A stretch of 64,000 nucleotides of DNA from NCBI GenBank assembly GCA_030525525.1, contig JAUNEN010000002.1, positions 2,357 to 66,356 of the forward strand, given 5' to 3'. This document shows, in pieces, positions 1-64,000 of the stretch. The notes under the pieces are model-generated. The model was given only the letters and a program-made list of their open reading frames with translations, was not told the origin of the DNA and searched no databases. The DNA is from Erysipelotrichaceae bacterium. Lineage in GTDB: Bacteria; Bacillota_I; Bacilli_A; Erysipelotrichales; Erysipelotrichaceae. Made by a program: the position numbers and the translations under genes. Numbering within the stretch: the stretch's first letter is position 1; each line of letters starts with the position of its first letter.

Positions 1-3000
1 GAAGTGTATGGCAGTGGGAAGCAGACGCAAGACGTCCTCTCTCCTATGATGACTATGAAGCAGGCGTTGTCTATGAAGAAAATACAGACTTCCCTGAAAC
101 AGATGCCAAGTGGCAGGCTACATTCACATACAAGGGTGAAGCAGAAACAGTCGCTCTGACCGGTGCATTCCAGTACTGGACAGAAGAAGACGCAGCTGCT
201 TATGTAGCAGGCAATACAGAAGGCCTCACAGTCAAGACTCCGTTTGAGTACAAAGAAGGCATGATGCAGACAGGTTACAACCCGCTCGGCGACATGGTTT
301 CCATTGAACTCACAGAAGTAGCTCACAATGTATGGCAGGCAGTCGTACCGCTGGCAAGCGGCGAATACTACTATGACTATGTAGTCGACGGCACAACCAT
401 GCAGGATCCGGCAAACAGATCTGTTGCCAACCCGGCAAACGGACATGATTCCGGACACTCCCTGATCTGGATCGGCGAATACGGCGAAACAGATACACTG
501 ATCGGTCAGGAATATGTATTGCCGAGAACTGACATGAAGGGAACATATGAATTCGTTCCTTACATCGCAGCAAGCGGAAATACATCCTACGTCACAGTCT
601 ATCTGCCTTACGGATATGATCCGGCTAAGACATACAAGACACTTTATATCTCACACGGCGGCGGCGGTAACGAAGTTGAATGGCACTTCATCGGTGCAGT
701 AGACAACATCTTCGATAACCTGATCGCAGAAGGACTTGTGGATGAAACAATCGTTGTTTCCCCGACATTCTCAGGCGTCGGCGACTATACAACGAACCTG
801 CTCAACAACATCATCCCGCTGATTGAGAGCAAATACTCTGTATCCACAGATGCACGCGACAGAGCAATGTGCGGACTCTCCGCAGGCTCAAGCCGTTCAC
901 AGCAGGTCTACCAGAAGGCAGCAGGCGAATTCGGTTACTTCGGTTTCTGGAGCGCAGCTTCCAACTATGATGTCGCAGCAGTCGCAAACAACGACTACCC
1001 GACAATCCTGATGGGACCTGGTTACTTCGACTTTGCTTACAAAGGATATGCAGGTCTCAAGTCCAGATTTGACGCAGCAGGCGTTCCTTATATCTATAAA
1101 GAATTCCGCGGTGCTCATGACTGGGGTGTCTGGAGAGAAGCTTTGACGATGTTTGCCAAGGATATCCTCTGGAAAGACGAGAAGCTCCCGAATCCGGAAA
1201 CAGTTCCGCTGGGAGACATCCCGTTCGAACTCGAAGCTCATGTCTATGACTATGGTGAAGCAATCAACAAAGTCACAATCGATCTCAATGACCAGGGAAT
1301 CGATACAGGCTATCTGAACAAGGGCTCCTTCAAGGTTGTTGCAAACGGTACATACGTCAACAACCGCGGTGTTGTTACAACAGCATATGAAGGTGTCGAA
1401 AGACAGGTAGAAGCAGTTTCAATCGAAGACGGAATCGCTACAATCGATCTCGTTACAGCATTTGGCAACGCAGGCGAAGGCACTCTGCAGTATGCAGGCG
1501 GCAGAAACCTCTCGATCGCAGTTGCATATGAAGTTACATTTGTCGGCGATGTTACACTCGAAGACGGCACAACCGCTGATCCTCGTCAGTTCACATTCGT
1601 ACAGCAGGGCAACTTCTCCGATCCTGAAGTTGACGCATTCGAATACGGCGAGACAGACGGTCTGCCTTACAGATTCTGGATCCCTGAAAACTATGACGAC
1701 GGCGAAGCTCATCCGTTATTACTCTGGTTACATGGTGCAGGTGAAAGCGGAAACGCTAACGAAGCACAGATCAGAGCGAACCGCGGTGCCCTCGGCTGGG
1801 TCACAGACGAAGCACAGGAAATCTTCGGCGGCGCATTCGTCCTCGCTCCTGAAACAGCAAGCGGCTGGAACAACGCTGACGTTGCAAAGGTCATCGAAAC
1901 AATCGAAAAGATCTCCGCAGAATACAATGTCGATCAGGACAGAATCCATGTTGCAGGCTGCTCAATGGGTGGTGGCGGAACGGTCCGCATCGCAACAACA
2001 TATCCGGATGTCTGGGCAACGGTAGTTCCGATCTGCGCAGCAGCAAATGCAAACACATATCCGGATCAGCTGTTACTCGACACAATGGGCTTCCAGAATG
2101 TATTCTTCATCCATGCAGAAAACGACACAACAGTCAGACCTGCAGGAAGCTCCATCAGAATGCATGATGTTCTCCCGAACAGTGAATTCAATCTTTATCC
2201 GAACGTTCAGGTAGACGGAATTGATTATCCGGGCCACTGGAGCTGGATCTACTTCGGCCGCAATGAAGCAACAGCAGCTGACGGCAGAAGTGTATGGCAG
2301 TGGGAAGCAGACGCAAGACGTCCTCTCTCCTATGATGACTACGAAGCAGGCATCGAAATCGCTGAAAACACAGACTTCCCTGAGTCCGAAGCAAACTATC
2401 AGGTTACATTCACATACAAGGGTGAAGCTGAAGAAGTCAAGATCACAGGTGCTTTCCAGTACTGGACAAGACGTGATGCGGAAGACTATGTAAATGGCAA
2501 CAGAGACAGATTAAGAGTCAAGACTCCTTACGAATATAAGGAAGGCATGATCCAGACCGGCTACAACCCGATCGGTGACATGGTCGCTCTTGAAGCTGAA
2601 GAAGTTGCAAATGATGTATGGCAGGTTGTCGTACCTCTGCATGCAGGCGAATACTACTATGACTATGTCGTAGACGGTACAACAATGCAGGATCCGGCAA
2701 ACAGATCTGTAGCTAACCCGAACAACGGCAATGACTCCGGTCATTCACTGCTCTGGGTCGGTGAATACGGCGATACAAATACGCTGGCTGATCAGGAATA
2801 TGTATTACCGAGAACAGACGAGAAGAAGGGTACATATGAATTCGTTCCTTATACAACAAATAACGGACAGGATCATTATGTAACAGTCTATCTGCCTTAC
2901 GGCTATGATGAATCCAAGACATACAAGACCCTCTACATCTCTCACGGTGCAGGCGGAAATGAAGTTGAGTGGCACTTCATCGGTGCGACTGACAACATCT

Positions 3001-6000
3001 TCGACAACCTGATCGCAGAAGGTCTCGTAGACGAAACAATCGTTGTTTCCACAAACTTCAACGGTGTCAGAGATTACGCAGGCAACCTCGTTGATGTCGT
3101 CATTCCTCTCATTGAAAGCAGATACTCTGTATCCACAGATGCACGCGACAGAGCAATGTGCGGTCTCTCCGCAGGCTCCAGCCGTTCACAGCAGGTCTAT
3201 CAGAGATATGCAGGTCTGTTCGGATACTTCGGATTCTGGTCTGCAGCAAGCAACTTCAATGTAGCGGCAGTCAAGAACAACACTTACCCGACAATCATGT
3301 TCGGTGCAGGTCCGTTCGACTTCGCTTATGCAGGATATGCAGGACTCAGACAGAGATTCGATGCAGCCGGCGTTCCTTACAGCTACCATGAATTCGACGG
3401 TGCTCATGACTGGGGTGTCTGGAGACAGGCTCTCACACTCTTCGCAAGAGATTACCTCTGGGAAGACACAGACAAACCGGCAAATCCGGCAGACGGATAT
3501 GAAGCAGGTGTTGAAGTCACAGAAAATCCTGATACAGAATCCAACAGCGGAAATATCGCTACCTTCACATTCAAGACTGATGAAGATTATGAGAAAGTAA
3601 CCGTATTCGGCGGCTTCCAGTTCTTCACAGCTGAAGAAGGCGACAAGTACCTCGCAGGCGAAAGAGAAGGCCTGAGTGCCAAGGATGCATTCGCAGCTGC
3701 AGAAGCTGAAGAAGTCATGTATCCGTACGGCTACAGCCCTGTTGACACTCCTGCACAGTTCGAATATGAACTGACAGAAATCACAGACGGTGTATGGCAG
3801 ACAAGCCTGCCGCTGCCGAGCGATCAGTACTTCTACGCTTACAATGTTTACAAAGATGGTGTCGCAACCAAGGTTGAAGATCCGGCAAATCCGTATACTC
3901 TCAACCCGGTCAACGGCAATAACTCCGGCTGGTGCGTATTCTACGCAGGCACACCTGAAACAGCTCTCGAGAATATGGATCTCACATTCCCGAGAACAGA
4001 CGATAAGGTCGGAACATACGAGTATGTACCGTATACAAATATCAGAGGACAGGAGACATCAGTCGTAGTCTATCTGCCTTACGGATATGATGCATCCAAG
4101 ACATACCCGACACTCTACATCTCTCATGGCGGTGGCGGAAACGAAATGGATTGGCCGACAGTCGGCGCAGTCAAGAACATCTTCGACAACGCAATCGCAG
4201 GCGGATATGTTGAACCGACAATCGTTGTTTCAATGAACAATACAGAACTCGGATGGAACTATCCGCAGATTCTTGCGAACCTGACAGATATTCTGTTCCC
4301 GATGATGGAAGAGAAGTACAATGCAAGCCCGAACGCTGCTGACCGTGCATTCTCCGGTCTCTCAATGGGCGGACTTACAACAACTTATCTCTACCGCAAC
4401 GCAGCAGACAAGTTCGGATACTTCGGTATCTGGTCTGCAACTCAGGTATTCGATGTATCAGAAGTTCCGTTCAACGACTATCCGACAGTCATGCTCGGTG
4501 CCGGTGACATGGACTTCGGTAACGGCGCATATCCTGGCTTAATCGCCAAGGCTGCAGAAGCAGGCTTCGACTGGTCCGATGATATGTACTATGTACATGA
4601 CGGCCACAACTGGTATGCATGGCCTCAGCTGCTTGAAATCTTCGCTAAGGACTACCTCTGGAGCGATGAAGACAAGCCGGCAACAGCTGCCGATGCAGTT
4701 GAAGCAGGTGTTGAAGTCACAGAAAATCCTGATACAGAATCCAACAGCGGAAATATCGCTACCTTCACATTCAAGACTGATGAAGATTATGAGAAAGTAA
4801 CCGTATTCGGCGGCTTCCAGTTCTTCACAGCTGAAGAAGGCGACAAGTACCTCGCAGGCGAAAGAGAAGGCCTGAGTGCCAAGGATGCATTCGCAGCTGC
4901 AGAAGCTGAAGAAGTCATGTATCCGTACGGCTACAGCCCTGTTGACACTCCTGCACAGTTCGAATATGAACTGACAGAAATCACAGACGGTGTATGGCAG
5001 ACAAGCCTGCCGCTGCCGAGCGATCAGTACTTCTACGCTTACAATGTTTACAAAGATGGTGTCGCAACCAAGGTTGAAGATCCGGCAAATCCGTATACTC
5101 TCAACCCGGTCAACGGCAATAACTCCGGCTGGTGCGTATTCTACGCAGGCACACCTGAAACAGCTCTCGAGAATATGGATCTCACATTCCCGAGAACAGA
5201 CGATAAGGTCGGAACATACGAGTATGTACCGTATACAAATATCAGAGGACAGGAGACATCAGTCGTAGTCTATCTGCCTTACGGATATGATGCATCCAAG
5301 ACATACCCGACACTCTACATCTCTCATGGCGGTGGCGGAAACGAAATGGATTGGCCGACAGTCGGCGCAGTCAAGAACATCTTCGACAACGCAATCGCAG
5401 GCGGATATGTTGAACCGACAATCGTTGTTTCAATGAACAATACAGAACTCGGATGGAACTATCCGCAGATTCTTGCGAACCTGACAGATATTCTGTTCCC
5501 GATGATGGAAGAGAAGTACAATGCAAGCCCGAACGCTGCTGACCGTGCATTCTCCGGTCTCTCAATGGGCGGACTTACAACAACTTATCTCTACCGCAAC
5601 GCAGCAGACAAGTTCGGATACTTCGGTATCTGGTCTGCAACACAGGTCTTCGATGTATCGAAGGTTGACTTCAATGATTATCCGACAGTTATGCTCGGTG
5701 CCGGTGACATGGACTTCGGTAACGGCGCATATCCGGGACTGATTGAGAAAGCTGCAGAAGCAGGTCTCGACTGGTCCGATGATATGTACTATGTACATGA
5801 CGGCCACAACTGGTACGCATGGCCTCAGCTGCTTGAAATCTTCGCTAAGGACTACCTCTGGAGCGATCATGACAAGCCGGCAGAAGCACCGATCCCTGAC
5901 ACAAGCGGCTACAAGGCAGGTGTCGAGTATGCTGAAAACACAGACTTCCCTGAATCCGATGCGAAGTGGCAGGCAACCTTCACTTACAAGGGTGAAGCAG

Positions 6001-7592
6001 ACTCCGTCGCACTGACAGGTGCATTCCAGTACTGGACAAGAGAAGACATGGAGAACTACAAGAACGGCAATACCGAAGGTCTCACAGTCAAGACTCCGTA
6101 CGAGTACAAGGAAGGCATGGTCCAGACAGGCTACAACCCGTTAGGCGATATGGTTACAATCCAGCTCGAAAAGGTTGACTATAACGTATGGCAGGCAGTA
6201 GTACCTCTGGCAAGCGGTGAATACTATTACGACTATGTCGTTGATGGTGTCACAATGCAGGATCCGGCAAATCCGAGCGTCGCTAACCCGGCAAACGGAC
6301 ATGACTCCGGACATTCACTCATCTGGATTGGTGAATATGGCGCAGATGACGTTCTCGAAGGTCAGGAATATGTACTGCCGAGAGCTGATCAGAAGGGAAC
6401 ATTCGAATTCGTTCCTTACATCGCAGCAAACGGCTCTACAAGCTATGTCACAGTCTACAAGCCTTACGGCTATGATGAATCCAAGACATACAAGACCCTC
6501 TACATCTCTCACGGTGCAGGCGGAAATGAAGTTGAGTGGCACTTCATCGGTGCGACTGACAACATCTTCGACAACCTGATCGCAGAAGGTCTCGTAGACG
6601 AAACAATCGTTGTTTCAACAAATGCATACGGTGTCGGCAACTATGTCACCAACCTCTGGGATAAGGTAGTACCGCTGATCGAAAAACTGTACCCTGTCTC
6701 CAAAGAACCTGGCGACAGAGCAATGGCAGGTCTGTCCATGGGCTCCATGTACGCACAGAATGTATACCGCGAACACGCAGGTGACTTCGGTTACTTCGGA
6801 TTCTGGTCTGCAGCAAGCAACTACGATGTAAACGCAATTGAGAACAAAGACTTCCCGACCATCATGATGGGCGCAGGTCCGTTCGACTTCGCTTACAACG
6901 GATATGCAGGACTGAAGGAAAGATTCGATGCAGCAGGTGTCGGCTACAAGTGGTATGAATTCAACGGCGCACATGACTGGGGTGTATGGAGAGCTGCAGT
7001 CACGGCATTCGCAAAGGATATCCTCTGGAAAGAAGACAAGTCGAAGTTCGAATTCGATGATGTCAAGGATCCTGAGAGATACTTCTATGATCCTGTTTAC
7101 TGGGCTTACAACCATAAGCCTGTACAGATCACAACCGGAACAAGCCCGAACCTGTTCTCACCGGATGACAATGTCACCAGAGGACAGATGGTAACCTTCC
7201 TGTGGAGACTCGCAGGACAGCCTGAAGCAAGTGCACCGAGCACATTCGAAGATGTCGATCAGACAAGATACTATGCAGACGCAATCGCATGGGCTGCTGA
7301 AAATGACATCACAACCGGATATGCAGGCACGAACAAGTTCGGACCGGATGACAACTGTACAAGAGAACAGATCGTCACCTTCCTGTGGAGATATGCAGGC
7401 GAGCCGAAACCGGGCACAGTCGCTGACTTCACAGATACGAAGGCAGGTGCTTACTACCTCGATGCAGTCTCATGGGCAGCCGAAAATGAAATCACTGTCG
7501 GTCTCAATGACGGTACAGGCAGATTCGGTGTCGGCCAGAGCTGCACAAGAGCTATGACAGTCACCTTCCTCTACAGATTCGCTGATGAATAA
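1..7592 (+). CDS. Giant secreted multi-esterase with three C-terminal SLH domains (5'-partial)
   Basis: The reading frame is open from base 3, so the true start lies upstream; the first codons read SVWQWEADARRPLSYDDYEAG, which recurs at about 2290 as the end of an esterase module. Visible order by base: E-set/glycogen-binding-like domain and esterase-D-like (PF00756 type) module (about 60-1190); Ig-like plus PHB-depolymerase/carboxylesterase-like module (1200-2335, nucleophile in GCSMGG, then HAENDTT and PGHWSW); four more E-set/esterase modules (2340-3480, 3500-4680, 4700-5880, 5900-7040); three SLH domains (7050-7592). Esterase nucleophiles sit in GLSAGS or GLSMGG/GLSMGS, and the probable catalytic His in GAHDWGVW or DGHNWYAW. 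It probably removes acyl or feruloyl groups from plant or host glycans while anchored on the cell surface; the substrate is inference. Codon choice is strongly biased, like that of the ribosomal genes, suggesting high expression. Confidence 0.85.
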   Translation, partial: SVWQWEADARRPLSYDDYEAGVVYEENTDFPETDAKWQATFTYKGEAETVALTGAFQYWTEEDAAAYVAGNTEGLTVKTPFEYKEGMMQTGYNPLGDMVSIELTEVAHNVWQAVVPLASGEYYYDYVVDGTTMQDPANRSVANPANGHDSGHSLIWIGEYGETDTLIGQEYVLPRTDMKGTYEFVPYIAASGNTSYVTVYLPYGYDPAKTYKTLYISHGGGGNEVEWHFIGAVDNIFDNLIAEGLVDETIVVSPTFSGVGDYTTNLLNNIIPLIESKYSVSTDARDRAMCGLSAGSSRSQQVYQKAAGEFGYFGFWSAASNYDVAAVANNDYPTILMGPGYFDFAYKGYAGLKSRFDAAGVPYIYKEFRGAHDWGVWREALTMFAKDILWKDEKLPNPETVPLGDIPFELEAHVYDYGEAINKVTIDLNDQGIDTGYLNKGSFKVVANGTYVNNRGVVTTAYEGVERQVEAVSIEDGIATIDLVTAFGNAGEGTLQYAGGRNLSIAVAYEVTFVGDVTLEDGTTADPRQFTFVQQGNFSDPEVDAFEYGETDGLPYRFWIPENYDDGEAHPLLLWLHGAGESGNANEAQIRANRGALGWVTDEAQEIFGGAFVLAPETASGWNNADVAKVIETIEKISAEYNVDQDRIHVAGCSMGGGGTVRIATTYPDVWATVVPICAAANANTYPDQLLLDTMGFQNVFFIHAENDTTVRPAGSSIRMHDVLPNSEFNLYPNVQVDGIDYPGHWSWIYFGRNEATAADGRSVWQWEADARRPLSYDDYEAGIEIAENTDFPESEANYQVTFTYKGEAEEVKITGAFQYWTRRDAEDYVNGNRDRLRVKTPYEYKEGMIQTGYNPIGDMVALEAEEVANDVWQVVVPLHAGEYYYDYVVDGTTMQDPANRSVANPNNGNDSGHSLLWVGEYGDTNTLADQEYVLPRTDEKKGTYEFVPYTTNNGQDHYVTVYLPYGYDESKTYKTLYISHGAGGNEVEWHFIGATDNIFDNLIAEGLVDETIVVSTNFNGVRDYAGNLVDVVIPLIESRYSVSTDARDRAMCGLSAGSSRSQQVYQRYAGLFGYFGFWSAASNFNVAAVKNNTYPTIMFGAGPFDFAYAGYAGLRQRFDAAGVPYSYHEFDGAHDWGVWRQALTLFARDYLWEDTDKPANPADGYEAGVEVTENPDTESNSGNIATFTFKTDEDYEKVTVFGGFQFFTAEEGDKYLAGEREGLSAKDAFAAAEAEEVMYPYGYSPVDTPAQFEYELTEITDGVWQTSLPLPSDQYFYAYNVYKDGVATKVEDPANPYTLNPVNGNNSGWCVFYAGTPETALENMDLTFPRTDDKVGTYEYVPYTNIRGQETSVVVYLPYGYDASKTYPTLYISHGGGGNEMDWPTVGAVKNIFDNAIAGGYVEPTIVVSMNNTELGWNYPQILANLTDILFPMMEEKYNASPNAADRAFSGLSMGGLTTTYLYRNAADKFGYFGIWSATQVFDVSEVPFNDYPTVMLGAGDMDFGNGAYPGLIAKAAEAGFDWSDDMYYVHDGHNWYAWPQLLEIFAKDYLWSDEDKPATAADAVEAGVEVTENPDTESNSGNIATFTFKTDEDYEKVTVFGGFQFFTAEEGDKYLAGEREGLSAKDAFAAAEAEEVMYPYGYSPVDTPAQFEYELTEITDGVWQTSLPLPSDQYFYAYNVYKDGVATKVEDPANPYTLNPVNGNNSGWCVFYAGTPETALENMDLTFPRTDDKVGTYEYVPYTNIRGQETSVVVYLPYGYDASKTYPTLYISHGGGGNEMDWPTVGAVKNIFDNAIAGGYVEPTIVVSMNNTELGWNYPQILANLTDILFPMMEEKYNASPNAADRAFSGLSMGGLTTTYLYRNAADKFGYFGIWSATQVFDVSKVDFNDYPTVMLGAGDMDFGNGAYPGLIEKAAEAGLDWSDDMYYVHDGHNWYAWPQLLEIFAKDYLWSDHDKPAEAPIPDTSGYKAGVEYAENTDFPESDAKWQATFTYKGEADSVALTGAFQYWTREDMENYKNGNTEGLTVKTPYEYKEGMVQTGYNPLGDMVTIQLEKVDYNVWQAVVPLASGEYYYDYVVDGVTMQDPANPSVANPANGHDSGHSLIWIGEYGADDVLEGQEYVLPRADQKGTFEFVPYIAANGSTSYVTVYKPYGYDESKTYKTLYISHGAGGNEVEWHFIGATDNIFDNLIAEGLVDETIVVSTNAYGVGNYVTNLWDKVVPLIEKLYPVSKEPGDRAMAGLSMGSMYAQNVYREHAGDFGYFGFWSAASNYDVNAIENKDFPTIMMGAGPFDFAYNGYAGLKERFDAAGVGYKWYEFNGAHDWGVWRAAVTAFAKDILWKEDKSKFEFDDVKDPERYFYDPVYWAYNHKPVQITTGTSPNLFSPDDNVTRGQMVTFLWRLAGQPEASAPSTFEDVDQTRYYADAIAWAAENDITTGYAGTNKFGPDDNCTREQIVTFLWRYAGEPKPGTVADFTDTKAGAYYLDAVSWAAENEITVGLNDGTGRFGVGQSCTRAMTVTFLYRFADE
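2894..3049 (+). repeat. 156-bp segment identical to 6461-6616
   Basis: Bases 2894-3049 and 6461-6616 are identical although the surrounding modules (second and fifth esterase units) differ clearly. It encodes the start of the esterase fold, from PYGYDESKTYKTLYISHG to the IVVS strand. The sharp edges indicate a short gene-conversion tract. Confidence 0.9.
3500..5641 (+). repeat. Perfect 942-bp direct repeat (3500-4441 = 4700-5641)
   Basis: Compared line by line at an offset of exactly 1200 bases, positions 3500-4441 and 4700-5641 are identical. The first differences are at 3499/4699 and 4442/5642; similarity continues with scattered silent and coding changes to about 5880. The repeat covers one E-set domain and most of its esterase domain. 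This points to recent duplication or gene conversion inside the gene, or possibly to an assembly artefact. Confidence 0.95.
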
Positions 7593-7626
7593 TTCAGAGT
7601 TTCTGAAGCATTGACGCATCATAAGT

Positions 7627-7670
7627 AAAGAAGGGAAGCTGCACTCAACAGCTGCAGCTTCCCTTTCTTT
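7627..7670. terminator. Rho-independent terminator after the esterase gene
   Basis: A long stem (AAGGGAAGCTGCA at about 7631-7643 pairing with TGCAGCTTCCCTT at 7653-7665) with a 9-base loop is flanked by A-rich and T-rich tracts, so it may work in both directions. It begins about 35 bases after the esterase stop codon. Confidence 0.85.
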
Positions 7671-7672
7671 AT

Positions 7673-7694
7673 AAAAAAAGCCGGTTATACCGGC
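7673..7694 (-). terminator. Terminator of the RpiR-family gene
   Basis: On the minus strand, GCCGG/CCGGC (7680-7684 and 7690-7694) with loop TATAA is followed by a T7 tract (7673-7679). It lies directly behind the stop codon of the minus-strand regulator. Confidence 0.8.
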
Positions 7695-7697
7695 GCA

Positions 7698-8489
7698 TCA
7701 GGCATTGCAGATCAGAGCTTTCGGGTCTGTGATCCACTCTTCGGCGGCAGCGATGCACAGCTGCACAAAGAAGAGTTCTGCCGCATTTTTCAGTTCAAGT
7801 CTGTTGACAGGTGCCTTGAAATCAATGACCCGTGTATCAGCCTGTCGGTTCTGATCATCGCTCTGCAGATACAGATGTCTTCCTGCACAGTTGATCAATG
7901 TGGTGCTGATCTGCTGGAAACTGTTGATTGTATAAATCAGTTCGCTGTATTTGATATAAGGAAACAGGAAGATGATCAGATCATCATCGGTGAGGTTTCT
8001 TAACTGCTGATCATATCTTGCGACAGAAGCGGTGATGATATAGCGGTTGGGAATCCTGCGATGCCATAAAAGAGCGGACAGAGAATCAGCGCATTCACGG
8101 AGATTCTTGGGCCCTATAAACAGAATATTGCGGCTGACACTCATCTCATCGACTACCCGCTTCAGGGAATTCGGCGAAACACGTTCGATTCGTCTGGAGG
8201 CGTGGGAAACATATGTTTTATGATCCTGGATGAATCTGGATGCGGAAATCGAATTCATGCCGAGCTCGGTATTCAGAGCTCTTAAAAACAGCGGATATCC
8301 GCCGTTTAAGCGGCTGCGCGAAAAAAACGATGCGGCAGAAGACTTGGGGATATTCAGATGTTTTGCAATGTCATTGATCGAATATTGATTCAGATCATAA
8401 AGATTCAGCAGAATGAATTCACTGACCATATAATCCAGCGATCCTTCCGGTGAGTCTTCGAAAATTTTATAAATGTTTTCCAGTAACAT
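7698..8489 (-). CDS. MurR/RpiR-family transcriptional regulator
   Basis: 263 residues. The N-terminal part (about 1-75) reads as an RpiR-type helix-turn-helix: the SINDIAKHLNIPKSSAASFFSR stretch has the usual spacing of recognition helices. Residues about 110-240 look like a SIS sugar-phosphate-binding domain (NILFIGPKNLRECADSLSALL, then DDLIIFLFPY). Such regulators sense phosphosugars. It is transcribed away from the small lipoprotein gene, and the gap between them holds a 16-bp palindrome that could be its operator. No sugar catabolic genes adjoin it, so the inducer cannot be guessed. The similarity is weaker in the SIS half than in the HTH half. Confidence 0.75.
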   Translation of the reverse strand: MLLENIYKIFEDSPEGSLDYMVSEFILLNLYDLNQYSINDIAKHLNIPKSSAASFFSRSRLNGGYPLFLRALNTELGMNSISASRFIQDHKTYVSHASRRIERVSPNSLKRVVDEMSVSRNILFIGPKNLRECADSLSALLWHRRIPNRYIITASVARYDQQLRNLTDDDLIIFLFPYIKYSELIYTINSFQQISTTLINCAGRHLYLQSDDQNRQADTRVIDFKAPVNRLELKNAAELFFVQLCIAAAEEWITDPKALICNA

Positions 8490-8557
8490 AATCAGGTTTT
8501 ACCCTTCAGATCATTCTGAAGTCATTCTAATTTAGGAAAACAACTTTCTCAATTCAT

Positions 8558-8573
8558 ATGCTTTTAAAAGCAT
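8558..8573. promoter_or_regulatory. 16-bp perfect palindrome, candidate operator
   Basis: ATGCTTTTAAAAGCAT is perfectly self-complementary and lies in the divergent gap between the RpiR-type regulator and the lipoprotein gene. The position fits an operator of the regulator; binding is inference. Confidence 0.45.
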
Positions 8574-8589
8574 TCTGAACACACTGCAG

Positions 8590-8608
8590 TTTTTACGTTC
8601 TGTAAAAA
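8590..8608. promoter_or_regulatory. Inverted repeat TTTTTAC-N5-GTAAAAA
   Basis: Seven-base perfect arms with a five-base spacer, ending 13 bases before the GGAG ribosome binding site of the lipoprotein gene. It could be a second half of a regulatory region or a weak hairpin in the leader. Confidence 0.35.
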
Positions 8609-8631
8609 ATCCGATAGAAATGGAGAAAAGT

Positions 8632-8997
8632 ATGAAACACATGATCAGAAAGTTATTCGGCCTTTGTCTGTCATTCCTCATTGCATTGACACTTGCCGGA
8701 TGTGCACAGGCAGCCAAACCTGCGGACTATCCGGGTGAATACACACTGACCGGAATGAAATATGCCGACGGTCAGGAAATGGAAGACTTCGGAGATCTCG
8801 GCATGGCCGGTAAGATGGTGCTGAATGAAGACGGAACCGGCTATTATGAAGTCTTCGGGGCAAGAAGCGATCTGACTTATGATATTGAAAATAAGATGAT
8901 CGCAAGCAATGGAAATGAATCTGAATTCACATATGAAAAGGATGTGCTTTCCGTTTCGCTGGACGGTACATTCATCTATGAATTCCAGAAGAACTGA
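8632..8997 (+). CDS. Small secreted lipoprotein
   Basis: 121 residues from ATG 8632, chosen because GGAG (8622-8625) lies six bases before it; an in-frame ATG at 8620 has no such site. The N-terminus MKHMIRKLFGLCLSFLIALT ends in the lipobox LAGC, so the mature protein should be lipidated on Cys and held on the outer face of the membrane. The remainder (about 95 residues) has a YTLTGMKYADGQEME segment and short beta-rich stretches such as GTGYYEVFG and LSVSLDGTFIYEF, typical of small lipocalin-like or META-like lipoproteins. No family is recognised with confidence. It is a single-gene unit followed by a terminator. Confidence 0.8.
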   Translation: MKHMIRKLFGLCLSFLIALTLAGCAQAAKPADYPGEYTLTGMKYADGQEMEDFGDLGMAGKMVLNEDGTGYYEVFGARSDLTYDIENKMIASNGNESEFTYEKDVLSVSLDGTFIYEFQKN

Positions 8998-9050
8998 GCG
9001 TGTGAAAAAGACAGTCCCGTAAAAACTGTCAGTCGTATTGAATCATGTGC

Positions 9051-9087
9051 AAAGCAGAACAGAATGACTGTCTGTTTTGCTTTTTTT
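9051..9087 (+). terminator. Terminator after the lipoprotein gene
   Basis: AAAGCAGAACAG (9051-9062) pairs with CTGTTTTGCTTT (9072-9083) with one G-U pair, followed by T residues to 9087. Confidence 0.8.
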
Positions 9088-9187
9088 GGAACCAAATCAA
9101 ACGTGTGAGTCTGCGGGGTGATAATATGCTATCATTCACTTACAGACAGAAAATGACACAATCATCCAAGGGAAGGAGGAATCTGAT

Positions 9188-11473
9188 ATGTGGAAACATT
9201 TTAAACAATCATTGAAAGTCGTGCTGTCGGCAGCGATGCTGGCGGGTGCTTTCATGCCGCTGTATGCGGAAGAAAGCGAAGAGGAAACAATTGAAACTGC
9301 GGTATATCCTGAGGCAGCATATGTTTCGGAAGATGAATACAACATTGAACCGGCTGATGCGTCACTCAATGCGTCTCTTTCAACTGTCACTCTGAATTTC
9401 AGATATCATCAGACAGAAGCCCGCAGCATGCTCGGAATGGTCAATTCACTCCGTACCGGCAATGAAGCGTGGGCATGGGATTCAACAAATACAAACAAGA
9501 TCTGGTACAACAATCTGAGCCCGCTGTATTACGACTACGAACTTGAAAAAGTGGCGATGCAAAGAGCTGCCGAAATCGCTCTGGAGTGGGGACATTACAG
9601 ACCGGACGGATCATATTGCACAACTGCTTATCCGGCTGCCTTCAACAATACCTGGAGAGGTGAATGCATTGCGGCAGGATGGGTCAACAGTGCAGCATCT
9701 GCCTACTACATGTGGGAGGAAAAAGATTACGATTATGCCGGACAGGCACACCGCAGAAACATGCTGTCACCAAATTTCAAGGCAGTCGGAATCGGCTATG
9801 CCGAATACAACGGTACAGGTTTCTGGGTTCAGGAATTTTCATCAGCCTATGTAAACGGCACACCTGTCAATTATGATGAAAACTACAGAGCTGTGAATGT
9901 ACAGATTCCTTCTTCAAGTGCTTATCTTGCGGCAGAATTCAAAGCAAATTCATTAAAGAAAGATCCGAGCATGACCGTTGAAATCGGTTATCCGAAAGAG
10001 ATTCCGGGCGTTGCTGTAGGTCTTTACTATGGCGGCTATTCAAGAAGCTATGCGGCAATCGGTTCAGTGATCAAGAGTTCAAACTCGTCAATTCTGAAAG
10101 TCGAAAACGGAAAGCTCGTTGCTTTGAAGCCGGGAGATGTGACGGTTACATTTGACTACAGCTGCGGCAGCTACAGAGCGTCAAAGCAGTTGAAAGTACA
10201 TACCCGCAAACATGAACATGATTTCAGATTCAAATGGCTGTGGAGCGACGATCTGAGTGAAGCACAGGCCGATTATATATGTACGGTGGATGATGCGCAT
10301 AACGGCAGCGGGGATGCGGTTGTGACATCTGAGACAAAACAGCCGACCTGCCACGAGGAAGGAATGACAACATATACAGCCACCCTCAATATCGAAGGCA
10401 AGAATTATTATGATTACAGATATGTTCTGATTCCGCCGACAGAAGAACATGATTATACAGAACCTGAATTTGATTGGGCAGCTGATTATTCGACCGTGAC
10501 TGCACATGCATATTGTGCAGCCGGCGGGGAAGAAATCAGTGAAACAGTCAATGCGGTATATGAAGTGATTCAGCAACCGACAGAAACTGAAAAAGGAACC
10601 GGCAGATTTACTGCATATTTTGAGAATGATTATTTCGGAACACCGTCTCAGGATGTTGAGATTCCTGCATTGAGTGACAGAACACCGGAAGACTTTACAA
10701 TCAAAGAAAGTTCACTGTATCTGCAGTATGATCAGCAATACAGACTGAACAAAACCTTAAGTCCGGCGAATTCGGACGCAAAGATTTACTGGATTTCTTC
10801 CGACAATGAGGTCGCTTCGGTTGATTCAGAAGGAAAAGTCACTGCACACAGAGCAGGAACTGCCGTAATCAGGGGTTATACATTATACGGACAGGGTGAT
10901 GCATGCAGTGTGACAGTTCTCTTCTCTGATGTAAGTGATACCTCAAGATATTTCTTCAATCCTGTATATTGGGCGGCTGATCAGGGCATTACGGTCGGCC
11001 ATGGCGGCAGAGGAAGATTCTCACCGGATGCGACATGTACAAGAGAGCAGATCGTTACATTCTTATGGAGATTGATGGGTGAACCTGATCCGGTTGTCTG
11101 TCAGTCATTCACGGATGTCAAACCGACAGACTGGTATTTCAAGCCGATTTCATGGGCAGCTGAGAATGGCATCACGGTCGGTCTGAATGACGGAACCGGC
11201 AGATTCGGTATCGGCCAGCCCTGCACCCGTGAGCAATGCGTCACCTTCCTCTACCGTGCAGCAGGAGAACCAGGTTATGACGGATCAGTCCTTTATTGGT
11301 TCCGTGATGTTTACTCCGGCAAGTATTACACTGTTCCGGTCAGATGGGCAGCTGAAAAAGGTATTACACGCGGTCTGAATGACGGAACCAATAGATTCGG
11401 AATCGGTCAGGCATGCACGCGCGCAATGATCGTTACCTTCTTGAAGAGATATGCAGATCTCGATACAGACTGA
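9188..11473 (+). CDS. Secreted CAP-domain protein with Ig-like and three SLH domains
   Basis: 761 residues. Strong site GGAAGGAGG precedes ATG 9188. Signal peptide about 1-27, ending PLYA-EE. Residues about 75-230 form a CAP (SCP/PR-1) domain: GHY around residue 138, GECIAAG, and the hallmark AHRRNMLSPNF followed by VGIGYAEYNGTGFWVQEFS. Residues about 255-340 and 510-575 look like Big_2 Ig folds (EVASVDSEGKVTAHRAGTAV). The middle section (345-500) is beta-rich and histidine-containing and is not assigned. Three SLH domains (575-761) end the protein with WAAENGITVGLNDGTGRFGIG signatures. It should be cell-surface anchored; the biochemical role of bacterial CAP domains is mostly unsettled. A single-gene unit with a shared convergent terminator. 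Confidence 0.85.
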   Translation: MWKHFKQSLKVVLSAAMLAGAFMPLYAEESEEETIETAVYPEAAYVSEDEYNIEPADASLNASLSTVTLNFRYHQTEARSMLGMVNSLRTGNEAWAWDSTNTNKIWYNNLSPLYYDYELEKVAMQRAAEIALEWGHYRPDGSYCTTAYPAAFNNTWRGECIAAGWVNSAASAYYMWEEKDYDYAGQAHRRNMLSPNFKAVGIGYAEYNGTGFWVQEFSSAYVNGTPVNYDENYRAVNVQIPSSSAYLAAEFKANSLKKDPSMTVEIGYPKEIPGVAVGLYYGGYSRSYAAIGSVIKSSNSSILKVENGKLVALKPGDVTVTFDYSCGSYRASKQLKVHTRKHEHDFRFKWLWSDDLSEAQADYICTVDDAHNGSGDAVVTSETKQPTCHEEGMTTYTATLNIEGKNYYDYRYVLIPPTEEHDYTEPEFDWAADYSTVTAHAYCAAGGEEISETVNAVYEVIQQPTETEKGTGRFTAYFENDYFGTPSQDVEIPALSDRTPEDFTIKESSLYLQYDQQYRLNKTLSPANSDAKIYWISSDNEVASVDSEGKVTAHRAGTAVIRGYTLYGQGDACSVTVLFSDVSDTSRYFFNPVYWAADQGITVGHGGRGRFSPDATCTREQIVTFLWRLMGEPDPVVCQSFTDVKPTDWYFKPISWAAENGITVGLNDGTGRFGIGQPCTREQCVTFLYRAAGEPGYDGSVLYWFRDVYSGKYYTVPVRWAAEKGITRGLNDGTNRFGIGQACTRAMIVTFLKRYADLDTD

Positions 11474-11501
11474 ATGAAGTGATGATCGATTGAGACAAAA
11501 G

Positions 11502-11558
11502 AAAATCAGAACAGTTTTCTGAAAGTATCATGATTCAGAAAATATGTTCTGATTTTTT
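11502..11558. terminator. Two-tier bidirectional terminator between convergent genes
   Basis: Outer arms AAAATCAGAACA (11502-11513) and TGTTCTGATTTT (11545-11556) enclose inner arms TTTTCTGAA and TTCAGAAAA. The T tract on the plus strand and the A tract at its start allow termination from both sides. The last codons of the minus-strand RloB gene lie within the structure. Confidence 0.8.
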
Positions 11559-12199
11559 GATGTTCTGCTTTTGATCTCACCGACAAGCTGATAAACAGTT
11601 GTGCAGGGACACATTTCAGAGGGAAACTGCTTTCCCTCTCTTAAATGCTGTTGATATCTGTTTTCAGCTATCCGGACTGCATTTTCTTCATCTCCGAATT
11701 GAGTCAGAAGAGAATAGATATCCCGGGTATTCTTCTCATACCTGTGCATCGTTTTCCTTTCAAAGGTTCTTGCAAATCCACGGCAGCAGGAAACAGAATC
11801 ATTGTAATGATGCATTGTCTCGAAATATGCATCAAACCAGATTTCCAGACATGGATTAGACCATCCTACATTGATTTCTTCTTTTTCTGCCTGGCTGATT
11901 ATCTGATCAAAATTCACTACTCTGTCTCTGTCAAAGACAATCCATGTTTCCGCATACTGAGGATTAAATGAAGCCAGTGTTTTTGCTCTTGAAACGATTT
12001 TGTCCAATCTGGATTGTTCTGTTTTGATCACAATTCTGCCATGCAATTCCTCAGGCAGTGAATCACGCAGGCCGAGAACATAGTTTTCTTCTGTGTGTTC
12101 CGCGTCAGTTACAATCAGATAATAGCCAAGATCCGGCTCCCGTCTGCGCAGAGAATCTCTGCTTTTTCTGCTGCTGCCGTCTCTGTTATTTCTCGGCAT
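11528..12199 (-). CDS. RloB-like protein (putative defence effector)
   Basis: 223 residues from ATG 12199, five bases downstream of AGGAGG on the minus strand; the upstream in-frame GTG overlaps that site. The order of motifs matches RloB (PF13707): a strand plus acidic motif (YYLIVTDAEHTEENY, residues about 25-40), then IVFDRDR near 90, then WSNPCLEIWFDAYFE near 115. This arrangement of Glu, Asp-x-Asp and Asn/Glu resembles a Toprim-like metal site, so nuclease activity is plausible but inferred. The usual first motif of the family is closer to EGEKTE; here it is DAEHTE. It overlaps the RloA-like ATPase gene by 14 bases, so the two are almost certainly co-translated. Confidence 0.8.
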   Translation of the reverse strand: MPRNNRDGSSRKSRDSLRRREPDLGYYLIVTDAEHTEENYVLGLRDSLPEELHGRIVIKTEQSRLDKIVSRAKTLASFNPQYAETWIVFDRDRVVNFDQIISQAEKEEINVGWSNPCLEIWFDAYFETMHHYNDSVSCCRGFARTFERKTMHRYEKNTRDIYSLLTQFGDEENAVRIAENRYQQHLREGKQFPSEMCPCTTVYQLVGEIKSRTSKNQNIFSES

Positions 12200-13457
12200 T
12201 TTCACCTCCTGTCATATTAAATGGTTTCAATTCCGGAATTGCTCCGTATTTACCCAGCATATAGTTCTTTTCATAGCTCTCATCTTTTCTGATTTTTGTC
12301 CCTGATTCATCTTCAAATTCAGCCAGTGAGTACAAGGATGTTACCTGTGAGTTATCTTTTTCCGTAAACCATATCTCATCTCTTCTCAGGAGATGATTTG
12401 AAAGCTGCCATGTATCGTGGGTGGTAAAAATGATCTGGGCATGGTTTGTATTGATTTCAGGATTCAGAAAAGACAGCAGGAAATTTCTGACCAGAAGCGG
12501 ATGAAGCCTTGAATTCAATTCATCAACACAAAGAATACCGCCGTTCTCAGTTACATGATCAAGAAGCGGATAAAGTGAAAACATTTTTAATGTCCCGTCA
12601 GATTCATCGCTGAGAGGGATTGTTGTGACTTCGTCGGTTCCGGCTATCCTATGAACAGTATGAATGTCATATCCATGATCAACGTTATCATCAGACTGGA
12701 TCTTCCTGACATTCAAACCGATGATGGAAGGATCAAATGAAGCAAAATAGGATACAACTTTCTGTCTGGCTTCCGCACTCTTTTCCAAAGACTCGGGAAA
12801 TGTCGTTGATCTCCATGCATTTTCAAACGGATCTCCATAATCTGCAAATTCAATTTTGGAGAACCAGTCTGCAACCATTTTCAATTTTGATATTTTGAGT
12901 CTGGATCCAAGGGAAACAACAAGAGTATCCTTTTCCAGTGACACTTTCAGATTATCCCGGATCTTTTTCGGTAATGAAGAAAAGTCTGTTTCATCCTGAA
13001 CGCGATAAAAAATTCTTCTGTAGCTTCCTGATGTTTTGGCTTTGCTGTTAAGCCATTCCTCTTTGATTCCGTCGTCATCAAGAGTAAACCCGTAATTGTA
13101 TGTTTTATATCCATCTTCTTCACCTGAAATAAAATAAACTTCAAATGAAGATGCTTCATTCCGGCTGTTTTTATCAAACAGAAACGGCGTTCTTCTCGGC
13201 TTCTGGATTGAACCTTTCGTATTTGCACCGCCGTATGCGAAGGAATCCAGCACATAAGTGCACATGAAACGGAATGCCTCGACCACATTTGATTTTCCAC
13301 TGGCATTCGGTCCGTAAATTGCAGCGGCGGGCAGGATTTTTTCCTCTCCGATCAGACTGAGGTGTTCCGGCAATTCTGACACTCTGGCAGAAGTCATATC
13401 CAGTACCGTATCATCTCTGAATGACTTAAAGTTTTTAAACGAGAACTGCAAAAGCAT
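12186..13457 (-). CDS. RloA-like AAA ATPase (AbiL/RloA family)
   Basis: 423 residues. The start is ATG 13457, nine bases after AGGAGG (minus strand, 13467-13472); in-frame GTG 13466 and ATG 13463 lie too close to that site. The N-terminus LLQFSFKNFKSFRDD is the classic opening of SMC/ABC-like AAA_21 ATPases. Walker A is GPNASGKSN near residue 50. A signature-like segment (PLSDESDGTLKMFSLYPLL) and Walker B (GGILCVDELNSRLHP) lie near 280-315, followed by the switch histidine stretch QIIFTTHDT. With the RloB gene it forms a pair like RloAB or lactococcal AbiLi/AbiLii, which act in abortive infection. The ATPase would act as sensor or gate and RloB as effector; that division is inference. Confidence 0.85.
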   Translation of the reverse strand: MLLQFSFKNFKSFRDDTVLDMTSARVSELPEHLSLIGEEKILPAAAIYGPNASGKSNVVEAFRFMCTYVLDSFAYGGANTKGSIQKPRRTPFLFDKNSRNEASSFEVYFISGEEDGYKTYNYGFTLDDDGIKEEWLNSKAKTSGSYRRIFYRVQDETDFSSLPKKIRDNLKVSLEKDTLVVSLGSRLKISKLKMVADWFSKIEFADYGDPFENAWRSTTFPESLEKSAEARQKVVSYFASFDPSIIGLNVRKIQSDDNVDHGYDIHTVHRIAGTDEVTTIPLSDESDGTLKMFSLYPLLDHVTENGGILCVDELNSRLHPLLVRNFLLSFLNPEINTNHAQIIFTTHDTWQLSNHLLRRDEIWFTEKDNSQVTSLYSLAEFEDESGTKIRKDESYEKNYMLGKYGAIPELKPFNMTGGENAEK

Positions 13458-13946
13458 TGTCATCACCTCCTGTATTTCTATAATAATTCAAAAGCATAGA
13501 ATTTATATGCGATTTTGAGAAAAATCCTCATATTATCACAGTTTTTTTCGATATTTGTTATTAATCTTATACCGAACTTTATTGTTAAACGGAAATATCA
13601 ATCTATGATTCTGTATTTATATGCAGTCTCCCGTAATTCTTTATTCACTGGAAGGAGTCTGATTCCTCGGAACAGGATGCAGGAAATCTGCGGATAATTT
13701 GAATGGCTATCCTGAATCTATGACGGCTTCAATGGGAAATGCTGAAGTTCTGAAATCATTCATTCATGTCAGAATTTTTGAAAATCATCCTGCAAATCAA
13801 TCAGAAACAGGTGTATCCTTACCTGTGCTCAAATCAGAATGATGAGCTGAATATTAAGAATTTCTGAATATGACGTTAATAAAAGTGAAGTTTTGGGAAA
13901 TTTCACCTGATTGTGGTAAATTATTTGATTGATAAGGAGGCCATGC
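13458..13946. other. Intergenic region between rloA-like and LTA-synthase-like genes
   Basis: About 490 AT-rich bases between divergent genes. The only sizeable open frame (13515-13697) has no ribosome binding site and a composition like noncoding DNA. The end near 13889-13911 contains GTGAAGTTTTGGGAAATTTCAC, a loose inverted repeat, and AGGAGG (13935-13940) belongs to the next gene. Confidence 0.5.
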
Positions 13947-16559
13947 ATGAAGAAAGCTTTGTCGCTGATCGGTACAACGATTGTGTCATTTATATTCATC
14001 ATGGCTGTTCTTGCAGGCTTTTCTGCACAATGGATGCTGGAAACATGGCCCAATCTGAAAATGGAAGAACTGATGTTTCAGTTTCAGCAGGGCTTGTACG
14101 GTACCGGCGGAGAGATGTTCGGCGAATACGGGATTCATTGTGTTCTGCCGACTTTGTTTGTCTTTGTATTACTGATCATCATGCTGAGGGCTATGAAAGG
14201 CAGACCGAAGCGTAAGATGAGAGTCTGGATGCTGATCTTCTCGATTGCTTCTTTGATCTGTGCCGGTGCTTCGATCTACTCGACAGTCGGTGTAGGCGAA
14301 TACATCGAAGCGCAGACTACGAATTCTGAATTCATCCGTGACAATTATGTCGATCCGAAGGAAGCCAATATCGTTTTTCCTTCTGAAAAGAGAAATCTGA
14401 TCTATATCTTCCTGGAATCAATGGAAACAACATTTGCCGACAAAGAAAACGGCGGCGCATTTGATTATAACTGCATTCCCGAACTGACTGCACTTGCCCA
14501 GAAATATGAGGATTTTTCGGGGGCTGATACAAGCCTGAACGGCGGGCTGTCTCTTCCGTATACAACATGGACAATGGGTGCGATGTTTGCACAGACTTCC
14601 GGTCTTCCTTTACAGACAAGCATTGACCGCAACGATATGGATACCCAGCTAAACTTCTTCCCGGAAATCGGAACACTCGGAGATATTCTTGCGGAGCAGG
14701 GATACAACCAGGCATTGCTGCTGGGATCGGATGCAGTGTTCGGCGGGAGAAAGAATTATTTTGAATCACATGGTAATTTTGAAATCCGTGATTACTACTG
14801 GGCAGGCCATCACGGCTATGTGCCGGCAGGTCATTATGTATGGTGGGGAATGGAAGACAGCTACCTCATCGATATGGCGAAGAGCACACTGGATGAGTAT
14901 TATGCAAAAGGAGAACCGTTCAACATCACGATGCTGACGGTGGATACACATTTTGAAGACGGGTATGTCTGTCCGGATTGCGATGATGAATTTGATGACA
15001 GGTATTCCAATGTCATGGCATGTTCTTCAAAGAGAATTGCAGAGTTTATTGAATGGTGTCAGACACAGGAGTGGTATGAAAATACAACGATCATCATTTC
15101 CGGCGATCATCCGACCATGGATGTTGATTTCTGCAGCGGGATTGCTGAAAACTATGAGCGCAAGGTTTATACATGCTATATCAATTCTGCTTCAGAGCCG
15201 ATGAATCCTGAAAAGAGAAGGGTTTTCTCCACAATGGATGAATTCCCGACAACGCTTGGCGCCATGGGTGTTTATATCGAAGGCGACAGACTTGGACTCG
15301 GAACAAATCTGTTCTCATCAAAAAAGACACTGACAGAAGAGATGGGTGTGACTGCGGAAACACTTGAAGTCTCCAAGAAGTCAAAATTCATGGAATCTAT
15401 TTCGGGCGTGGATCTGACAAGCAAGGATCTGCTGTCTGAAGGTCATATCGTTTCGGATGCGACTGTCAAAGTGCTTGGCTATGACAGTGAAAAAGAATTA
15501 TTGTCCATTGCGGTTGATGATATTCATAACGACAGCGGTGAGATTTACCGTGTCATGGCAGTTACACAGACAGAAGCCGGTGAAGTTTTCTATGAAGCAA
15601 ATGCATCAGAAGACGGCTCATGGCGCTGCGATCTGCATGTGCCGGAAGCCGAGCTGAGTACAACCGGACTCAGGATTGTCGTTTCCGAGCGCACAGAGAG
15701 TCCGGGAAGCGGGATTGCCGGTGATACGGTATTCACATACAGCGGAGCAAATCTGCTGTTTATGGGGGCTGTACAGAATGATGCGGCAGCTTATCTCAAT
15801 ACTCTGGCAACACTGGATAAGAATAAATATGCCGTCTTTGTGACACTTAAAAACAATGCAGTCAACGGCATTACCGATGAAATTCAGGAAGCTCTGTATC
15901 ATCTTGGAACCTCTACCGATCTCAGAGGAAGACAGGATTACTATTGGTTTGCGGTGATATCAGACAATCTTGTTCATGAAGATTCAAGTGAGCGGTATCT
16001 GGAGCGCTATGGCGTGACGTCTGGCGGCTATCCGTATGTAATCGTCAGTTCTCATTCAACAGCTCCGGTCTATATCGGCAACCGTTACTATGGAGCCTAT
16101 GCACAATACAGCCAGACTGCAAAGGGAATGAATGTGATTGTCTGGGATCAGGAAAACGGAGAACCTGTCAATTCAACTTTCTTTGATACAAGATGGGGCG
16201 TTCCGAAAGCTGATGTGAGGATCACCCAGCTTAATGAAGAAACAGGAATGATGACAATCCGGATCAATGACATTACCGGCATCAGAGATGATGTCGCAAA
16301 TGTCAGGGTGACTGTATTTGACAGAGTCAATCCGAGAAGTCAGAAAACCTATGATCTTGACAAATCTGAAAAATACGGATGGGCGGAAAATATTGATATT
16401 TCAGATATTGATATTTCAGACTGCATCATTAAAATAAATGTGCTTAACACATCCGGTGAATATGCAAGTCTGCCTGATATCACAGGGGATCTGAGAGAAT
16501 ATCAGGCTGCACAGGTGTCTGTATTTGCCGATACAACAGAAGAAACACTTTCAAAGTGA
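13947..16559 (+). CDS. LTA-synthase-like phosphotransferase with C-terminal ILEI-like domain (copy 1)
   Basis: 870 residues from ATG 13947, six bases after AGGAGG. Three membrane segments (about 5-30, 60-85, 93-118) precede an extracellular alkaline-phosphatase/sulfatase fold (about 145-475): metal-binding Glu in YIFLESMETT, the probable nucleophilic Thr in LPYTTWTMG, VDTHFEDG, and GDHPTMD. This is the arrangement of LtaS/MdoB-type enzymes, which move glycerol phosphate from phosphatidylglycerol to a wall or membrane glycan; classical LtaS has five membrane segments. Residues about 500-595 form an E-set-like domain. Residues about 600-750 resemble the interleukin-like EMT inducer (ILEI/FAM3) domain, with ITDEIQEALYHLG and the closing NVIVWDQENGEPVNSTFFDT. 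A last small beta domain follows. It is co-transcribed with a close paralogue 21 bases downstream. Confidence 0.85.
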   Translation: MKKALSLIGTTIVSFIFIMAVLAGFSAQWMLETWPNLKMEELMFQFQQGLYGTGGEMFGEYGIHCVLPTLFVFVLLIIMLRAMKGRPKRKMRVWMLIFSIASLICAGASIYSTVGVGEYIEAQTTNSEFIRDNYVDPKEANIVFPSEKRNLIYIFLESMETTFADKENGGAFDYNCIPELTALAQKYEDFSGADTSLNGGLSLPYTTWTMGAMFAQTSGLPLQTSIDRNDMDTQLNFFPEIGTLGDILAEQGYNQALLLGSDAVFGGRKNYFESHGNFEIRDYYWAGHHGYVPAGHYVWWGMEDSYLIDMAKSTLDEYYAKGEPFNITMLTVDTHFEDGYVCPDCDDEFDDRYSNVMACSSKRIAEFIEWCQTQEWYENTTIIISGDHPTMDVDFCSGIAENYERKVYTCYINSASEPMNPEKRRVFSTMDEFPTTLGAMGVYIEGDRLGLGTNLFSSKKTLTEEMGVTAETLEVSKKSKFMESISGVDLTSKDLLSEGHIVSDATVKVLGYDSEKELLSIAVDDIHNDSGEIYRVMAVTQTEAGEVFYEANASEDGSWRCDLHVPEAELSTTGLRIVVSERTESPGSGIAGDTVFTYSGANLLFMGAVQNDAAAYLNTLATLDKNKYAVFVTLKNNAVNGITDEIQEALYHLGTSTDLRGRQDYYWFAVISDNLVHEDSSERYLERYGVTSGGYPYVIVSSHSTAPVYIGNRYYGAYAQYSQTAKGMNVIVWDQENGEPVNSTFFDTRWGVPKADVRITQLNEETGMMTIRINDITGIRDDVANVRVTVFDRVNPRSQKTYDLDKSEKYGWAENIDISDIDISDCIIKINVLNTSGEYASLPDITGDLREYQAAQVSVFADTTEETLSK

Positions 16560-16580
16560 ATCGGAAAGGCAAGCAAAGAA

Positions 16581-19157
16581 GTGAAGAAGATTTTAGGTAT
16601 TACAACTGATATATTGGTCTACCTGCTGTTTTCAATTTCTGTTCTGCTTGCTTTTTCTGCGTTCTGGATGCTGAAGACATGGCCGAATCTTGAAATGGAA
16701 GAACTGGTTTTCCAGTTGAGCAGGGGATTCGGAGGAACCGGAAATGATATGATCAGCAGCTATATGAAGACTGCCGGCATTCCTTCCTTCCTGATTATCC
16801 TTCTGATGGGAGCTCTTCTGCTGAGATTAAGAAACAGAAGATGGTTTCAGAGAATCTCATTGATTGTCAGTGCAGTTCTGTGTCTTGCAATATCAGGAAC
16901 AACTGTCTATGAGTCTGTCGGCCTGAAGGATTATGTTGTTTCCCAGACAACCGAATCGGAATTCATCAAAGACAATTATGCGAATCCGAAAGAAACAGCG
17001 ATTGTTTTCCCTGAGCAGAAAAGAAATCTGATCTATATCTTCCTTGAGTCAATGGAAACAACATTCGCAGATGAAGCAAGCGGTGGGGCATTTGAGAAGA
17101 ATACAATTCCTGAGCTGAGTGAACTTGCCAAGGCAAATGAATCCTTCTCGGGCGAAGCAAATGTGCTCAATGGGGCATATTCTCTGCCCGGTACAACCTG
17201 GACGATGGGCGGCATGTTTGCGGCAACGGCAGGTCTTCCTCTTCAGGTGAGCATCAACGGAAACGATATGTCGAGCCAGGAGGAATTCTTCCCGGGAATC
17301 ACCGCAATCGGTGATGTGCTTGAAGATAACGGATATCAGAATGTTCTTCTGATCGGTTCGGATGCCGTCTTCGGAGGCAGAGAGCTGTATTTCAAATCAC
17401 ACGGAAACTATCAGATCAGGGATTATAAATATGCCAATGAGCACGGACTGATCCCGAAGGATTATTACGTCTGGTGGGGTTATGAGGATAACAAACTGAT
17501 CAACATTGCCAAGAGCACGCTGGATGAGCTTTCTTCAAAGGAAGAACCGTTCAATCTGACGATGTTAACGGTGGATACGCATTTTGAAGACGGCTGGCTA
17601 TGTGATGATTGTCCGGATACATTCGGCGATGACCGCTATGCCAATGTCATGGCATGTTCATCAAAACAGATCAGTGAGTTTGTCAAATGGTGTGAAACGC
17701 AGCCCTGGTATGCTGATACGGCGATCGTATTATCGGGAGATCATCCGACCATGGATGTCGATTTTACACAGAATGTCACAGGCTATGAGCGCAGAGTCTA
17801 TACAGCTTATATCAACTCTGCAGTTCCGAATGCAGCACCTGATACAAAACGTCTGTATTCAACCTTTGACAACTTCCCGACCACTCTTGCGGCGATGGGA
17901 GTCTACATTGAAGGCGACAGACTGGGGCTGGGAACCAATCTCTTTTCGGGAAGAGAAACACTGACGGAAGTCTATGGAAAACATGATGAGACTGCTTTAC
18001 TGAAACAGAAGTCAAACTTCATGAGTGCAATGAGCGGTGTATCGGTCAGTGCCAAAGATTTATATGCAAAGGGCAATACACTTGTGAATGCGGATATCCG
18101 CATTACCGGATATGATGAAGCAAACGGTATTTTATCAATCAATGCGGATGATATCCTGATCGGCAACGGTGCAATCCATCATGTTCGGATGACGGTCGAA
18201 AATGAACAGGGAACTGTCTATTATGAAGCAAAGGCGAATCCGGACGGCTCCTACAGTGCGGATGTTCATATACCGAAGGAACTGCTTTCTTCGACGAGTC
18301 TACGAATTTCGGCAACCTATGAAGAAGACGGTCAGCTGCATGGCGGTACGGTATTCGGGTGTTCGGAAGGAAATCTTCTTTATATCGGCTCTCTGCAGCA
18401 GAATCCGACCGGCTATATCAATTATCTGAATACGCTTGATCCTGAAAAATATTCAGTCTTCATCACAGCACAGGGCGATGTCTGGCACGGTATCAGCGAT
18501 GAAATCCAGCAGGCACTGTATAACTTCGGCTGTGAAACAGATCTGAAAAACCAGACAGATCTTTCCTGGTTTGCGATCAAGGACAAGGGAGAGGTTCTTG
18601 AAAGAAGCGGCAGCCTTTATCTGGAGTGGTATGGATCCATGTCAAACTGGAATACGGTGATCATGGCTTCGGCATCCCAGGCATACGGCAATACATCTTC
18701 AATCATGATCAATGACAGAGTCTATGGTTTCTGGGAGTATTGCCCGGGAAATGACGGATTCAACATCGTGGTCTGGAATAACGAAACAAATGAAGAAGAA
18801 ACACATGCGTCATTCAATACAACCAAAGCTCTGCCGGATTGTGAAGTGAGTTTCGGGGACAGCAGAATGAACCAGAGAGATATTTCCATCACGGTCAGCA
18901 GCATCTCAAATTTCAGGGATGCCGAGCATGTGTACGGAATTATATATGATGAAAACAACCCCGGGAAAAAGGTTCCGTTTGATCTTCAGAAGCAGGAAGA
19001 CGGCTCCTTCAAGGGGGAGATTGAGACGTACGGAATTGATCTGAGCATGATGCACATTAAGCTGATGGCAAGCGATCTTTCCGAACAGCCGGTCATGCTG
19101 AAAGAGCTGAGCGGCAGTCTCACGGATTATATGAGTACGGCAGCAGCCGGATCATGA
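16581..19157 (+). CDS. LTA-synthase-like phosphotransferase with C-terminal ILEI-like domain (copy 2)
   Basis: 858 residues. GTG 16581 is preceded by GGAAAGG; no nearer ATG fits. It has the same layout as the upstream gene: three membrane segments, extracellular phosphatase-fold catalytic domain (YIFLESMETT, LPGTTWTMGG, VDTHFEDGWL, SGDHPTMDVDF), an E-set-like domain, then an ILEI-like domain at about 595-750 (KYSVFITAQGDVWHGISDEI, FNIVVWNNETNEEETHASFNT). The two proteins are alike from end to end yet diverged, indicating an old tandem duplication. Different acceptor glycans or a two-step (primase and polymerase) division, as in Listeria LtaP/LtaS, are possible. A terminator follows. Confidence 0.85.
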   Translation: MKKILGITTDILVYLLFSISVLLAFSAFWMLKTWPNLEMEELVFQLSRGFGGTGNDMISSYMKTAGIPSFLIILLMGALLLRLRNRRWFQRISLIVSAVLCLAISGTTVYESVGLKDYVVSQTTESEFIKDNYANPKETAIVFPEQKRNLIYIFLESMETTFADEASGGAFEKNTIPELSELAKANESFSGEANVLNGAYSLPGTTWTMGGMFAATAGLPLQVSINGNDMSSQEEFFPGITAIGDVLEDNGYQNVLLIGSDAVFGGRELYFKSHGNYQIRDYKYANEHGLIPKDYYVWWGYEDNKLINIAKSTLDELSSKEEPFNLTMLTVDTHFEDGWLCDDCPDTFGDDRYANVMACSSKQISEFVKWCETQPWYADTAIVLSGDHPTMDVDFTQNVTGYERRVYTAYINSAVPNAAPDTKRLYSTFDNFPTTLAAMGVYIEGDRLGLGTNLFSGRETLTEVYGKHDETALLKQKSNFMSAMSGVSVSAKDLYAKGNTLVNADIRITGYDEANGILSINADDILIGNGAIHHVRMTVENEQGTVYYEAKANPDGSYSADVHIPKELLSSTSLRISATYEEDGQLHGGTVFGCSEGNLLYIGSLQQNPTGYINYLNTLDPEKYSVFITAQGDVWHGISDEIQQALYNFGCETDLKNQTDLSWFAIKDKGEVLERSGSLYLEWYGSMSNWNTVIMASASQAYGNTSSIMINDRVYGFWEYCPGNDGFNIVVWNNETNEEETHASFNTTKALPDCEVSFGDSRMNQRDISITVSSISNFRDAEHVYGIIYDENNPGKKVPFDLQKQEDGSFKGEIETYGIDLSMMHIKLMASDLSEQPVMLKELSGSLTDYMSTAAAGS

Positions 19158-19166
19158 TGAATTCAG

Positions 19167-19196
19167 GCACGGGAATGTGAATTTCCGTGCTTTTTA
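19167..19196 (+). terminator. Terminator of the LTA-synthase operon
   Basis: GCACGGGAA (19167-19175) pairs with TTTCCGTGC (19182-19190, one G-U pair), followed by TTTTTAT. Confidence 0.85.
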
Positions 19197-19229
19197 TCAG
19201 TAAAAATCGCAATTATTGATTGACCTCAG

Positions 19230-19348
19230 GGCGTTGAGCGAATATGATTATTGAGCACACGTTTTTTGTGTGCGCATGCGTGGGAGGATGCGCAGACATC
19301 CGTGATAACCACTGCATGTGGAAAATTCTTAATAAGGAGGAAGCCCAC
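19230..19348 (+). promoter_or_regulatory. Ribosomal protein leader upstream of rplK-rplA
   Basis: The stretch contains a CACACG-T6-GTGTG hairpin near 19256-19274, then GCGTGGGAGGATGCGCAGAC and later AACCACTGCATG. GUGGGAGG paired with a downstream AACCAC is the conserved core of leaders that bind ribosomal proteins and control their own operon in Firmicutes. An L1- or L10-type autoregulatory element is therefore likely. AAGGAGG at 19334-19340 is the rplK ribosome binding site. Confidence 0.6.
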
Positions 19349-19768
19349 ATGGCAAAGAAGAGAATTGCTAAGGTCTCAAAGCTCCAGTTCCTTGGTGGCG
19401 GCGCTAAGCCGGGACCCGCACTCGCATCTGCTGGTATCAACATGCCGCAGTTCTGCACAGATTTCAACAACAAGACACAGGACAGAAAAGGTGAAGTTGT
19501 CCCTGTCATCATCACTGCTTATGAAGACAAGTCCTTCGACTTCGTCATCAAGACAACACCTGCTGCTTTCCTTTTAAAGAAGGCTGCCGGCATCCAGAAA
19601 GCATCCGGAACACCGAACACAGTCAAGGCCGGTAAGATCACACAGGCACAGCTCAGAGAAATCGCTGAGTACAAGATGCCGGATCTCAACGCCAATGACG
19701 TTGAAGCAGCAATGAAGATCATTGCTGGCACAGCCCGTAATATGGGTATCACAGTAGAGGAGGCATAA
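19349..19768 (+). CDS. rplK: 50S ribosomal protein L11
   Basis: 139 residues, close to the usual 141. The N-terminal domain shows [21 protein letters not shown] and the C-terminal rRNA-binding domain ends [36 protein letters not shown] is also diagnostic. It binds the GTPase-associated region of 23S rRNA. ATG 19349 follows AAGGAGG by eight bases; longer in-frame extensions upstream run through the leader and are not real. It is co-transcribed with rplA, three bases apart. Codon choice marks high expression. The usual upstream partners secE and nusG are not next to it; LTA-synthase-like genes are. Confidence 0.98.
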
Positions 19769-19771
19769 ACC

Positions 19772-20449
19772 ATGGCAGGCAAGAAGTACGAAGCAGCGAA
19801 GGCTAAGGTTGACCGCGAAAAACTCTACAACTATAAGGAAGCAATCACTCTTGCAAAGGAGCTCGCATCCACAAAGTTCGATTCCTCTGTTGAACTTTCA
19901 TTCTTCCTGAACATTGACCCCCGTCAGGCTGACCAGAACATCCGTGGCGCAATCGTTCTTCCGAACGGTTCCGGTAAGACACAGAGAGTTCTCGTTATCA
20001 CACAGGGTGCCAAGGTTGATGAAGCAAAGAATGCAGGCGCTGACTATGTCGGCGGTGCTGATATGATTGAAAAGATCCAGGGCGGCTGGTTCGAATTCGA
20101 CAAGATCGTTGCTACTCCGGATATGATGGGTCAGCTTGGTAAGCTCGGCCGTCTCTTAGGTCCGAAAGGCTTAATGCCGAACCCTAAGACAGGCACAGTT
20201 ACAATGAATGTTGCCCAGGCAGTTGATGAAATCAAGAAGGGTAAAGCTGAATACCGTACAGACAGAGACGGAAACGTCAACGTCATGATCGGCAAGTGCT
20301 CCTTCAGCGATGAAGCTCTGGCTCAGAACTTCAAGGCAATTTATGATCAGATTGTCAAGATCAAGCCGGCTGCAGTCAAGGGTACATACATCAAGAACCT
20401 GACACTGTCCACAACAATGGGTCCTGGTATCCACGTAACAGTTGAATAA
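19772..20449 (+). CDS. rplA: 50S ribosomal protein L1
   Basis: 225 residues, normal length. Typical segments: [60 protein letters not shown] and the C-terminal [21 protein letters not shown]1 forms the mobile stalk that helps release deacylated tRNA and in many bacteria represses translation of its own mRNA. Its AGAGGAGG site overlaps the end of rplK. A terminator follows directly; rplJ and rplL are not in this operon. Confidence 0.98.
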
Positions 20450-20457
20450 GATCTGAT

Positions 20458-20494
20458 GCAAAAGATATGTCTGAAAAGGCATATCTTTTTTTGC
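20458..20494 (+). terminator. Terminator of rplK-rplA
   Basis: GCAAAAGATATG (20458-20469) pairs with CATATCTTTTTTTGC (20480-20494); the T tract is built into the right arm. Confidence 0.85.
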
Positions 20495-20724
20495 GCTTCA
20501 CAGGCCTTAAATCCTGAATCAGCCTGTGAATAAAAGGTATCTGTTTATGGCGTTATTTCAATGTGTTCCGAGGTAAAAACACGCAATATTTCAACATAGA
20601 TGCGGATTTTATATGCTTCTGAACAAATCACTGCACAGAAAATCTGTCAACGAATTCCGGATTCATTGGCAGGGAAAGCGTTCCGATAATGTTACCGGTT
20701 GTGAATGTGAAATGTGAAAGGGTT

Positions 20725-20751
20725 TTAACATGCCTGCAAATCAACTATAAT
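20725..20751 (+). promoter_or_regulatory. Probable sigma-A promoter of the Ig-like SLH gene
   Basis: TTAACA (20725-20730), a 15-base spacer and a perfect TATAAT (20746-20751), 32 bases before the start codon. The spacer is slightly short. The rest of the 330-base gap before it (20495-20724) shows no gene. Confidence 0.5.
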
Positions 20752-20783
20752 AAGCTTACAAAGCGAACCTTTCAGGAGGTCTT

Positions 20784-23700
20784 ATGAAAAAGATAATATT
20801 TGCAGTCAAAGGCATTTTGAAGTGCCTCCTTTCGGTGTTTCTGACAGTCAGTGTACTGACACCCGTATTTGCGGCAGGACATCCGAAACCAATTATCACA
20901 GCCTCTGAACCGGATGTTTATATCAGGATCGGAGAGTCAAAGCAATTGACATATCATGCCATGCCGGATGAATATGACTGGCCGGTTACGTGGAGTGTGC
21001 TCAGTGATCCTTCTGATACAGTAAAGGTAGATGAAAACGGCGTTGTCAGCAATACTCTGAGACCGACACATGCAGTGATCAAATCGGCAGTTCCCGGCGG
21101 GGAGTATGCTCTTTATCACATCTATGTCTATGAAGATGCCAATCAGCTGAATGCTTCACAGACACGGATTTATATGAACCGAAATGAAACAAGAAGGGTA
21201 TTGCTGAATGCGGTACCTGCCGGAGGCATTTTTGCGCCGAAGACAGCATCAGCAGGTGATCCGGATCTTGTATCAGTCAACTCAGGTACATTCGGTGGTG
21301 AATATCTTGAATTGAACTCAATGAACAAGACAGGACAGACTGATGTAATTGTCAGAACAGACAAAGGAATTTATGCGGTGCTGAGTGTTTATGTCACAGA
21401 TGATGTGATTGCATCTTCCATGAGCTCAGGTCTTGGGAAGAATGTATATCTGAAGCCTTCTAAGAGCACAACTCTTAATTACTCACTTTATCCATCCAAT
21501 GCAACGGATGAGGTTTCGTATGATCTGATCTATGATTCCAATCAATGCATCTCACTGCTGGAAGAGGATGGGACATTATGGGCATCAAAGAACTGCGGTC
21601 AGGCAAGAGCGATTGCTCAGGGATACAGGACATCATATGACTGGAATATCTTTGTTGCAGAAGATCCGGCATCACTCAGTGTCAACGATGTGACAGTACC
21701 TCTCTATGAAACAGTATGGGTGCCTTTCAATGTTTCACCTTCAAATGCACTCTTCTGTAAAAAGACAATTGAAAATTCATATATGGAAGTCTGCACGGTC
21801 AATGACAATGTGAGTGAAACCGGTATGAACGGTGTTTATATTTACGGCGCGGCAGAAGGAACGGTTCCTGTTTATGTAACGACAGATAACGGAATAACCG
21901 CATCATTTACAGTCACAGTTAAAGATATCAAAGCAGACTATATTTCAAGCGATCAGACTGATCTGACTCTTGAACTCGGTGACAGTATGACGCTTCCTTA
22001 TACACTCAGTCCTTCGGATGCGACAGAAATTCCTACAATCGGGATTGAAGATAATCCGGATGTTGTGGAGATTGATTATTTTGCCGGTCTGATTACCGGG
22101 AAAACCCAGGGTACAGCCGAGCTTTATATGGATATTTCAAGCGGTGACAGACAGTATTACAGAATCCATGTATTTGAAGATCCGTACTACATTGCCTTTG
22201 AGCAGGAAAGCTATGAATTTGAAAGTCAGACAGATGCAGAGCTGACACTCATCACAGAACCGGCAGGCGGCGCATACGGTCATTTCACAGTTACATCAAG
22301 CAATGATGAGATTGTTGAAGCGGAAACAGATCAATATGGTGCTATCAAAATCAGAACATGGGGAAGAGGAACTGCCGTACTGACAGCCAGAGCAGATAAC
22401 GGTTTGACATGTTCGACTGAAATCACAGTCACAAAACCCGGAGCTGAAAATATCTTCAATAATGATGATGATCCGGTTCGCATGAAGCCAAACTCAAATC
22501 ATCAGCTGAGTTATTACCTGCAGCCTGTATTGGCAGATGAAATGCCTGTCTTTGAAGTAGTTAACGGTGAAGCTCTCTTCAAGGTTGATGAGATGGGTTT
22601 AGTGACTTCATTTGATCAATGCGGCACAGGTGTGATTTCTGCATCCATTGAAAACGGAAAGAAGATTTATTACAACATCAATGTGGAAGAAGATGCAGAA
22701 GGTCTTGATTTTGATCAGGGTTTCTACCGGTTTGAGCTTGATTCGCACTTTGATTTCACACATCATCTGCTCTTCTCGCCATATGGTGCATATTATGGCG
22801 AATATACATTAACAAGCAGTGATCCTTCCGTTTTAAAAGTGATACAGATGAGCGGAAGAGCTTATATCGAAGCTCTGAAGACAGGTACTGTTACATTGAC
22901 ATTGAGTGCAGAAAACATTTCTAAATCAGTCAATGCGACAGTTCTCAGCGGCTATGCTTCGGAAGTGACTTCATCCGATCCCCGGATCATTCATATCACC
23001 AAAGGAAAGACAAGATATCTTGATGCGTCTGTTTCAAATTCTGAGGGCAATACGAACCGGGACAGACTGAGATGGTTTGTGACAAAAGGAAACGATCTTG
23101 TTGAAATCGATGATATGGGGATGCTGGAAACGAAGGAATACGGAATCGCAGAAGTTGAAGCGAGAACAGAACTCTTCGGGAATGAAGTCAATGATCAGGG
23201 ATACAGATACAGAAGAAGCTTTGAAATCAGAGTGACGGAAGAGCCGGTCAGTTTGGCCTTCCCTGAAGAATCATATACACTTCCTCTGCACGCAAACGGT
23301 CAGCTATGCGCATATGCGGACAGACCGGAAGCGGATTATTATCACAGAATCTATCAATCCAGTGACAATTCAATTCTGTCGATTGATGAAAGAGGATGGT
23401 ATAACGCGCGAAAGACAGGCACGGTCAATGTGACCTGTACAGCTGACAACGGCGTCAGTGTCACCGTACCGGTCACTGTCACAAATGGAGATTATCCATA
23501 TCTCTATGCTCTCAGGGATTACAGTCTTCGCTATCTCTATGAAGGGGAGAGTGTCAATCTCAATGAATTGATCATACGGGAAGACGGGAAACCGATGACA
23601 GAGGCGGATTATAACGGACTGGAGTGGAGATCCATGGATCCGTCAGTTATTTCAATTGATAACGGTGTGCTCAAAGCAACGAAATCAGGTCTTGCCGAGA

Positions 23701-25469
23701 TTACATTGACATCAAAGGATTCACTGACGCTGCACACCTATCTGCAATTGATTGTCACAAAGCCGGAAACATCCGTTCATTTTAAGAAAGCTGAATACAA
23801 TCTTCTGGCAGGAAAAGAGATGAATCTTCTTTCTGAATTTGAGACTGAACCTTCTGATACAGTTCTCAAGGATGTGACATTTACTTCATCCGATCCAAAG
23901 ATTGCATCATTAGCCCGTAATGGGAATCAATGGCATCTTTATGCAAACAGATCAGGCACCGTAACAATCAAAGCGGAAACAGATTCAGGCCATCAGGCAG
24001 AGATGAAGCTGAATGTGGGAAAGAGGGAAACCGTAACTGAAATGGATCTTTCCGAAAGCACGGTCAGTCTGCATGTCAATTACCGGTACGCACCGGACTT
24101 TGTATCGATGAATCCGGTCTTCACTGACAGCACAAGATACACGATGACTTCATCCGATCCGTCTGTCGCAAGAGTGATTTATATACCGTACAGCGAATAC
24201 GGACAGGAAATTCTTGGTGTATCGGAAGGCAGTGCGACAATCACCGTGAGAGCAAATGAAGATCCGACTTTATTGTCAAAGACATTTACGGTCAATGTGA
24301 CAAAGGGTGATTCTGATCATTATCAGTTTGCTGAAACGCTGATTGCTCTGGAAGGAAAGACACATCATTATGCCGCATATGCCTCAAATCAGGATGTTTA
24401 TACCGTTTATACCGGTAAGGATTATTTGTTAAGCGCCTGGGGTCTCTGGATCCCTCAGAGAGGTGTTGAACATCCGGGAGAAATCGTCAATCCGACACTT
24501 GCTTATCATGATCCGGATCATTGCATCAGTGAACTTGTGTTAACGCATGGCGTACCTCTGATGAATACTGAATTTGAAGAATACCATGGTTCTCTGTCGT
24601 TTACTGCACTTCGCAAAGGCACATTTACAGTGAATACCATTGGAAACAGAACAGTCACATTCAATGTCATCGATGAACCGGAAACCATTCTTCCTTCCTC
24701 AATCGCAATTGAAGGCGAAGCAGAAGTTGAATACGGAAAAACAGTGAAACTGAATGCGATTGTGAAGCCGGATGAAGCAGAAAACAAATCTGTCACATGG
24801 ATAAGTCTTGACCCTGAGATTGTTTCCGTTGATCAGGACGGAACAGTTCATGGTTTAAGCATTGGTACAGGCAAAGTAAGAGCCGAAACAGTCAACGGCC
24901 TTACGGCTGAGTGTGAAGTGAGAGTTCTCTTCAACGATGCGGCAGATGACGGGAAGTATTTCTTTGAACCGGTCTATTGGGCAGCGGATCATCAGATCAC
25001 GGTCGGCCATGGCGGAGCCGGGAAGTTCTCACCTGATGCATCATGTACAAGAGAACAGATTGTCACATTCTTATGGAGACTGATGGGTGAACCGCAGGCA
25101 GAAAGCCATCCGGAATTTACAGATGTGAAAGAAACAGACTGGTATTATGAACCGATCTCATGGGCAGCATCAAAAGGAATTACATTAGGCCTGAATGACG
25201 GTACCGGCAGATTCGGTGTCGGCCAGCCATGTACGCGTGAGCAATGTGTTACATTCCTCTACAGAACAGCTGAACAGCCGGAAGTCGGCGAACATGAAGA
25301 GTTTACAGATGTGGCGGCAGGAAGATATTTCTATGACTCCATCTCATGGGCAGCATCAAAAGGAATAACATTAGGCTTAAATGACGGCACCGGAAGGTTC
25401 GGAGTCGGCCGGAAGTGCACACGTGCCATGATTGTCACATTCCTCTATAGATTTACTCATACTGATTGA
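20784..25469 (+). CDS. Giant secreted Ig-like (Big_2) repeat protein with three SLH domains
   Basis: 1561 residues. AGGAGG precedes ATG 20784. Signal peptide about 1-31 (ends TPVFAAG). Residues about 40-1380 are a string of bacterial Ig-like domains of Big_2 type, recognisable by repeated blocks such as SSDPSVARVIY, SSDQTDLTLELGDS, GTAVLTARADNGLTCST and a final clear copy ETVNGLTAECEVRVLF. Three SLH domains (about 1385-1561) close the protein with GLNDGTGRFGVG twice. No catalytic domain was seen, so it is probably a surface stalk or adhesin held by its SLH domains. The Ig units differ strongly from one another, unlike the esterase gene, so there is no recent repeat expansion here. A single-gene transcription unit. 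Confidence 0.85.
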   Translation: MKKIIFAVKGILKCLLSVFLTVSVLTPVFAAGHPKPIITASEPDVYIRIGESKQLTYHAMPDEYDWPVTWSVLSDPSDTVKVDENGVVSNTLRPTHAVIKSAVPGGEYALYHIYVYEDANQLNASQTRIYMNRNETRRVLLNAVPAGGIFAPKTASAGDPDLVSVNSGTFGGEYLELNSMNKTGQTDVIVRTDKGIYAVLSVYVTDDVIASSMSSGLGKNVYLKPSKSTTLNYSLYPSNATDEVSYDLIYDSNQCISLLEEDGTLWASKNCGQARAIAQGYRTSYDWNIFVAEDPASLSVNDVTVPLYETVWVPFNVSPSNALFCKKTIENSYMEVCTVNDNVSETGMNGVYIYGAAEGTVPVYVTTDNGITASFTVTVKDIKADYISSDQTDLTLELGDSMTLPYTLSPSDATEIPTIGIEDNPDVVEIDYFAGLITGKTQGTAELYMDISSGDRQYYRIHVFEDPYYIAFEQESYEFESQTDAELTLITEPAGGAYGHFTVTSSNDEIVEAETDQYGAIKIRTWGRGTAVLTARADNGLTCSTEITVTKPGAENIFNNDDDPVRMKPNSNHQLSYYLQPVLADEMPVFEVVNGEALFKVDEMGLVTSFDQCGTGVISASIENGKKIYYNINVEEDAEGLDFDQGFYRFELDSHFDFTHHLLFSPYGAYYGEYTLTSSDPSVLKVIQMSGRAYIEALKTGTVTLTLSAENISKSVNATVLSGYASEVTSSDPRIIHITKGKTRYLDASVSNSEGNTNRDRLRWFVTKGNDLVEIDDMGMLETKEYGIAEVEARTELFGNEVNDQGYRYRRSFEIRVTEEPVSLAFPEESYTLPLHANGQLCAYADRPEADYYHRIYQSSDNSILSIDERGWYNARKTGTVNVTCTADNGVSVTVPVTVTNGDYPYLYALRDYSLRYLYEGESVNLNELIIREDGKPMTEADYNGLEWRSMDPSVISIDNGVLKATKSGLAEITLTSKDSLTLHTYLQLIVTKPETSVHFKKAEYNLLAGKEMNLLSEFETEPSDTVLKDVTFTSSDPKIASLARNGNQWHLYANRSGTVTIKAETDSGHQAEMKLNVGKRETVTEMDLSESTVSLHVNYRYAPDFVSMNPVFTDSTRYTMTSSDPSVARVIYIPYSEYGQEILGVSEGSATITVRANEDPTLLSKTFTVNVTKGDSDHYQFAETLIALEGKTHHYAAYASNQDVYTVYTGKDYLLSAWGLWIPQRGVEHPGEIVNPTLAYHDPDHCISELVLTHGVPLMNTEFEEYHGSLSFTALRKGTFTVNTIGNRTVTFNVIDEPETILPSSIAIEGEAEVEYGKTVKLNAIVKPDEAENKSVTWISLDPEIVSVDQDGTVHGLSIGTGKVRAETVNGLTAECEVRVLFNDAADDGKYFFEPVYWAADHQITVGHGGAGKFSPDASCTREQIVTFLWRLMGEPQAESHPEFTDVKETDWYYEPISWAASKGITLGLNDGTGRFGVGQPCTREQCVTFLYRTAEQPEVGEHEEFTDVAAGRYFYDSISWAASKGITLGLNDGTGRFGVGRKCTRAMIVTFLYRFTHTD

Positions 25470-25585
25470 TTTGTGCTGAAATTCCGGGAAACAAGAGTCA
25501 CGAAATGATGCAGAGATCATCAAATTCGGATGATCATTTACAAATCGGGAATGCAATTACAGATTTGTAAGAAAATGGAGGACTT

Positions 25586-25627
25586 ATGATTCATCGCTGC
25601 ATCATAGATATCATCGAAAATGCATGA
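25586..25627 (+). CDS. 13-residue mini-ORF with strong ribosome binding site
   Basis: GGAGG (25577-25581) lies four bases before ATG 25586, which opens MIHRCIIDIIENA, five of thirteen residues being Ile. The stop codon falls in the loop of a perfect hairpin (25616-25637), and a good terminator follows at 25709-25746. It could be a leader peptide or the 5' remnant of a broken gene. Translation is suggested only by the ribosome binding site. Confidence 0.3.
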   Translation: MIHRCIIDIIENA

Positions 25628-25637
25628 AAGCATTTTC
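25616..25637 (+). other. Perfect 8-bp hairpin at the mini-ORF stop
   Basis: GAAAATGC (25616-25623), loop ATGAAA, GCATTTTC (25630-25637). It overlaps the last codons of the mini-ORF, so ribosome position could affect its folding. Confidence 0.5.
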
Positions 25638-25837
25638 CTTGTGTCCCGGCAACCGGCCCGCGTCAGGTCAGCGAGTCGACTTTGATTCGGAATGTATATG
25701 AAGATAACGGGTATCATTACGTATCACACTTGATGATACCCTTTTTAAGACAACTGGCTGTCGATGATTCAGGAACATTTCTTTCTGCACAACTGGTGCC
25801 TGTTGTAATTGACGAACAAAGAAGGTACCTGTACTAA
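25628..25837 (+). pseudogene. Open frame without a start codon, possible gene remnant
   Basis: About 69 codons remain open up to TAA 25835-25837 and encode a protein-like tail (STLIRNVYEDNGYHYVS, then FLSAQLVPVVIDEQRRYLY). There is no ATG with a ribosome binding site, and the mini-ORF ends just before it in the same frame. It also spans a terminator hairpin. It might be the decayed end of a gene whose start is 25586; no family is recognised. Confidence 0.25.
25709..25746 (+). terminator. Rho-independent terminator upstream of the box array
   Basis: GGGTATCAT (25709-25717) pairs perfectly with ATGATACCC (25733-25741) around a 15-base loop and is followed by TTTTT. It lies 240 bases after the SLH gene and 270 before the AlbA_2 gene, so it may end a short leader or small RNA covering the mini-ORF. 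Confidence 0.7.
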
Positions 25838-25842
25838 GCAGG

Positions 25843-26000
25843 AATATAAAATCATCAGTTAAAAATATAAAGTTAGAGATTGAAAATATAAAATTATTTT
25901 GCTAAATATAAAATATAAGAAGAAATATATAAACAAAATATTTAAAATATAAAATATATATCAAATTATATAAATTGAATTTGCAAAATATAAAAGTCTG
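25843..26000 (+). repeat. Helically phased array of eight (A/T)ATATAAA boxes
   Basis: AATATAAA or TATATAAA boxes begin at 25843, 25864, 25885, 25905, 25926, 25946, 25967 and 25987. The spacings are 21, 21, 20, 21, 20, 21 and 20 bases, on average 20.6, or two turns of B-DNA. Six boxes are AATATAAA and two are TATATAAA; the sequence between boxes is AT-rich but not conserved. The last box ends about 18 bases before the start codon of the AlbA_2 gene. It reads as an operator or iteron-like array with all sites on one face of the helix. Confidence 0.85.
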
Positions 26001-26012
26001 AAGGCGGTGTAT

Positions 26013-27455
26013 ATGACAAAGGAAGAACTCATTGATGTCCTGAATGAAATTCAAAGGAACAGATGTGAAACCGGAACTCTCGAATTAAAGGCAGCAGAAA
26101 CAGGATGCCCGAAACGGTTATATGATACTTTATCAAGTTTTTCGAATCAGGATGACGGAGGGATAATTGTTTTCGGTGTTGATGAAACCAGAAATTATCT
26201 TGAATGCGGGGTTTATGATCCGCAGGATATCCAGAAGAAAATCAATGAACAATGTTTGCAGATGTCACCGATTGTCAGGCCGCTTCTGACAGTAGTTGAA
26301 AAAGAAAACAAATTCTTCATTGCGGCAGAGATACCTGCAATTGATATTTCAGAAAGACCTTGTTATTACATGGGAAAGGGAATGGTAAAGGGCTCTTATG
26401 TCAGAGTTGGTGACAGTGATGAACCTATGACTGAATACGAGATTTACAGCTATGAAGCATTCAGAAAAAAATATCAGGATGATATACGGATTGTGCAGAG
26501 AGCAGCTTATTCAGTACTTGATCAAACTCTTTTAGAAACTTATCTGCTTAAATTGAAATCAGAAAAACCGAATCTGAGCAGTCTTCCCGATGAAAACATT
26601 CGTGAGCTGATGAGTATTACCGCAGACGGTAAAGTCACATTAAGTTCTTTGATGTTGTTCAGTCGTTATCCACAGGCTTTTTTTCCTCAGCTCTGCATCA
26701 CGGCAGTGTCAGTGGCCGGTGACGAGATCGGTGAGATCGGCGAGTCCGGGGAGCGGTTTATTGACAACAGAAGAATTGAGGGTAATATCCCGCAGATGCT
26801 GGATGAAGCTTTGATATTTGTTCGGAAAAATATGAAAATTAAAACGGTCATTAGTCCAAAAACCGGAAAGAGAGAAGATATTCCGGAGTATCCTCTTACT
26901 GCAGTACGTGAAATACTATTGAATGCACTTGTGCACAGAGACTACAGCATACATACAGAAGGAATGCCGATTCAGATTAGAATGCTTCAGAACAGGATAG
27001 AAATTCAGAATCCGGGCGGGATCTACGGACGCCTGAGAATTGATCAGCTGGGCAAAGCGCAGCCTGATACGAGGAATCCGGTGATTGCGACAGTGCTGGA
27101 AGTCATGGGGCTGACTGAAAACAGATACTCCGGAATTCCGACGATCCGCAGAGTAATGAAGGAATATCATCTTCCTGATCCTGTATTTACGGATGAAAGA
27201 GGATCGTTCATGGTGACTCTGTATAACAGCAAAGAAGAAAATCTGGATGTATATAATAATGATCTTCTTCGCTTTCTTGAAACGCCGAGAACCCGTCGGG
27301 AAATCGCAGATTTTCTGAAAGTCAGAACAACAGGTTATGCAATACAAAAATATATTGATCCGTTAATCAAGAAAGGAATTGTTGTATACACAATTCCTGA
27401 AAAACCCAAAAGCTCTGATCAACGATATGTTTTAAAGAACGGTACAGGTTATTGA
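26013..27455 (+). CDS. AlbA_2 (Schlafen-type) ATP-binding protein with C-terminal winged helix
   Basis: 480 residues from ATG 26013; GGCGG lies six to seven bases before it, while the in-frame GTG at 26007 overlaps that site. Residues about 12-130 form an AlbA_2/Schlafen domain (TGTLELKAAETGCPKRLYDTL, NQDDGGIIVFGVDE, KGSYVRVGDSDEPMT). Residues about 285-400 match the HATPase_c_4 ATP-binding module (AVREILLNALVHRDYS, RIEIQNPGGIYG, ENRYSGIPTIRRVMKEY). The last 65 residues look like a winged helix (TPRTRREIADFLKVRTTGYAIQ). Proteins of this layout are annotated as putative transcriptional regulators; some relatives occur in defence loci. The phased box array ends at its ribosome binding site, so autoregulation through the winged helix is an attractive inference. 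Its gene stands alone. Confidence 0.85.
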   Translation: MTKEELIDVLNEIQRNRCETGTLELKAAETGCPKRLYDTLSSFSNQDDGGIIVFGVDETRNYLECGVYDPQDIQKKINEQCLQMSPIVRPLLTVVEKENKFFIAAEIPAIDISERPCYYMGKGMVKGSYVRVGDSDEPMTEYEIYSYEAFRKKYQDDIRIVQRAAYSVLDQTLLETYLLKLKSEKPNLSSLPDENIRELMSITADGKVTLSSLMLFSRYPQAFFPQLCITAVSVAGDEIGEIGESGERFIDNRRIEGNIPQMLDEALIFVRKNMKIKTVISPKTGKREDIPEYPLTAVREILLNALVHRDYSIHTEGMPIQIRMLQNRIEIQNPGGIYGRLRIDQLGKAQPDTRNPVIATVLEVMGLTENRYSGIPTIRRVMKEYHLPDPVFTDERGSFMVTLYNSKEENLDVYNNDLLRFLETPRTRREIADFLKVRTTGYAIQKYIDPLIKKGIVVYTIPEKPKSSDQRYVLKNGTGY

Positions 27456-27854
27456 ACAGATATTAAATATCAGATAAAGCTTCAGAGATCCTGCAAAGAG
27501 CTGGATGGGGATCAGCCTGATATTGGCAGTCATGCGTGTGGATTGTTTACGTATCAATTCCACTGAAATTGAGTGAGTCATCAGTGACGCTGCAATTTGA
27601 GAAAATGACGTACTGATGGTATTTGACAAGTATCCGAAATACAGAAATATAAGATATTATTGATGACAGGATACTATATCTGAACGATCGGATAAATGAA
27701 TGTAGAATATTCAGGAGATTAATCGAAAAGTCTGAAGACAGCGGCCGGATAACCGGTTATAACGATTTTCTTATTATGTTTTGTTCCGGTTGGATGAAAC
27801 GACGGAAACAGAGATGAGTCTTCCGAATATCGGAGAATAGAAAGGATCGCCCAA
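27456..27854 (+). promoter_or_regulatory. Intergenic region with possible promoter for the HprK/PqqD/S26 operon
   Basis: About 400 bases without a credible gene. TTGACA (27623-27628) is followed after 17 bases by AATATA and after 19 by TATAAG (27648-27653), a possible promoter that would leave a leader of about 190 bases. No Rho-independent terminator was found after the AlbA_2 gene. The opposite-strand open frame overlapping the next gene is a shadow. Confidence 0.35.
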
Positions 27855-28589
27855 ATGGTGGATTTTCAGATCAGACTGACAGAAATGCCGGTAGGAATTA
27901 CGGCAGAATATAAAGAAACAGAACTTGCATGCAAAGGATATTTTTGCGAAGGTGAAAAGGAAGCTTTTCATGTGAGTGCAACTGAAGAGGATATCAATAA
28001 AGAAAAAGAATATTTCCTCGAAAGAAACGGACGAGCCAAGATCAGTCTGTGGCAACTTGAAAGAAGTGCTCTTTACAGACTGATTGCGGAAGAGATGATT
28101 GATTATGACAGAGTTCTGATTCATGGATCTGCCCTGGCAATCGATGGAAACGCATATCTCTTCATTGCGCCAAGCGGCACAGGCAAAAGCACACATACGG
28201 CATTGTGGAGAAAAGTATTCGGTGAAAGGATTGTCATGGTGAATGACGACAAGCCTCTGGTCAGGATGGATCAGGATGAAATATTGATCTATGGTACACC
28301 ATGGGATGGCAAACACAGATTAAGCAATAATATCGGTGTTCCCCTCAAAGGGATTGCCCGTGTTTACAGAAGCGAAGATAACAGAGTTGTCAGATTGTCA
28401 AAAGAAGAAGCTATGACTCGTCTGCTTGAGCAGACCTACCGATCTGAAAAGCCGTTAAGAGTAGTGAAAACATTGGAAATGTTAAAAAGAATTTCTGATG
28501 AAATACCGTTTTATGCTTTATACTGCAATATGGAAGAAGAAGCGGCTTATACCGCTTATGAAGCAATGACAAAAGGAGAAACAAGATGA
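27855..28589 (+). CDS. HPr-kinase-like P-loop protein of a PqqD-associated module
   Basis: 244 residues; AAAGGA lies nine bases before ATG 27855. Walker A is APSGTGKST (about residues 105-113), preceded by YDRVLIHGSALAIDGNAYLF and followed by ERIVMVNDDKPLVRM and IYGTPWDGKHRLS. This is the core of the HprK/PEP-carboxykinase-like kinases (ScmC or lasso-peptide kinase type) that sit beside PqqD proteins, not of true HPr kinase, which is longer and has an N-terminal sensor domain. Such enzymes phosphorylate peptides in some RiPP pathways. Its stop overlaps the PqqD start by four bases (ATGA), so the proteins are made in step. No precursor peptide, lasso cyclase or transporter adjoins it. Confidence 0.8.
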   Translation: MVDFQIRLTEMPVGITAEYKETELACKGYFCEGEKEAFHVSATEEDINKEKEYFLERNGRAKISLWQLERSALYRLIAEEMIDYDRVLIHGSALAIDGNAYLFIAPSGTGKSTHTALWRKVFGERIVMVNDDKPLVRMDQDEILIYGTPWDGKHRLSNNIGVPLKGIARVYRSEDNRVVRLSKEEAMTRLLEQTYRSEKPLRVVKTLEMLKRISDEIPFYALYCNMEEEAAYTAYEAMTKGETR

Positions 28590-28846
28590 AGTTAAAGAGT
28601 GAGTATGTGACATATCCTGTTGATGATAAGGAAATCATGGTCGGTACCGGTACAAGCAGCTTCAAAGGACTAGTCAAAATGAATGCAAGTGCTGCTTATA
28701 TCATTTCCTGCCTCAAAGAGGAAACCGATGAAGAATCCATTATCAATAAGATGCTTGAAAAATATGATGCTGAACGTGATGTGATTGCAAAAGATGTCGC
28801 ACATGTAGTGGAAACTCTCCGCAGCATCGGAGCTCTGGATGAGTGA
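28586..28846 (+). CDS. PqqD-family protein (RiPP recognition element-like)
   Basis: 86 residues. The order of short beta segments then helices matches PqqD (PF05402): KLKSEYVTYPVDDKEIMV, FKGLVKMNASAAYIISCL, then EESIINKMLEKYDAERDVIAKDVAHVVETL and the ending SIGALDE. PqqD proteins bind leader peptides and present them to modifying enzymes. Both neighbours overlap it (4 bases upstream, 8 downstream), and AAAGGAG inside the HprK-like gene serves as its ribosome binding site. Which peptide it would bind is unknown. Confidence 0.85.
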   Translation: MKLKSEYVTYPVDDKEIMVGTGTSSFKGLVKMNASAAYIISCLKEETDEESIINKMLEKYDAERDVIAKDVAHVVETLRSIGALDE

Positions 28847-29279
28847 AGCCAAGTCATTTGAACAGATTCTGGAAGAGGACGGGGTTCTGGTTTATACATC
28901 CAAAGGCTTCTCCATGTATCCTTTGATCAAACAGAACAGAGATCTTCTGGTGATCAGAAAACCGGAAGGTGAACTGAAGAAGTATGATATTGTCCTTTTT
29001 AAAGTAAAGACAAAATATCTGCTTCACAGAATCATTGAAATGGATGGCGACACAATTGTGACCGCCGGCGATCATAACGCATTCAAAGACAGCAGAATCA
29101 GAAAAGATCGTGTCATCGGTGTCCTGAGTGCGATTGTGCGTGACGGGAAGGAAATCGACATCCACGATCCGAAGCTTGAACTCTATGGCAAGCTTGTATC
29201 AGATTTCTTTGAGGTCAAGGCATTCGGTTTAAAGACAAAAGCACTCGGCGGCAAGATTAAAAGAAAGATTTTTGGCTGA
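28839..29279 (+). CDS. S24/S26-type signal-peptidase-like protein
   Basis: 146 residues. TSKGFSMYPLIK near residue 20 carries the Ser of the SPase-type active site; LLHRIIEMDGDTIVTAGDHN around residue 60 is the second box, with His in place of the Lys of bacterial type I signal peptidases, as in archaeal and ER signal peptidases. There is no N-terminal membrane anchor, unusual for a signal peptidase; the C-terminus is basic (KTKALGGKIKRKIFG). Peptidases of this kind accompany PqqD and HprK-like genes, where they may mature the modified peptide. It overlaps the PqqD gene by 8 bases and ends the operon; its stop codon lies in the terminator stem. Confidence 0.75.
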   Translation: MSEAKSFEQILEEDGVLVYTSKGFSMYPLIKQNRDLLVIRKPEGELKKYDIVLFKVKTKYLLHRIIEMDGDTIVTAGDHNAFKDSRIRKDRVIGVLSAIVRDGKEIDIHDPKLELYGKLVSDFFEVKAFGLKTKALGGKIKRKIFG

Positions 29280-29302
29280 TCAGTAATTGATCAGCTTTTT
29301 TT
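29275..29302 (+). terminator. Terminator of the HprK/PqqD/S26 operon
   Basis: GCTGATCA (29275-29282), loop GTAAT, TGATCAGC (29288-29295), then T7. Confidence 0.9.
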
Positions 29303-29349
29303 ATACAAGGTGCAGACATCATTACCGATTCATGAGTTTTGAAGCCTCT

Positions 29350-29365
29350 ATGGATTATAATCCAT
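29350..29365. promoter_or_regulatory. 16-bp perfect palindrome overlapping a TATAAT
   Basis: ATGGATTATAATCCAT is fully self-complementary and contains TATAAT at its centre-right. It lies about 210 bases before the SLH/VWA/lipase gene and could be an operator over a promoter; no good -35 element was found for that TATAAT. Confidence 0.35.
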
Positions 29366-29572
29366 GCACATACTGGCTATCAGGGTAGTCTGGAAACCGT
29401 GCCTTTTTGCAGGTCTGTGATATGATGGAAATAATTAATTGCATGTATATGCATACGTCAGGTATCAGTCAGGTTATTGAATCATCGGTCAGTTCTCTTT
29501 GACTTTTTTTCATAATTAACGATCGGCTGATGATTGGATAAACCTGCTGAAATTTGACAGAAAGGGGAAACC

Positions 29573-32500
29573 ATGAAGTTTATTTTCAAATGGATCATGT
29601 GTCTGATGCTTGCGCTCAGCACAATCACAGCCCGGTTGATTCCTGCGGAAGCGGAAACAATCGGTTCCGGGAAATGCGGAGAGAATGCAGAATGGGTACT
29701 GACTGACGACGGAATACTGACTGTTTCCGGTGAAGGCAGTATGTATTCCTATGATGCTTCGGCCGAAGAAAGCCCGTTTACATGGGATCGTGAAAGCATT
29801 GAAGGGATTATCATTGAGTCCGGCATTACAAGTGTCGGATATGCAGCTTTCAGCAATTCCGCCAATTTGAAACAGGTGATGCTTTCAGATTCAGTCACAT
29901 TGATTGAAGCGGATGCATTCGCAGGATGCGATTCCATACAGACTGTCTTCTATGAAGGAGGCGAGGCTGAATGGAATGCAGTCACAATTGAAAGCGGCAA
30001 TGATGCTCTGCAAAATGCTGAACTTGTCTGTGATTTCAGTTTTGATGATCAGCCAAGAGGCATCGTCATGCCTTCCGAAATCAGCGTGCCCGTAAATCAT
30101 CAGGTAACACTTCCGGCATATATCGTGCCTGAAGGCGCTGAGCAGTCGATGACTTTCACGAGTGAAAATCCGGAAGTTGCAGTGATTGAGCGCGGCGGTG
30201 TGATCCGCGGTCTTGCGGCCGGTGTTATTAAAATCACTGCTGAAACAGCCAATGGTGTGAGTGCTGAATGTGAACTGACAGTACAGTTCAATGATGTCTC
30301 TGATGAAACAAGATTCTTCTATGAACCGGTATACTGGGCATTGAAGAATGCAGTTACGACAGGTACCAGCAAAATCGCATTCTCACCTGATATGAATGTG
30401 ACAAGAGGTCAGATTGCAGCATTCCTTTACAGAACAGCAGGTGAACCCGAAGTCAGCGGAGAAATGCCGTTCAAGGATGTCAAAGCAGACAGATATTTCT
30501 ATCAGGCGGTTCTCTGGGCAGTTCAGAATAATATTACAACCGGCACATCTCCGACTGAGTTCCAGCCGGATGCCAAATGCACCAGAGCTCAGATTGTTAC
30601 TTTCTTATGGAGATATCTCGGTGAACCGAACGGTTATGAGCCTGCCGCATTTGAAGATATGAGAGCAGATGCCTATTATCTTGATGCAGTCGCATGGGCT
30701 TCAAATACGGGTGTCACAACCGGCACATCCCCGACGAAATTCTCTCCTGATAACTCATGTACCAGAGGTCAGGCGGTTACCTTCCTGCACAGAGCGGCAG
30801 CTGACAGAATTGACAATGATTCTGACGGACTTCCTGATGAACTGGAAGATTTGTTTGAAACAGATCCGCAGGTTGATGATTCAGACGGAGATGGATTGAG
30901 TGATCTTGAAGAAGTCAGGTATACCGGCACAGACCCTGCCCTTTATGATACAGACGGCAACGGAGTCAATGACGGCGATGAAGATTTCGACGGTGACGGA
31001 ATCTCGAATCTTGAAGAAGTCAGAAACGGTACTGATCCTCTCAAGGCTGATACAGACGGAGACGGTCTCGGTGACAATGAAGAAGGTGACTACGGAACAG
31101 ATCCGACACTGCCTGATACGGATGATGACGGCATGCCTGATGGTGATGAAGTGGGCTTTGGCCTTGATCCTCTGAATCCGAGCACAGACGGTGAAAATCC
31201 TGATGATGAAAGAACATTTGAACAGACTCTTAACGAGGGATGCGTGGAAGGAACACTGTATGAAGACAATCTTCTGATTCCTTCAGTCAGCGGAAATGTT
31301 CCGGGCAATATCGATAATCATGTTTCTGTTGATGAAGCTGATATCTATGCACTTGTGGACAACCGTGCTTCTGTCGGCAAAGCAGTCAGAATCAATACAG
31401 ATTATGCAGAAGATACAGATCTGAACCTGACATTCGGTCTGAGCGAAGATGATGCCAGAAATGATTTCTATATGATCTGCAGCTATGAAGACGGTGAAGT
31501 TGTTCCATGCGATACCGTACAGGAAGGCAATACAATCAGCACAGCTGTTACAAACGGTGAATATTTCGTTGTTGATGCTGAAAAACTTCTGATTGATCTT
31601 GGCATTCCGATCAAGAAATACAGAGATCCTGAAGCAGTTGCGGCGATGAATGAAGCACTGAATGAACCGGTCATTGTTCCGGAAGCACCATCCAACGATG
31701 TGCCTGCTGAATGGTATGAAGAGAATTATGTCATTGTGGATGCACAAGGCAATCCTGTTGAAGCAGAACTGACACAGGCAGAAGAGACAGCTGAAGAAGC
31801 ATCTGAAGCACTCAGCATACTGGAAAGACCTCTGAATGAAGGCGAACATCTTGTCCTGAAAGACAGTCTTAATCAGACACCTGCAGAGGTACATGAAGCA
31901 GGCGAAGGCAGAATTGCCGGTCAGGCAGATATCGTGTTTGTTATTGATACAACCGGTTCAATGTCCGGTGCGATCAGCAATGTTGTATCAAACATTGACA
32001 GCTTTGTGGATACACTCAGCACTGAGTATTCAGTCAATGCGAATTTCGCTCTGATCGATTACAAAGATATTACATGTACCGGTGAGCAGACCATTCTTGT
32101 CAGCGGTGATTCAGGTGCGTGGTTCAGTGATGTTTCCGAATTCAAGTCAAAGATCAGCAGCCTTGTTGTTACAGGCGGCGGGGACGGACCTGAGACACCG
32201 ATCGATGCACTGGCAATGGCACATGAACTTGACTTCAGACAGAATGCGAATAAGTTCATCATCCTTGTAACAGATGCGGATTACAAAACAAATAATAACT
32301 ACGGCATCGGCTCAATGGATGAAATGACTGATCTTCTTGAACGTTCGGGAATTGTGACATCTGTTATTTCATCAACCAGCTATGAAGGCATCTACCACAA
32401 CCTTTATACGGAAACCGGCGGTGTGTTCGGTGACATTTACGGCAACTTCCAGTCTGTGCTGCTGCAACTGGCAGATAATATCGGTGAGATTGTCAATGAC

Positions 32501-34228
32501 GGTTCATGGGTATTGCTCAGTGATTATCAGTTTATCAAACTGGATCAGCCGCTTGATGACTCCGGATACAGTTCCGATGAGGATGGTATCAGCGATGCTG
32601 ATGAGCTTGGTGATGAAACAGAAAAGGATGTCATGCCATATATTTCATGGGTATTGAAGCATTACAATATACCGGATGATATGTATGAGGATACATCGAC
32701 CGTAAAAGTATACAAATACATTTCAAATCCTGTGCTTCCGGATACTGACTTTGACGGTATCAACGATGATGAAGAGTCTGCTGATCTTGTGAATCACAAT
32801 ACATTCTTCGCAAATGAAAAGTATTCGACAGGCGGTACATCTTACAATACATTTGCCATATTTAAAATGGATTACAGACAGTTCTTCTACAATCCTTCAA
32901 CATTCAAACAGGAGCTTGCAGTCCTGGCGAGTCTCTTCGCTCTGGATATGTATGATGACGGCTGGATTGAAATGAACTATGGCGCATCCGGATCATCCAA
33001 AGCAGAAAACGGCAAGTCATTCGGTGAAATATTCGGAATGCAGGACGGAAAGGTGATCAAAGACTGGCAGCTGAGAGATACTTACGCGCAGAAGGACAGC
33101 AGCGGCAATAAAGTTGATCAGGATGATGTGTCTGAGGTCTATTTCGGTCACAGACCTGTTGAATATAAGAACGAGAAGCGTGAAATCTTCTTCATGATGG
33201 TCCGCGGTACAAACGGAACAAGTGCTGAGTGGTCAAGTAACTTTGATGTCGGTTCAGACACCAGTGAGTACTATTGGGAGACCGGCGAACATCCTGACTG
33301 GAAAGATAAGGCAAATCATAAAGGATTCGATGTTGCAACAAACAGAATTCTGGCGGCATTCAATGATTATGTTTCAAATCTTGAAGCTAGCGGCGAGATT
33401 GATGTCAACGCAAGAAGAAGTATCTTTATTTCCGGACATTCACGCGGTGCTGCAATCGCCAATCTGCTCGGCGCATATTTTGAAGACAGATCGGATTATC
33501 AGTCATATGTTTATACGATGGCTGCGCCGTATTCAACGACACATTCTGATGCGCAGAACTATAAGACTATCTTTAATATCATGAATACAGACGATCTGGT
33601 TCCTTATCTGCCTTTGGAAACATGGGGATTCAGAAAATACGGAAAGACATTGAAGATCAGTGCAGGTGTCTATGAAGACCATATGCCGATCGGCGATGCA
33701 GTGGATACGTTTGAATTCATGTTCGGGCGTGACTATGATTCCAACGCATGGCGCGGTACGGCAGTCAGCAGTTTTGAAAAGATGGTTGATTCGCGGAATA
33801 AAATTCATATTCTTGATACAACTTCCGGAGACGGTGAAGTTATTGAAGGCAGTGTGGTTTATTTCGATGACTCTCATTACTATGACTGTCTCAGACTTTT
33901 GCACGGCGGAAAGCTGTACAAATACTGTCACATCAAGAAGGATGTGAATTTCTGGACCTGGCCGGGTTACAATATTAAAATCACTTACGCACCTGCTTAT
34001 GCAATGCAGATTGTTGCAAACCTGGCTTCAAGTCCGGAAGGCTACGGCCAGATGGACTGGATGGGTGTGGACCTGAAAGGAAAATATTCAGCGGCAAGAA
34101 GAGATTTCGCACTTGCAAGCGGCAAGATTCCGATGGTCGGATGGATCCCCGGAGGAATGGAATCACCGCATGTACCGGCAACTTATTATATGATTACAAA
34201 GCTCACGGATTACAGCAGCTACAATTAA
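29573..34228 (+). CDS. Surface protein with SLH, calcium-repeat, VWA and class 3 lipase domains
   Basis: 1551 residues. AAAGGGG precedes ATG 29573. Signal peptide about 1-28. Order: GENAEWVLTDDGILTVSG entry module and a short BspA-like LRR (30-165); Big_2 (168-245); three SLH domains (245-415, ending in TTGTSPTKFSPD rather than the GLNDGTGRFG type); thrombospondin-type-3/dockerin-like calcium repeats (DSDGDGLSDLEEV, DTDGNGVNDGDEDFDGDG; 417-540); VWA domain (about 783-970) with an intact MIDAS start DTTGSMSG; more calcium repeats (DFDGINDDEES); and a class 3 lipase domain (about 1170-1500) with GHSRGAAIANLLG and the probable acid in NTDDLVPYLP. It should be a cell-anchored lipase or esterase with metal-dependent adhesion; substrate unknown. 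The next gene follows 12 bases on. Confidence 0.85.
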   Translation: MKFIFKWIMCLMLALSTITARLIPAEAETIGSGKCGENAEWVLTDDGILTVSGEGSMYSYDASAEESPFTWDRESIEGIIIESGITSVGYAAFSNSANLKQVMLSDSVTLIEADAFAGCDSIQTVFYEGGEAEWNAVTIESGNDALQNAELVCDFSFDDQPRGIVMPSEISVPVNHQVTLPAYIVPEGAEQSMTFTSENPEVAVIERGGVIRGLAAGVIKITAETANGVSAECELTVQFNDVSDETRFFYEPVYWALKNAVTTGTSKIAFSPDMNVTRGQIAAFLYRTAGEPEVSGEMPFKDVKADRYFYQAVLWAVQNNITTGTSPTEFQPDAKCTRAQIVTFLWRYLGEPNGYEPAAFEDMRADAYYLDAVAWASNTGVTTGTSPTKFSPDNSCTRGQAVTFLHRAAADRIDNDSDGLPDELEDLFETDPQVDDSDGDGLSDLEEVRYTGTDPALYDTDGNGVNDGDEDFDGDGISNLEEVRNGTDPLKADTDGDGLGDNEEGDYGTDPTLPDTDDDGMPDGDEVGFGLDPLNPSTDGENPDDERTFEQTLNEGCVEGTLYEDNLLIPSVSGNVPGNIDNHVSVDEADIYALVDNRASVGKAVRINTDYAEDTDLNLTFGLSEDDARNDFYMICSYEDGEVVPCDTVQEGNTISTAVTNGEYFVVDAEKLLIDLGIPIKKYRDPEAVAAMNEALNEPVIVPEAPSNDVPAEWYEENYVIVDAQGNPVEAELTQAEETAEEASEALSILERPLNEGEHLVLKDSLNQTPAEVHEAGEGRIAGQADIVFVIDTTGSMSGAISNVVSNIDSFVDTLSTEYSVNANFALIDYKDITCTGEQTILVSGDSGAWFSDVSEFKSKISSLVVTGGGDGPETPIDALAMAHELDFRQNANKFIILVTDADYKTNNNYGIGSMDEMTDLLERSGIVTSVISSTSYEGIYHNLYTETGGVFGDIYGNFQSVLLQLADNIGEIVNDGSWVLLSDYQFIKLDQPLDDSGYSSDEDGISDADELGDETEKDVMPYISWVLKHYNIPDDMYEDTSTVKVYKYISNPVLPDTDFDGINDDEESADLVNHNTFFANEKYSTGGTSYNTFAIFKMDYRQFFYNPSTFKQELAVLASLFALDMYDDGWIEMNYGASGSSKAENGKSFGEIFGMQDGKVIKDWQLRDTYAQKDSSGNKVDQDDVSEVYFGHRPVEYKNEKREIFFMMVRGTNGTSAEWSSNFDVGSDTSEYYWETGEHPDWKDKANHKGFDVATNRILAAFNDYVSNLEASGEIDVNARRSIFISGHSRGAAIANLLGAYFEDRSDYQSYVYTMAAPYSTTHSDAQNYKTIFNIMNTDDLVPYLPLETWGFRKYGKTLKISAGVYEDHMPIGDAVDTFEFMFGRDYDSNAWRGTAVSSFEKMVDSRNKIHILDTTSGDGEVIEGSVVYFDDSHYYDCLRLLHGGKLYKYCHIKKDVNFWTWPGYNIKITYAPAYAMQIVANLASSPEGYGQMDWMGVDLKGKYSAARRDFALASGKIPMVGWIPGGMESPHVPATYYMITKLTDYSSYN

Positions 34229-34240
34229 CGGAGGGAAGTT

Positions 34241-34633
34241 ATGGAACGGATGCAGTCAATGATCAGAACAGCAATCCTGATGTTCATTCTTTATGTGATT
34301 CAGTTTCTGGTATTTCCGAGACTGTTTCCGAACTACTACCGTGTCAGCAATGAGGCAACTGCTTTATATTGGCTCTCATTTGCAGTGGTTGTCACGGTGG
34401 GAGTGATCAAGGGCTCGGACCATATCATTGACTGGATTCCCGGAAATATTCTGTATCTCATCTGCATGAAGATCTATTCTGCCGGCGGAGCTTACAATGT
34501 ACAGCTTGACGGTCTTCAAAGAATGAATTCATTGATTCTGCTTTTGATGATATACATGGCGGAATTTGTGGTTCTGCAGATTCTTGTGATTCTGATCGCG
34601 GGACTGATCCGGAAAGTATTCCATACCGGATAA
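34241..34633 (+). CDS. Small integral membrane protein of unknown function
   Basis: 130 residues; GGAGG (34230-34234) precedes ATG 34241. Hydrophobic segments at about 8-28, 44-60, 68-80 and 95-122 suggest three or four membrane passes with a short basic C-terminus (IRKVFHTG). No family is recognised. The close spacing to the lipase/VWA gene and the terminator after it show that the two form an operon, so it may assist secretion or placement of that protein; this is inference. Confidence 0.7.
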   Translation: MERMQSMIRTAILMFILYVIQFLVFPRLFPNYYRVSNEATALYWLSFAVVVTVGVIKGSDHIIDWIPGNILYLICMKIYSAGGAYNVQLDGLQRMNSLILLLMIYMAEFVVLQILVILIAGLIRKVFHTG

Positions 34634-34657
34634 GCATAAAAACAGCATAAAAGTAAG

Positions 34658-34710
34658 ACAGCCATCAGGCGATCCTGATCAGCAGGATTGTACCTGATGG
34701 CTGTTTTTTT
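34658..34710 (+). terminator. Long terminator after the membrane protein gene
   Basis: ACAGCCATCAGG (34658-34669) and CCTGATGGCTGT (34693-34704) form the outer stem, an inner stem pairs GATCCTG with CAGGATT, and seven T residues follow. Confidence 0.9.
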
Positions 34711-35157
34711 GATCGTTTCCGCCATCTGAGTTATTCGGCTGTTTCAAAAGAAACACCATATAGTTGAAGAAAAAGTTCAAACAGCATTTCTGATTCTTTG
34801 GTAAATGTGTTTATGTTCATGAGCTTGAAAGCAGAGTGAACTTCAGATTTTGCGGCTGAGAATTAATAGAGAAAAAATGACGTGAACAGATATGAGACGT
34901 ATTGTAAAGGCAGTGTTCAGTTTCCGGACACTGCTGATCATTGCAAAAATGTCTCATTGATAAAAAATGTTCAGCTAAAAAGCAAAAAAAACACGAAATC
35001 ATACTATCCTAAAATATAGATATTGCTCAGATAACTGTCGGAATGCTTTGCGGGCGATATATTGGCTGAAATATTTTGATATAATATGACAAATTTCACT
35101 TCGTGTCTGATTTGACTACAGAACAAAAAATGTTCATGCGGAAAGGGGGAAGAATGC
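34711..35157 (+). promoter_or_regulatory. Regulatory region before the sigma-like gene group
   Basis: About 450 AT-rich bases without a gene. The extended -10 TGATATAAT (35077-35085) is the likely promoter. The 12-mer AAAAAATGTTCA occurs at 34962-34973 and 35125-35136, and a GCAGTGT/ACACTGC hairpin lies at 34910-34934. The TGTTCA copies could be sites for a regulator. Confidence 0.45.
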
Positions 35158-35502
35158 ATGACAGAGAAGGAATATAAAGAGAGACTGAATGCGTTCAAGA
35201 ACTCCTGCCGTGTTTATAAATATGAGAAGAAAATGCTGCAGGAAGCTGATATGCGGAAGAATGGCTTCGGAGATGATCAGCTTTATTCTTATATGAGGGA
35301 AGATATCGGTTTTGTGGATGGGATGTTTGATACAATCAGTGCAAAATGCGGTGTCAATGCCAGACTGATGATCTGGCTTCTGTTTGTGGATGAGAATACA
35401 CAGGCGGATGTCGCCTATCGGTTTGGTCTTACGAGAAGACAGCTTCAATACAGTGTAAACAAGTGGATGCACCAGGTGTTTGAAGCGGAGGGTCGCCGGT
35501 GA
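35158..35502 (+). CDS. Small sigma-region-4-like DNA-binding protein (paralogue 1)
   Basis: 114 residues; AAAGGGGGAAG precedes ATG 35158. The N-terminal half (KEYKERLNAFKNSCRVYKYEKKM) is helical; the C-terminal third (NTQADVAYRFGLTRRQLQYSVNKW) is a helix-turn-helix like sigma-70 region 4 or phage late regulators of the ArpU/DUF1492 sort. Two clear paralogues lie at 36256 and 36669, sharing the RRQLQY recognition segment. Short length and lack of region 2 exclude a complete sigma factor. It overlaps the next gene by four bases. A role in controlling the downstream polysaccharide genes is a guess from position. Confidence 0.7.
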   Translation: MTEKEYKERLNAFKNSCRVYKYEKKMLQEADMRKNGFGDDQLYSYMREDIGFVDGMFDTISAKCGVNARLMIWLLFVDENTQADVAYRFGLTRRQLQYSVNKWMHQVFEAEGRR

Positions 35503-35972
35503 CATTGGAAGAGAAGCTTCAGGCATTTAAAGATGTGACACGGAATTATCAGAAATTCCTTCAGCATATCGAGGGAATTGATGACAAGCTCCGGGTAGTT
35601 CAGGCAAAGATGGAGAATGTTCACTCCATCAATTATGAAAAAGAGAACGTTGCACCGACATTTGATGAACGGCCGATGGTTGAAATGATCGAAAAGAAAA
35701 CAGTTCTTGAAAATGAGAAACAGCATTATCAGAAACTGATCGACTGGATTCATGATGTCATTGAGTCGTTTGACACCTCTTCCATCAAAGCGCTTGTATG
35801 GATGACTTATATTCAGAGGAAATCTCTCGCGTCTGTTGCGGATGAATATCTCATCAGCAAGGATAATCTTTATAAAATTAGAAGAAAGTATCTTGCCAGA
35901 GTTCTGACAGATGATGTCATGGACAAACTGGATGAAATCCGGAACGAAGAATACTTAACAGATCACCAGTAA
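35499..35972 (+). CDS. Helical protein with C-terminal HTH, related to phage-type regulators
   Basis: 157 residues from GTG 35499, which overlaps the stop of the upstream gene (GTGA); GGAGGG at 35488-35493 supports the choice. The first 100 residues are strongly helical, probably coiled coil (KLQAFKDVTRNYQKFLQHIE, VEMIEKKTVLENEKQHYQKL). The end (YIQRKSLASVADEYLISKDN) looks like a helix-turn-helix of the DUF1492/sigma-like class. No catalytic motif. It is translationally coupled to paralogue 1, so the two may act as a pair, but unlike paralogue 1 it has no further copies. A terminator follows. Confidence 0.65.
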   Translation: MTLEEKLQAFKDVTRNYQKFLQHIEGIDDKLRVVQAKMENVHSINYEKENVAPTFDERPMVEMIEKKTVLENEKQHYQKLIDWIHDVIESFDTSSIKALVWMTYIQRKSLASVADEYLISKDNLYKIRRKYLARVLTDDVMDKLDEIRNEEYLTDHQ

Positions 35973-36001
35973 ACCGGTATTCAGAGCGAATATCGGTTTT
36001 T
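35971..36001 (+). terminator. Terminator after the first sigma-like gene pair
   Basis: AAACCGGTATTC (35971-35982), loop AGAGC, GAATATCGGTTTTT (35988-36001) with one G-U pair. The stem starts inside the stop codon. Confidence 0.85.
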
Positions 36002-36131
36002 ACAATAGGGATCGATCTTCTGATTTAATGGAGTTCGGAAACGAAGTACTGATGAGATTGATGTGTTCATAAATTGTGTTTGTGCATTTTGTGCTGTTTG
36101 TTCAAATTGACGCATTTATGTGAAATATAGG

Positions 36132-36140
36132 TGATATAAT
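36132..36140 (+). promoter_or_regulatory. Extended -10 promoter TGATATAAT
   Basis: The same nonamer as before paralogue 1 (35077-35085). It lies about 115 bases before the start of paralogue 2 and after a terminator, so it should start the second transcript. Confidence 0.5.
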
Positions 36141-36255
36141 GCTATTACGTCTTACCGCAAGGAAGGCGTTCAGCAATACCTTTTTCATATACATTGATCA
36201 TTACATGCGGGTAGGTTTATTCGCATGTTTTTTTTATTGTAAACGAGGGAGTTCT

Positions 36256-36594
36256 GTGCAGGATTATAAAGATAAAGTTGAATCATTCCGCTCTTCTGCA
36301 AGGTTTTATCTGAATAACAAACAGATGTACGAATCACTGACATCAGATCCGGATGAAAAAGCGGATGAAAGACAGTTGAAATATATTCATGACGATCTTG
36401 TCTATGTGGAGAAGACGCTTGATCAGATCTATGCGCAATGCGGTTCGGCAGCCAGACTGATCGTATATCTGCTCTATGTGGAAAACCGGACACAGGATAG
36501 TGTTGCGAAGGATTATAACATTACACGCAGACAGCTTCAGTACTCACTTTCAAAATGGCTTCGTGCTGTTTTTGAAGAAGCTGTACCGAATTGA
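36256..36594 (+). CDS. Small sigma-region-4-like DNA-binding protein (paralogue 2)
   Basis: 112 residues. GTG 36256 is chosen because GAGGGAG (36245-36251) lies five bases before it and because alignment with the two paralogues starts there; the frame extends upstream to an ATG at 36139 that is almost on the promoter. Sequence pattern: QDYKDKVESFRSSARFY at the N-terminus, DLVYVEKTLDQIYAQCG in the middle, then RTQDSVAKDYNITRRQLQYSLSKW. The shared layout with 35158 and 36669 shows serial duplication. Function as a DNA-binding regulator is inferred from the helix-turn-helix. Confidence 0.7.
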   Translation: MQDYKDKVESFRSSARFYLNNKQMYESLTSDPDEKADERQLKYIHDDLVYVEKTLDQIYAQCGSAARLIVYLLYVENRTQDSVAKDYNITRRQLQYSLSKWLRAVFEEAVPN

Positions 36595-36668
36595 AAATCT
36601 GCCTGAATCCCATAGGGATGCTTGATTCCAATTGATAGAAACGATTTTGATATCGGCTGGAATGATTT

Positions 36669-36980
36669 ATGGATTTTAAGAATAAAGTGGAAGCGTTCAG
36701 AAATTCATGCAAGATGTATCGGAGTGAAACAGAAAAGCTTGGATCTCTGGATGAAAATGCAATATTGAAGAAATATATTGAAGATGATGTTTCTTTTGTG
36801 GAAGAGACGTTCTCAAAGCTTGAGGATGAATGCGGTCTGAGAGCGAAAAACACTGTATGGGAGCTGTTTGTGGAAGAAAGAACACAGGTTGATGTGGCAT
36901 TTGAAATGAACATGTCAAGAAGGCAGCTTCAATATCTGATCAACAAGTGGCTTCACGCGGTCTTTGAGGATACAGAGTGA
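36669..36980 (+). CDS. Small sigma-region-4-like DNA-binding protein (paralogue 3)
   Basis: 103 residues; a weak GGAATG precedes ATG 36669. It has the same plan as the other two copies: DFKNKVEAFRNSCKMYRSET, DDVSFVEETFSKLEDECG, and RTQVDVAFEMNMSRRQLQYL in the C-terminal helix-turn-helix. Its stop is one base before the start of the HipA-like kinase gene, so these two are coupled; this copy might stand in for the HipB partner, although it does not resemble HipB. Confidence 0.7.
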   Translation: MDFKNKVEAFRNSCKMYRSETEKLGSLDENAILKKYIEDDVSFVEETFSKLEDECGLRAKNTVWELFVEERTQVDVAFEMNMSRRQLQYLINKWLHAVFEDTE

Positions 36981-36981
36981 T

Positions 36982-38196
36982 ATGCAGTTCCGGTTTGGAT
37001 TTCGAAATAAGAAAACATATGTGCTCATGCATAAGGAGCTTCCTGTCCTGAGCGCAGAATATGAGAAGAGCACAAGTGAATTTACAAAGATCATTGAGAT
37101 CTTTGCATTTGATCATGTCCCTTATTCGGCAAGAGAAGAAAACAATACTGTTTCTTTGAAGAAGCTGAATAAATGGTTTTCATGGCGCGGCATTCCCAAC
37201 TACAGAGTTGGTCTGAACAGACTGCTTGACAGGCTGGGCGTTGAAGATTCAAAAGAGTTACTGAATGAATATTACGCTTTATCTGTTTCTGATCACTATT
37301 GGCTGAAAGAGGAAAACAATCCTGTAACTTACAAAAAGATTTCCTTCTTTACACACGTATTTGATGAAGACGGTTTTGGCAAAGCGATGTTTTCTTTATC
37401 AAGTGCGGATGTCGATCACAGTGCATTGAGAACACCGAACAACACGCTTGCCGGCTATCAGAAGAAAGCCTGGTTCCACAGAAACGGTACTCTTCAGTTA
37501 TATAAGGGAGGCACATTTCCTGCTCAGCTTGAACCGGTTCATGAGAAACTGGCATCTGAGATTGCAAGAAGGCTCGGAATCGATGCGGTTGATTATACGA
37601 CTTCAATCTATGAGAATCAGCTTGTCAGTATCTGTGACAACATGCTTGATGAGAATCATGATCTGATTACCGCAGATGAAGTATTGAGCTTAAAAGAGCC
37701 TCAGAAAGATAAATTTGAATATTATCTTTATCTGGATATTCTGAAAGAACAGGGAATTGAAAATCCTGAAAAAACGATGGATGACATGCTTGTTCTGGAC
37801 TTTCTGATGATGAACACAGACCGTCACAACCAGAATCTTGGTGTGATCGTCAATTGTGAAACGATGAAGTGGGAAAAGATCGCTCCTGTATTTGATACCG
37901 GAACAGGCCTTGCCTGCTTAAGAAGTGATGATGAGGTTGAGCACTGGTCTGAGGTTTATAACTACAGGTTATTCAACTCAAGCAAGATTTCCGATCAGAT
38001 TGTTTCCTATTTAATCTCTGATCTTTCAAGATACGATTTCAGTAAACTTGATGGCATATTGGAGTATTATGATGAAGCGATGCGGAAACACCGCATGATT
38101 TCTTCCATCAGGGAAGAAAGGATCATCAGTCAGCTGAGACTGCTTGATTCAAGAATCAGGGCAGTCAAAAAAATGCAGTTAAAGTCAAAAAGGTGA
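36982..38196 (+). CDS. HipA-like protein kinase
   Basis: 404 residues from ATG 36982; GAGGA inside the previous gene supplies the ribosome binding site. The C-terminal half carries HipA-type kinase motifs: NTDRHNQNLGVIV (catalytic loop with Asp and Asn, about residue 275) and IAPVFDTGTGLAC (metal-binding DTG in place of the usual DFG, about residue 305). KKAWFHRNGTLQLYKGG near 160 fits the nucleotide-binding loop and Lys. The N-terminal 140 residues do not resemble the canonical HipA N-terminal domain; the layout recalls stand-alone HipA/CtkA-like kinases. HipA phosphorylates a tRNA synthetase and stops growth; whether this one does is open. It lies 3 bases before the LCP gene. Confidence 0.75.
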   Translation: MQFRFGFRNKKTYVLMHKELPVLSAEYEKSTSEFTKIIEIFAFDHVPYSAREENNTVSLKKLNKWFSWRGIPNYRVGLNRLLDRLGVEDSKELLNEYYALSVSDHYWLKEENNPVTYKKISFFTHVFDEDGFGKAMFSLSSADVDHSALRTPNNTLAGYQKKAWFHRNGTLQLYKGGTFPAQLEPVHEKLASEIARRLGIDAVDYTTSIYENQLVSICDNMLDENHDLITADEVLSLKEPQKDKFEYYLYLDILKEQGIENPEKTMDDMLVLDFLMMNTDRHNQNLGVIVNCETMKWEKIAPVFDTGTGLACLRSDDEVEHWSEVYNYRLFNSSKISDQIVSYLISDLSRYDFSKLDGILEYYDEAMRKHRMISSIREERIISQLRLLDSRIRAVKKMQLKSKR

Positions 38197-38199
38197 TTT

Positions 38200-39213
38200 A
38201 TGAGCAAAAGAAATTTTCGCAGAAGGCTGGACAGAAAAGATCTTAGTAAAGCATTGGCTGTATTATCAATCATCTTTCTTTTGATCGGTGTCTTCGGCTT
38301 ATTGCTTTCCCGATGGGAAAATAAGCAATACAGAACAGAAGGCGGAGAGAGCACGGTTGATGTGGATACGGTTTTCTCTGATGCCGAAGAGATTACGGTC
38401 AACGGAAAAACCTATGTGAATAACAGAAGAGTCAGGAGCTATCTGATCATGGGTGCTGATTCATACGGTGAACCGGTATCACGAACAAGCGGCGGACAGG
38501 CCGATACGCAGGTTCTGGTTGTCATTGATGATGCAAACAAAACATGGAGACTTCTGCCCATTGACAGAGACACGATGGTCATGATGGATATCAGAGATTC
38601 TGAAGACAATGTCATTGCAATGACCAAAGGACAGATTACTCTGGCCCATGCATACGGTACATGGGAAACCGGTGCAAGATATACATCAGAAGTTGTTTCA
38701 AAGCTTCTGGGCAATCAGAAGATCAATGGATACTTCTCCATGAATCTGGATGCTCTTCCGGTTCTCAATGACGCCGTAGGAGGCGTCACGGTGACTGTTA
38801 CCACAGACTTCACGGATGTGGATGATTCACTTGTATTAGGTGAAGAAATCACACTGAACGGTGAACAGGCAGAACACTTCGTACGTTCACGTATGACCGT
38901 GGATGACGGAACAAATCAGGCAAGAATGGCCAGACAGGAAGCCTATCTGAAAGGTCTGATCAAAGCTGCTTCAAAACTTGACGATTCAGCTATTCTTGAT
39001 CTTTATGATCAGTTAATGAATAACAGCGTAACGAATCTCGGAAGCGGCGATTTCCTGGAATTAACAGAGCTTACAAAGGAATATACACAGCTTGACAACA
39101 TCCGGATTGAAGGTGAACGCACCATCAATAACGGCCACATTGAATTCTACCCCGACGATGAAAGTCTTCAGAATGCGATACTTGAATTGTTCTATACAGC
39201 TAAGGAGAACTGA
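38200..39213 (+). CDS. LytR-CpsA-Psr family glycopolymer transferase
   Basis: 337 residues; AAAGGTG precedes ATG 38200. A basic N-terminus and one membrane segment (about 20-40) are followed by the LCP domain: ADTQVLVVIDDANKTWRLLP, IDRDTMV, INGYFSMNLDALPVLNDAVGG, and AEHFVRSRMTVDDGTNQARMARQ with the conserved Arg residues. LCP enzymes move undecaprenyl-linked polymers onto peptidoglycan outside the cell. As first gene of the CpsA-CpsC-CpsD set (2-base gap to CpsC) it probably attaches the polysaccharide made by this locus. Confidence 0.9.
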   Translation: MSKRNFRRRLDRKDLSKALAVLSIIFLLIGVFGLLLSRWENKQYRTEGGESTVDVDTVFSDAEEITVNGKTYVNNRRVRSYLIMGADSYGEPVSRTSGGQADTQVLVVIDDANKTWRLLPIDRDTMVMMDIRDSEDNVIAMTKGQITLAHAYGTWETGARYTSEVVSKLLGNQKINGYFSMNLDALPVLNDAVGGVTVTVTTDFTDVDDSLVLGEEITLNGEQAEHFVRSRMTVDDGTNQARMARQEAYLKGLIKAASKLDDSAILDLYDQLMNNSVTNLGSGDFLELTELTKEYTQLDNIRIEGERTINNGHIEFYPDDESLQNAILELFYTAKEN

Positions 39214-39215
39214 CA

Positions 39216-39974
39216 ATGAATGAAAATCAGATGATACAGAACAACGATGAAATGGAAATTGATCTTGTCGAGATCTTCTATCTGTTATGGGATAACATCC
39301 TGAAGATCCTGATCTGCCTTGCAATCGGTGCTGTTGCACTGTTTGCCTATACTTATTTCATGATTACACCTTTGTATAAAGCAACTGCAAAGATGTATAT
39401 CAATTCCTCTTCCAAATCGGTGGTTGATATTGCTGACCTGCAGATCAGCTCCCAGTTAAGAGGAGATTATAAAGCACTTATGACAAGCAGAGACCTGCTT
39501 GAAAATGTCATTGAAACATTGGATCTTGATTATACATCCAGACAACTGGGCAGGATGATAGCAATTGAAAATCCGACGGACACAAGAATCATTACTGTCA
39601 CTGTGACAAGTCCTGATCCTGTAGAAGCTGCAGATATTGCCAATGCGCTGGCAAACAGGTCAAAAGAAAAGCTGCCTGAGATCATGAGGTCGGAAGAGCC
39701 GATCATTTATGAAAAGGCGATTGTGCCAACGGCAAAGAGTTCTCCTTCCTATACAAGGAATACACTGATCGGAGGATTGCTCGGTGCTTTGGTGTGTGCA
39801 GGATATCTGATTGTGAAGTATCTGATGAATGACACGATTGTTACACCGGATGATGCGCTTAAGTATCTCGGTGTACAGCCTCTGGCAGTCATTCCGGAAG
39901 GTAATCTCGGTTCATTCAATAAGAAACATAAAGGAAAAGGTTCATCGAATAAGAAAGGAAAGAAGACAAAATGA
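39216..39974 (+). CDS. CpsC/YveK-type chain-length determinant (tyrosine kinase adaptor)
   Basis: 252 residues; AAGGAGAA precedes ATG 39216. Two membrane segments (about 32-52 and 180-200) flank an extracellular Wzz domain (ITPLYKATAKMYINSSSKSV, MTSRDLLENVIETLDLDYT, DPVEAADIANALANRS). The proline-containing P-S-YTRNTL segment before the second membrane helix is typical. The cytoplasmic tail is very Lys-rich (KKHKGKGSSNKKGKKTK). In Gram-positives this protein activates the separate CpsD kinase, the next gene, which overlaps by four bases (ATGA). Confidence 0.9.
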   Translation: MNENQMIQNNDEMEIDLVEIFYLLWDNILKILICLAIGAVALFAYTYFMITPLYKATAKMYINSSSKSVVDIADLQISSQLRGDYKALMTSRDLLENVIETLDLDYTSRQLGRMIAIENPTDTRIITVTVTSPDPVEAADIANALANRSKEKLPEIMRSEEPIIYEKAIVPTAKSSPSYTRNTLIGGLLGALVCAGYLIVKYLMNDTIVTPDDALKYLGVQPLAVIPEGNLGSFNKKHKGKGSSNKKGKKTK

Positions 39975-40687
39975 ATACATTGAATATTACAAACGTTCCT
40001 GATCTTTCATTCGATGTACAGGAAGCAGTCAACCAGCTGCGTATCAACCTTGGCTTTACCGGTGAATCAATCAAGGTGATCATGGTCACATCTTCTCTTC
40101 CGAATGAAGGCAAAAGCTTTGTGGCAATGAGTCTTTGGAGAAATATGGCAAGTGTCGGAAGCAGGGTTGTCCTGATTGACGCTGATATCAGAAACTCAGA
40201 GATGAGAGACAGATATGGTTTCAGAGCAGAAAACGGCCTTGTCGGTATTGAACATTATCTGTCAGGAAAAGCAGAAGCCAATGATGTTCTGTACGGAACT
40301 GATATCAGAAACGGATATATCATTCCGGTTTCTACCAATGTCATTGATCCGACTACATTGCTTGAAAGCAAGAGATTTGAAGAACTGATTACATCAAGCA
40401 AAGAAACCTTTGATTATGTCATCGTTGATACACCGCCGCTTGGCAGTGTGGCAGATGCAATGAATATTGCAAGATACTGCGACGGAAGTATTCTGGTTGT
40501 GGCAAGCAATCATACACCGAGAAGGCTTGCGGCAGACATGATCAATTCATTGAAGAGAACTGAGAAGCCACTGCTCGGTGTTGTACTCAACAGAGTTGAG
40601 ACAGCAGGCAGAGGATCAGGTTACGGCTACTACTATCGGTATGGCGGATACGGCCAATATGGACAGTATGGCAGTAAAAAACAGTAA
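39971..40687 (+). CDS. CpsD/CapB-type bacterial tyrosine kinase
   Basis: 238 residues. Walker A SSLPNEGKSF (about 37-46), Walker A' VVLIDADIR (about 66-74) and Walker B YVIVDTPPLG (about 150) define a BY-kinase. The C-terminal tail is a Tyr/Gly cluster (YGYYYRYGGYGQYGQYG), the usual autophosphorylation site. Together with CpsC it controls polymer length and export. The PHP-type phosphatase CpsB that normally completes the set is not in this window. It is the last gene before a new promoter. Confidence 0.9.
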   Translation: MNTLNITNVPDLSFDVQEAVNQLRINLGFTGESIKVIMVTSSLPNEGKSFVAMSLWRNMASVGSRVVLIDADIRNSEMRDRYGFRAENGLVGIEHYLSGKAEANDVLYGTDIRNGYIIPVSTNVIDPTTLLESKRFEELITSSKETFDYVIVDTPPLGSVADAMNIARYCDGSILVVASNHTPRRLAADMINSLKRTEKPLLGVVLNRVETAGRGSGYGYYYRYGGYGQYGQYGSKKQ

Positions 40688-40735
40688 ATATTGCGCTAAT
40701 TGTGCATAAAACTAAAGATGCAATCTATCTTTTTG

Positions 40736-40744
40736 TGATATTAT
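40736..40744 (+). promoter_or_regulatory. Extended -10 promoter TGATATTAT
   Basis: One base away from the TGATATAAT elements seen at 35077 and 36132, and about 50 bases before the small surface protein gene, whose codon choice implies strong expression. Confidence 0.45.
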
Positions 40745-40792
40745 GTTTTTTGTAAAACTGACTTATTAATATATTCAGGGAGGAAAAGATTT

Positions 40793-41347
40793 ATGAACAA
40801 GGGATTAATCGCTGCAGCTGCAGCTCTCACCTTCGCAGTTGCAGCACCTGTAACTGTTTACGCAGAAGAAGCAAAATCACCGTCAGCTGACGAAGCAAAG
40901 ATCGTCATCGAAGAACGTTCCGAGAACGCAGGCGTCAAAGTCGGCGACACAGCAGCAGTTGTTAACGCAGCTTGGGGAACAAATATTGAAGACGGTTATG
41001 TCGTTGTCTTCGTCGGTGAAGCTTATGTAAGCGGCGAGACAGATAAGGAACTCACACTCACAGTCAACGCTGCAGACTTCAAAGGCGGCCAGATCTTCGT
41101 TCACCACAAGAAGGACGGCTCCAATGATGTAGGTGCTACAGTTACACTCAACTCCAAAGACCTTTCACCGGTTGCAACACTGAAGAGAGTTGACAACGGA
41201 AGCACACCTGCTACACCGTCTACACCGGCTGGCAACAACACAGCTAACACAGGCGACAGCAACAAGACAGGTCTCTGGGCTGGAGCTCTTGTAATCTCTG
41301 CATTACTGGCAGGTGCAGCTCTTGTTATGAACAAGAGAAACGCTTAA
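40793..41347 (+). CDS. Small wall-attached surface protein with NTANTGD sorting-like signal
   Basis: 184 residues; GGGAGGAAAAG precedes ATG 40793. Signal peptide about 1-24 (LTFAVAAPVTVYAEE). Residues 28-135 form a small beta-rich domain (DGYVVVFVGEAYVSGETDKE, FKGGQIFVHHKKDG). A Thr/Pro/Asn-rich linker leads to NTANTGDSNKTG, a hydrophobic stretch (GLWAGALVISALLAGAALVM) and the basic end NKRNA. This is the layout of a sortase substrate, but LPXTG is replaced by an A-N-T-G-D motif. No sortase gene is in the window. Codons are those of a highly expressed gene. It sits alone between CpsD and the priming transferase, with its own promoter and terminator. Confidence 0.75.
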   Translation: MNKGLIAAAAALTFAVAAPVTVYAEEAKSPSADEAKIVIEERSENAGVKVGDTAAVVNAAWGTNIEDGYVVVFVGEAYVSGETDKELTLTVNAADFKGGQIFVHHKKDGSNDVGATVTLNSKDLSPVATLKRVDNGSTPATPSTPAGNNTANTGDSNKTGLWAGALVISALLAGAALVMNKRNA

Positions 41348-41372
41348 TTTATACAAACAGATTACAAACAAC

Positions 41373-41408
41373 AAAGCCTTGATCCGTATGGATTGAGGCT
41401 TTTATTTT
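41373..41408 (+). terminator. Terminator after the surface protein gene
   Basis: AAAGCCTTGATCC (41373-41385), loop GTAT, GGATTGAGGCTTTTA (41390-41404), then T-rich sequence; one G-U pair. Confidence 0.85.
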
Positions 41409-41445
41409 ATGATTCTTAGATTAAATGCTCATAGGGGGATAGTGT

Positions 41446-42855
41446 ATGGCAGAGCACAAACAGAATATGGGAAACCTGCGATCCGCAAATTCGAGATTTC
41501 ATGATCTGACATTGCGTTTCGTAAAAATATTGAATGCGATTGTCATGACAATCCCATTCGCATTTGCCTGGTATGTCTATTACGCAGATAAAATCAGAGC
41601 TCCGTATTACAGGAGAGGAAACTGGGTTATTATTCTTTTATTCCTTCTTCTCTATGTAATTTTCGGAAGAACATATGAAGCGTTCATGGTTTCATATAAT
41701 CGGATTTCTGAAATGGTTTACAGCCAGATGCTGGCAGTAATAATCAGTTATGCGATTTATTATGTGATTTTCTGGCTGCTTGCCGGAGAACTGATGCCTG
41801 TATGGCCGTTACTGTTAGCAATTCTTCAATCCTTGTTTCTTTCAATTGCCTGGTCGATATTTACCCACCGATGGTATTTTAAGACATTTAAACCTCGGAG
41901 AACGGCGATTATCTGGGATGAAAGAGAAGGTCTGGATCAGCTGGTTGATTCGTATGGACTTGATAAGAAGTTTGAGGTTGTAAAAACAGTTCCTGTAAAT
42001 GAATGTCTTGAAGATCTGTCTGTATTGAAAGGAATTCAGGCTGTCTTCTTTGCGGGTATTCATTCACATGACAGAAATGTCATCATTAAATATTGTGTTG
42101 AACATAAAATTACTTCATTCATTATTCCGAGAGTCGGCGATGTTTTAATGAGCGGTGCACGTCAGATGCATATGTTCCACTTACCGATGTTAAGACTTGA
42201 AAGATATAATCCTTCACCGGAATATCTGTTTGTCAAAAGACTGTTTGATATCGTTGCGTCATTGGCTGCATTGATTATTCTGTCACCTTTGATGATTGTT
42301 GTGGCTTTGTTAATCAGAAAAGATGGTGGCCCTGCATTCTATAAGCAGTGCAGACTGACAAAAGACGGGAAAAAATTCGATGTGCTTAAATTCCGCAGTA
42401 TGAGAACAGATGCGGAAAAAGATGGTGTGGCTAGATTATCCACCGGTGAAAATGATGATCGTATTACTCCGATTGGTAAGATTATCCGCAAAGTCAGAAT
42501 TGATGAGCTTCCTCAGTTAATCAATATTCTGAAGGGGGATATGAGTATTGTCGGTCCAAGACCTGAAAGACCTGAAATCGCTGCTCAGTATGAAGAAACG
42601 CTTCCGGAATTCAGATTAAGACTGCAGGCAAAATGTGGATTGACAGGTTATGCACAGGTATATGGCAAATACAATACCACTCCGTATGACAAGCTTCAGA
42701 TGGATCTGATGTATATATCTAATCCGAGTTTAGCTCAGGATTTAAGTATTATCTTTGCGACAATCAAGATTCTGTTTTTGCCGGAAAGCACGGAAGGTGT
42801 TGCAGAAGGTCAGACAACGGCAATGGGGACTGATGATAAATCAGCGAAGCTTTGA
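41446..42855 (+). CDS. Undecaprenyl-phosphate sugar phosphotransferase (priming enzyme, WbaP/CpsE type)
   Basis: 469 residues. ATG 41446 follows AGGGGG. The N-terminal half has four or five membrane segments and a CoA-binding-like region; the C-terminal catalytic domain (about 265-455) begins KRLFDIVASLAALIIL, then GPAFYKQCRLTKDGKKF, KFRSMRTDAEKDG and DELPQLINILKGDMSIVGPR. It transfers a sugar phosphate to undecaprenyl phosphate at the inner membrane face, starting each repeat unit. Which sugar cannot be read from the sequence. It is probably the first gene of the biosynthetic section, which continues after a 337-base gap. Confidence 0.9.
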   Translation: MAEHKQNMGNLRSANSRFHDLTLRFVKILNAIVMTIPFAFAWYVYYADKIRAPYYRRGNWVIILLFLLLYVIFGRTYEAFMVSYNRISEMVYSQMLAVIISYAIYYVIFWLLAGELMPVWPLLLAILQSLFLSIAWSIFTHRWYFKTFKPRRTAIIWDEREGLDQLVDSYGLDKKFEVVKTVPVNECLEDLSVLKGIQAVFFAGIHSHDRNVIIKYCVEHKITSFIIPRVGDVLMSGARQMHMFHLPMLRLERYNPSPEYLFVKRLFDIVASLAALIILSPLMIVVALLIRKDGGPAFYKQCRLTKDGKKFDVLKFRSMRTDAEKDGVARLSTGENDDRITPIGKIIRKVRIDELPQLINILKGDMSIVGPRPERPEIAAQYEETLPEFRLRLQAKCGLTGYAQVYGKYNTTPYDKLQMDLMYISNPSLAQDLSIIFATIKILFLPESTEGVAEGQTTAMGTDDKSAKL

Positions 42856-43192
42856 ACAAATTCAATAAATTCTGGCTTATTTACCTCTGGGAAGCATATG
42901 TGCTTTTAATATCCTTCTTATAAAAGAGACAGTAATAATGCATAAACATTCGCGGAACATTACATTATCGTAAATGTTTACTTGTGGAAAACAGGAATGG
43001 ATGATGTGCTTGTCATCAGCTGTCTGAGTTCAAGGAGAGTGCTGAAGAGCGAAAGGCCGGTTGAAGATAGATAGTAACTGGTTATATGCAATCAGTATCA
43101 AAAGGCAGTGCGAACGAAATTGTCCGGACTGTTTTCTTTTTGTGTTATTTCGTAGTTTTTTTGGAAAATAGTTTTCTAATGGATGTGTTTGT
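42856..43192. other. Intergenic region before gpsA-tagD
   Basis: 337 bases with no gene. It has AT-rich stretches and a loose CAGT...ACTG hairpin near 43109-43131 followed by TTTTCTTTTTG, which could be a weak terminator or antiterminator. No ops/RfaH-type element was recognised. Confidence 0.35.
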
Positions 43193-44722
43193 ATGAGTAC
43201 GATTGGTATTTTAGGAGCCGGAACTTGGGGTACTGCTTTAGCGCGTATGCTTTCTAACTCCGGTCATGAGGTTATCGTGTGGTCGATAAGTAATGATGAA
43301 GTCGACACCCTTTCTTCTACACGGCGACATGTGAACCTGCCAAATTCAGAGATTCCGGAGAAAATCGTCTTTACTACAGATATAAATGTTGCATGTGAAA
43401 ACAAGGATATTTTGCTTTGTGCAGTTCCATCAGTTTTTGTACGTTCAACAATGATGAAGGCAAAACCATATATTCCTGAAGACCAGATTATTGTGGATGT
43501 CGCTAAAGGAATTGAAGCTGAAACACTTTTCACAATGTCTGATGTTATAAGGGATGTATTAAATGATGGAAAGCATGATGATGTTAAGCTTGTTGTTCTA
43601 TCTGGACCGACTCATGCAGAAGAGGTAGCGCAGGATCTTCCAACTACAATCGTATCTGCATGTGAGGATATTCATATAGCAGAATTTGTCCAGAATGTCT
43701 TCAGCAATACCTGTATGAGGGTTTACACCAACACAGATGTTCTGGGTGTGGAAATCTGCGGTGCACTAAAAAATATCATCGCATTGGCAGCCGGAATATC
43801 TACAGGACTTGGATATGGCGATAATGCAAAGGCAGCTTTGATCACGCGAGGTATTGCGGAGATTGAACGTCTTGGTTTGGCAATGGGATGTCAGGAACAG
43901 ACTTTCAGCGGTTTAGCCGGGATGGGGGATCTTATTGTCACAGCGACCAGTAAACATAGCCGTAACAACCGCTGCGGTTATTTGATTGGCCAGGGTTATA
44001 AACCTGCGGATGCAATAAAGCAGGTGGGAATGGTTGTTGAGGGCGTAAACGCTCTTCCTGCAGCGATGAGATTGGCTGATAAGTATAGTGTTGATATGCC
44101 AATTACAAAGACAGTCAATGCAATTATAAATGGAGATGCTACAGCATCCGATGCTGTGATGATGCTGATGGGGCGGAAAAAGAAGACAGAGCTTTTGAAC
44201 CCCTTTATAGATACAGGTTACGAAATTGCGGTTGTGAAAAACGCAAGAATGAGAGGAGATCAAGGAATGAAAAGAGTTATCACTTATGGCACATTTGACC
44301 TGCTTCACTATGGTCATATTAATCTTCTGCGCCGAGCAAAAGCACTCGGTGACTATCTGATTGTTGTAATCTCCTCTGATGAATTCAACTGGAATGAGAA
44401 ACACAAGAAATGCTATTTCACTTATGAGCAGAGAAAAGCTCTGGTAGAGGCGATTCGTTATGTAGATCTGGTCATTCCTGAAGAAAGCTGGAGTCAGAAG
44501 AGAACAGATATGCATGAGTATCACGTTGACACATTCGTTATGGGTGATGACTGGAAAGGAAAATTTGATTTCCTGAAAGAGGAAGGCGTCGAGGTCGTAT
44601 ATCTGCCTAGAACACCTGAGATCAGTAGCAGTCAGATCAAAAGGGATCTCTACGATGCAAATGCTGTCGATGGAGAGAGTCAGATTAAACACGATGACAT
44701 TAATACTGATCCGGGGAAATAA
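43193..44722 (+). CDS. gpsA-tagD: Fused glycerol-3-phosphate dehydrogenase and glycerol-3-phosphate cytidylyltransferase
   Basis: 509 residues. Residues 1 to about 340 are GpsA: Rossmann start GILGAGTWGTALA, LSGPTHAEEVAQDLPTT, GVEICGALKNIIALAAGIS with the catalytic Lys, and TRGIAEIERLG. Residues 359-509 are TagD: KRVITYGTFDLLHYGHINLL with the HxGH motif and RTPEISSSQIKRD. Together they would turn dihydroxyacetone phosphate into glycerol 3-phosphate and then CDP-glycerol in one polypeptide. GAGAGGAG at 44251-44258 lies eight bases before the in-frame ATG 44267 at the TagD boundary, so TagD (151 residues) may also be made alone. The fusion looks like loss of a stop codon between formerly separate genes. 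The start site is weak, which fits low expression or control from upstream. Confidence 0.9.
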   Translation: MSTIGILGAGTWGTALARMLSNSGHEVIVWSISNDEVDTLSSTRRHVNLPNSEIPEKIVFTTDINVACENKDILLCAVPSVFVRSTMMKAKPYIPEDQIIVDVAKGIEAETLFTMSDVIRDVLNDGKHDDVKLVVLSGPTHAEEVAQDLPTTIVSACEDIHIAEFVQNVFSNTCMRVYTNTDVLGVEICGALKNIIALAAGISTGLGYGDNAKAALITRGIAEIERLGLAMGCQEQTFSGLAGMGDLIVTATSKHSRNNRCGYLIGQGYKPADAIKQVGMVVEGVNALPAAMRLADKYSVDMPITKTVNAIINGDATASDAVMMLMGRKKKTELLNPFIDTGYEIAVVKNARMRGDQGMKRVITYGTFDLLHYGHINLLRRAKALGDYLIVVISSDEFNWNEKHKKCYFTYEQRKALVEAIRYVDLVIPEESWSQKRTDMHEYHVDTFVMGDDWKGKFDFLKEEGVEVVYLPRTPEISSSQIKRDLYDANAVDGESQIKHDDINTDPGK

Positions 44723-45176
44723 TGGCTGTTTCCCCAAAATATTTGTATAAGAAATGGCAAAGGTGTGGAGATTACAAAAGGCTTTTTACGTTTATAGACA
44801 TGATTGAGAGATTATTAGGAATAATTGTATTTTTGACATTTTATTCATTTACATAATTTGCCAGATTTACACAGAACAATTATGATTAACAATAGTTTAT
44901 TTATCATTTGATAAACTAAATTTTCCTATGCAACTCATAAAATCGGATGGAGAACCAGGAAGCATGAAAAGCTTATAATGCAAACAGTCGTTAAATGCGA
45001 ATCTTGTGATTTGCATATACAATGATACTTTTTGCAGGAGATTACTGCGCGTGTGGCAGTTAATGCTTATTCTTATTAAGTCAACAAAGACTAGCAGTTT
45101 ATTTACGAGTCATTTGCAATACAAATTAGGAAGTTTTGAATAGCTTTCACAAAGATGAATAAGGAGAAAAACATAG
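44723..45176. other. AT-rich gap with a palindrome before the LicD gene
   Basis: 454 bases without a gene. TAGTTTAT (44893-44900) and ATAAACTA (44911-44918) form a perfect 8-bp stem with a ten-base loop, possibly a terminator since AAATTTT follows. AAGGAGAAAAAC at 45161-45172 is the ribosome binding region of the next gene. The gap marks the start of the more AT-rich part of the locus. Confidence 0.4.
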
Positions 45177-46055
45177 ATGAGTGTTAAGGATAATTCCTGT
45201 GGAATTGCTGATCTTCAGGATAAAATGTTGGATATACTGAAATACTTTATTTCTGTATGTGAAAAGCACGATCTTCATTATTGGCTTGCTGGCGGAACAT
45301 GCTTAGGTGCACTGCGGCATGGTGGGTTTATTCCTTGGGATGACGATCTTGATGTGTATATGCCTCGAAATGATTACGAAAAGCTTTGGAAACTTATGGG
45401 CAACGGCAAAGTCGATGATCATTTTAAACTTTGTCGTACAACAGACAAACAAAATTATCATCACCGTGTTATGCAGATCGTTGATCTGAATACAACTTTC
45501 ATCCACAGTCGTAGTAAAAATGAGGATATTGAACACGGAATTTATATTGATATTATTCCAATAGATGCATGTCCAAATAATATGCTCCAAAGGTTTTCTC
45601 AATTTTATAATGCAGTCATATTCTCAATCTGTAATATACAGCAGAAGCCAGAATATAACGGTGGTAAGTTAACAGGGGTGATGAGTTTTGGCACAAGTGT
45701 ATTACTTGGCATTATCAGAAATCAGGATAAGCGTTATAAGGCGTGGTCTAAAGCTGAAAAACGTATGATTAAGTATGATTGGGATAAGTGCTCTCATATA
45801 AAATGCATTACTTCGCAGTTTCATGAATTAATGACAGCATTTCCAAAAGAGTGGTTTGGAGAGCGCAAAATTCCTTTTGAAGATATTGAGGCTGTGGTTC
45901 CAAGTAATGCTGAAGCCTATTGCCAAGCAATGTATGGGGATTATATGGCTTTACCTCCAAAAGAGAAACAAGTGGTAAGACATCATACAGAATATATTAA
46001 TCTCAATGAACCGTATACAAAGTTCAAAGGGATTTATTACTGTGTTAAAGACTAA
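45177..46055 (+). CDS. LicD-family phosphotransferase (copy 1)
   Basis: 292 residues; AAGGAG precedes ATG 45177. The LicD core is clear near residues 38-75: WLAGGTCLGALRHGGFIPWD followed by DDLDVYMPRNDYEKL, with the acidic triad DDDLD, and GIYIDIIPIDACP further on. LicD proteins transfer phosphocholine, ribitol phosphate or glycerol phosphate from CDP-linked donors to sugars. Since the only CDP-alcohol enzyme nearby is the GpsA-TagD fusion, CDP-glycerol is the likely donor (inference). A second LicD gene, about 30% alike by eye, lies at 52094. Confidence 0.85.
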   Translation: MSVKDNSCGIADLQDKMLDILKYFISVCEKHDLHYWLAGGTCLGALRHGGFIPWDDDLDVYMPRNDYEKLWKLMGNGKVDDHFKLCRTTDKQNYHHRVMQIVDLNTTFIHSRSKNEDIEHGIYIDIIPIDACPNNMLQRFSQFYNAVIFSICNIQQKPEYNGGKLTGVMSFGTSVLLGIIRNQDKRYKAWSKAEKRMIKYDWDKCSHIKCITSQFHELMTAFPKEWFGERKIPFEDIEAVVPSNAEAYCQAMYGDYMALPPKEKQVVRHHTEYINLNEPYTKFKGIYYCVKD

Positions 46056-46075
46056 ATTGTGAGGAGACCGGTGTC

Positions 46076-47044
46076 ATGAACGAATATGATATTTCAGTTA
46101 TTATCCCAGTTTATAATGCCGGGAGCTTTTTGAGTGAATGTGTTGATTCTATTTTGAATCAAACCAAAGATAAGATCGAAATAGTTATTGTTAATGATGG
46201 TTCTACAGATGAGTCCGCAAGTATTATTGAGCATTATGCTGCAGAGTATCCAAATATAAAAGCAATTACTCAGAAAAACAGCGGAGTGGAAAAAGCCAGA
46301 GCTGTAGGCTATCAAAACGCCAAGGGTAAATATATAGGCTGGATAGATGCCGATGATATTGCAAAACCAGAAATGTTTGAAACGCTTTATGCTTTGGCGC
46401 TTACAGAGAATGCTGACTTTGTATATTGCGACTATGAGTTCTTTCCTCAAAAAGTAGCCACAAAATCAAAGTGGTTTAAAGAATATAAAGGTGTCATTGA
46501 CGGAGATTTTATCGACCGTAATACACAATGTTGGAATACTCTTGTAAAACGAGAACTTTATGAGAGGGTTCATATTGATAATCTTCTCATGGAATTCAGT
46601 GAATATTGCTGGATTTCTGCAATGATTGCAGCAGAAAAAATAGCATATACTAATGAACAACTTTATTGTTATAGAGTTGGCCATAGTAGCATAAGTGGTG
46701 GTGAATTTATTGGCCGTGTTCCGTATTACCAAAAAGGTGTACGTATTACGAAAAATTTAAAAAAGTTAATTGCTAATACGCCATACGAGGAAAAACTGGA
46801 TACATATTTTGATTATCGATATATCTACACATTGTTATTACTTCTCCTTGTAGCAGCAAAGAATAGTGATAAAACTGCTTACGAAGAAACAAGAAAAGAA
46901 CTTAAGAGAATGAACTATCTCAAGAACCCGTATTTAGATAGATTTGTAGCTAACAATTATGGAAAGCTGAAAGCATGGGTGATAACTCGTATTGTTCCAA
47001 TAAGCTTTTTGATTGCAAATCCATTAGTAAGGATTGCAATGTAA
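46076..47044 (+). CDS. Glycosyltransferase family 2
   Basis: 322 residues; GAGGAG precedes ATG 46076. The GT-A fold is plain: SVIIPVYNAGSFLSECVDSI, LNQTKDKIEIVIVNDGSTD, and the metal-binding GWIDADDI near residue 92. The rest is helical with a slightly hydrophobic C-terminus. It adds one sugar to the undecaprenyl-linked repeat unit on the cytoplasmic side; donor and acceptor cannot be told. It is 20 bases after LicD copy 1 and 10 bases before the next glycosyltransferase. Confidence 0.85.
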   Translation: MNEYDISVIIPVYNAGSFLSECVDSILNQTKDKIEIVIVNDGSTDESASIIEHYAAEYPNIKAITQKNSGVEKARAVGYQNAKGKYIGWIDADDIAKPEMFETLYALALTENADFVYCDYEFFPQKVATKSKWFKEYKGVIDGDFIDRNTQCWNTLVKRELYERVHIDNLLMEFSEYCWISAMIAAEKIAYTNEQLYCYRVGHSSISGGEFIGRVPYYQKGVRITKNLKKLIANTPYEEKLDTYFDYRYIYTLLLLLLVAAKNSDKTAYEETRKELKRMNYLKNPYLDRFVANNYGKLKAWVITRIVPISFLIANPLVRIAM

Positions 47045-47054
47045 TGAGGGATTT

Positions 47055-48353
47055 ATGACAGAGCATCCAAGAGTAATAATTATTCAAACAACGCCATACA
47101 GTACAAATAATAGTAGCCGTTCATTGGATTCGTATTTTCACTATTGGGAGAAAGATCGTGTCCGCCAGATTTTTTCTCGGAACTGGGTGCCTCGAAAAGG
47201 TCATTGTGGAGAATTGTATCAGATCAAAGATTCCGAGCTTCTTAAAAAGTGGCTGCATCGATCTGTAGATGTAGGTACAATCTATCGCTATCAAGATCTT
47301 GATGATCAGGGGTCATGTCAAGTAATAGAGACTGATGAACTATCGTCAAAAGGATATAGCATTGGGCGGATGCATACCCCGACGATTGAATTGATGCGTG
47401 GATTATTATGGAAAAAGAAGTATTGGTGTACGGAAAAGTTGATAGAGTGGTTAGATGATTATAAACCGGAAATTATCTTCTACAACTTTACTAATAATCT
47501 CTTTTTGCAAAAGATAGCACTTTTCATAGCTGATCGATATAACATTCCAATAATTACAGCAATTGGTGATGATTATTATTTCAATGATAAGAAATCGGCA
47601 TCATTAGCTTACCATCTTTTTCGAAAACAATACAAAAAATTAACAGAGAAGATATTTGCACACCCAGGCAGTGCAGTCTATGTCTGCGATAAGATTCGGG
47701 ATAAGTACAATGAACGTTTTTTCCTGGATGGTGAAACAATATATTTTAATTCAGCTATAAAAAGAAAAGCATTTACTCCTATAAATACTATATCTCCAAA
47801 GATTGTTTATTTTGGAAATATTAGGTTAGGAAGAAATATCGCTCTTAAGGAAGTTGCTGATGTGCTAGGAAGAGTGAATTCTGAGTACAAGCTTGAAATA
47901 TATTCAAATGAACAAGATGAAATTGTTTATAAGGATTTAAAAGAGCATCCCAATGTTGTATGGGCTGGAGCTATACCATATTCAGAGGTTATGAATAAAA
48001 CCTCAATGTGCGATATATATGTTGTAGTTGAGAGTTTTGAAGAGAAAGATATAAATTATACCCGATATTCACTGTCGACGAAAGCTGCTGATGGTCTTGC
48101 GAGTGGTGCGGCTGTTTTGGCTTATGGACCAAGTGAAAGTGGTCTAATTGACTATCTTTATAAAACAAAAGCAGCGGTAGTTTGCACTGAAAAAAATGAG
48201 CTTGAAAATATAATTCGAGATCTTTTAAGCAGTATAAGTAAACAACGAGAAATATATGAAAAAGCCATTGAGATTACTAACAAGAATCATACGCTTGAGT
48301 CCAGTACAGCTGCATTTGAAAGAGTTATTTATCAAACGCTTAACAAAAAATAA
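47055..48353 (+). CDS. Glycosyltransferase, GT-B type
   Basis: 432 residues from ATG 47055; GAGGG lies five bases before, whereas the longer in-frame start would overlap the previous gene. The first half shows an N-terminal nucleotide-fold pattern (PRVIIIQTTPYSTNNSSRSL, PEIIFYNFTNNLFLQKIALF) and the second half a GT-B C-terminal domain (KIVYFGNIRLGRNIALKEV, NVVWAGAIPYSEVMNKTSMC, TKAADGLASGAAVLAYG). The canonical EX7E of GT4 enzymes is not evident, so the family is less certain than the fold. It acts on the same glycan as its neighbours. Confidence 0.75.
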   Translation: MTEHPRVIIIQTTPYSTNNSSRSLDSYFHYWEKDRVRQIFSRNWVPRKGHCGELYQIKDSELLKKWLHRSVDVGTIYRYQDLDDQGSCQVIETDELSSKGYSIGRMHTPTIELMRGLLWKKKYWCTEKLIEWLDDYKPEIIFYNFTNNLFLQKIALFIADRYNIPIITAIGDDYYFNDKKSASLAYHLFRKQYKKLTEKIFAHPGSAVYVCDKIRDKYNERFFLDGETIYFNSAIKRKAFTPINTISPKIVYFGNIRLGRNIALKEVADVLGRVNSEYKLEIYSNEQDEIVYKDLKEHPNVVWAGAIPYSEVMNKTSMCDIYVVVESFEEKDINYTRYSLSTKAADGLASGAAVLAYGPSESGLIDYLYKTKAAVVCTEKNELENIIRDLLSSISKQREIYEKAIEITNKNHTLESSTAAFERVIYQTLNKK

Positions 48354-48385
48354 AGCAAAAAATCCAAAGGAGTTGTACATATAGA

Positions 48386-49552
48386 ATGAATCGCAGAAAA
48401 CTAGTAATAACTACTCAAAGTATTTTAAATGTCTCTATTTTTTTGTGGTCATTGACTGACATTTTTGCATATGCAACTTTCTTTGGAGACTTTGAAATAA
48501 CTAAGATAATAGCATATGCATTCGGTCGCATTGGACTAAGAGTCATATGTATACTCTGCATGCTGATTAAGCAAAAAAAAGCATCAGAACTTTTTAAATC
48601 GTTGGTAATAATAGCATTAGCGGAAATAACAAATCGTAATGCTACAACAAGGATTTTTATTCCGATAATGTATCTTCTTGCAGTAGGCAAGGATGTTGAT
48701 GATACAAAAATTATTAAAACATTATTAACAGCGAATATTTTAGCGTTCAGTATTGTGTTTTTTTCATCTCTTATAGGTATAGTTCCTAAAACTATATATT
48801 ACGCTAGTACAGGTGCTGATAGATATGTACTCGGGTTCAGGACTGCTAATACAGGACCTATAATCCTTTTTCAAATAGCCTCAGCCGTATGGCTTTTATA
48901 TCGAAACAGTAAATTTAGTTATATTACTGCGGGATTCGCATTCCTTATTAGTTATTTTCTTTGCAATTCCAGAACCGCTTCAATTCTTTCACTAAGCCTT
49001 TTTCTATTGGAAATTTTCTGGTGGATTACTATTAATCAAAAGAGCAAACTTCTAAAGAAGATGGTTTGGAAAGTAATGTACGGAATTGGAATACTTGCAT
49101 CATTAGTATCAATACTGTCTATTGCAATTGCCACCAAATGGATTGATGCATCATCCTTAAATGAATTATTTAGTGGGCGTATTTTTTTAATGCAAAAATA
49201 CTTTACGTATTATGGATTAACTTTATGGGGACAAAGAGTATTAACTGGAGCTGCAGCGCATCAATATGGATTAAGTACGTTAGATAATTCATACGTTTAT
49301 ATGCTTCTTAGTTATGGCTTAGTGTTATTTTTGCTTTTTATCTATTATTTTATTCGCGTGATATTAACTTATAGGAAAGAGCATAAATCTCAAAGATTAG
49401 CGGTTATTATCATGTACGCAATTTATGGATTTTCAGAAACAGTTACAATTAGATTTGTATATAATTATTCTTTGATTTTTCTTAAAGATGTAATTTGGAA
49501 ATCTAAGAAAATATATACAGGAGATGTTGTTAATGAAAATAGTCCATATTAA
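48386..49552 (+). CDS. wzy: Wzy-like polysaccharide polymerase (multi-pass membrane protein)
   Basis: 388 residues; AAAGGAG precedes ATG 48386. About ten hydrophobic segments, a larger loop with GADRYVLGFRTANTGPIILF, and the conserved-looking FLCNSRTASILSLSLFLLEI, which corresponds to the R-rich loop of O-antigen polymerases/ligases (Wzy_C-like). The sequence is typical of Wzy: hydrophobic and hardly conserved. In a Wzx/Wzy locus it joins repeat units outside the membrane. It overlaps the next gene by 20 bases. Confidence 0.75.
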   Translation: MNRRKLVITTQSILNVSIFLWSLTDIFAYATFFGDFEITKIIAYAFGRIGLRVICILCMLIKQKKASELFKSLVIIALAEITNRNATTRIFIPIMYLLAVGKDVDDTKIIKTLLTANILAFSIVFFSSLIGIVPKTIYYASTGADRYVLGFRTANTGPIILFQIASAVWLLYRNSKFSYITAGFAFLISYFLCNSRTASILSLSLFLLEIFWWITINQKSKLLKKMVWKVMYGIGILASLVSILSIAIATKWIDASSLNELFSGRIFLMQKYFTYYGLTLWGQRVLTGAAAHQYGLSTLDNSYVYMLLSYGLVLFLLFIYYFIRVILTYRKEHKSQRLAVIIMYAIYGFSETVTIRFVYNYSLIFLKDVIWKSKKIYTGDVVNENSPY

Positions 49553-50729
49553 TTGTACCTTTAACATAGGAAGCACCGGTAAAATCGTTGCAGCCTTATA
49601 CGATTATTCTTTGCAAAAAGGCGATGAAGCATTTGCAATATATGGTATTGGAGATATTAATAGCAACGAAAACATTTTTAAGTGTGTTCCCTGGGCGGTG
49701 CGCAAGTTACAATCATTGCGGTCTAGGATCACGGGGTACCCATATGGGGGATGCATATGGGGCACATGGAGTGCGATTCATATATTAAAAAGCATTAAGC
49801 CTGACATTGTACATATTCATTGCATAAATGGGTATATTCTTAATATTTATAAACTTCTAGATTATTTAAAAAAGAGCAAAATACCTACTGTGATTACTAA
49901 TCATGCTGAGTTTATGTATACAGGAGGATGTACGCACGCAATTGATTGTAAAAAATGGGAAACGGGTTGCTATAAATGTGACAAAATTAGTAAAGAACAT
50001 CCTATTTCTTATTTTTTTGATAGAACGGAAAAAGAATGGCAATTGCTTCAAAAGGCATATGATGGGTTTGAAAAACTTAGTATTTGTTGCGTATCGGATT
50101 GGGTCAGAAATCGTGCAATAAGGTCACCTTTTTTTTCAAAATACCCTGTTCTTACAGTATTAAATGGTCTTGATACAGATGTTTTTCATTATATAGATTC
50201 TTCAGGTTTAAAAGCTAAGCTGGGCTTACAAGGAAAAAGAATTATTGTCCATGCTACTCCGAATTTTTACAATGTGATAAAAGGTGGATATCATGTATTG
50301 GAAATCGCTAGAAGATTTCCTGAATTAGAGTTCGTAATAATTGGATCTGAAGCAAAAGGTAAGATTCCTAACAATTGCCATTTTGTAGGACCAATTTTGG
50401 ATCAGAATCTTCTTGCAATGTATTACTCAATGGCAGAACTTTGTTTGTTAACAAGTGTACGGGAAACATTTTCTATGGTATGTGCAGAAAGCCTTTGCTG
50501 TGGAACAGCTGTTGTGGGCTTTAAAGCAGGAGGACCTGAGACAATTGCAATCCCTCAGTACAGTACTTTTGTTGAACAAGGAAATGATGATCTCTTAGAA
50601 AATGCATTAAAAGAGATGTTAGAAAAACACTATGATAAACAAGAATTATCAGATATTGCAGTGAAAAAATATAGTAAAAACACCATGTGTGATAATTATT
50701 ATAAAGTTTATTATGATGTTTTTAACTGA
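49533..50729 (+). CDS. Glycosyltransferase family 4
   Basis: 398 residues. ATG 49533 is nine bases after AGGAG (49519-49523); the in-frame ATG at 49524 is too close to that site. N-terminal half: KIVHINCTFNIGSTGKIVAA, IKPDIVHIHCINGYI, VITNHAEFMYTGGC with Cys-rich CTHAIDCKKWETGCYKC, a common feature of cps GT4 enzymes. C-terminal half: FVGPILDQNLLAMYYSMAEL and the EX7E motif in RETFSMVCAESLCCGTAVVG. A retaining transferase that extends the repeat unit. Translation is coupled to the wzy gene through the overlap. Confidence 0.85.
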   Translation: MKIVHINCTFNIGSTGKIVAALYDYSLQKGDEAFAIYGIGDINSNENIFKCVPWAVRKLQSLRSRITGYPYGGCIWGTWSAIHILKSIKPDIVHIHCINGYILNIYKLLDYLKKSKIPTVITNHAEFMYTGGCTHAIDCKKWETGCYKCDKISKEHPISYFFDRTEKEWQLLQKAYDGFEKLSICCVSDWVRNRAIRSPFFSKYPVLTVLNGLDTDVFHYIDSSGLKAKLGLQGKRIIVHATPNFYNVIKGGYHVLEIARRFPELEFVIIGSEAKGKIPNNCHFVGPILDQNLLAMYYSMAELCLLTSVRETFSMVCAESLCCGTAVVGFKAGGPETIAIPQYSTFVEQGNDDLLENALKEMLEKHYDKQELSDIAVKKYSKNTMCDNYYKVYYDVFN

Positions 50730-50765
50730 ATGTAATTGAAGAATAAAAATAAGAAGGAAAAAGAT

Positions 50766-52067
50766 ATGAATAGAGTGGCAAAGAATGCAACGTGGATTAT
50801 TGCATGTAGAATAGTTCAAGCTGTATTTGCATTAATTATTAATATGCTGACAGCTAGATATCTTGGCCCTTCAAACTTTGGATTAATAACGTATGCTTCT
50901 TCGCTAGTTGCTTTTGTTCTCCCTATTATGCAACTTGGATTTAGTAATATCCTTGTGCAGGAAATTGTAAATGACCCTGAACATGAAGGAAAAATATTGG
51001 GAACATCAATGTTTTTAAGTTGCTGTTCTTCAATATGTTGCATGATTGGTGTTACAACATTTGCATATATAGCTAATCATAATGAACCGGCAACTATAAT
51101 AGTATGTTTCCTCTATTCATTTATTCTCTTTTTTCAAGCATTGGATCTGATGCAGTACTGGTTCCAGGCAAAATTCTTATCTAAATACACTTCGATAGTA
51201 GGCTTATGTGCCTATGTCCTTGTGACAGCATATAAAGTATATCTTCTGGCAACAGCTAAGAGTGTATATTGGTTTGCTCTTTCAAATGCATTCGATTATG
51301 CTTTAATTTCAATCAGTATTATTGTTATTTATCATAAACTGGGTGGGCAAAAGCTATCTTTCTCATTAGCTCTTGGAAAAGAAATGTTCAGTCGGAGTAA
51401 GCATTATATTCTTTCTAGTATGATGGTTACTATTTTTGCTCAGACAGATAAAATAATGATCAAATTGATGATCGGTGAAGCTGCTACAGGTTATTATGGT
51501 GCAGCGATAGCATGCGCTGCAATGACAAGTTTTGTGTTTGCTGCAATTATTGATTCATTCAGACCATCTATATTTGAAGGGATGAAGATTAATAATTCGG
51601 TTTTTGAGCATAGATTGACAGTGTTGTATTCAATAATCATTTATATTTCATTAGCCCAAAGCGTATTTATGACTGTTTTGGCAAAGGTGATTATTCATGT
51701 GCTATATGGTGCTGCATACTCTCCAGCGATTGGAGCTCTGCAAATTGTAGTATGGTACACTACATTCTCATATATTGGATCAATACGAAATATTTGGATA
51801 CTTGCAAATAATAAGCAGAATTATTTGTGGAGAATTAATCTAATGGGGGCAGTATCAAATATAATTCTTAATGCAATTTTTATTCCTATTATCGGTATAT
51901 ATGGTGCGGCTTTTGCATCGTTGATTACACAATTCTTCACAAACGTAATTGTTGGTTACATAATCAAGCCTATATCGCCAAATAACAGAATTATGATCAA
52001 TGGGTTGAATCCGCGCATAATTGTTCGTGCTCTGCGCAATGGGTTTAGGCGCAAAACACCAGAATAA
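50766..52067 (+). CDS. wzx: Wzx-type oligosaccharide flippase
   Basis: 433 residues from ATG 50766, after GAAGGAAAAAG; the longer frame would start in a Lys-rich stretch without a ribosome binding site. Twelve or so membrane segments. The start, RVAKNATWIIACRIVQAVFA then NMLTARYLGPSNFGLITYAS, is the usual N-terminus of the polysaccharide-specific MATE-like flippases (PF01943). It moves the lipid-linked repeat unit to the outer face for Wzy. Its stop codon overlaps an upstream in-frame ATG of the next gene. Confidence 0.9.
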   Translation: MNRVAKNATWIIACRIVQAVFALIINMLTARYLGPSNFGLITYASSLVAFVLPIMQLGFSNILVQEIVNDPEHEGKILGTSMFLSCCSSICCMIGVTTFAYIANHNEPATIIVCFLYSFILFFQALDLMQYWFQAKFLSKYTSIVGLCAYVLVTAYKVYLLATAKSVYWFALSNAFDYALISISIIVIYHKLGGQKLSFSLALGKEMFSRSKHYILSSMMVTIFAQTDKIMIKLMIGEAATGYYGAAIACAAMTSFVFAAIIDSFRPSIFEGMKINNSVFEHRLTVLYSIIIYISLAQSVFMTVLAKVIIHVLYGAAYSPAIGALQIVVWYTTFSYIGSIRNIWILANNKQNYLWRINLMGAVSNIILNAIFIPIIGIYGAAFASLITQFFTNVIVGYIIKPISPNNRIMINGLNPRIIVRALRNGFRRKTPE

Positions 52068-52093
52068 TGAACTCGATAATTGGAGGGCTCAGT

Positions 52094-52936
52094 ATGAATG
52101 AGGATTATATTGATAAATTGAAAAAGGTAGAGTTGAATATACTCTGTTCATTTATTGATTGCTGTGAAAAATTAGGGTTGAAGTATTTTATGCTGGGCGG
52201 TTCCATGTTGGGAGCAGTCAGACATCAAGGATTTATTCCGTGGGATGATGATATTGATGTGGGAATGCTAAGAGATGATTATGAAATATTTCTTGCGAAG
52301 GGACAAGAATTATTACCAGATCATTATTTTATTCAAAGCTTTCACAGCGATCCTAATGTACTGTTCAATTTTGCAAAAGTAAGAGATTCTAGAACAACAT
52401 TTATTGAATCAAGTGTGAAAAAGCTAGACATCAATCATGGAGTATATATAGATATATTTCCGTTAGATTATTATCCTGCAACCTTAAATGAACAGAAACA
52501 TTTTGATTTGGAAAGAAGAAAACTCGGATTGCGTATCAGAAGAAGTCTAACTCTTACCAAAGAGAATCGTGGAAGTATATTTCAAGAATTCACTCGTACA
52601 TTAGTTGGTTCGTTATTATATATAAAATATCCTAAAACTGCCCAGGCGATAGCAGCAAGGGAAAAACTCTTCAGTTCTGTTCCAAAAAGTGATTTAATTG
52701 CTAACTACAGTGGAGCATGGGGAAAAAAAGAAATCGTGCCTGTAGATTGGTACGGAAATGGAATTATTGTAAAGTTTGAGGGGATTTCTGTTCGGATACC
52801 AGAACAATATGATAAATGGCTAAAACAAGTTTATGGTAATTATATGGAGTTACCTCCGGTGGAAAAAAGAGTATCTCACCATTATACAGAAGTAATTGAT
52901 CTTGATAAATCATACATAGAATATATAAATAGATAA
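52094..52936 (+). CDS. LicD-family phosphotransferase (copy 2)
   Basis: 280 residues from ATG 52094, six bases after GGAGGG; an in-frame ATG at 52067 overlaps the wzx stop and lacks a site. Core: YFMLGGSMLGAVRHQGFIPW then DDDIDVGMLRDDYE, and NHGVYIDIFPLDYYPATL. The C-terminus (YGNYMELPPVEKRVSHHY) closely parallels LicD copy 1 (YGDYMALPPKEKQVVRHH), so both share a full-length fold. Two such enzymes suggest two phosphate-ester decorations per repeat, or one backbone and one branch. Donor CDP-glycerol is inferred from the GpsA-TagD fusion. Confidence 0.85.
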   Translation: MNEDYIDKLKKVELNILCSFIDCCEKLGLKYFMLGGSMLGAVRHQGFIPWDDDIDVGMLRDDYEIFLAKGQELLPDHYFIQSFHSDPNVLFNFAKVRDSRTTFIESSVKKLDINHGVYIDIFPLDYYPATLNEQKHFDLERRKLGLRIRRSLTLTKENRGSIFQEFTRTLVGSLLYIKYPKTAQAIAAREKLFSSVPKSDLIANYSGAWGKKEIVPVDWYGNGIIVKFEGISVRIPEQYDKWLKQVYGNYMELPPVEKRVSHHYTEVIDLDKSYIEYINR

Positions 52937-53160
52937 CTTGCCGTCATAGAAAAAAACAGCAGTGGAGTAAATTTTAGCTATAGGCAGATTATATCTTCGG
53001 TTATAAACATAGTTTTAAAGGTCGTTTCGTTATAAATACAAAAGCAGTTCTACTAATGATACTGTGAAATCAGTAATATTTAAGTCTGCAAGAAAAAGAT
53101 CAGCGCATTGGTCGTAAAAGAAATTCAGCAGTTTTGCACGAAATAAAAGTGGGTTTTTAT

Positions 53161-54366
53161 ATGAGTGAAGTACAAACAGTTCTTTTAAGTATGCTGTCAC
53201 AAAGCTTATTTAACAAGGTGTCATTCTTTAATGAAGCCGATTGGGTTCAGCTTTTGACAGAGGCGGATGGTCAAGCTGTAACTCAGCTTATATATTCGGT
53301 AATAGATGTAAATAAACTGTCAGAAGAAGAAGCGATCCGTTGGAAAGAACGATCTTCCGCACATTTGGCTAATAATATCCGCATCATCCATAATCATGCT
53401 TTAGTTCATGAATGGATGACAGATGCTGATATTCCATATGTAATTTTAAAGGGCTGTGCATCTGCATCTTATTATCCAAATCCAGTTTATAGAAGTATGG
53501 GAGATGTAGATTTTCTTGTGCCTACGGTAATGCTTGAAAAAGCGGGAAAAGTTCTTGAATCTAATGGTTTAAAGCCATGGGAAGAGGAACACATATCACA
53601 TATTGTATACAGAAAAAAAGGAATGCATCTTGAGATGCATTTTAATGTTGCTGGGATGCCTGAAGGAAAAGCAGGTGAATTAGTTCGTGAATATTTAAGT
53701 GATGTTTTTGAGAAAGCAGAACTGCATGAACTGGGAAACGGAAAGATAATGCTGCCAAGTGCCTTCCATCATGGTCTGATCATACTTCTTCATACATGCC
53801 ACCACATGACTGGGGAAGGTGTAGGTCTCAGACATCTTTGCGATTGGGCGGTATTTGTAAACGGATTTTCGGATGAAGAATTCTGTGAAATGTTTGAAGA
53901 TAAACTTAAAGCAATCGGTTTATGGAAATTTGCTCAGGTTTTAACATATGTTTCTTCTAAATACCTTGGTGCAGACCAAAAAATATGGGCATTGTGTGAT
54001 GATGAGCTCGCGGATGAATTGATAGAAGATATTCTGACTGGAGGCAATTTCGGAAAGAAGGAAACCGGGAGAAGTTTGCAGACAATGCTGATATCAGACC
54101 GCGGAAAGAACGGTGTCGGCAACACCGGAATGGGAACACAGTTTGTGCAATCAATTAATAATCTTGTAGTTCATCATTGGCCGAAAGCAAAAAACAACCC
54201 TGCTTTGCTTACAGCCGGCTGGGTTTATTTCGGAAGCAGAAGAGCTTTCAGAGAATTGACAGGTAAAAGAAATAAAACTGATATCAGTAAATTAGTCGAT
54301 GAGGCTTCAAAACGCAGAAACATATACATGAAGCTTCATCTATACGAAACCAAAGAAAATGAATAA
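53161..54366 (+). CDS. Nucleotidyltransferase family protein (NTP_transf_5 type)
   Basis: 401 residues from ATG 53161; the ribosome binding site is weak, and the longer frame begins with TTG in AT-rich sequence. The core is IPYVILKGCASASYYPNPVY then RSMGDVDFLVP near residues 100-125, with the two Asp of nucleotidyltransferases, followed by HLEMHFNVAG and LRHLCDWAVFV. This is the PF14907 pattern. Such proteins regularly neighbour PqqD, HprK-like and S24/S26 genes in Firmicutes; here that trio lies 24 kb upstream (27855-29279), and this gene stands among the polysaccharide genes. Whether it acts on a peptide, a sugar or a lipid carrier is unknown. Confidence 0.8.
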   Translation: MSEVQTVLLSMLSQSLFNKVSFFNEADWVQLLTEADGQAVTQLIYSVIDVNKLSEEEAIRWKERSSAHLANNIRIIHNHALVHEWMTDADIPYVILKGCASASYYPNPVYRSMGDVDFLVPTVMLEKAGKVLESNGLKPWEEEHISHIVYRKKGMHLEMHFNVAGMPEGKAGELVREYLSDVFEKAELHELGNGKIMLPSAFHHGLIILLHTCHHMTGEGVGLRHLCDWAVFVNGFSDEEFCEMFEDKLKAIGLWKFAQVLTYVSSKYLGADQKIWALCDDELADELIEDILTGGNFGKKETGRSLQTMLISDRGKNGVGNTGMGTQFVQSINNLVVHHWPKAKNNPALLTAGWVYFGSRRAFRELTGKRNKTDISKLVDEASKRRNIYMKLHLYETKENE

Positions 54367-54406
54367 CACAGGCTGTTATTTCAGCACAGACAGGAGACAA
54401 CAGATT

Positions 54407-55444
54407 ATGAGTACATTCAGCGGAGCGACACTCCTTATTACCGGCGGAACCGGTTCATTCGGAAATACCGTATTGAAGCATTTCTTAACCACGGATATCG
54501 GACAGATCCGTATCTTCTCAAGAGATGAAAAGAAACAGGATGACATGCGTCATGAACTTCAGGCCAGATATCCTGAATACGCAAACAAGGTCAAGTTCTA
54601 CATCGGCGATGTCAGAAACATCCAGTCCTTGAGAGATGCAATGCCGGGCGTGGATTATATCTTCCATGCGGCAGCCCTCAAGCAGGTACCTTCCTGCGAA
54701 TTCTTCCCGATGGAGGCAGTCCGCACCAATATCGAAGGTACGGATAATATGCTGCATGCGGCAATCGATGCCGGAGTCAAGAGAGTTGTCTGTCTTTCCA
54801 CAGACAAGGCAGCTTATCCGATCAATGCGATGGGAATCTCCAAGGCAATGATGGAACATGTCATTTTCGCCAATGCGAGAGTGGCGGCGGAAAGAGGCGG
54901 AACAGTGATCTGCTGCACAAGATACGGAAATGTCATGTGCTCAAGAGGAAGTGTCATTCCGCTGTTTATCGATCAGATCAATGCCGGCAAGCCGGTGACA
55001 ATCACCGATCCGGAAATGACAAGATTCCTGATGAATCTTGATGAAGCGGTCGATCTGGTCAAATTCGCATTTGAACATGCAAATCCGGGCGATCTGTTTA
55101 TCCAGAAGGCAGATGCGAGCACCATCGGCACACTTGCCAAAGCAGTGCAGCAGCTGTTCGGAGATACCGGTACAAATATCATCGGTACAAGACACGGCGA
55201 AAAGCTGTATGAAACACTGATGACACGTGAGGAAAGACTGCGTTCGGAAGATATGGGCGGCTATTTCAGAGTGGCAGCCGACAACAGAGATCTGAACTAT
55301 GACAAGTTTGTCGTCAAGGGACAGGTCCACACACAGGCGGAAGAATCCTATACCAGCCACAACACAACCCTTCTGGATGTGGAAGGAACCGTCAAGAAGC
55401 TTCTGACAACGGATTATGTACAGGAGATGCTGAAACAGATCTGA
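54407..55444 (+). CDS. capE: CapE-like UDP-GlcNAc 4,6-dehydratase/5-epimerase
   Basis: 345 residues from ATG 54407, nine bases after AGGAGA. Rossmann start LLITGGTGSFGNTVLKHFL; FSRDEKKQDDMRHEL; AALKQVPSCEFFPMEAVRTN; STDKAAYPINAMGISKAMME, with Met instead of Tyr in the YxxxK position as in CapE; TRFLMNLDEAVDLVKFAFEH. It makes the first intermediate toward UDP-FucNAc or UDP-pneumosamine. The usual CapF and CapG do not follow; the terminator comes next, so the later enzymes must be elsewhere or the intermediate is used otherwise. Base composition is again like the flanking chromosome, unlike the AT-rich genes before it. Confidence 0.85.
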   Translation: MSTFSGATLLITGGTGSFGNTVLKHFLTTDIGQIRIFSRDEKKQDDMRHELQARYPEYANKVKFYIGDVRNIQSLRDAMPGVDYIFHAAALKQVPSCEFFPMEAVRTNIEGTDNMLHAAIDAGVKRVVCLSTDKAAYPINAMGISKAMMEHVIFANARVAAERGGTVICCTRYGNVMCSRGSVIPLFIDQINAGKPVTITDPEMTRFLMNLDEAVDLVKFAFEHANPGDLFIQKADASTIGTLAKAVQQLFGDTGTNIIGTRHGEKLYETLMTREERLRSEDMGGYFRVAADNRDLNYDKFVVKGQVHTQAEESYTSHNTTLLDVEGTVKKLLTTDYVQEMLKQI

Positions 55445-55470
55445 TATACAGATCAATATACAAGAACATT

Positions 55471-55546
55471 AAGAGGCACCTGAGTTTGGTATATGCATGA
55501 TGATCATTCGTGATCATTGCATAGCCCATCTGGGTGCCTCTTTTTT
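55471..55546 (+). terminator. Long terminator closing the polysaccharide locus
   Basis: Outer stem AAGAGGCACC (55471-55480) with GGTGCCTCTT (55533-55542), inner stem TATGCATGATGATCA/TGATCATTGCATA around a TTCG loop, then T6. Confidence 0.85.
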
Positions 55547-55624
55547 CTATTGGCTTGTTCAAACAAAAAGTTAAGGTTGACATGAAATTGATATCAGATA
55601 TTCTAAAATCAGAGGGACACATAT

Positions 55625-56005
55625 ATGGATACCTATCATCAGATCATTGATCTGTATCTGCAGTACAGATCAGTTAATGCAGTGAAGAATAGAATTGGTG
55701 ATGCTGCATCAAAAATACGTATACAGCGTGTATTGATTACGGAAGGACTTTGGTCATCAAAGACAAGCGAAGCAGTCGGTGAGCTTTATGCACAGGGAAA
55801 GAGTTCACAGGAAATTGCTGATCTTCTGTATATGTCGGTTAAGAATGTGCAGTCGTATTTACCTTATACACGGGGATTCTACGGTGAAAAAGAATCAGAG
55901 TTTTCGATGGCTTCAAAACACTACAGACAGAGAAACAGCCTTGCTGAAGAGAGAATGGCATTAAAGAAAAAGGAAAAGGATTATGAAGAACGAAGAAAAG
56001 GTTAA
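55625..56005 (+). CDS. Small helix-turn-helix protein
   Basis: 126 residues; GAGGG precedes ATG 55625 at some distance. The middle segment ELYAQGKSSQEIADLLYMSV then KNVQSYLPYTRGFYG is a LuxR/sigma-region-4-like helix-turn-helix. The C-terminus (about 100-126) is highly charged and helical (SLAEERMALKKKEKDYEERR). It overlaps the next gene by 23 bases, so the two form a translationally coupled pair. DNA binding is inferred from the motif; the target is unknown. Confidence 0.65.
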   Translation: MDTYHQIIDLYLQYRSVNAVKNRIGDAASKIRIQRVLITEGLWSSKTSEAVGELYAQGKSSQEIADLLYMSVKNVQSYLPYTRGFYGEKESEFSMASKHYRQRNSLAEERMALKKKEKDYEERRKG

Positions 56006-57287
56006 CAGCTTTTATGAAATCCATATGGAACTGGATGGTGCCTATGACGATCAGGAAACAATGGATGCATTACGAAAATATGGTAAAGTCCGTGATTCCA
56101 TTTCAAGAGATATCGTTGTACCGGAAGATATCACACTGCATGCTCTGCATTTTGCAATTCAGAGAGCATTCGGATGGATGAACTCACATCTTCATCATTT
56201 TTCAATGGAAGATGATTATCAGCATACCAAACTAAAAGAACTGACAGAAGGTAAATTGAAGAACTTCTTTACGATGTGCGGTGTTTACTTCCGTGCACCT
56301 TATGAATCAGAATCGCCTGATATGGAAGACGTCTATTATGATGATGACTACGAGGATTATGAAAGTCCGAAAGCATGGCTGAGAAGAAAATATACCGGTC
56401 CATATTATTACGGAGGCAGCTTTGAACATTACCTCACATCACAGGATACTGTAGAAGAATATCTGAAAGATGACAGAGCATTAGAAATCCCTCCGACATT
56501 CAGCGAATATCTGAAGGCCAAAGAAAACAATACAAAGCCGAAAGCCAACAAAACAACCATCAGAGAAATGCCACTTGAAAATGCATTCGGTTACTTTGAC
56601 GGTCCGCTCGGTGAGATTCTGGAAAGACTGCGTCTGGATGAAGTTTTAACAGATCAAGAGACTGATACATATGAGCAGATGAAAGCTATTGCGGAAGATG
56701 CTGCGGAAGGATGGGAAGAAAGATTATCAAGATATAATGAATATGAGAATGTTTTAAATGAAACTCTGCCGGTTGTGCGGAAGATCAATGAAATTATCAA
56801 CAGCCGTGAATTCACAAATGAAAGTTATGAATATTTCAGGAAAAACAGCCATGCTCATCAGAAAGGATTAGATGCATATGCAAATATTCTTGATCTGCAT
56901 CAGGAGTCTGATGTGAAGGTCAGACCGTTTCTGAATGAATTGTATTATCTCTATGATTACGGTGATGGCTGGACTGTCACGCTGACAATGAAAAACAAGT
57001 ATACTGCAAGCGAAGAAAACGGATCATTATATTTTACCGATCGGAATGGAAAGCCTGCCGATACAGAGAAAGTCATTGCTCTGGATAAAGCTTATAAAGG
57101 CCATACTGTGAAATGTATCAGATATGACGGACTGCCGTTAATGGATGATGTCGGAAATGTACATGGATATGCGCGTTTCCTGAAGACTCTTAAAGAAGGA
57201 GAACCTGAAGAAAGAGAAAATATGAAAGACTGGTCGAGTATGCAGGGATGGACAGGAAGATCAGTCAAACCTGAAAATCTGCTGTGA
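55983..57287 (+). CDS. Plasmid pRiA4b ORF3-like protein
   Basis: 434 residues; AAAAGGA precedes ATG 55983. The PF07929 fold is split into two visible parts: near the N-terminus VVPEDITLHALHFAIQRAFG and WMNSHLHHFS; near the C-terminus LYYLYDYGDGWTVTLTM and YDGLPLMDDVGNVHGY. The middle (about 100-260) is acidic and tyrosine-rich (DMEDVYYDDDYEDYE). The family is widespread on plasmids and chromosomes with no known biochemical function. Together with the small HTH protein upstream it forms a two-gene unit, reminiscent of toxin/antitoxin or regulator pairs but without proof. Confidence 0.75.
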   Translation: MKNEEKVNSFYEIHMELDGAYDDQETMDALRKYGKVRDSISRDIVVPEDITLHALHFAIQRAFGWMNSHLHHFSMEDDYQHTKLKELTEGKLKNFFTMCGVYFRAPYESESPDMEDVYYDDDYEDYESPKAWLRRKYTGPYYYGGSFEHYLTSQDTVEEYLKDDRALEIPPTFSEYLKAKENNTKPKANKTTIREMPLENAFGYFDGPLGEILERLRLDEVLTDQETDTYEQMKAIAEDAAEGWEERLSRYNEYENVLNETLPVVRKINEIINSREFTNESYEYFRKNSHAHQKGLDAYANILDLHQESDVKVRPFLNELYYLYDYGDGWTVTLTMKNKYTASEENGSLYFTDRNGKPADTEKVIALDKAYKGHTVKCIRYDGLPLMDDVGNVHGYARFLKTLKEGEPEERENMKDWSSMQGWTGRSVKPENLL

Positions 57288-57418
57288 AGATCCTCTGTTC
57301 ATTCATCAGCAAGAAAAAGATTCAAGCAGAATCTTTTATGACGGAGAATCTTGAGATCAGTGAGTTTTCCGGATGGATCATTTAACGCTTTATCTCTGAA
57401 TATCATAAATGTGAATCA

Positions 57419-57451
57419 GGAACCGGTGACAATGTGCGATCCGGTTCTTTT
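57419..57451 (+). terminator. Terminator after the pRiA4b-like gene
   Basis: GAACCGG (57420-57426) pairs with CCGGTTC (57441-57447), followed by TTTTG. Confidence 0.6.
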
Positions 57452-57515
57452 GTATGGTTTTCTGATTAACAAAGACGGCATTGTGAACAATAATTGATGT
57501 TTTTCTTCAGCTTTG

Positions 57516-57532
57516 ATATGCATTTTGCATAT
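57516..57532. promoter_or_regulatory. Inverted repeat ATATGCA-TTT-TGCATAT
   Basis: Perfect 7-base arms separated by three bases, about 215 bases before the LRR/SLH gene. The remaining gap (57452-57747) is AT-rich and has no other recognised element besides CTAAAATAA (57577-57585), which might serve as a -10 region. Confidence 0.35.
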
Positions 57533-57747
57533 ATCGATGCATAACAGTATGAAAGTACCTGAACAGCGGTGAATACTCTAAAATAAATTGCTTATTCAAT
57601 TTTACTTTCTCTGAGATTATATGAAAATATTTGATTCTGCAAACTCAGCGGCAGATCACTGCCGGTCAAATGATTTTATGTTTTGGTGAGAAAGGCTTGT
57701 GATTCATGATGGCTGTTCATAGTTCATTAAAAAGGGGAATTCAATCT

Positions 57748-59928
57748 ATGAAGACAATTACAAAATTACTGATTCACATTTTATGCTTTGTTCTTTTATT
57801 CTTTGGTTCTGAAACAAAAGTCAATGCTGCCGAAGAGGTTGCATCCGGAGAATACGGTGAAAATGCAACCTGGACATTGACGGATGATGGTGTGTTTACT
57901 GTCAGCGGAACCGGTACAATGACTGATTTTGGATTTGGGAAAATGCCATGGCAGAGTTATAAAGCGGACATCATTCATCTTGTTATAAATGAAGGAATAA
58001 CATCCGTTTCAAATGTCTCGTTTTATCAATGTAAAAATGCAACATCTGTTGTGCTGCCTGAAACTTTGGAAACAATTGGAAATCAGGCATTTGAAGATTG
58101 TGTAAGCCTGCCGGAAATCAGTTTTCCTTCAGGTTTGAAGGAAATAGGTTCCTTTGCTTTTGACGGCTGCACAAGTTTGAAAACAATTACCCTTCCATCC
58201 AGTTTGGAAGCATTGGGAAATACAGCTTTTGCGTCATGCTCAGAACTGGAAAGTGTGGAAATCCTCAGTTCTATTACAGAAATCCCTAGCTCTGTGTTTT
58301 CATACTGCAGAAAATTAACAGCAATTGACTATCCCAAAACTGTCACACGGATCGGTGACTCTGCATTTTCACGGTGTATCGAGTTAAAAGAGGCACCGAT
58401 TACAGAGACTATTGTTGAGATTGGTGGTCATGCATTCGATCACTGCAGTAATCTTCAATCTGCTGTTCTACCCGAGAATCTTGAAAAACTAGGTGGTTAC
58501 GCATTCAGTTCCTGTACAAAACTTGAAAGTATTGAAATTCCGGGAAAATTGGAAGAAATTGGTTCTTATACATTTATTAGCTGCACATCATTAAGTAATG
58601 TGATTATAAACAGCGGAGTGAAAAAGATCGGCAATTCTTCATTCTATGGCTGTACAGCTTTAGACAAAATTGAAATGCCAGATAGTGTCATCGAGATGGA
58701 TGAAGATGCATTTGGGGGATGCCTGAAGCTTGCGGATATTCGTCTTTCTGAAAATCTGTCAATCATCAACGCCGGTGTATTTACATCAGCTGCGATCGAA
58801 AAGCTGACTCTTCCTGAATCAGTCACTAGAATTGAGGATGGATATGGACCGATTTATCAGGCATCTCTGGATGGGAAAGACGATACATTAAGAATTCCTG
58901 AGGTTTCAGATGTGAATGCTGACGGTCGCCCTACAACAGGAGCTTTTGCACAATGCGGTCAATTAAAAGAAGTATATATTCCCAAAGCGCTGACATATAT
59001 CGGATTTAATGGATTCAGGGAATGTTCCGCGATTGAGACTGCTTATTATGCCGGAACAGAAGAAGAGTGGAATGCGATTGAGATCAAAGAGAATAATGAG
59101 TCACTGCAGAATGCTGAAATTATTTTCAACGCTACCGGGTTGCCGACACCTGCCACCGAGGTGATTTTGAATAACACAGCTGTGACCGTGGAGGCAGGAA
59201 AAACAAGCAAGCTTACGGCAACAGTCCTGCCGGATACAGCAGATCAGACAGTTACCTGGTCATCCAGCAATGAAAAAGTTGCGACAGTCGATCAGAGCGG
59301 AAACGTAAAAGGCGTGAATCCAGGCAAAGCTACAATCACGGCCGCAACTGTCAACGAATTAACTGCTTCCTGTGAAGTGGAGGTCCTCTTCAGTGATGTT
59401 GCTGACAGCAAGCAATATTTCTATGAACCGGTTTACTGGGCTTTTGAAAACGGAATTACAGTCGGTGCCGGCGGACCGGGCAAATTCTCTCCGAATGCTT
59501 CCTGCACAAGAGAACAGTTTGTAACATTCTTGTGGAGACTGAAAGGCCAGCCGAAAGCAACAGAAGGCTGCGACTTTGCTGATGTGCCGGAAGATGCATG
59601 GTACTATGAACCGATCTCATGGGCTGCAGAAAAGGGAATTACAACCGGTCTCAATGACGGAACCAATTGCTTCGGGGTAGGCCAGGCTTGTACAAGAGAG
59701 CAGTGTGTGACTTTCCTTCACAGAGCTGCAGGTACACCTGAACCGGAAGGTTCAATCGAGTTTACCGACAGTGAAGAAGGCAGATATTATTACAATGCAA
59801 TCAAGTGGGCTGCAGGCAAAGGAATTACAGTAGGCTTAAATGACGGCACCGGCAGATTCGGCGTCGGTCAGAAGTGCACCAGAGGAATGCTTGTAACATT
59901 CCTTTACAGATCTGCACATGCTGATTAA
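57748..59928 (+). CDS. BspA-type leucine-rich repeat surface protein with Big_2 and three SLH domains
   Basis: 726 residues from ATG 57748, nine bases after AAAGGGGA; the in-frame upstream ATG (57706) would put 14 polar residues before the signal peptide. Signal peptide about 1-27. Entry module GENATWTLTDDGVFTVSGTG (as in the VWA-lipase protein), then about a dozen LRR_5 repeats (VVLPETLETIGNQAFEDC, ITLPSSLEALGNTAFASC, IEIPGKLEEIGSYTF; about 85-460), Big_2 (about 470-555), and three SLH domains (about 555-726) with TTGLNDGTNCFGVG and TVGLNDGTGRFGVG. BspA-like LRR proteins bind host matrix proteins or other bacteria; adhesion is the likely role. No enzyme domain. A terminator follows. Confidence 0.9.
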   Translation: MKTITKLLIHILCFVLLFFGSETKVNAAEEVASGEYGENATWTLTDDGVFTVSGTGTMTDFGFGKMPWQSYKADIIHLVINEGITSVSNVSFYQCKNATSVVLPETLETIGNQAFEDCVSLPEISFPSGLKEIGSFAFDGCTSLKTITLPSSLEALGNTAFASCSELESVEILSSITEIPSSVFSYCRKLTAIDYPKTVTRIGDSAFSRCIELKEAPITETIVEIGGHAFDHCSNLQSAVLPENLEKLGGYAFSSCTKLESIEIPGKLEEIGSYTFISCTSLSNVIINSGVKKIGNSSFYGCTALDKIEMPDSVIEMDEDAFGGCLKLADIRLSENLSIINAGVFTSAAIEKLTLPESVTRIEDGYGPIYQASLDGKDDTLRIPEVSDVNADGRPTTGAFAQCGQLKEVYIPKALTYIGFNGFRECSAIETAYYAGTEEEWNAIEIKENNESLQNAEIIFNATGLPTPATEVILNNTAVTVEAGKTSKLTATVLPDTADQTVTWSSSNEKVATVDQSGNVKGVNPGKATITAATVNELTASCEVEVLFSDVADSKQYFYEPVYWAFENGITVGAGGPGKFSPNASCTREQFVTFLWRLKGQPKATEGCDFADVPEDAWYYEPISWAAEKGITTGLNDGTNCFGVGQACTREQCVTFLHRAAGTPEPEGSIEFTDSEEGRYYYNAIKWAAGKGITVGLNDGTGRFGVGQKCTRGMLVTFLYRSAHAD

Positions 59929-59953
59929 TTTCATTTGAAAATCGGATAATCAT

Positions 59954-59981
59954 GAGCCTGCAGATCATGCGGGCTCTTTTA
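59954..59981 (+). terminator. Terminator after the LRR/SLH gene
   Basis: GAGCCTGCA (59954-59962), loop GATCA, TGCGGGCTC (59968-59976, one G-U pair), then TTTT. Confidence 0.85.
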
Positions 59982-60485
59982 GTACTTGCTGAGTACATTG
60001 AATGATCTGCTATCCGCCAATTCAAAAAAAAGTCCATAAATATTCATAACGTTGAAGAGAGAATGACGAGGATTTGCGATGAGTTCCAGGAAGGCAGATC
60101 AACAATGAGAAGTGTGCCGACTTAAAGATATCGTCAATTACTGATTGTAGACCGTTATGCAAACAGAACATATTTATTCCGAAATTGTCAAAGAATATAG
60201 CTGCTGACTACACAAAAAGGGAGTTCTACGATATACAGGAGAATTTTATAATTAATTTAATCTTGGTCAATACAGCTATGATTTGTGTATTGACAGCATA
60301 TGATCACTGAATCATTTAACGTTAATCGACTACAGCTAATTGCAGACAGATCGCTTCAGCTCTTTTTAACATATTGAAAAAATATGTCAAAAAGATTTAC
60401 CTGTATATACAGGTTTACAAACAGCAGAAAGTAACATATCTAAAATAATTCCGAAGTATTATTCATGAATGGAAGGAGGATTAAC
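59982..60485 (+). promoter_or_regulatory. Long upstream region of the caspase-like SLH gene with a 16-bp palindrome
   Basis: About 500 AT-rich bases without a gene. ACCTGTATATACAGGT at 60399-60414 is a perfect palindrome, about 70 bases before the start codon, well placed for an operator of a dimeric repressor. TTGACA occurs at 60290-60295 without a good -10; TAAAAT at 60441-60446 could be a -10. GGAAGGAGG (60471-60479) is the ribosome binding site of the next gene. Confidence 0.5.
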
Positions 60486-63400
60486 ATGAGGAGATTTTTT
60501 AGATTATTTGTTTGTATGATGTGCACATTGGTTCTGATTTGCAGCAATCTGGTTCCTGCTGCGGCTGAATTGGCGGCAGAACCGGAAAACTACATGCCGG
60601 AAACAGAAGTTAATGACGAAGAACCGGTAAGTGAAGTTACAGAACCGGAAAGCGTTGAGATTTCTGCGGAAGATGCCGTGGTAATTGCAGGAGAGACTGC
60701 ACAGCTTGCGGCAACTGTCTATCCTGCCGAAGCAGATCAGACACTTGTCTGGGGAAGCAGTGATCCGGAAATTGTGACAGTTGATGAAGATGGCACAATT
60801 CACGGAAATGATCTTGGAACCGCTGTGATCAGTGTTACAACTCTGAACGGACAGACAGCAGACTGCAATATCAGAGTACTGTTCTCAGATGTAGCAAGTT
60901 CCAGTCAGTACTTCTATAATCCCGTTTACTGGGCTGCTGATCACGGAATCACTGTCGGGGCAGGCGGTTTCGGAAAATTCTCACCTGCTAATCCCTGTAC
61001 CAGAGAACAGATCGTTACCTTCCTTTGGAGATTGCAGGGAGAACCGGAGCCGACTGAATATAAGGAATTCACCGATGTAAAGCCGACAGACTGGTTCTAT
61101 ACACCGATTTCCTGGGCTGCAGAAAAGGGAATCACGGTCGGCCTGAACGACGGAACCGGCAGATTCGGTGTCGGTCAGGCCTGCACAAGAGAAATGTGTG
61201 TAACCTTCCTGTACAGAACAGCGAACAATCCAGAAGTAGGCGAACATGAAGAATTCACTGATGTTGCGGCAGGCAGATACTACTATAATTCAATCTCCTG
61301 GGCAGCATCAGAAGGAATCACAGTCGGATTGAATGACGGAACCGGCAGATTCGGTGTCGGCCAGAAATGTACAAGAGCAATGATTGTTACATTCCTGTAC
61401 AGATTTGCCAACAGGGCACCATCAGCTATTCTCAGCACTCTGACATCCGATATTGAAAATCTGATTGCAGGTATTGAAACAGAAGTTACATTCACAGCAG
61501 AAGCAGGGTACTCTGATAATGCAATCTATCTGTATTCTGAAAAGGATTCAGAAGTTCTCGGTCAGCTGACTGATGACGGAGCAGACGGTGATGAAATCGC
61601 CGGTGACGGTATTTATTCATGTCTTGTTTATTTATATTCTGCAGAACCGGGAGAGCTTGGGTATTATGCTGCTGACGGTGAGCGGACAACCAATACTGTT
61701 ACACTGACATTCTTTGAACCGATCTCAGAAGAGCAGGCACAGGAAGATCGGAATATAGAAGAAGAAATAAACAATATTGAATCTGAATTCGTTGATGAAA
61801 GCGGGTTTGTTCCGGAAGACAAAGCAGAAGATGCTCTGAATGCGGTTCTTGAGTACGTTAAAGGACTATACGAAGAAGGAAGAGTTCTCTACTATGAAGT
61901 CAATGAAAGCGGGATCACCTTCAAACTGTCATCAGGTCTTACACTCTTCTATACTCCGAATGTCAACGGATACGATACTGTCGGTTCAAATGTTTCGATG
62001 AGTGTATATACATTCCAGCCATGCTTAAGTGGATACAGCGGTCTGGATCATGTTATGGGACTCGTTGATCAGGCTGCAGGTAAAATCGGCCGTACATTCA
62101 GCAATTATCAGTATTCAAGTGCCAATGACTATGATGATGGTGAAGTTTCGCTTGAAAGGGTTAAACAATTAGGTAATAACCAGGTTGTATTATGGCATGG
62201 GCATGGCGGATACAGCTCGACACTGCATTCATTTATGGTAGTCGGAGAATCATTTGACTGGAACAGATATAACAATGACAGAGTGTATCAGCAGGACTGT
62301 GTTGCTGACAGAATCATTGAAAGCTCACATGGTGACGCAATGATCACATCCAGATATATTGATAAATATTGCGGCAATATGGGTAATTCATTCTTCTACC
62401 TTGGTGTCTGCTCCAGCGGTGTAGATGATGTACTGGCAAAATCTTTCCTGAAAAAAGGTGCAGAAGCTGTCATAGGAAATAACGGTAAGATATATACAGA
62501 ATATAACATCCTGATGCTGAATGCTGTCGGAGAAAATCTTGCGACGATTAATGAAGCTACAGGGAATTACTGTACTTTGAATGAGGCATTAGCCAAGGCA
62601 AAAGAGACCTACGGAGCTAATGATGAAATATGGCACACAGGCAATAAAAATGCAACAGGTACATCTCCTGTGATTTTCGGCGGATCGGCTGCGAAGAACT
62701 ATCGACTCGGTGATTACAGAACCGGTACACTGTCCGGAAAGGTCTGCAAAGCATCAGATCGTACAACACCGATTCCAAATGCTGTAATCTGTGCTGTCGG
62801 GAACGGCAACAATTATCTGAAAGTTGCAGATTCAGAAGGAAGATACTCTTTGAATCTGCCTGTAGGCGAGTATAAGATCCTGATTTATGCTCCGCTTTAT
62901 ATTCCGTTTATTGCCTTTGCGTCGGTAAATCCGGGCAGAAATACATATCTGGAAACATTCCTGATGATAATTTTTGATGGAGATTCCGAAGGTGTCGCAA
63001 CCGGAATGATCTATAACGCAATCAGCGGAATCGGAATTGCTGATGTTGCAGTTACGATTAAAAAAGGCTGGAATAATGCTGATTCAGATGAAATTGTCGC
63101 TGAAATGATGACGGATTCCAACGGACAATATGAAGCGACACTGCCATTGGGCAACTATACCTTATGCGCAGAGAAAGAAGGATACATTTCTGCATGGGCA
63201 AATATCATCGTTCAGAACGGAACAACCGACAATCAAAACTGCGCACTGGCTCCGGAGTCTGCCGGAGACAGTCTGAGAATCATACTGACATGGGGAGAAA
63301 ATCCAAGCGATCTTGATTCTCATGTAGTCGGCAAGCTCTCAAACGGCAATACATTCCATGTTTATTACAGTGATAAATATGCATACGACGGCGATATGGA

Positions 63401-63752
63401 AGTATGCAATCTCGATGTTGACGATACTACAAGCTATGGGCCGGAAACAATTACTCTGAACAGAACAACAGAAGGTCCGTATTACTATTACATTTACCGC
63501 TATGCAGGAAGCGGAACAGTCGGTGCTTCGGAAGCAAAGATTACTGTCTATCAGGGCGCTGACCTGCTTACAACATTCAATGTTCCGACAGATCAGGGCA
63601 ATGGTGATTACTGGAATGTATTCGCGATTGTCGGAAATGAAATGATCATCAGAAATACAATCACAGACAGTGCAGATATTTCCTATGCCGGTGATTTAAA
63701 CAACGGTCAGATTGTACTGGATGCTGAAGCACTGCCTGCAAAAACTGAGTGA
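60486..63752 (+). CDS. SLH-anchored surface protein with caspase-like, CarboxypepD_reg and DUF2135 domains
   Basis: 1088 residues from ATG 60486, six bases after GGAAGGAGG; the ATG at 60465 precedes that site. Signal peptide about 1-28. Big_2 (about 60-135); three SLH domains (135-310) near the N-terminus rather than the end; an E-set-like domain (315-410); a helical linker; then (about 510-740) a caspase/C25/CHAT-like fold with a candidate His-Cys dyad in VVLWHGHGG and FFYLGVCSSG, followed by KKGAEAVIGNNG. Two carboxypeptidase-regulatory-like domains follow (TGTLSGKVCKASDRTTPIPN and GVATGMIYNAISGIGIADVA), then DUF2135/YfaP (RIILTWGENPSDLDSHVVG, GNGDYWNVFAIVGN). A cell-surface cysteine peptidase is the best guess; activity is unproven. 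Confidence 0.8.
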   Translation: MRRFFRLFVCMMCTLVLICSNLVPAAAELAAEPENYMPETEVNDEEPVSEVTEPESVEISAEDAVVIAGETAQLAATVYPAEADQTLVWGSSDPEIVTVDEDGTIHGNDLGTAVISVTTLNGQTADCNIRVLFSDVASSSQYFYNPVYWAADHGITVGAGGFGKFSPANPCTREQIVTFLWRLQGEPEPTEYKEFTDVKPTDWFYTPISWAAEKGITVGLNDGTGRFGVGQACTREMCVTFLYRTANNPEVGEHEEFTDVAAGRYYYNSISWAASEGITVGLNDGTGRFGVGQKCTRAMIVTFLYRFANRAPSAILSTLTSDIENLIAGIETEVTFTAEAGYSDNAIYLYSEKDSEVLGQLTDDGADGDEIAGDGIYSCLVYLYSAEPGELGYYAADGERTTNTVTLTFFEPISEEQAQEDRNIEEEINNIESEFVDESGFVPEDKAEDALNAVLEYVKGLYEEGRVLYYEVNESGITFKLSSGLTLFYTPNVNGYDTVGSNVSMSVYTFQPCLSGYSGLDHVMGLVDQAAGKIGRTFSNYQYSSANDYDDGEVSLERVKQLGNNQVVLWHGHGGYSSTLHSFMVVGESFDWNRYNNDRVYQQDCVADRIIESSHGDAMITSRYIDKYCGNMGNSFFYLGVCSSGVDDVLAKSFLKKGAEAVIGNNGKIYTEYNILMLNAVGENLATINEATGNYCTLNEALAKAKETYGANDEIWHTGNKNATGTSPVIFGGSAAKNYRLGDYRTGTLSGKVCKASDRTTPIPNAVICAVGNGNNYLKVADSEGRYSLNLPVGEYKILIYAPLYIPFIAFASVNPGRNTYLETFLMIIFDGDSEGVATGMIYNAISGIGIADVAVTIKKGWNNADSDEIVAEMMTDSNGQYEATLPLGNYTLCAEKEGYISAWANIIVQNGTTDNQNCALAPESAGDSLRIILTWGENPSDLDSHVVGKLSNGNTFHVYYSDKYAYDGDMEVCNLDVDDTTSYGPETITLNRTTEGPYYYYIYRYAGSGTVGASEAKITVYQGADLLTTFNVPTDQGNGDYWNVFAIVGNEMIIRNTITDSADISYAGDLNNGQIVLDAEALPAKTE

Positions 63753-63818
63753 TTCAGATATTCCGGTGCCTGATTGGTCAGAATCTGATATTTATTAATT
63801 CAGAACAGGAGGAGAAAC

Positions 63819-64000
63819 TTGAAGAAGAAAGTAATAATCTGTGCTGCATCTGTTCTGCTGATACTTGCTGTCAGTCAGCCTTTGATCAGAAAAGGAATTC
63901 CTTCTAAGGTCTTGACTCTGGAAGAATATGAGCACCGGATCATGAGGCAATATGGGGATGGCAACTCTATTTCGGAAGAGCATCTGAAAGATGTGATTGA
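63819..64000 (+). CDS. Start of a secreted or membrane-anchored protein (3'-partial)
   Basis: TTG 63819 is preceded by AGGAGGAG (63807-63814) with a four-base gap, and the frame stays open to the end of the window (60 codons). The N-terminus reads KKKVIICAASVLLILAVSQP, a basic stretch and hydrophobic core typical of a signal peptide or anchor, then a charged segment (LTLEEYEHRIMRQYGDG). It lies 66 bases after the caspase-like gene with no terminator between, so they probably form an operon. Too little is present to name a family. Confidence 0.6.
   Translation, partial: MKKKVIICAASVLLILAVSQPLIRKGIPSKVLTLEEYEHRIMRQYGDGNSISEEHLKDVI

Follow-up and report, generated by a model that had tools for sequence, protein, structure and literature searches.

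Why eight copies of a short box stand at nearly regular intervals in front of a single gene is the question raised by this locus, which lies within a 64,000-nt stretch of an Erysipelotrichaceae bacterium contig (JAUNEN010000002.1; hereafter, the window). The boxes, direct repeats of (A/T)ATATAAA on the coding (+) strand, begin at 25843, 25864, 25885, 25905, 25926, 25946, 25967, and 25987, and all eight matched exactly the positions given in an earlier note on this DNA. Boxes 1 to 4 (25843..25850, 25864..25871, 25885..25892, and 25905..25912), box 6 (25946..25953), and box 8 (25987..25994) read AATATAAA, and boxes 5 (25926..25933) and 7 (25967..25974) read TATATAAA. The array as a whole (25843..25994) was likewise flagged by TRF. 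The note had described an alternating spacing of 21 and 20 bp; the mean of 20.6 bp held, but the alternation was not strict, the steps being 21, 21, 20, 21, 20, 21, and 20 bp. A ribosome binding site read directly from the sequence (GAAGGCGG, 26000..26007, + strand) begins a few bases beyond the last box, as expected from the note's statement that the array stops there.

Dinucleotide-preserving shuffles of the same 160 bp contained 0-6 boxes each, and a 20/21-bp chain of more than three boxes arose in 0 of 20,000 shuffles, compared with the eight observed; the equal chains in shuffled DNA that would have spoken against the note's proposal were not found. Within the host's own 3.5-Mb genome, the pattern ATATAAA-N11-15-ATATAAA occurred seven times inside the array and twice elsewhere as isolated pairs, and no second chain of this kind was present. 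Scans for Rfam families and tRNAs detected neither within the window.

The gene behind the array (26013..27455, + strand) encodes a 480-aa protein that joins a Schlafen (AlbA_2) domain, a GHKL ATPase domain, and a winged helix. Its translation start is probably the ATG at 26013 rather than the in-frame GTG at 26007, because the orthologues begin with MT.EEL. Pfam located the SLFN_AlbA_2 domain at 26067..26432 (E=9.7e-13), the HATPase_c_4 domain at 26961..27221 (E=3.6e-25), and a C-terminal Fic-like_C winged helix at 27243..27437 (E=1.7e-8), all on the + strand. A structure model with a mean pLDDT of 83 and a pTM of 0.54, in which the domains are therefore reliable and their packing is not, contained a Schlafen lobe, a GHKL fold, and a three-helix winged helix. 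The last of these comprised residues 411-475 (helices 411-421, 428-434, and 440-453, followed by the wing), which confirms the C-terminal winged helix that the note had read from the sequence. The helix at residues 440-453 (27330..27371, + strand) is the recognition helix of the model, and it is the part of the protein that varies with the box. In two relatives (L049 and L050, from G382 and G424), the linker preceding the winged helix contains SDTQ repeats (DTQSDTQSDTQ), presumably encoded by short tandem repeats.

Fold comparison matched the Schlafen lobe to SLFN13 (5yd0; Z 10.1, rmsd 3.0, 112 residues), the GHKL domain to SpoIIAB (Z 9.4) and also to histidine kinases, and the winged helix to the C-terminal domain of a Fic protein (4rgl; Z 8.9, rmsd 2.9, 69 residues). 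The SAMD9 tRNase domain was matched as well (9o0d; Z 9.3), and a match to 3lmm spanned two domains (Z 22.4, 347 residues); 3lmm and 2kyy are solved relatives among the bacterial Schlafen proteins. Two glutamates and an aspartate make SLFN13 a ribonuclease (PMC5862951), and the same acidic residues are relevant in SAMD9L (PMC11221667). Among the relatives (482-aa numbering), E21 and E26 were each present in 36 of 37 and D59 in 31 of 37, D59 being equated with SLFN13 D248 by motif and not by superposed residues; the E-x4-E spacing of E21 and E26 is that of SLFN13 E205 and E210. K28 of the same domain and the N-box asparagine N306 of HATPase_c_4 were invariant (37/37 each). Because the ribonuclease E, E, and D residues of SLFN13 are conserved among the relatives, the window protein is probably an RNase. 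PADLOC returned only cross-matches to Argonaute-associated models.

The earlier note had proposed to look for periodic TATAAA boxes upstream of orthologues. When the DNA in front of the gene was read in gene orientation for 41 relatives (40-66% identical), such arrays were almost absent, because each lineage has a box of its own: most of the 41 regions carried an array at the same place, and the box differed in almost every lineage (ATCCGGAT, TTGCCAAAC, TTGCTCTAA, ATCGTTAATTC, AGTGTTGAT). The appropriate test among orthologues is the periodicity of any box, not of TATAAA. AGTGTTGAT occurred nine times about 21 bp apart at L053, TTGCTCTAA-type boxes thirteen times at 10 and 21 bp at L057, ATCCGGAT-type boxes fifteen times at L038, and GTGTCGCAGTAAT five times at 11 bp at L050; the boxes of L016, L044, L031, and L037 were TTGCCAAAC, TTGGCAAAC, ATCGTTAATTC, and AATATCGATATT, respectively. 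The boxes are non-palindromic and lie on the coding strand. The closest orthologues (L026 and L027, ~65% identical) had arrays that were weak or not recognisable. Whole-genome searches for pairs of three of the boxes returned hits at the Schlafen gene only, apart from the two isolated ATATAAA pairs.

A box-agnostic chain score across the 41 upstream regions had its top peak at 20/21 bp (mean chain 2.85 vs. 1.55 in shuffles) and side peaks at 10/11, 30/31, and 41/42 bp, with background levels between them, whereas 359 control regions upstream of other genes in the same loci gave a flat profile without a peak. Chains of at least four were found in 10 of the 41 orthologue regions and in 0 of the 359 controls. 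Since an unconstrained motif search misplaces registers in very AT-rich loci, a phase-constrained search was used as a complement: in-phase placement outscored a five-base shift in 34 of 40 loci (Wilcoxon p 4e-7), and 25 of the 40 exceeded both their own out-of-phase score and all 8 shuffles (~4 expected), with about 15 of the 40 not significant on their own. Motif positions from the unconstrained search, pooled over 19 loci, gave a best period of 10.4 bp with a power of 4.65 (maximum in 500 random placements, 2.29). Neighbouring spacings of up to 45 bp in these 19 loci fell within about one base of whole turns in 98 of 126 cases; one, two, three, and four turns are mixed, two being preferred. 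All four loci that were fetched after the tests had been fixed contained phased repeats at 20/21 bp. Boxes at multiples of 10.4 bp lie on one face of the helix, and the note's suggestion of selection for sites on one face gains firm support from these figures and from the empty controls.

The box was also found to vary with the recognition helix. In partial Mantel tests controlled for core identity, box and helix were correlated at 0.30 (p 0.0015) with boxes curated by eye, at 0.25 (p 0.0005) in a repeat with fully automatic boxes, and at 0.15 (p 0.01) in a 7-mer version, while the partial correlation of box with core given the helix was about 0. The correlations are modest because the box comparison is crude. 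The helices KSRYTTM (from the same genus) and KSRFYTM (from another family) pair with CTTGCCAAACT and CTTGGCAAACT, and the protein cores concerned are only 53% identical. Two loci fetched later had the boxes expected from their helices: L143 (KSKNY, ATCGTTCAA) resembles L031 (KSKNY, ATCGTT[AC]A), and L117 (MSQFYTMSHIVQP, TTGGCAAA) resembles L044 (KSRFYTMSEIVQP, CTTGGCAAAC). A counter-example is provided by L011 and L014, the recognition helices of which are near-identical and the boxes of which look different. This co-variation supports a reading of the boxes by the winged helix of the encoded protein itself; the note had proposed that protein, or a partner, as the one that coats the array.

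The gene is accessory: it was found in 8 of 70 genomes at the level of the genus, in 23 of 273 at that of the family, and in 13 of 395 sampled at that of the class. Array-bearing relatives (40-66% identical) were found in other genera, other families, and phage records; a viral scan yielded 21 loci with an alignment query and none with a single protein query. No conserved neighbour gene was found around the relatives, and the array-bearing genes form a solitary accessory subfamily. Of thirteen more distant homologues, which are often members of restriction operons, only one (L097) has an array, so the phased array is not general to AlbA_2 proteins. In the exception (Mycoplasmopsis arginini, NZ_LR215046.1), four copies of TAGTGACA spaced 11 bp apart precede the gene at 1486, which encodes a 25% identical homologue and lies ahead of a type I restriction subunit; their presence suggests that phased arrays may have arisen more widely.

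Several further loci are recorded here as observations in their own right. In L117 (2880-4197; IMG/VR 2738541339), a six-copy TTGGCAAA array with a spacing of ~21 bp leads into a Schlafen gene missing its first ~76 codons, i.e., the gene is broken and the array intact. L080 (G516 C2, ~7660-9430) and L090 (G784 C7, ~7750-9560) carry a same-box TTGCTCTAA array on both sides of the gene, and the Schlafen unit adjoins the same lipoprotein gene in both species but on opposite sides of it, as if a cassette had moved. A comparison with empty sites did not place the cassette borders, the flanking DNA being too diverged. In the Streptococcus satellite phage Javan593 (L103), three tandem units of ~80 bp (TTAACTGGAAACTGCTTGTAAGC...) precede a Schlafen homologue at 1504. 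The window gene itself is flanked by genes for two very large surface proteins (20784-25469 and 29573-34228; Big_2, SLH, VWA, LRR, and lipase domains), with a small cluster downstream that includes a GxGKST kinase-like protein, PqqD, and an S24/S26-like peptidase. The G+C content of positions 45000-54000 of the window is ~32-37%, compared with ~43% nearby, and this segment is a probable mobile island.

On the basis of these data, we consider it likely that the array is a cognate, self-specific, phased operator through which an accessory Schlafen gene, probably with an anti-phage role, controls its own expression; cooperative repression is the most likely mode. Protein molecules would sit next to one another on the boxes, each bound by its C-terminal winged helix and held head to tail by contacts with its neighbours; with such contacts, occupancy would be cooperative and switch-like. 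The bound protein would most likely repress its own gene and thereby keep a potentially toxic, probably RNA-cleaving Schlafen effector at a low level until released by the state of the ATPase or by a phage signal; what the ATPase contributes and which signal brings about release are both guesses. Array and gene may move between genomes together as a self-regulating cassette, in which drift or selection for orthogonality would rewrite box and helix together. Box and helix would make up a private, fast-evolving DNA code, and it is most likely through this code that the gene reads and controls itself.

The sign of regulation was considered from predicted promoters. Where good promoters could be predicted, the array ended at the -35 element or covered it, a position just upstream of or across the promoter that allows repression or activation. 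In L016, L029, L030, and L031, boxes overlap the predicted -35 element or sit between -35 and -10. The most likely outcome of binding is repression, since the array reaches or crosses the promoter and, in the window, continues as far as the ribosome binding site, an arrangement suggestive of occlusion. In five other loci (L044, L053, L046, L045, and L058), the position of the last box fits autoactivation as well: the box ends shortly before the -35 element, its centre lies ~41-44 bp upstream of the predicted transcription start, where class II activators sit, and further boxes follow upstream in phase. The array could then be an upstream activating sequence through which the protein activates its own promoter, with positive feedback and all-or-none induction; given the boxes on or downstream of -35 in the former four loci and the occlusion expected in the window, we regard this alternative as rather unlikely, though worth keeping in mind.

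The array may instead be a scaffold or sink, and not, or not only, an operator, on which an inactive or primed Schlafen-ATPase filament forms until stripping by phage or host frees the active RNase. The arrays of up to 13-15 boxes (L057 and L038) are longer than a simple operator needs, and in genus g110 the gene is closely followed by a second array of the same box, at a distance from the promoter. Across the loci, however, clear downstream arrays were confined to this genus; nearly everywhere the array precedes the gene and is close to the promoter, so we find this reading improbable. A bolder version, to which we give little more credence, is a built-in tripwire: the Schlafen protein would form a phased, ATP-gated filament on the array and be inactive while bound; a phage that strips or copies the array would both derepress the gene and release active RNase, and the fast-changing pair of box and helix would keep the cassettes orthogonal.

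The remaining explanations fit the data far less well than the phased operator does. An iteron- or centromere-like site for replication or partition of a mobile element, with the gene encoding its DNA-binding partner, is suggested by the ~20-bp direct repeats, the helical phasing, and the winged-helix readers that are typical of plasmid iterons (PMC4980987). Yet the loci are chromosomal and share no replication or partition neighbours, nor indeed any conserved neighbour; the protein has Schlafen and GHKL domains and no Rep domains, and no Rep initiator lies beside the repeats, which makes such a site very unlikely. Intrinsically bent or easily melted AT-rich promoter DNA, acting without a dedicated reader protein, would suit the window boxes, which are AT-only and in phase with the helix, but is largely refuted by orthologous same-phase boxes without A-tracts (ATCCGGAT, TTGCCAAAC, GTGTCGCAG, TTGCTCTAA) and by the co-variation of box and recognition helix; we give it hardly any weight. 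Equally far-fetched is an ordinary minisatellite produced by slippage: the spacers of L053, L038, and L044 are partly conserved, as after recent tandem duplication, but spacers are mostly unrelated where box and phase are kept, the spacings mix one to four turns, and many lineages use the same position with unrelated boxes when the controls have none.

A self-regulating phased operator would offer a lead on the control of solitary bacterial Schlafen genes, which are newly reported to act against phages. The loci form a natural series: more than 20 orthologous proteins and, all in the same place, more than a dozen DNA boxes matched to them. With this series, two questions can be put directly to the test: how the DNA word of a winged helix can change without loss of the gene's function, and whether one protein can be both an effector and its own regulator, acting cooperatively. 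For annotation, phased repeats upstream of such a Schlafen gene may serve to predict the binding site from sequence alone.

Among known systems, the three-domain make-up is that of the bacterial Schlafen proteins (AlbA_2, minimal histidine kinase/GHKL, and wHTH; COG2865-like), which are reported to be anti-phage; within these, the array-bearing genes stand apart as a solitary subfamily. A 2026 paper (PMC12839542) reports proteins of this Schlafen-kinase-wHTH type in the surroundings of BREX loci and refers to a preprint on bacterial Schlafens defending against phage. No description of an operator array for bacterial Schlafen genes was found in the full-text literature searched. Phased direct-repeat sites and the protein family are already known; what appears to be new, relative to that literature, is an array private to one gene, the box of which changes from orthologue to orthologue along with the winged helix fused to a Schlafen effector. 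Plasmid iterons are ~20-bp direct repeats read by a winged-helix Rep, with cooperativity lost upon half-turn separation, according to the review PMC4980987. The present arrays share the ~20-bp direct repeats and probably also the reading by a winged helix; unlike iterons, they have no Rep domain in the partner protein, their boxes are shorter than the spacing, the sequence between boxes is free to vary, and one orthologue differs from the next in its box. Fic proteins with a C-terminal winged helix (Fic-like_C, 4rgl) are alike in that domain and differ in their effector domains. BrxR of BREX, the C proteins that control restriction systems, and phage immunity repressors are regulators encoded beside their own operators, with specificities that diversify between relatives. 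These are, however, small stand-alone regulators that have one or a few operators, mostly inverted repeats, whereas in the present genes the presumed effector carries the DNA-binding domain itself, which has as many as 15 direct repeats before it.
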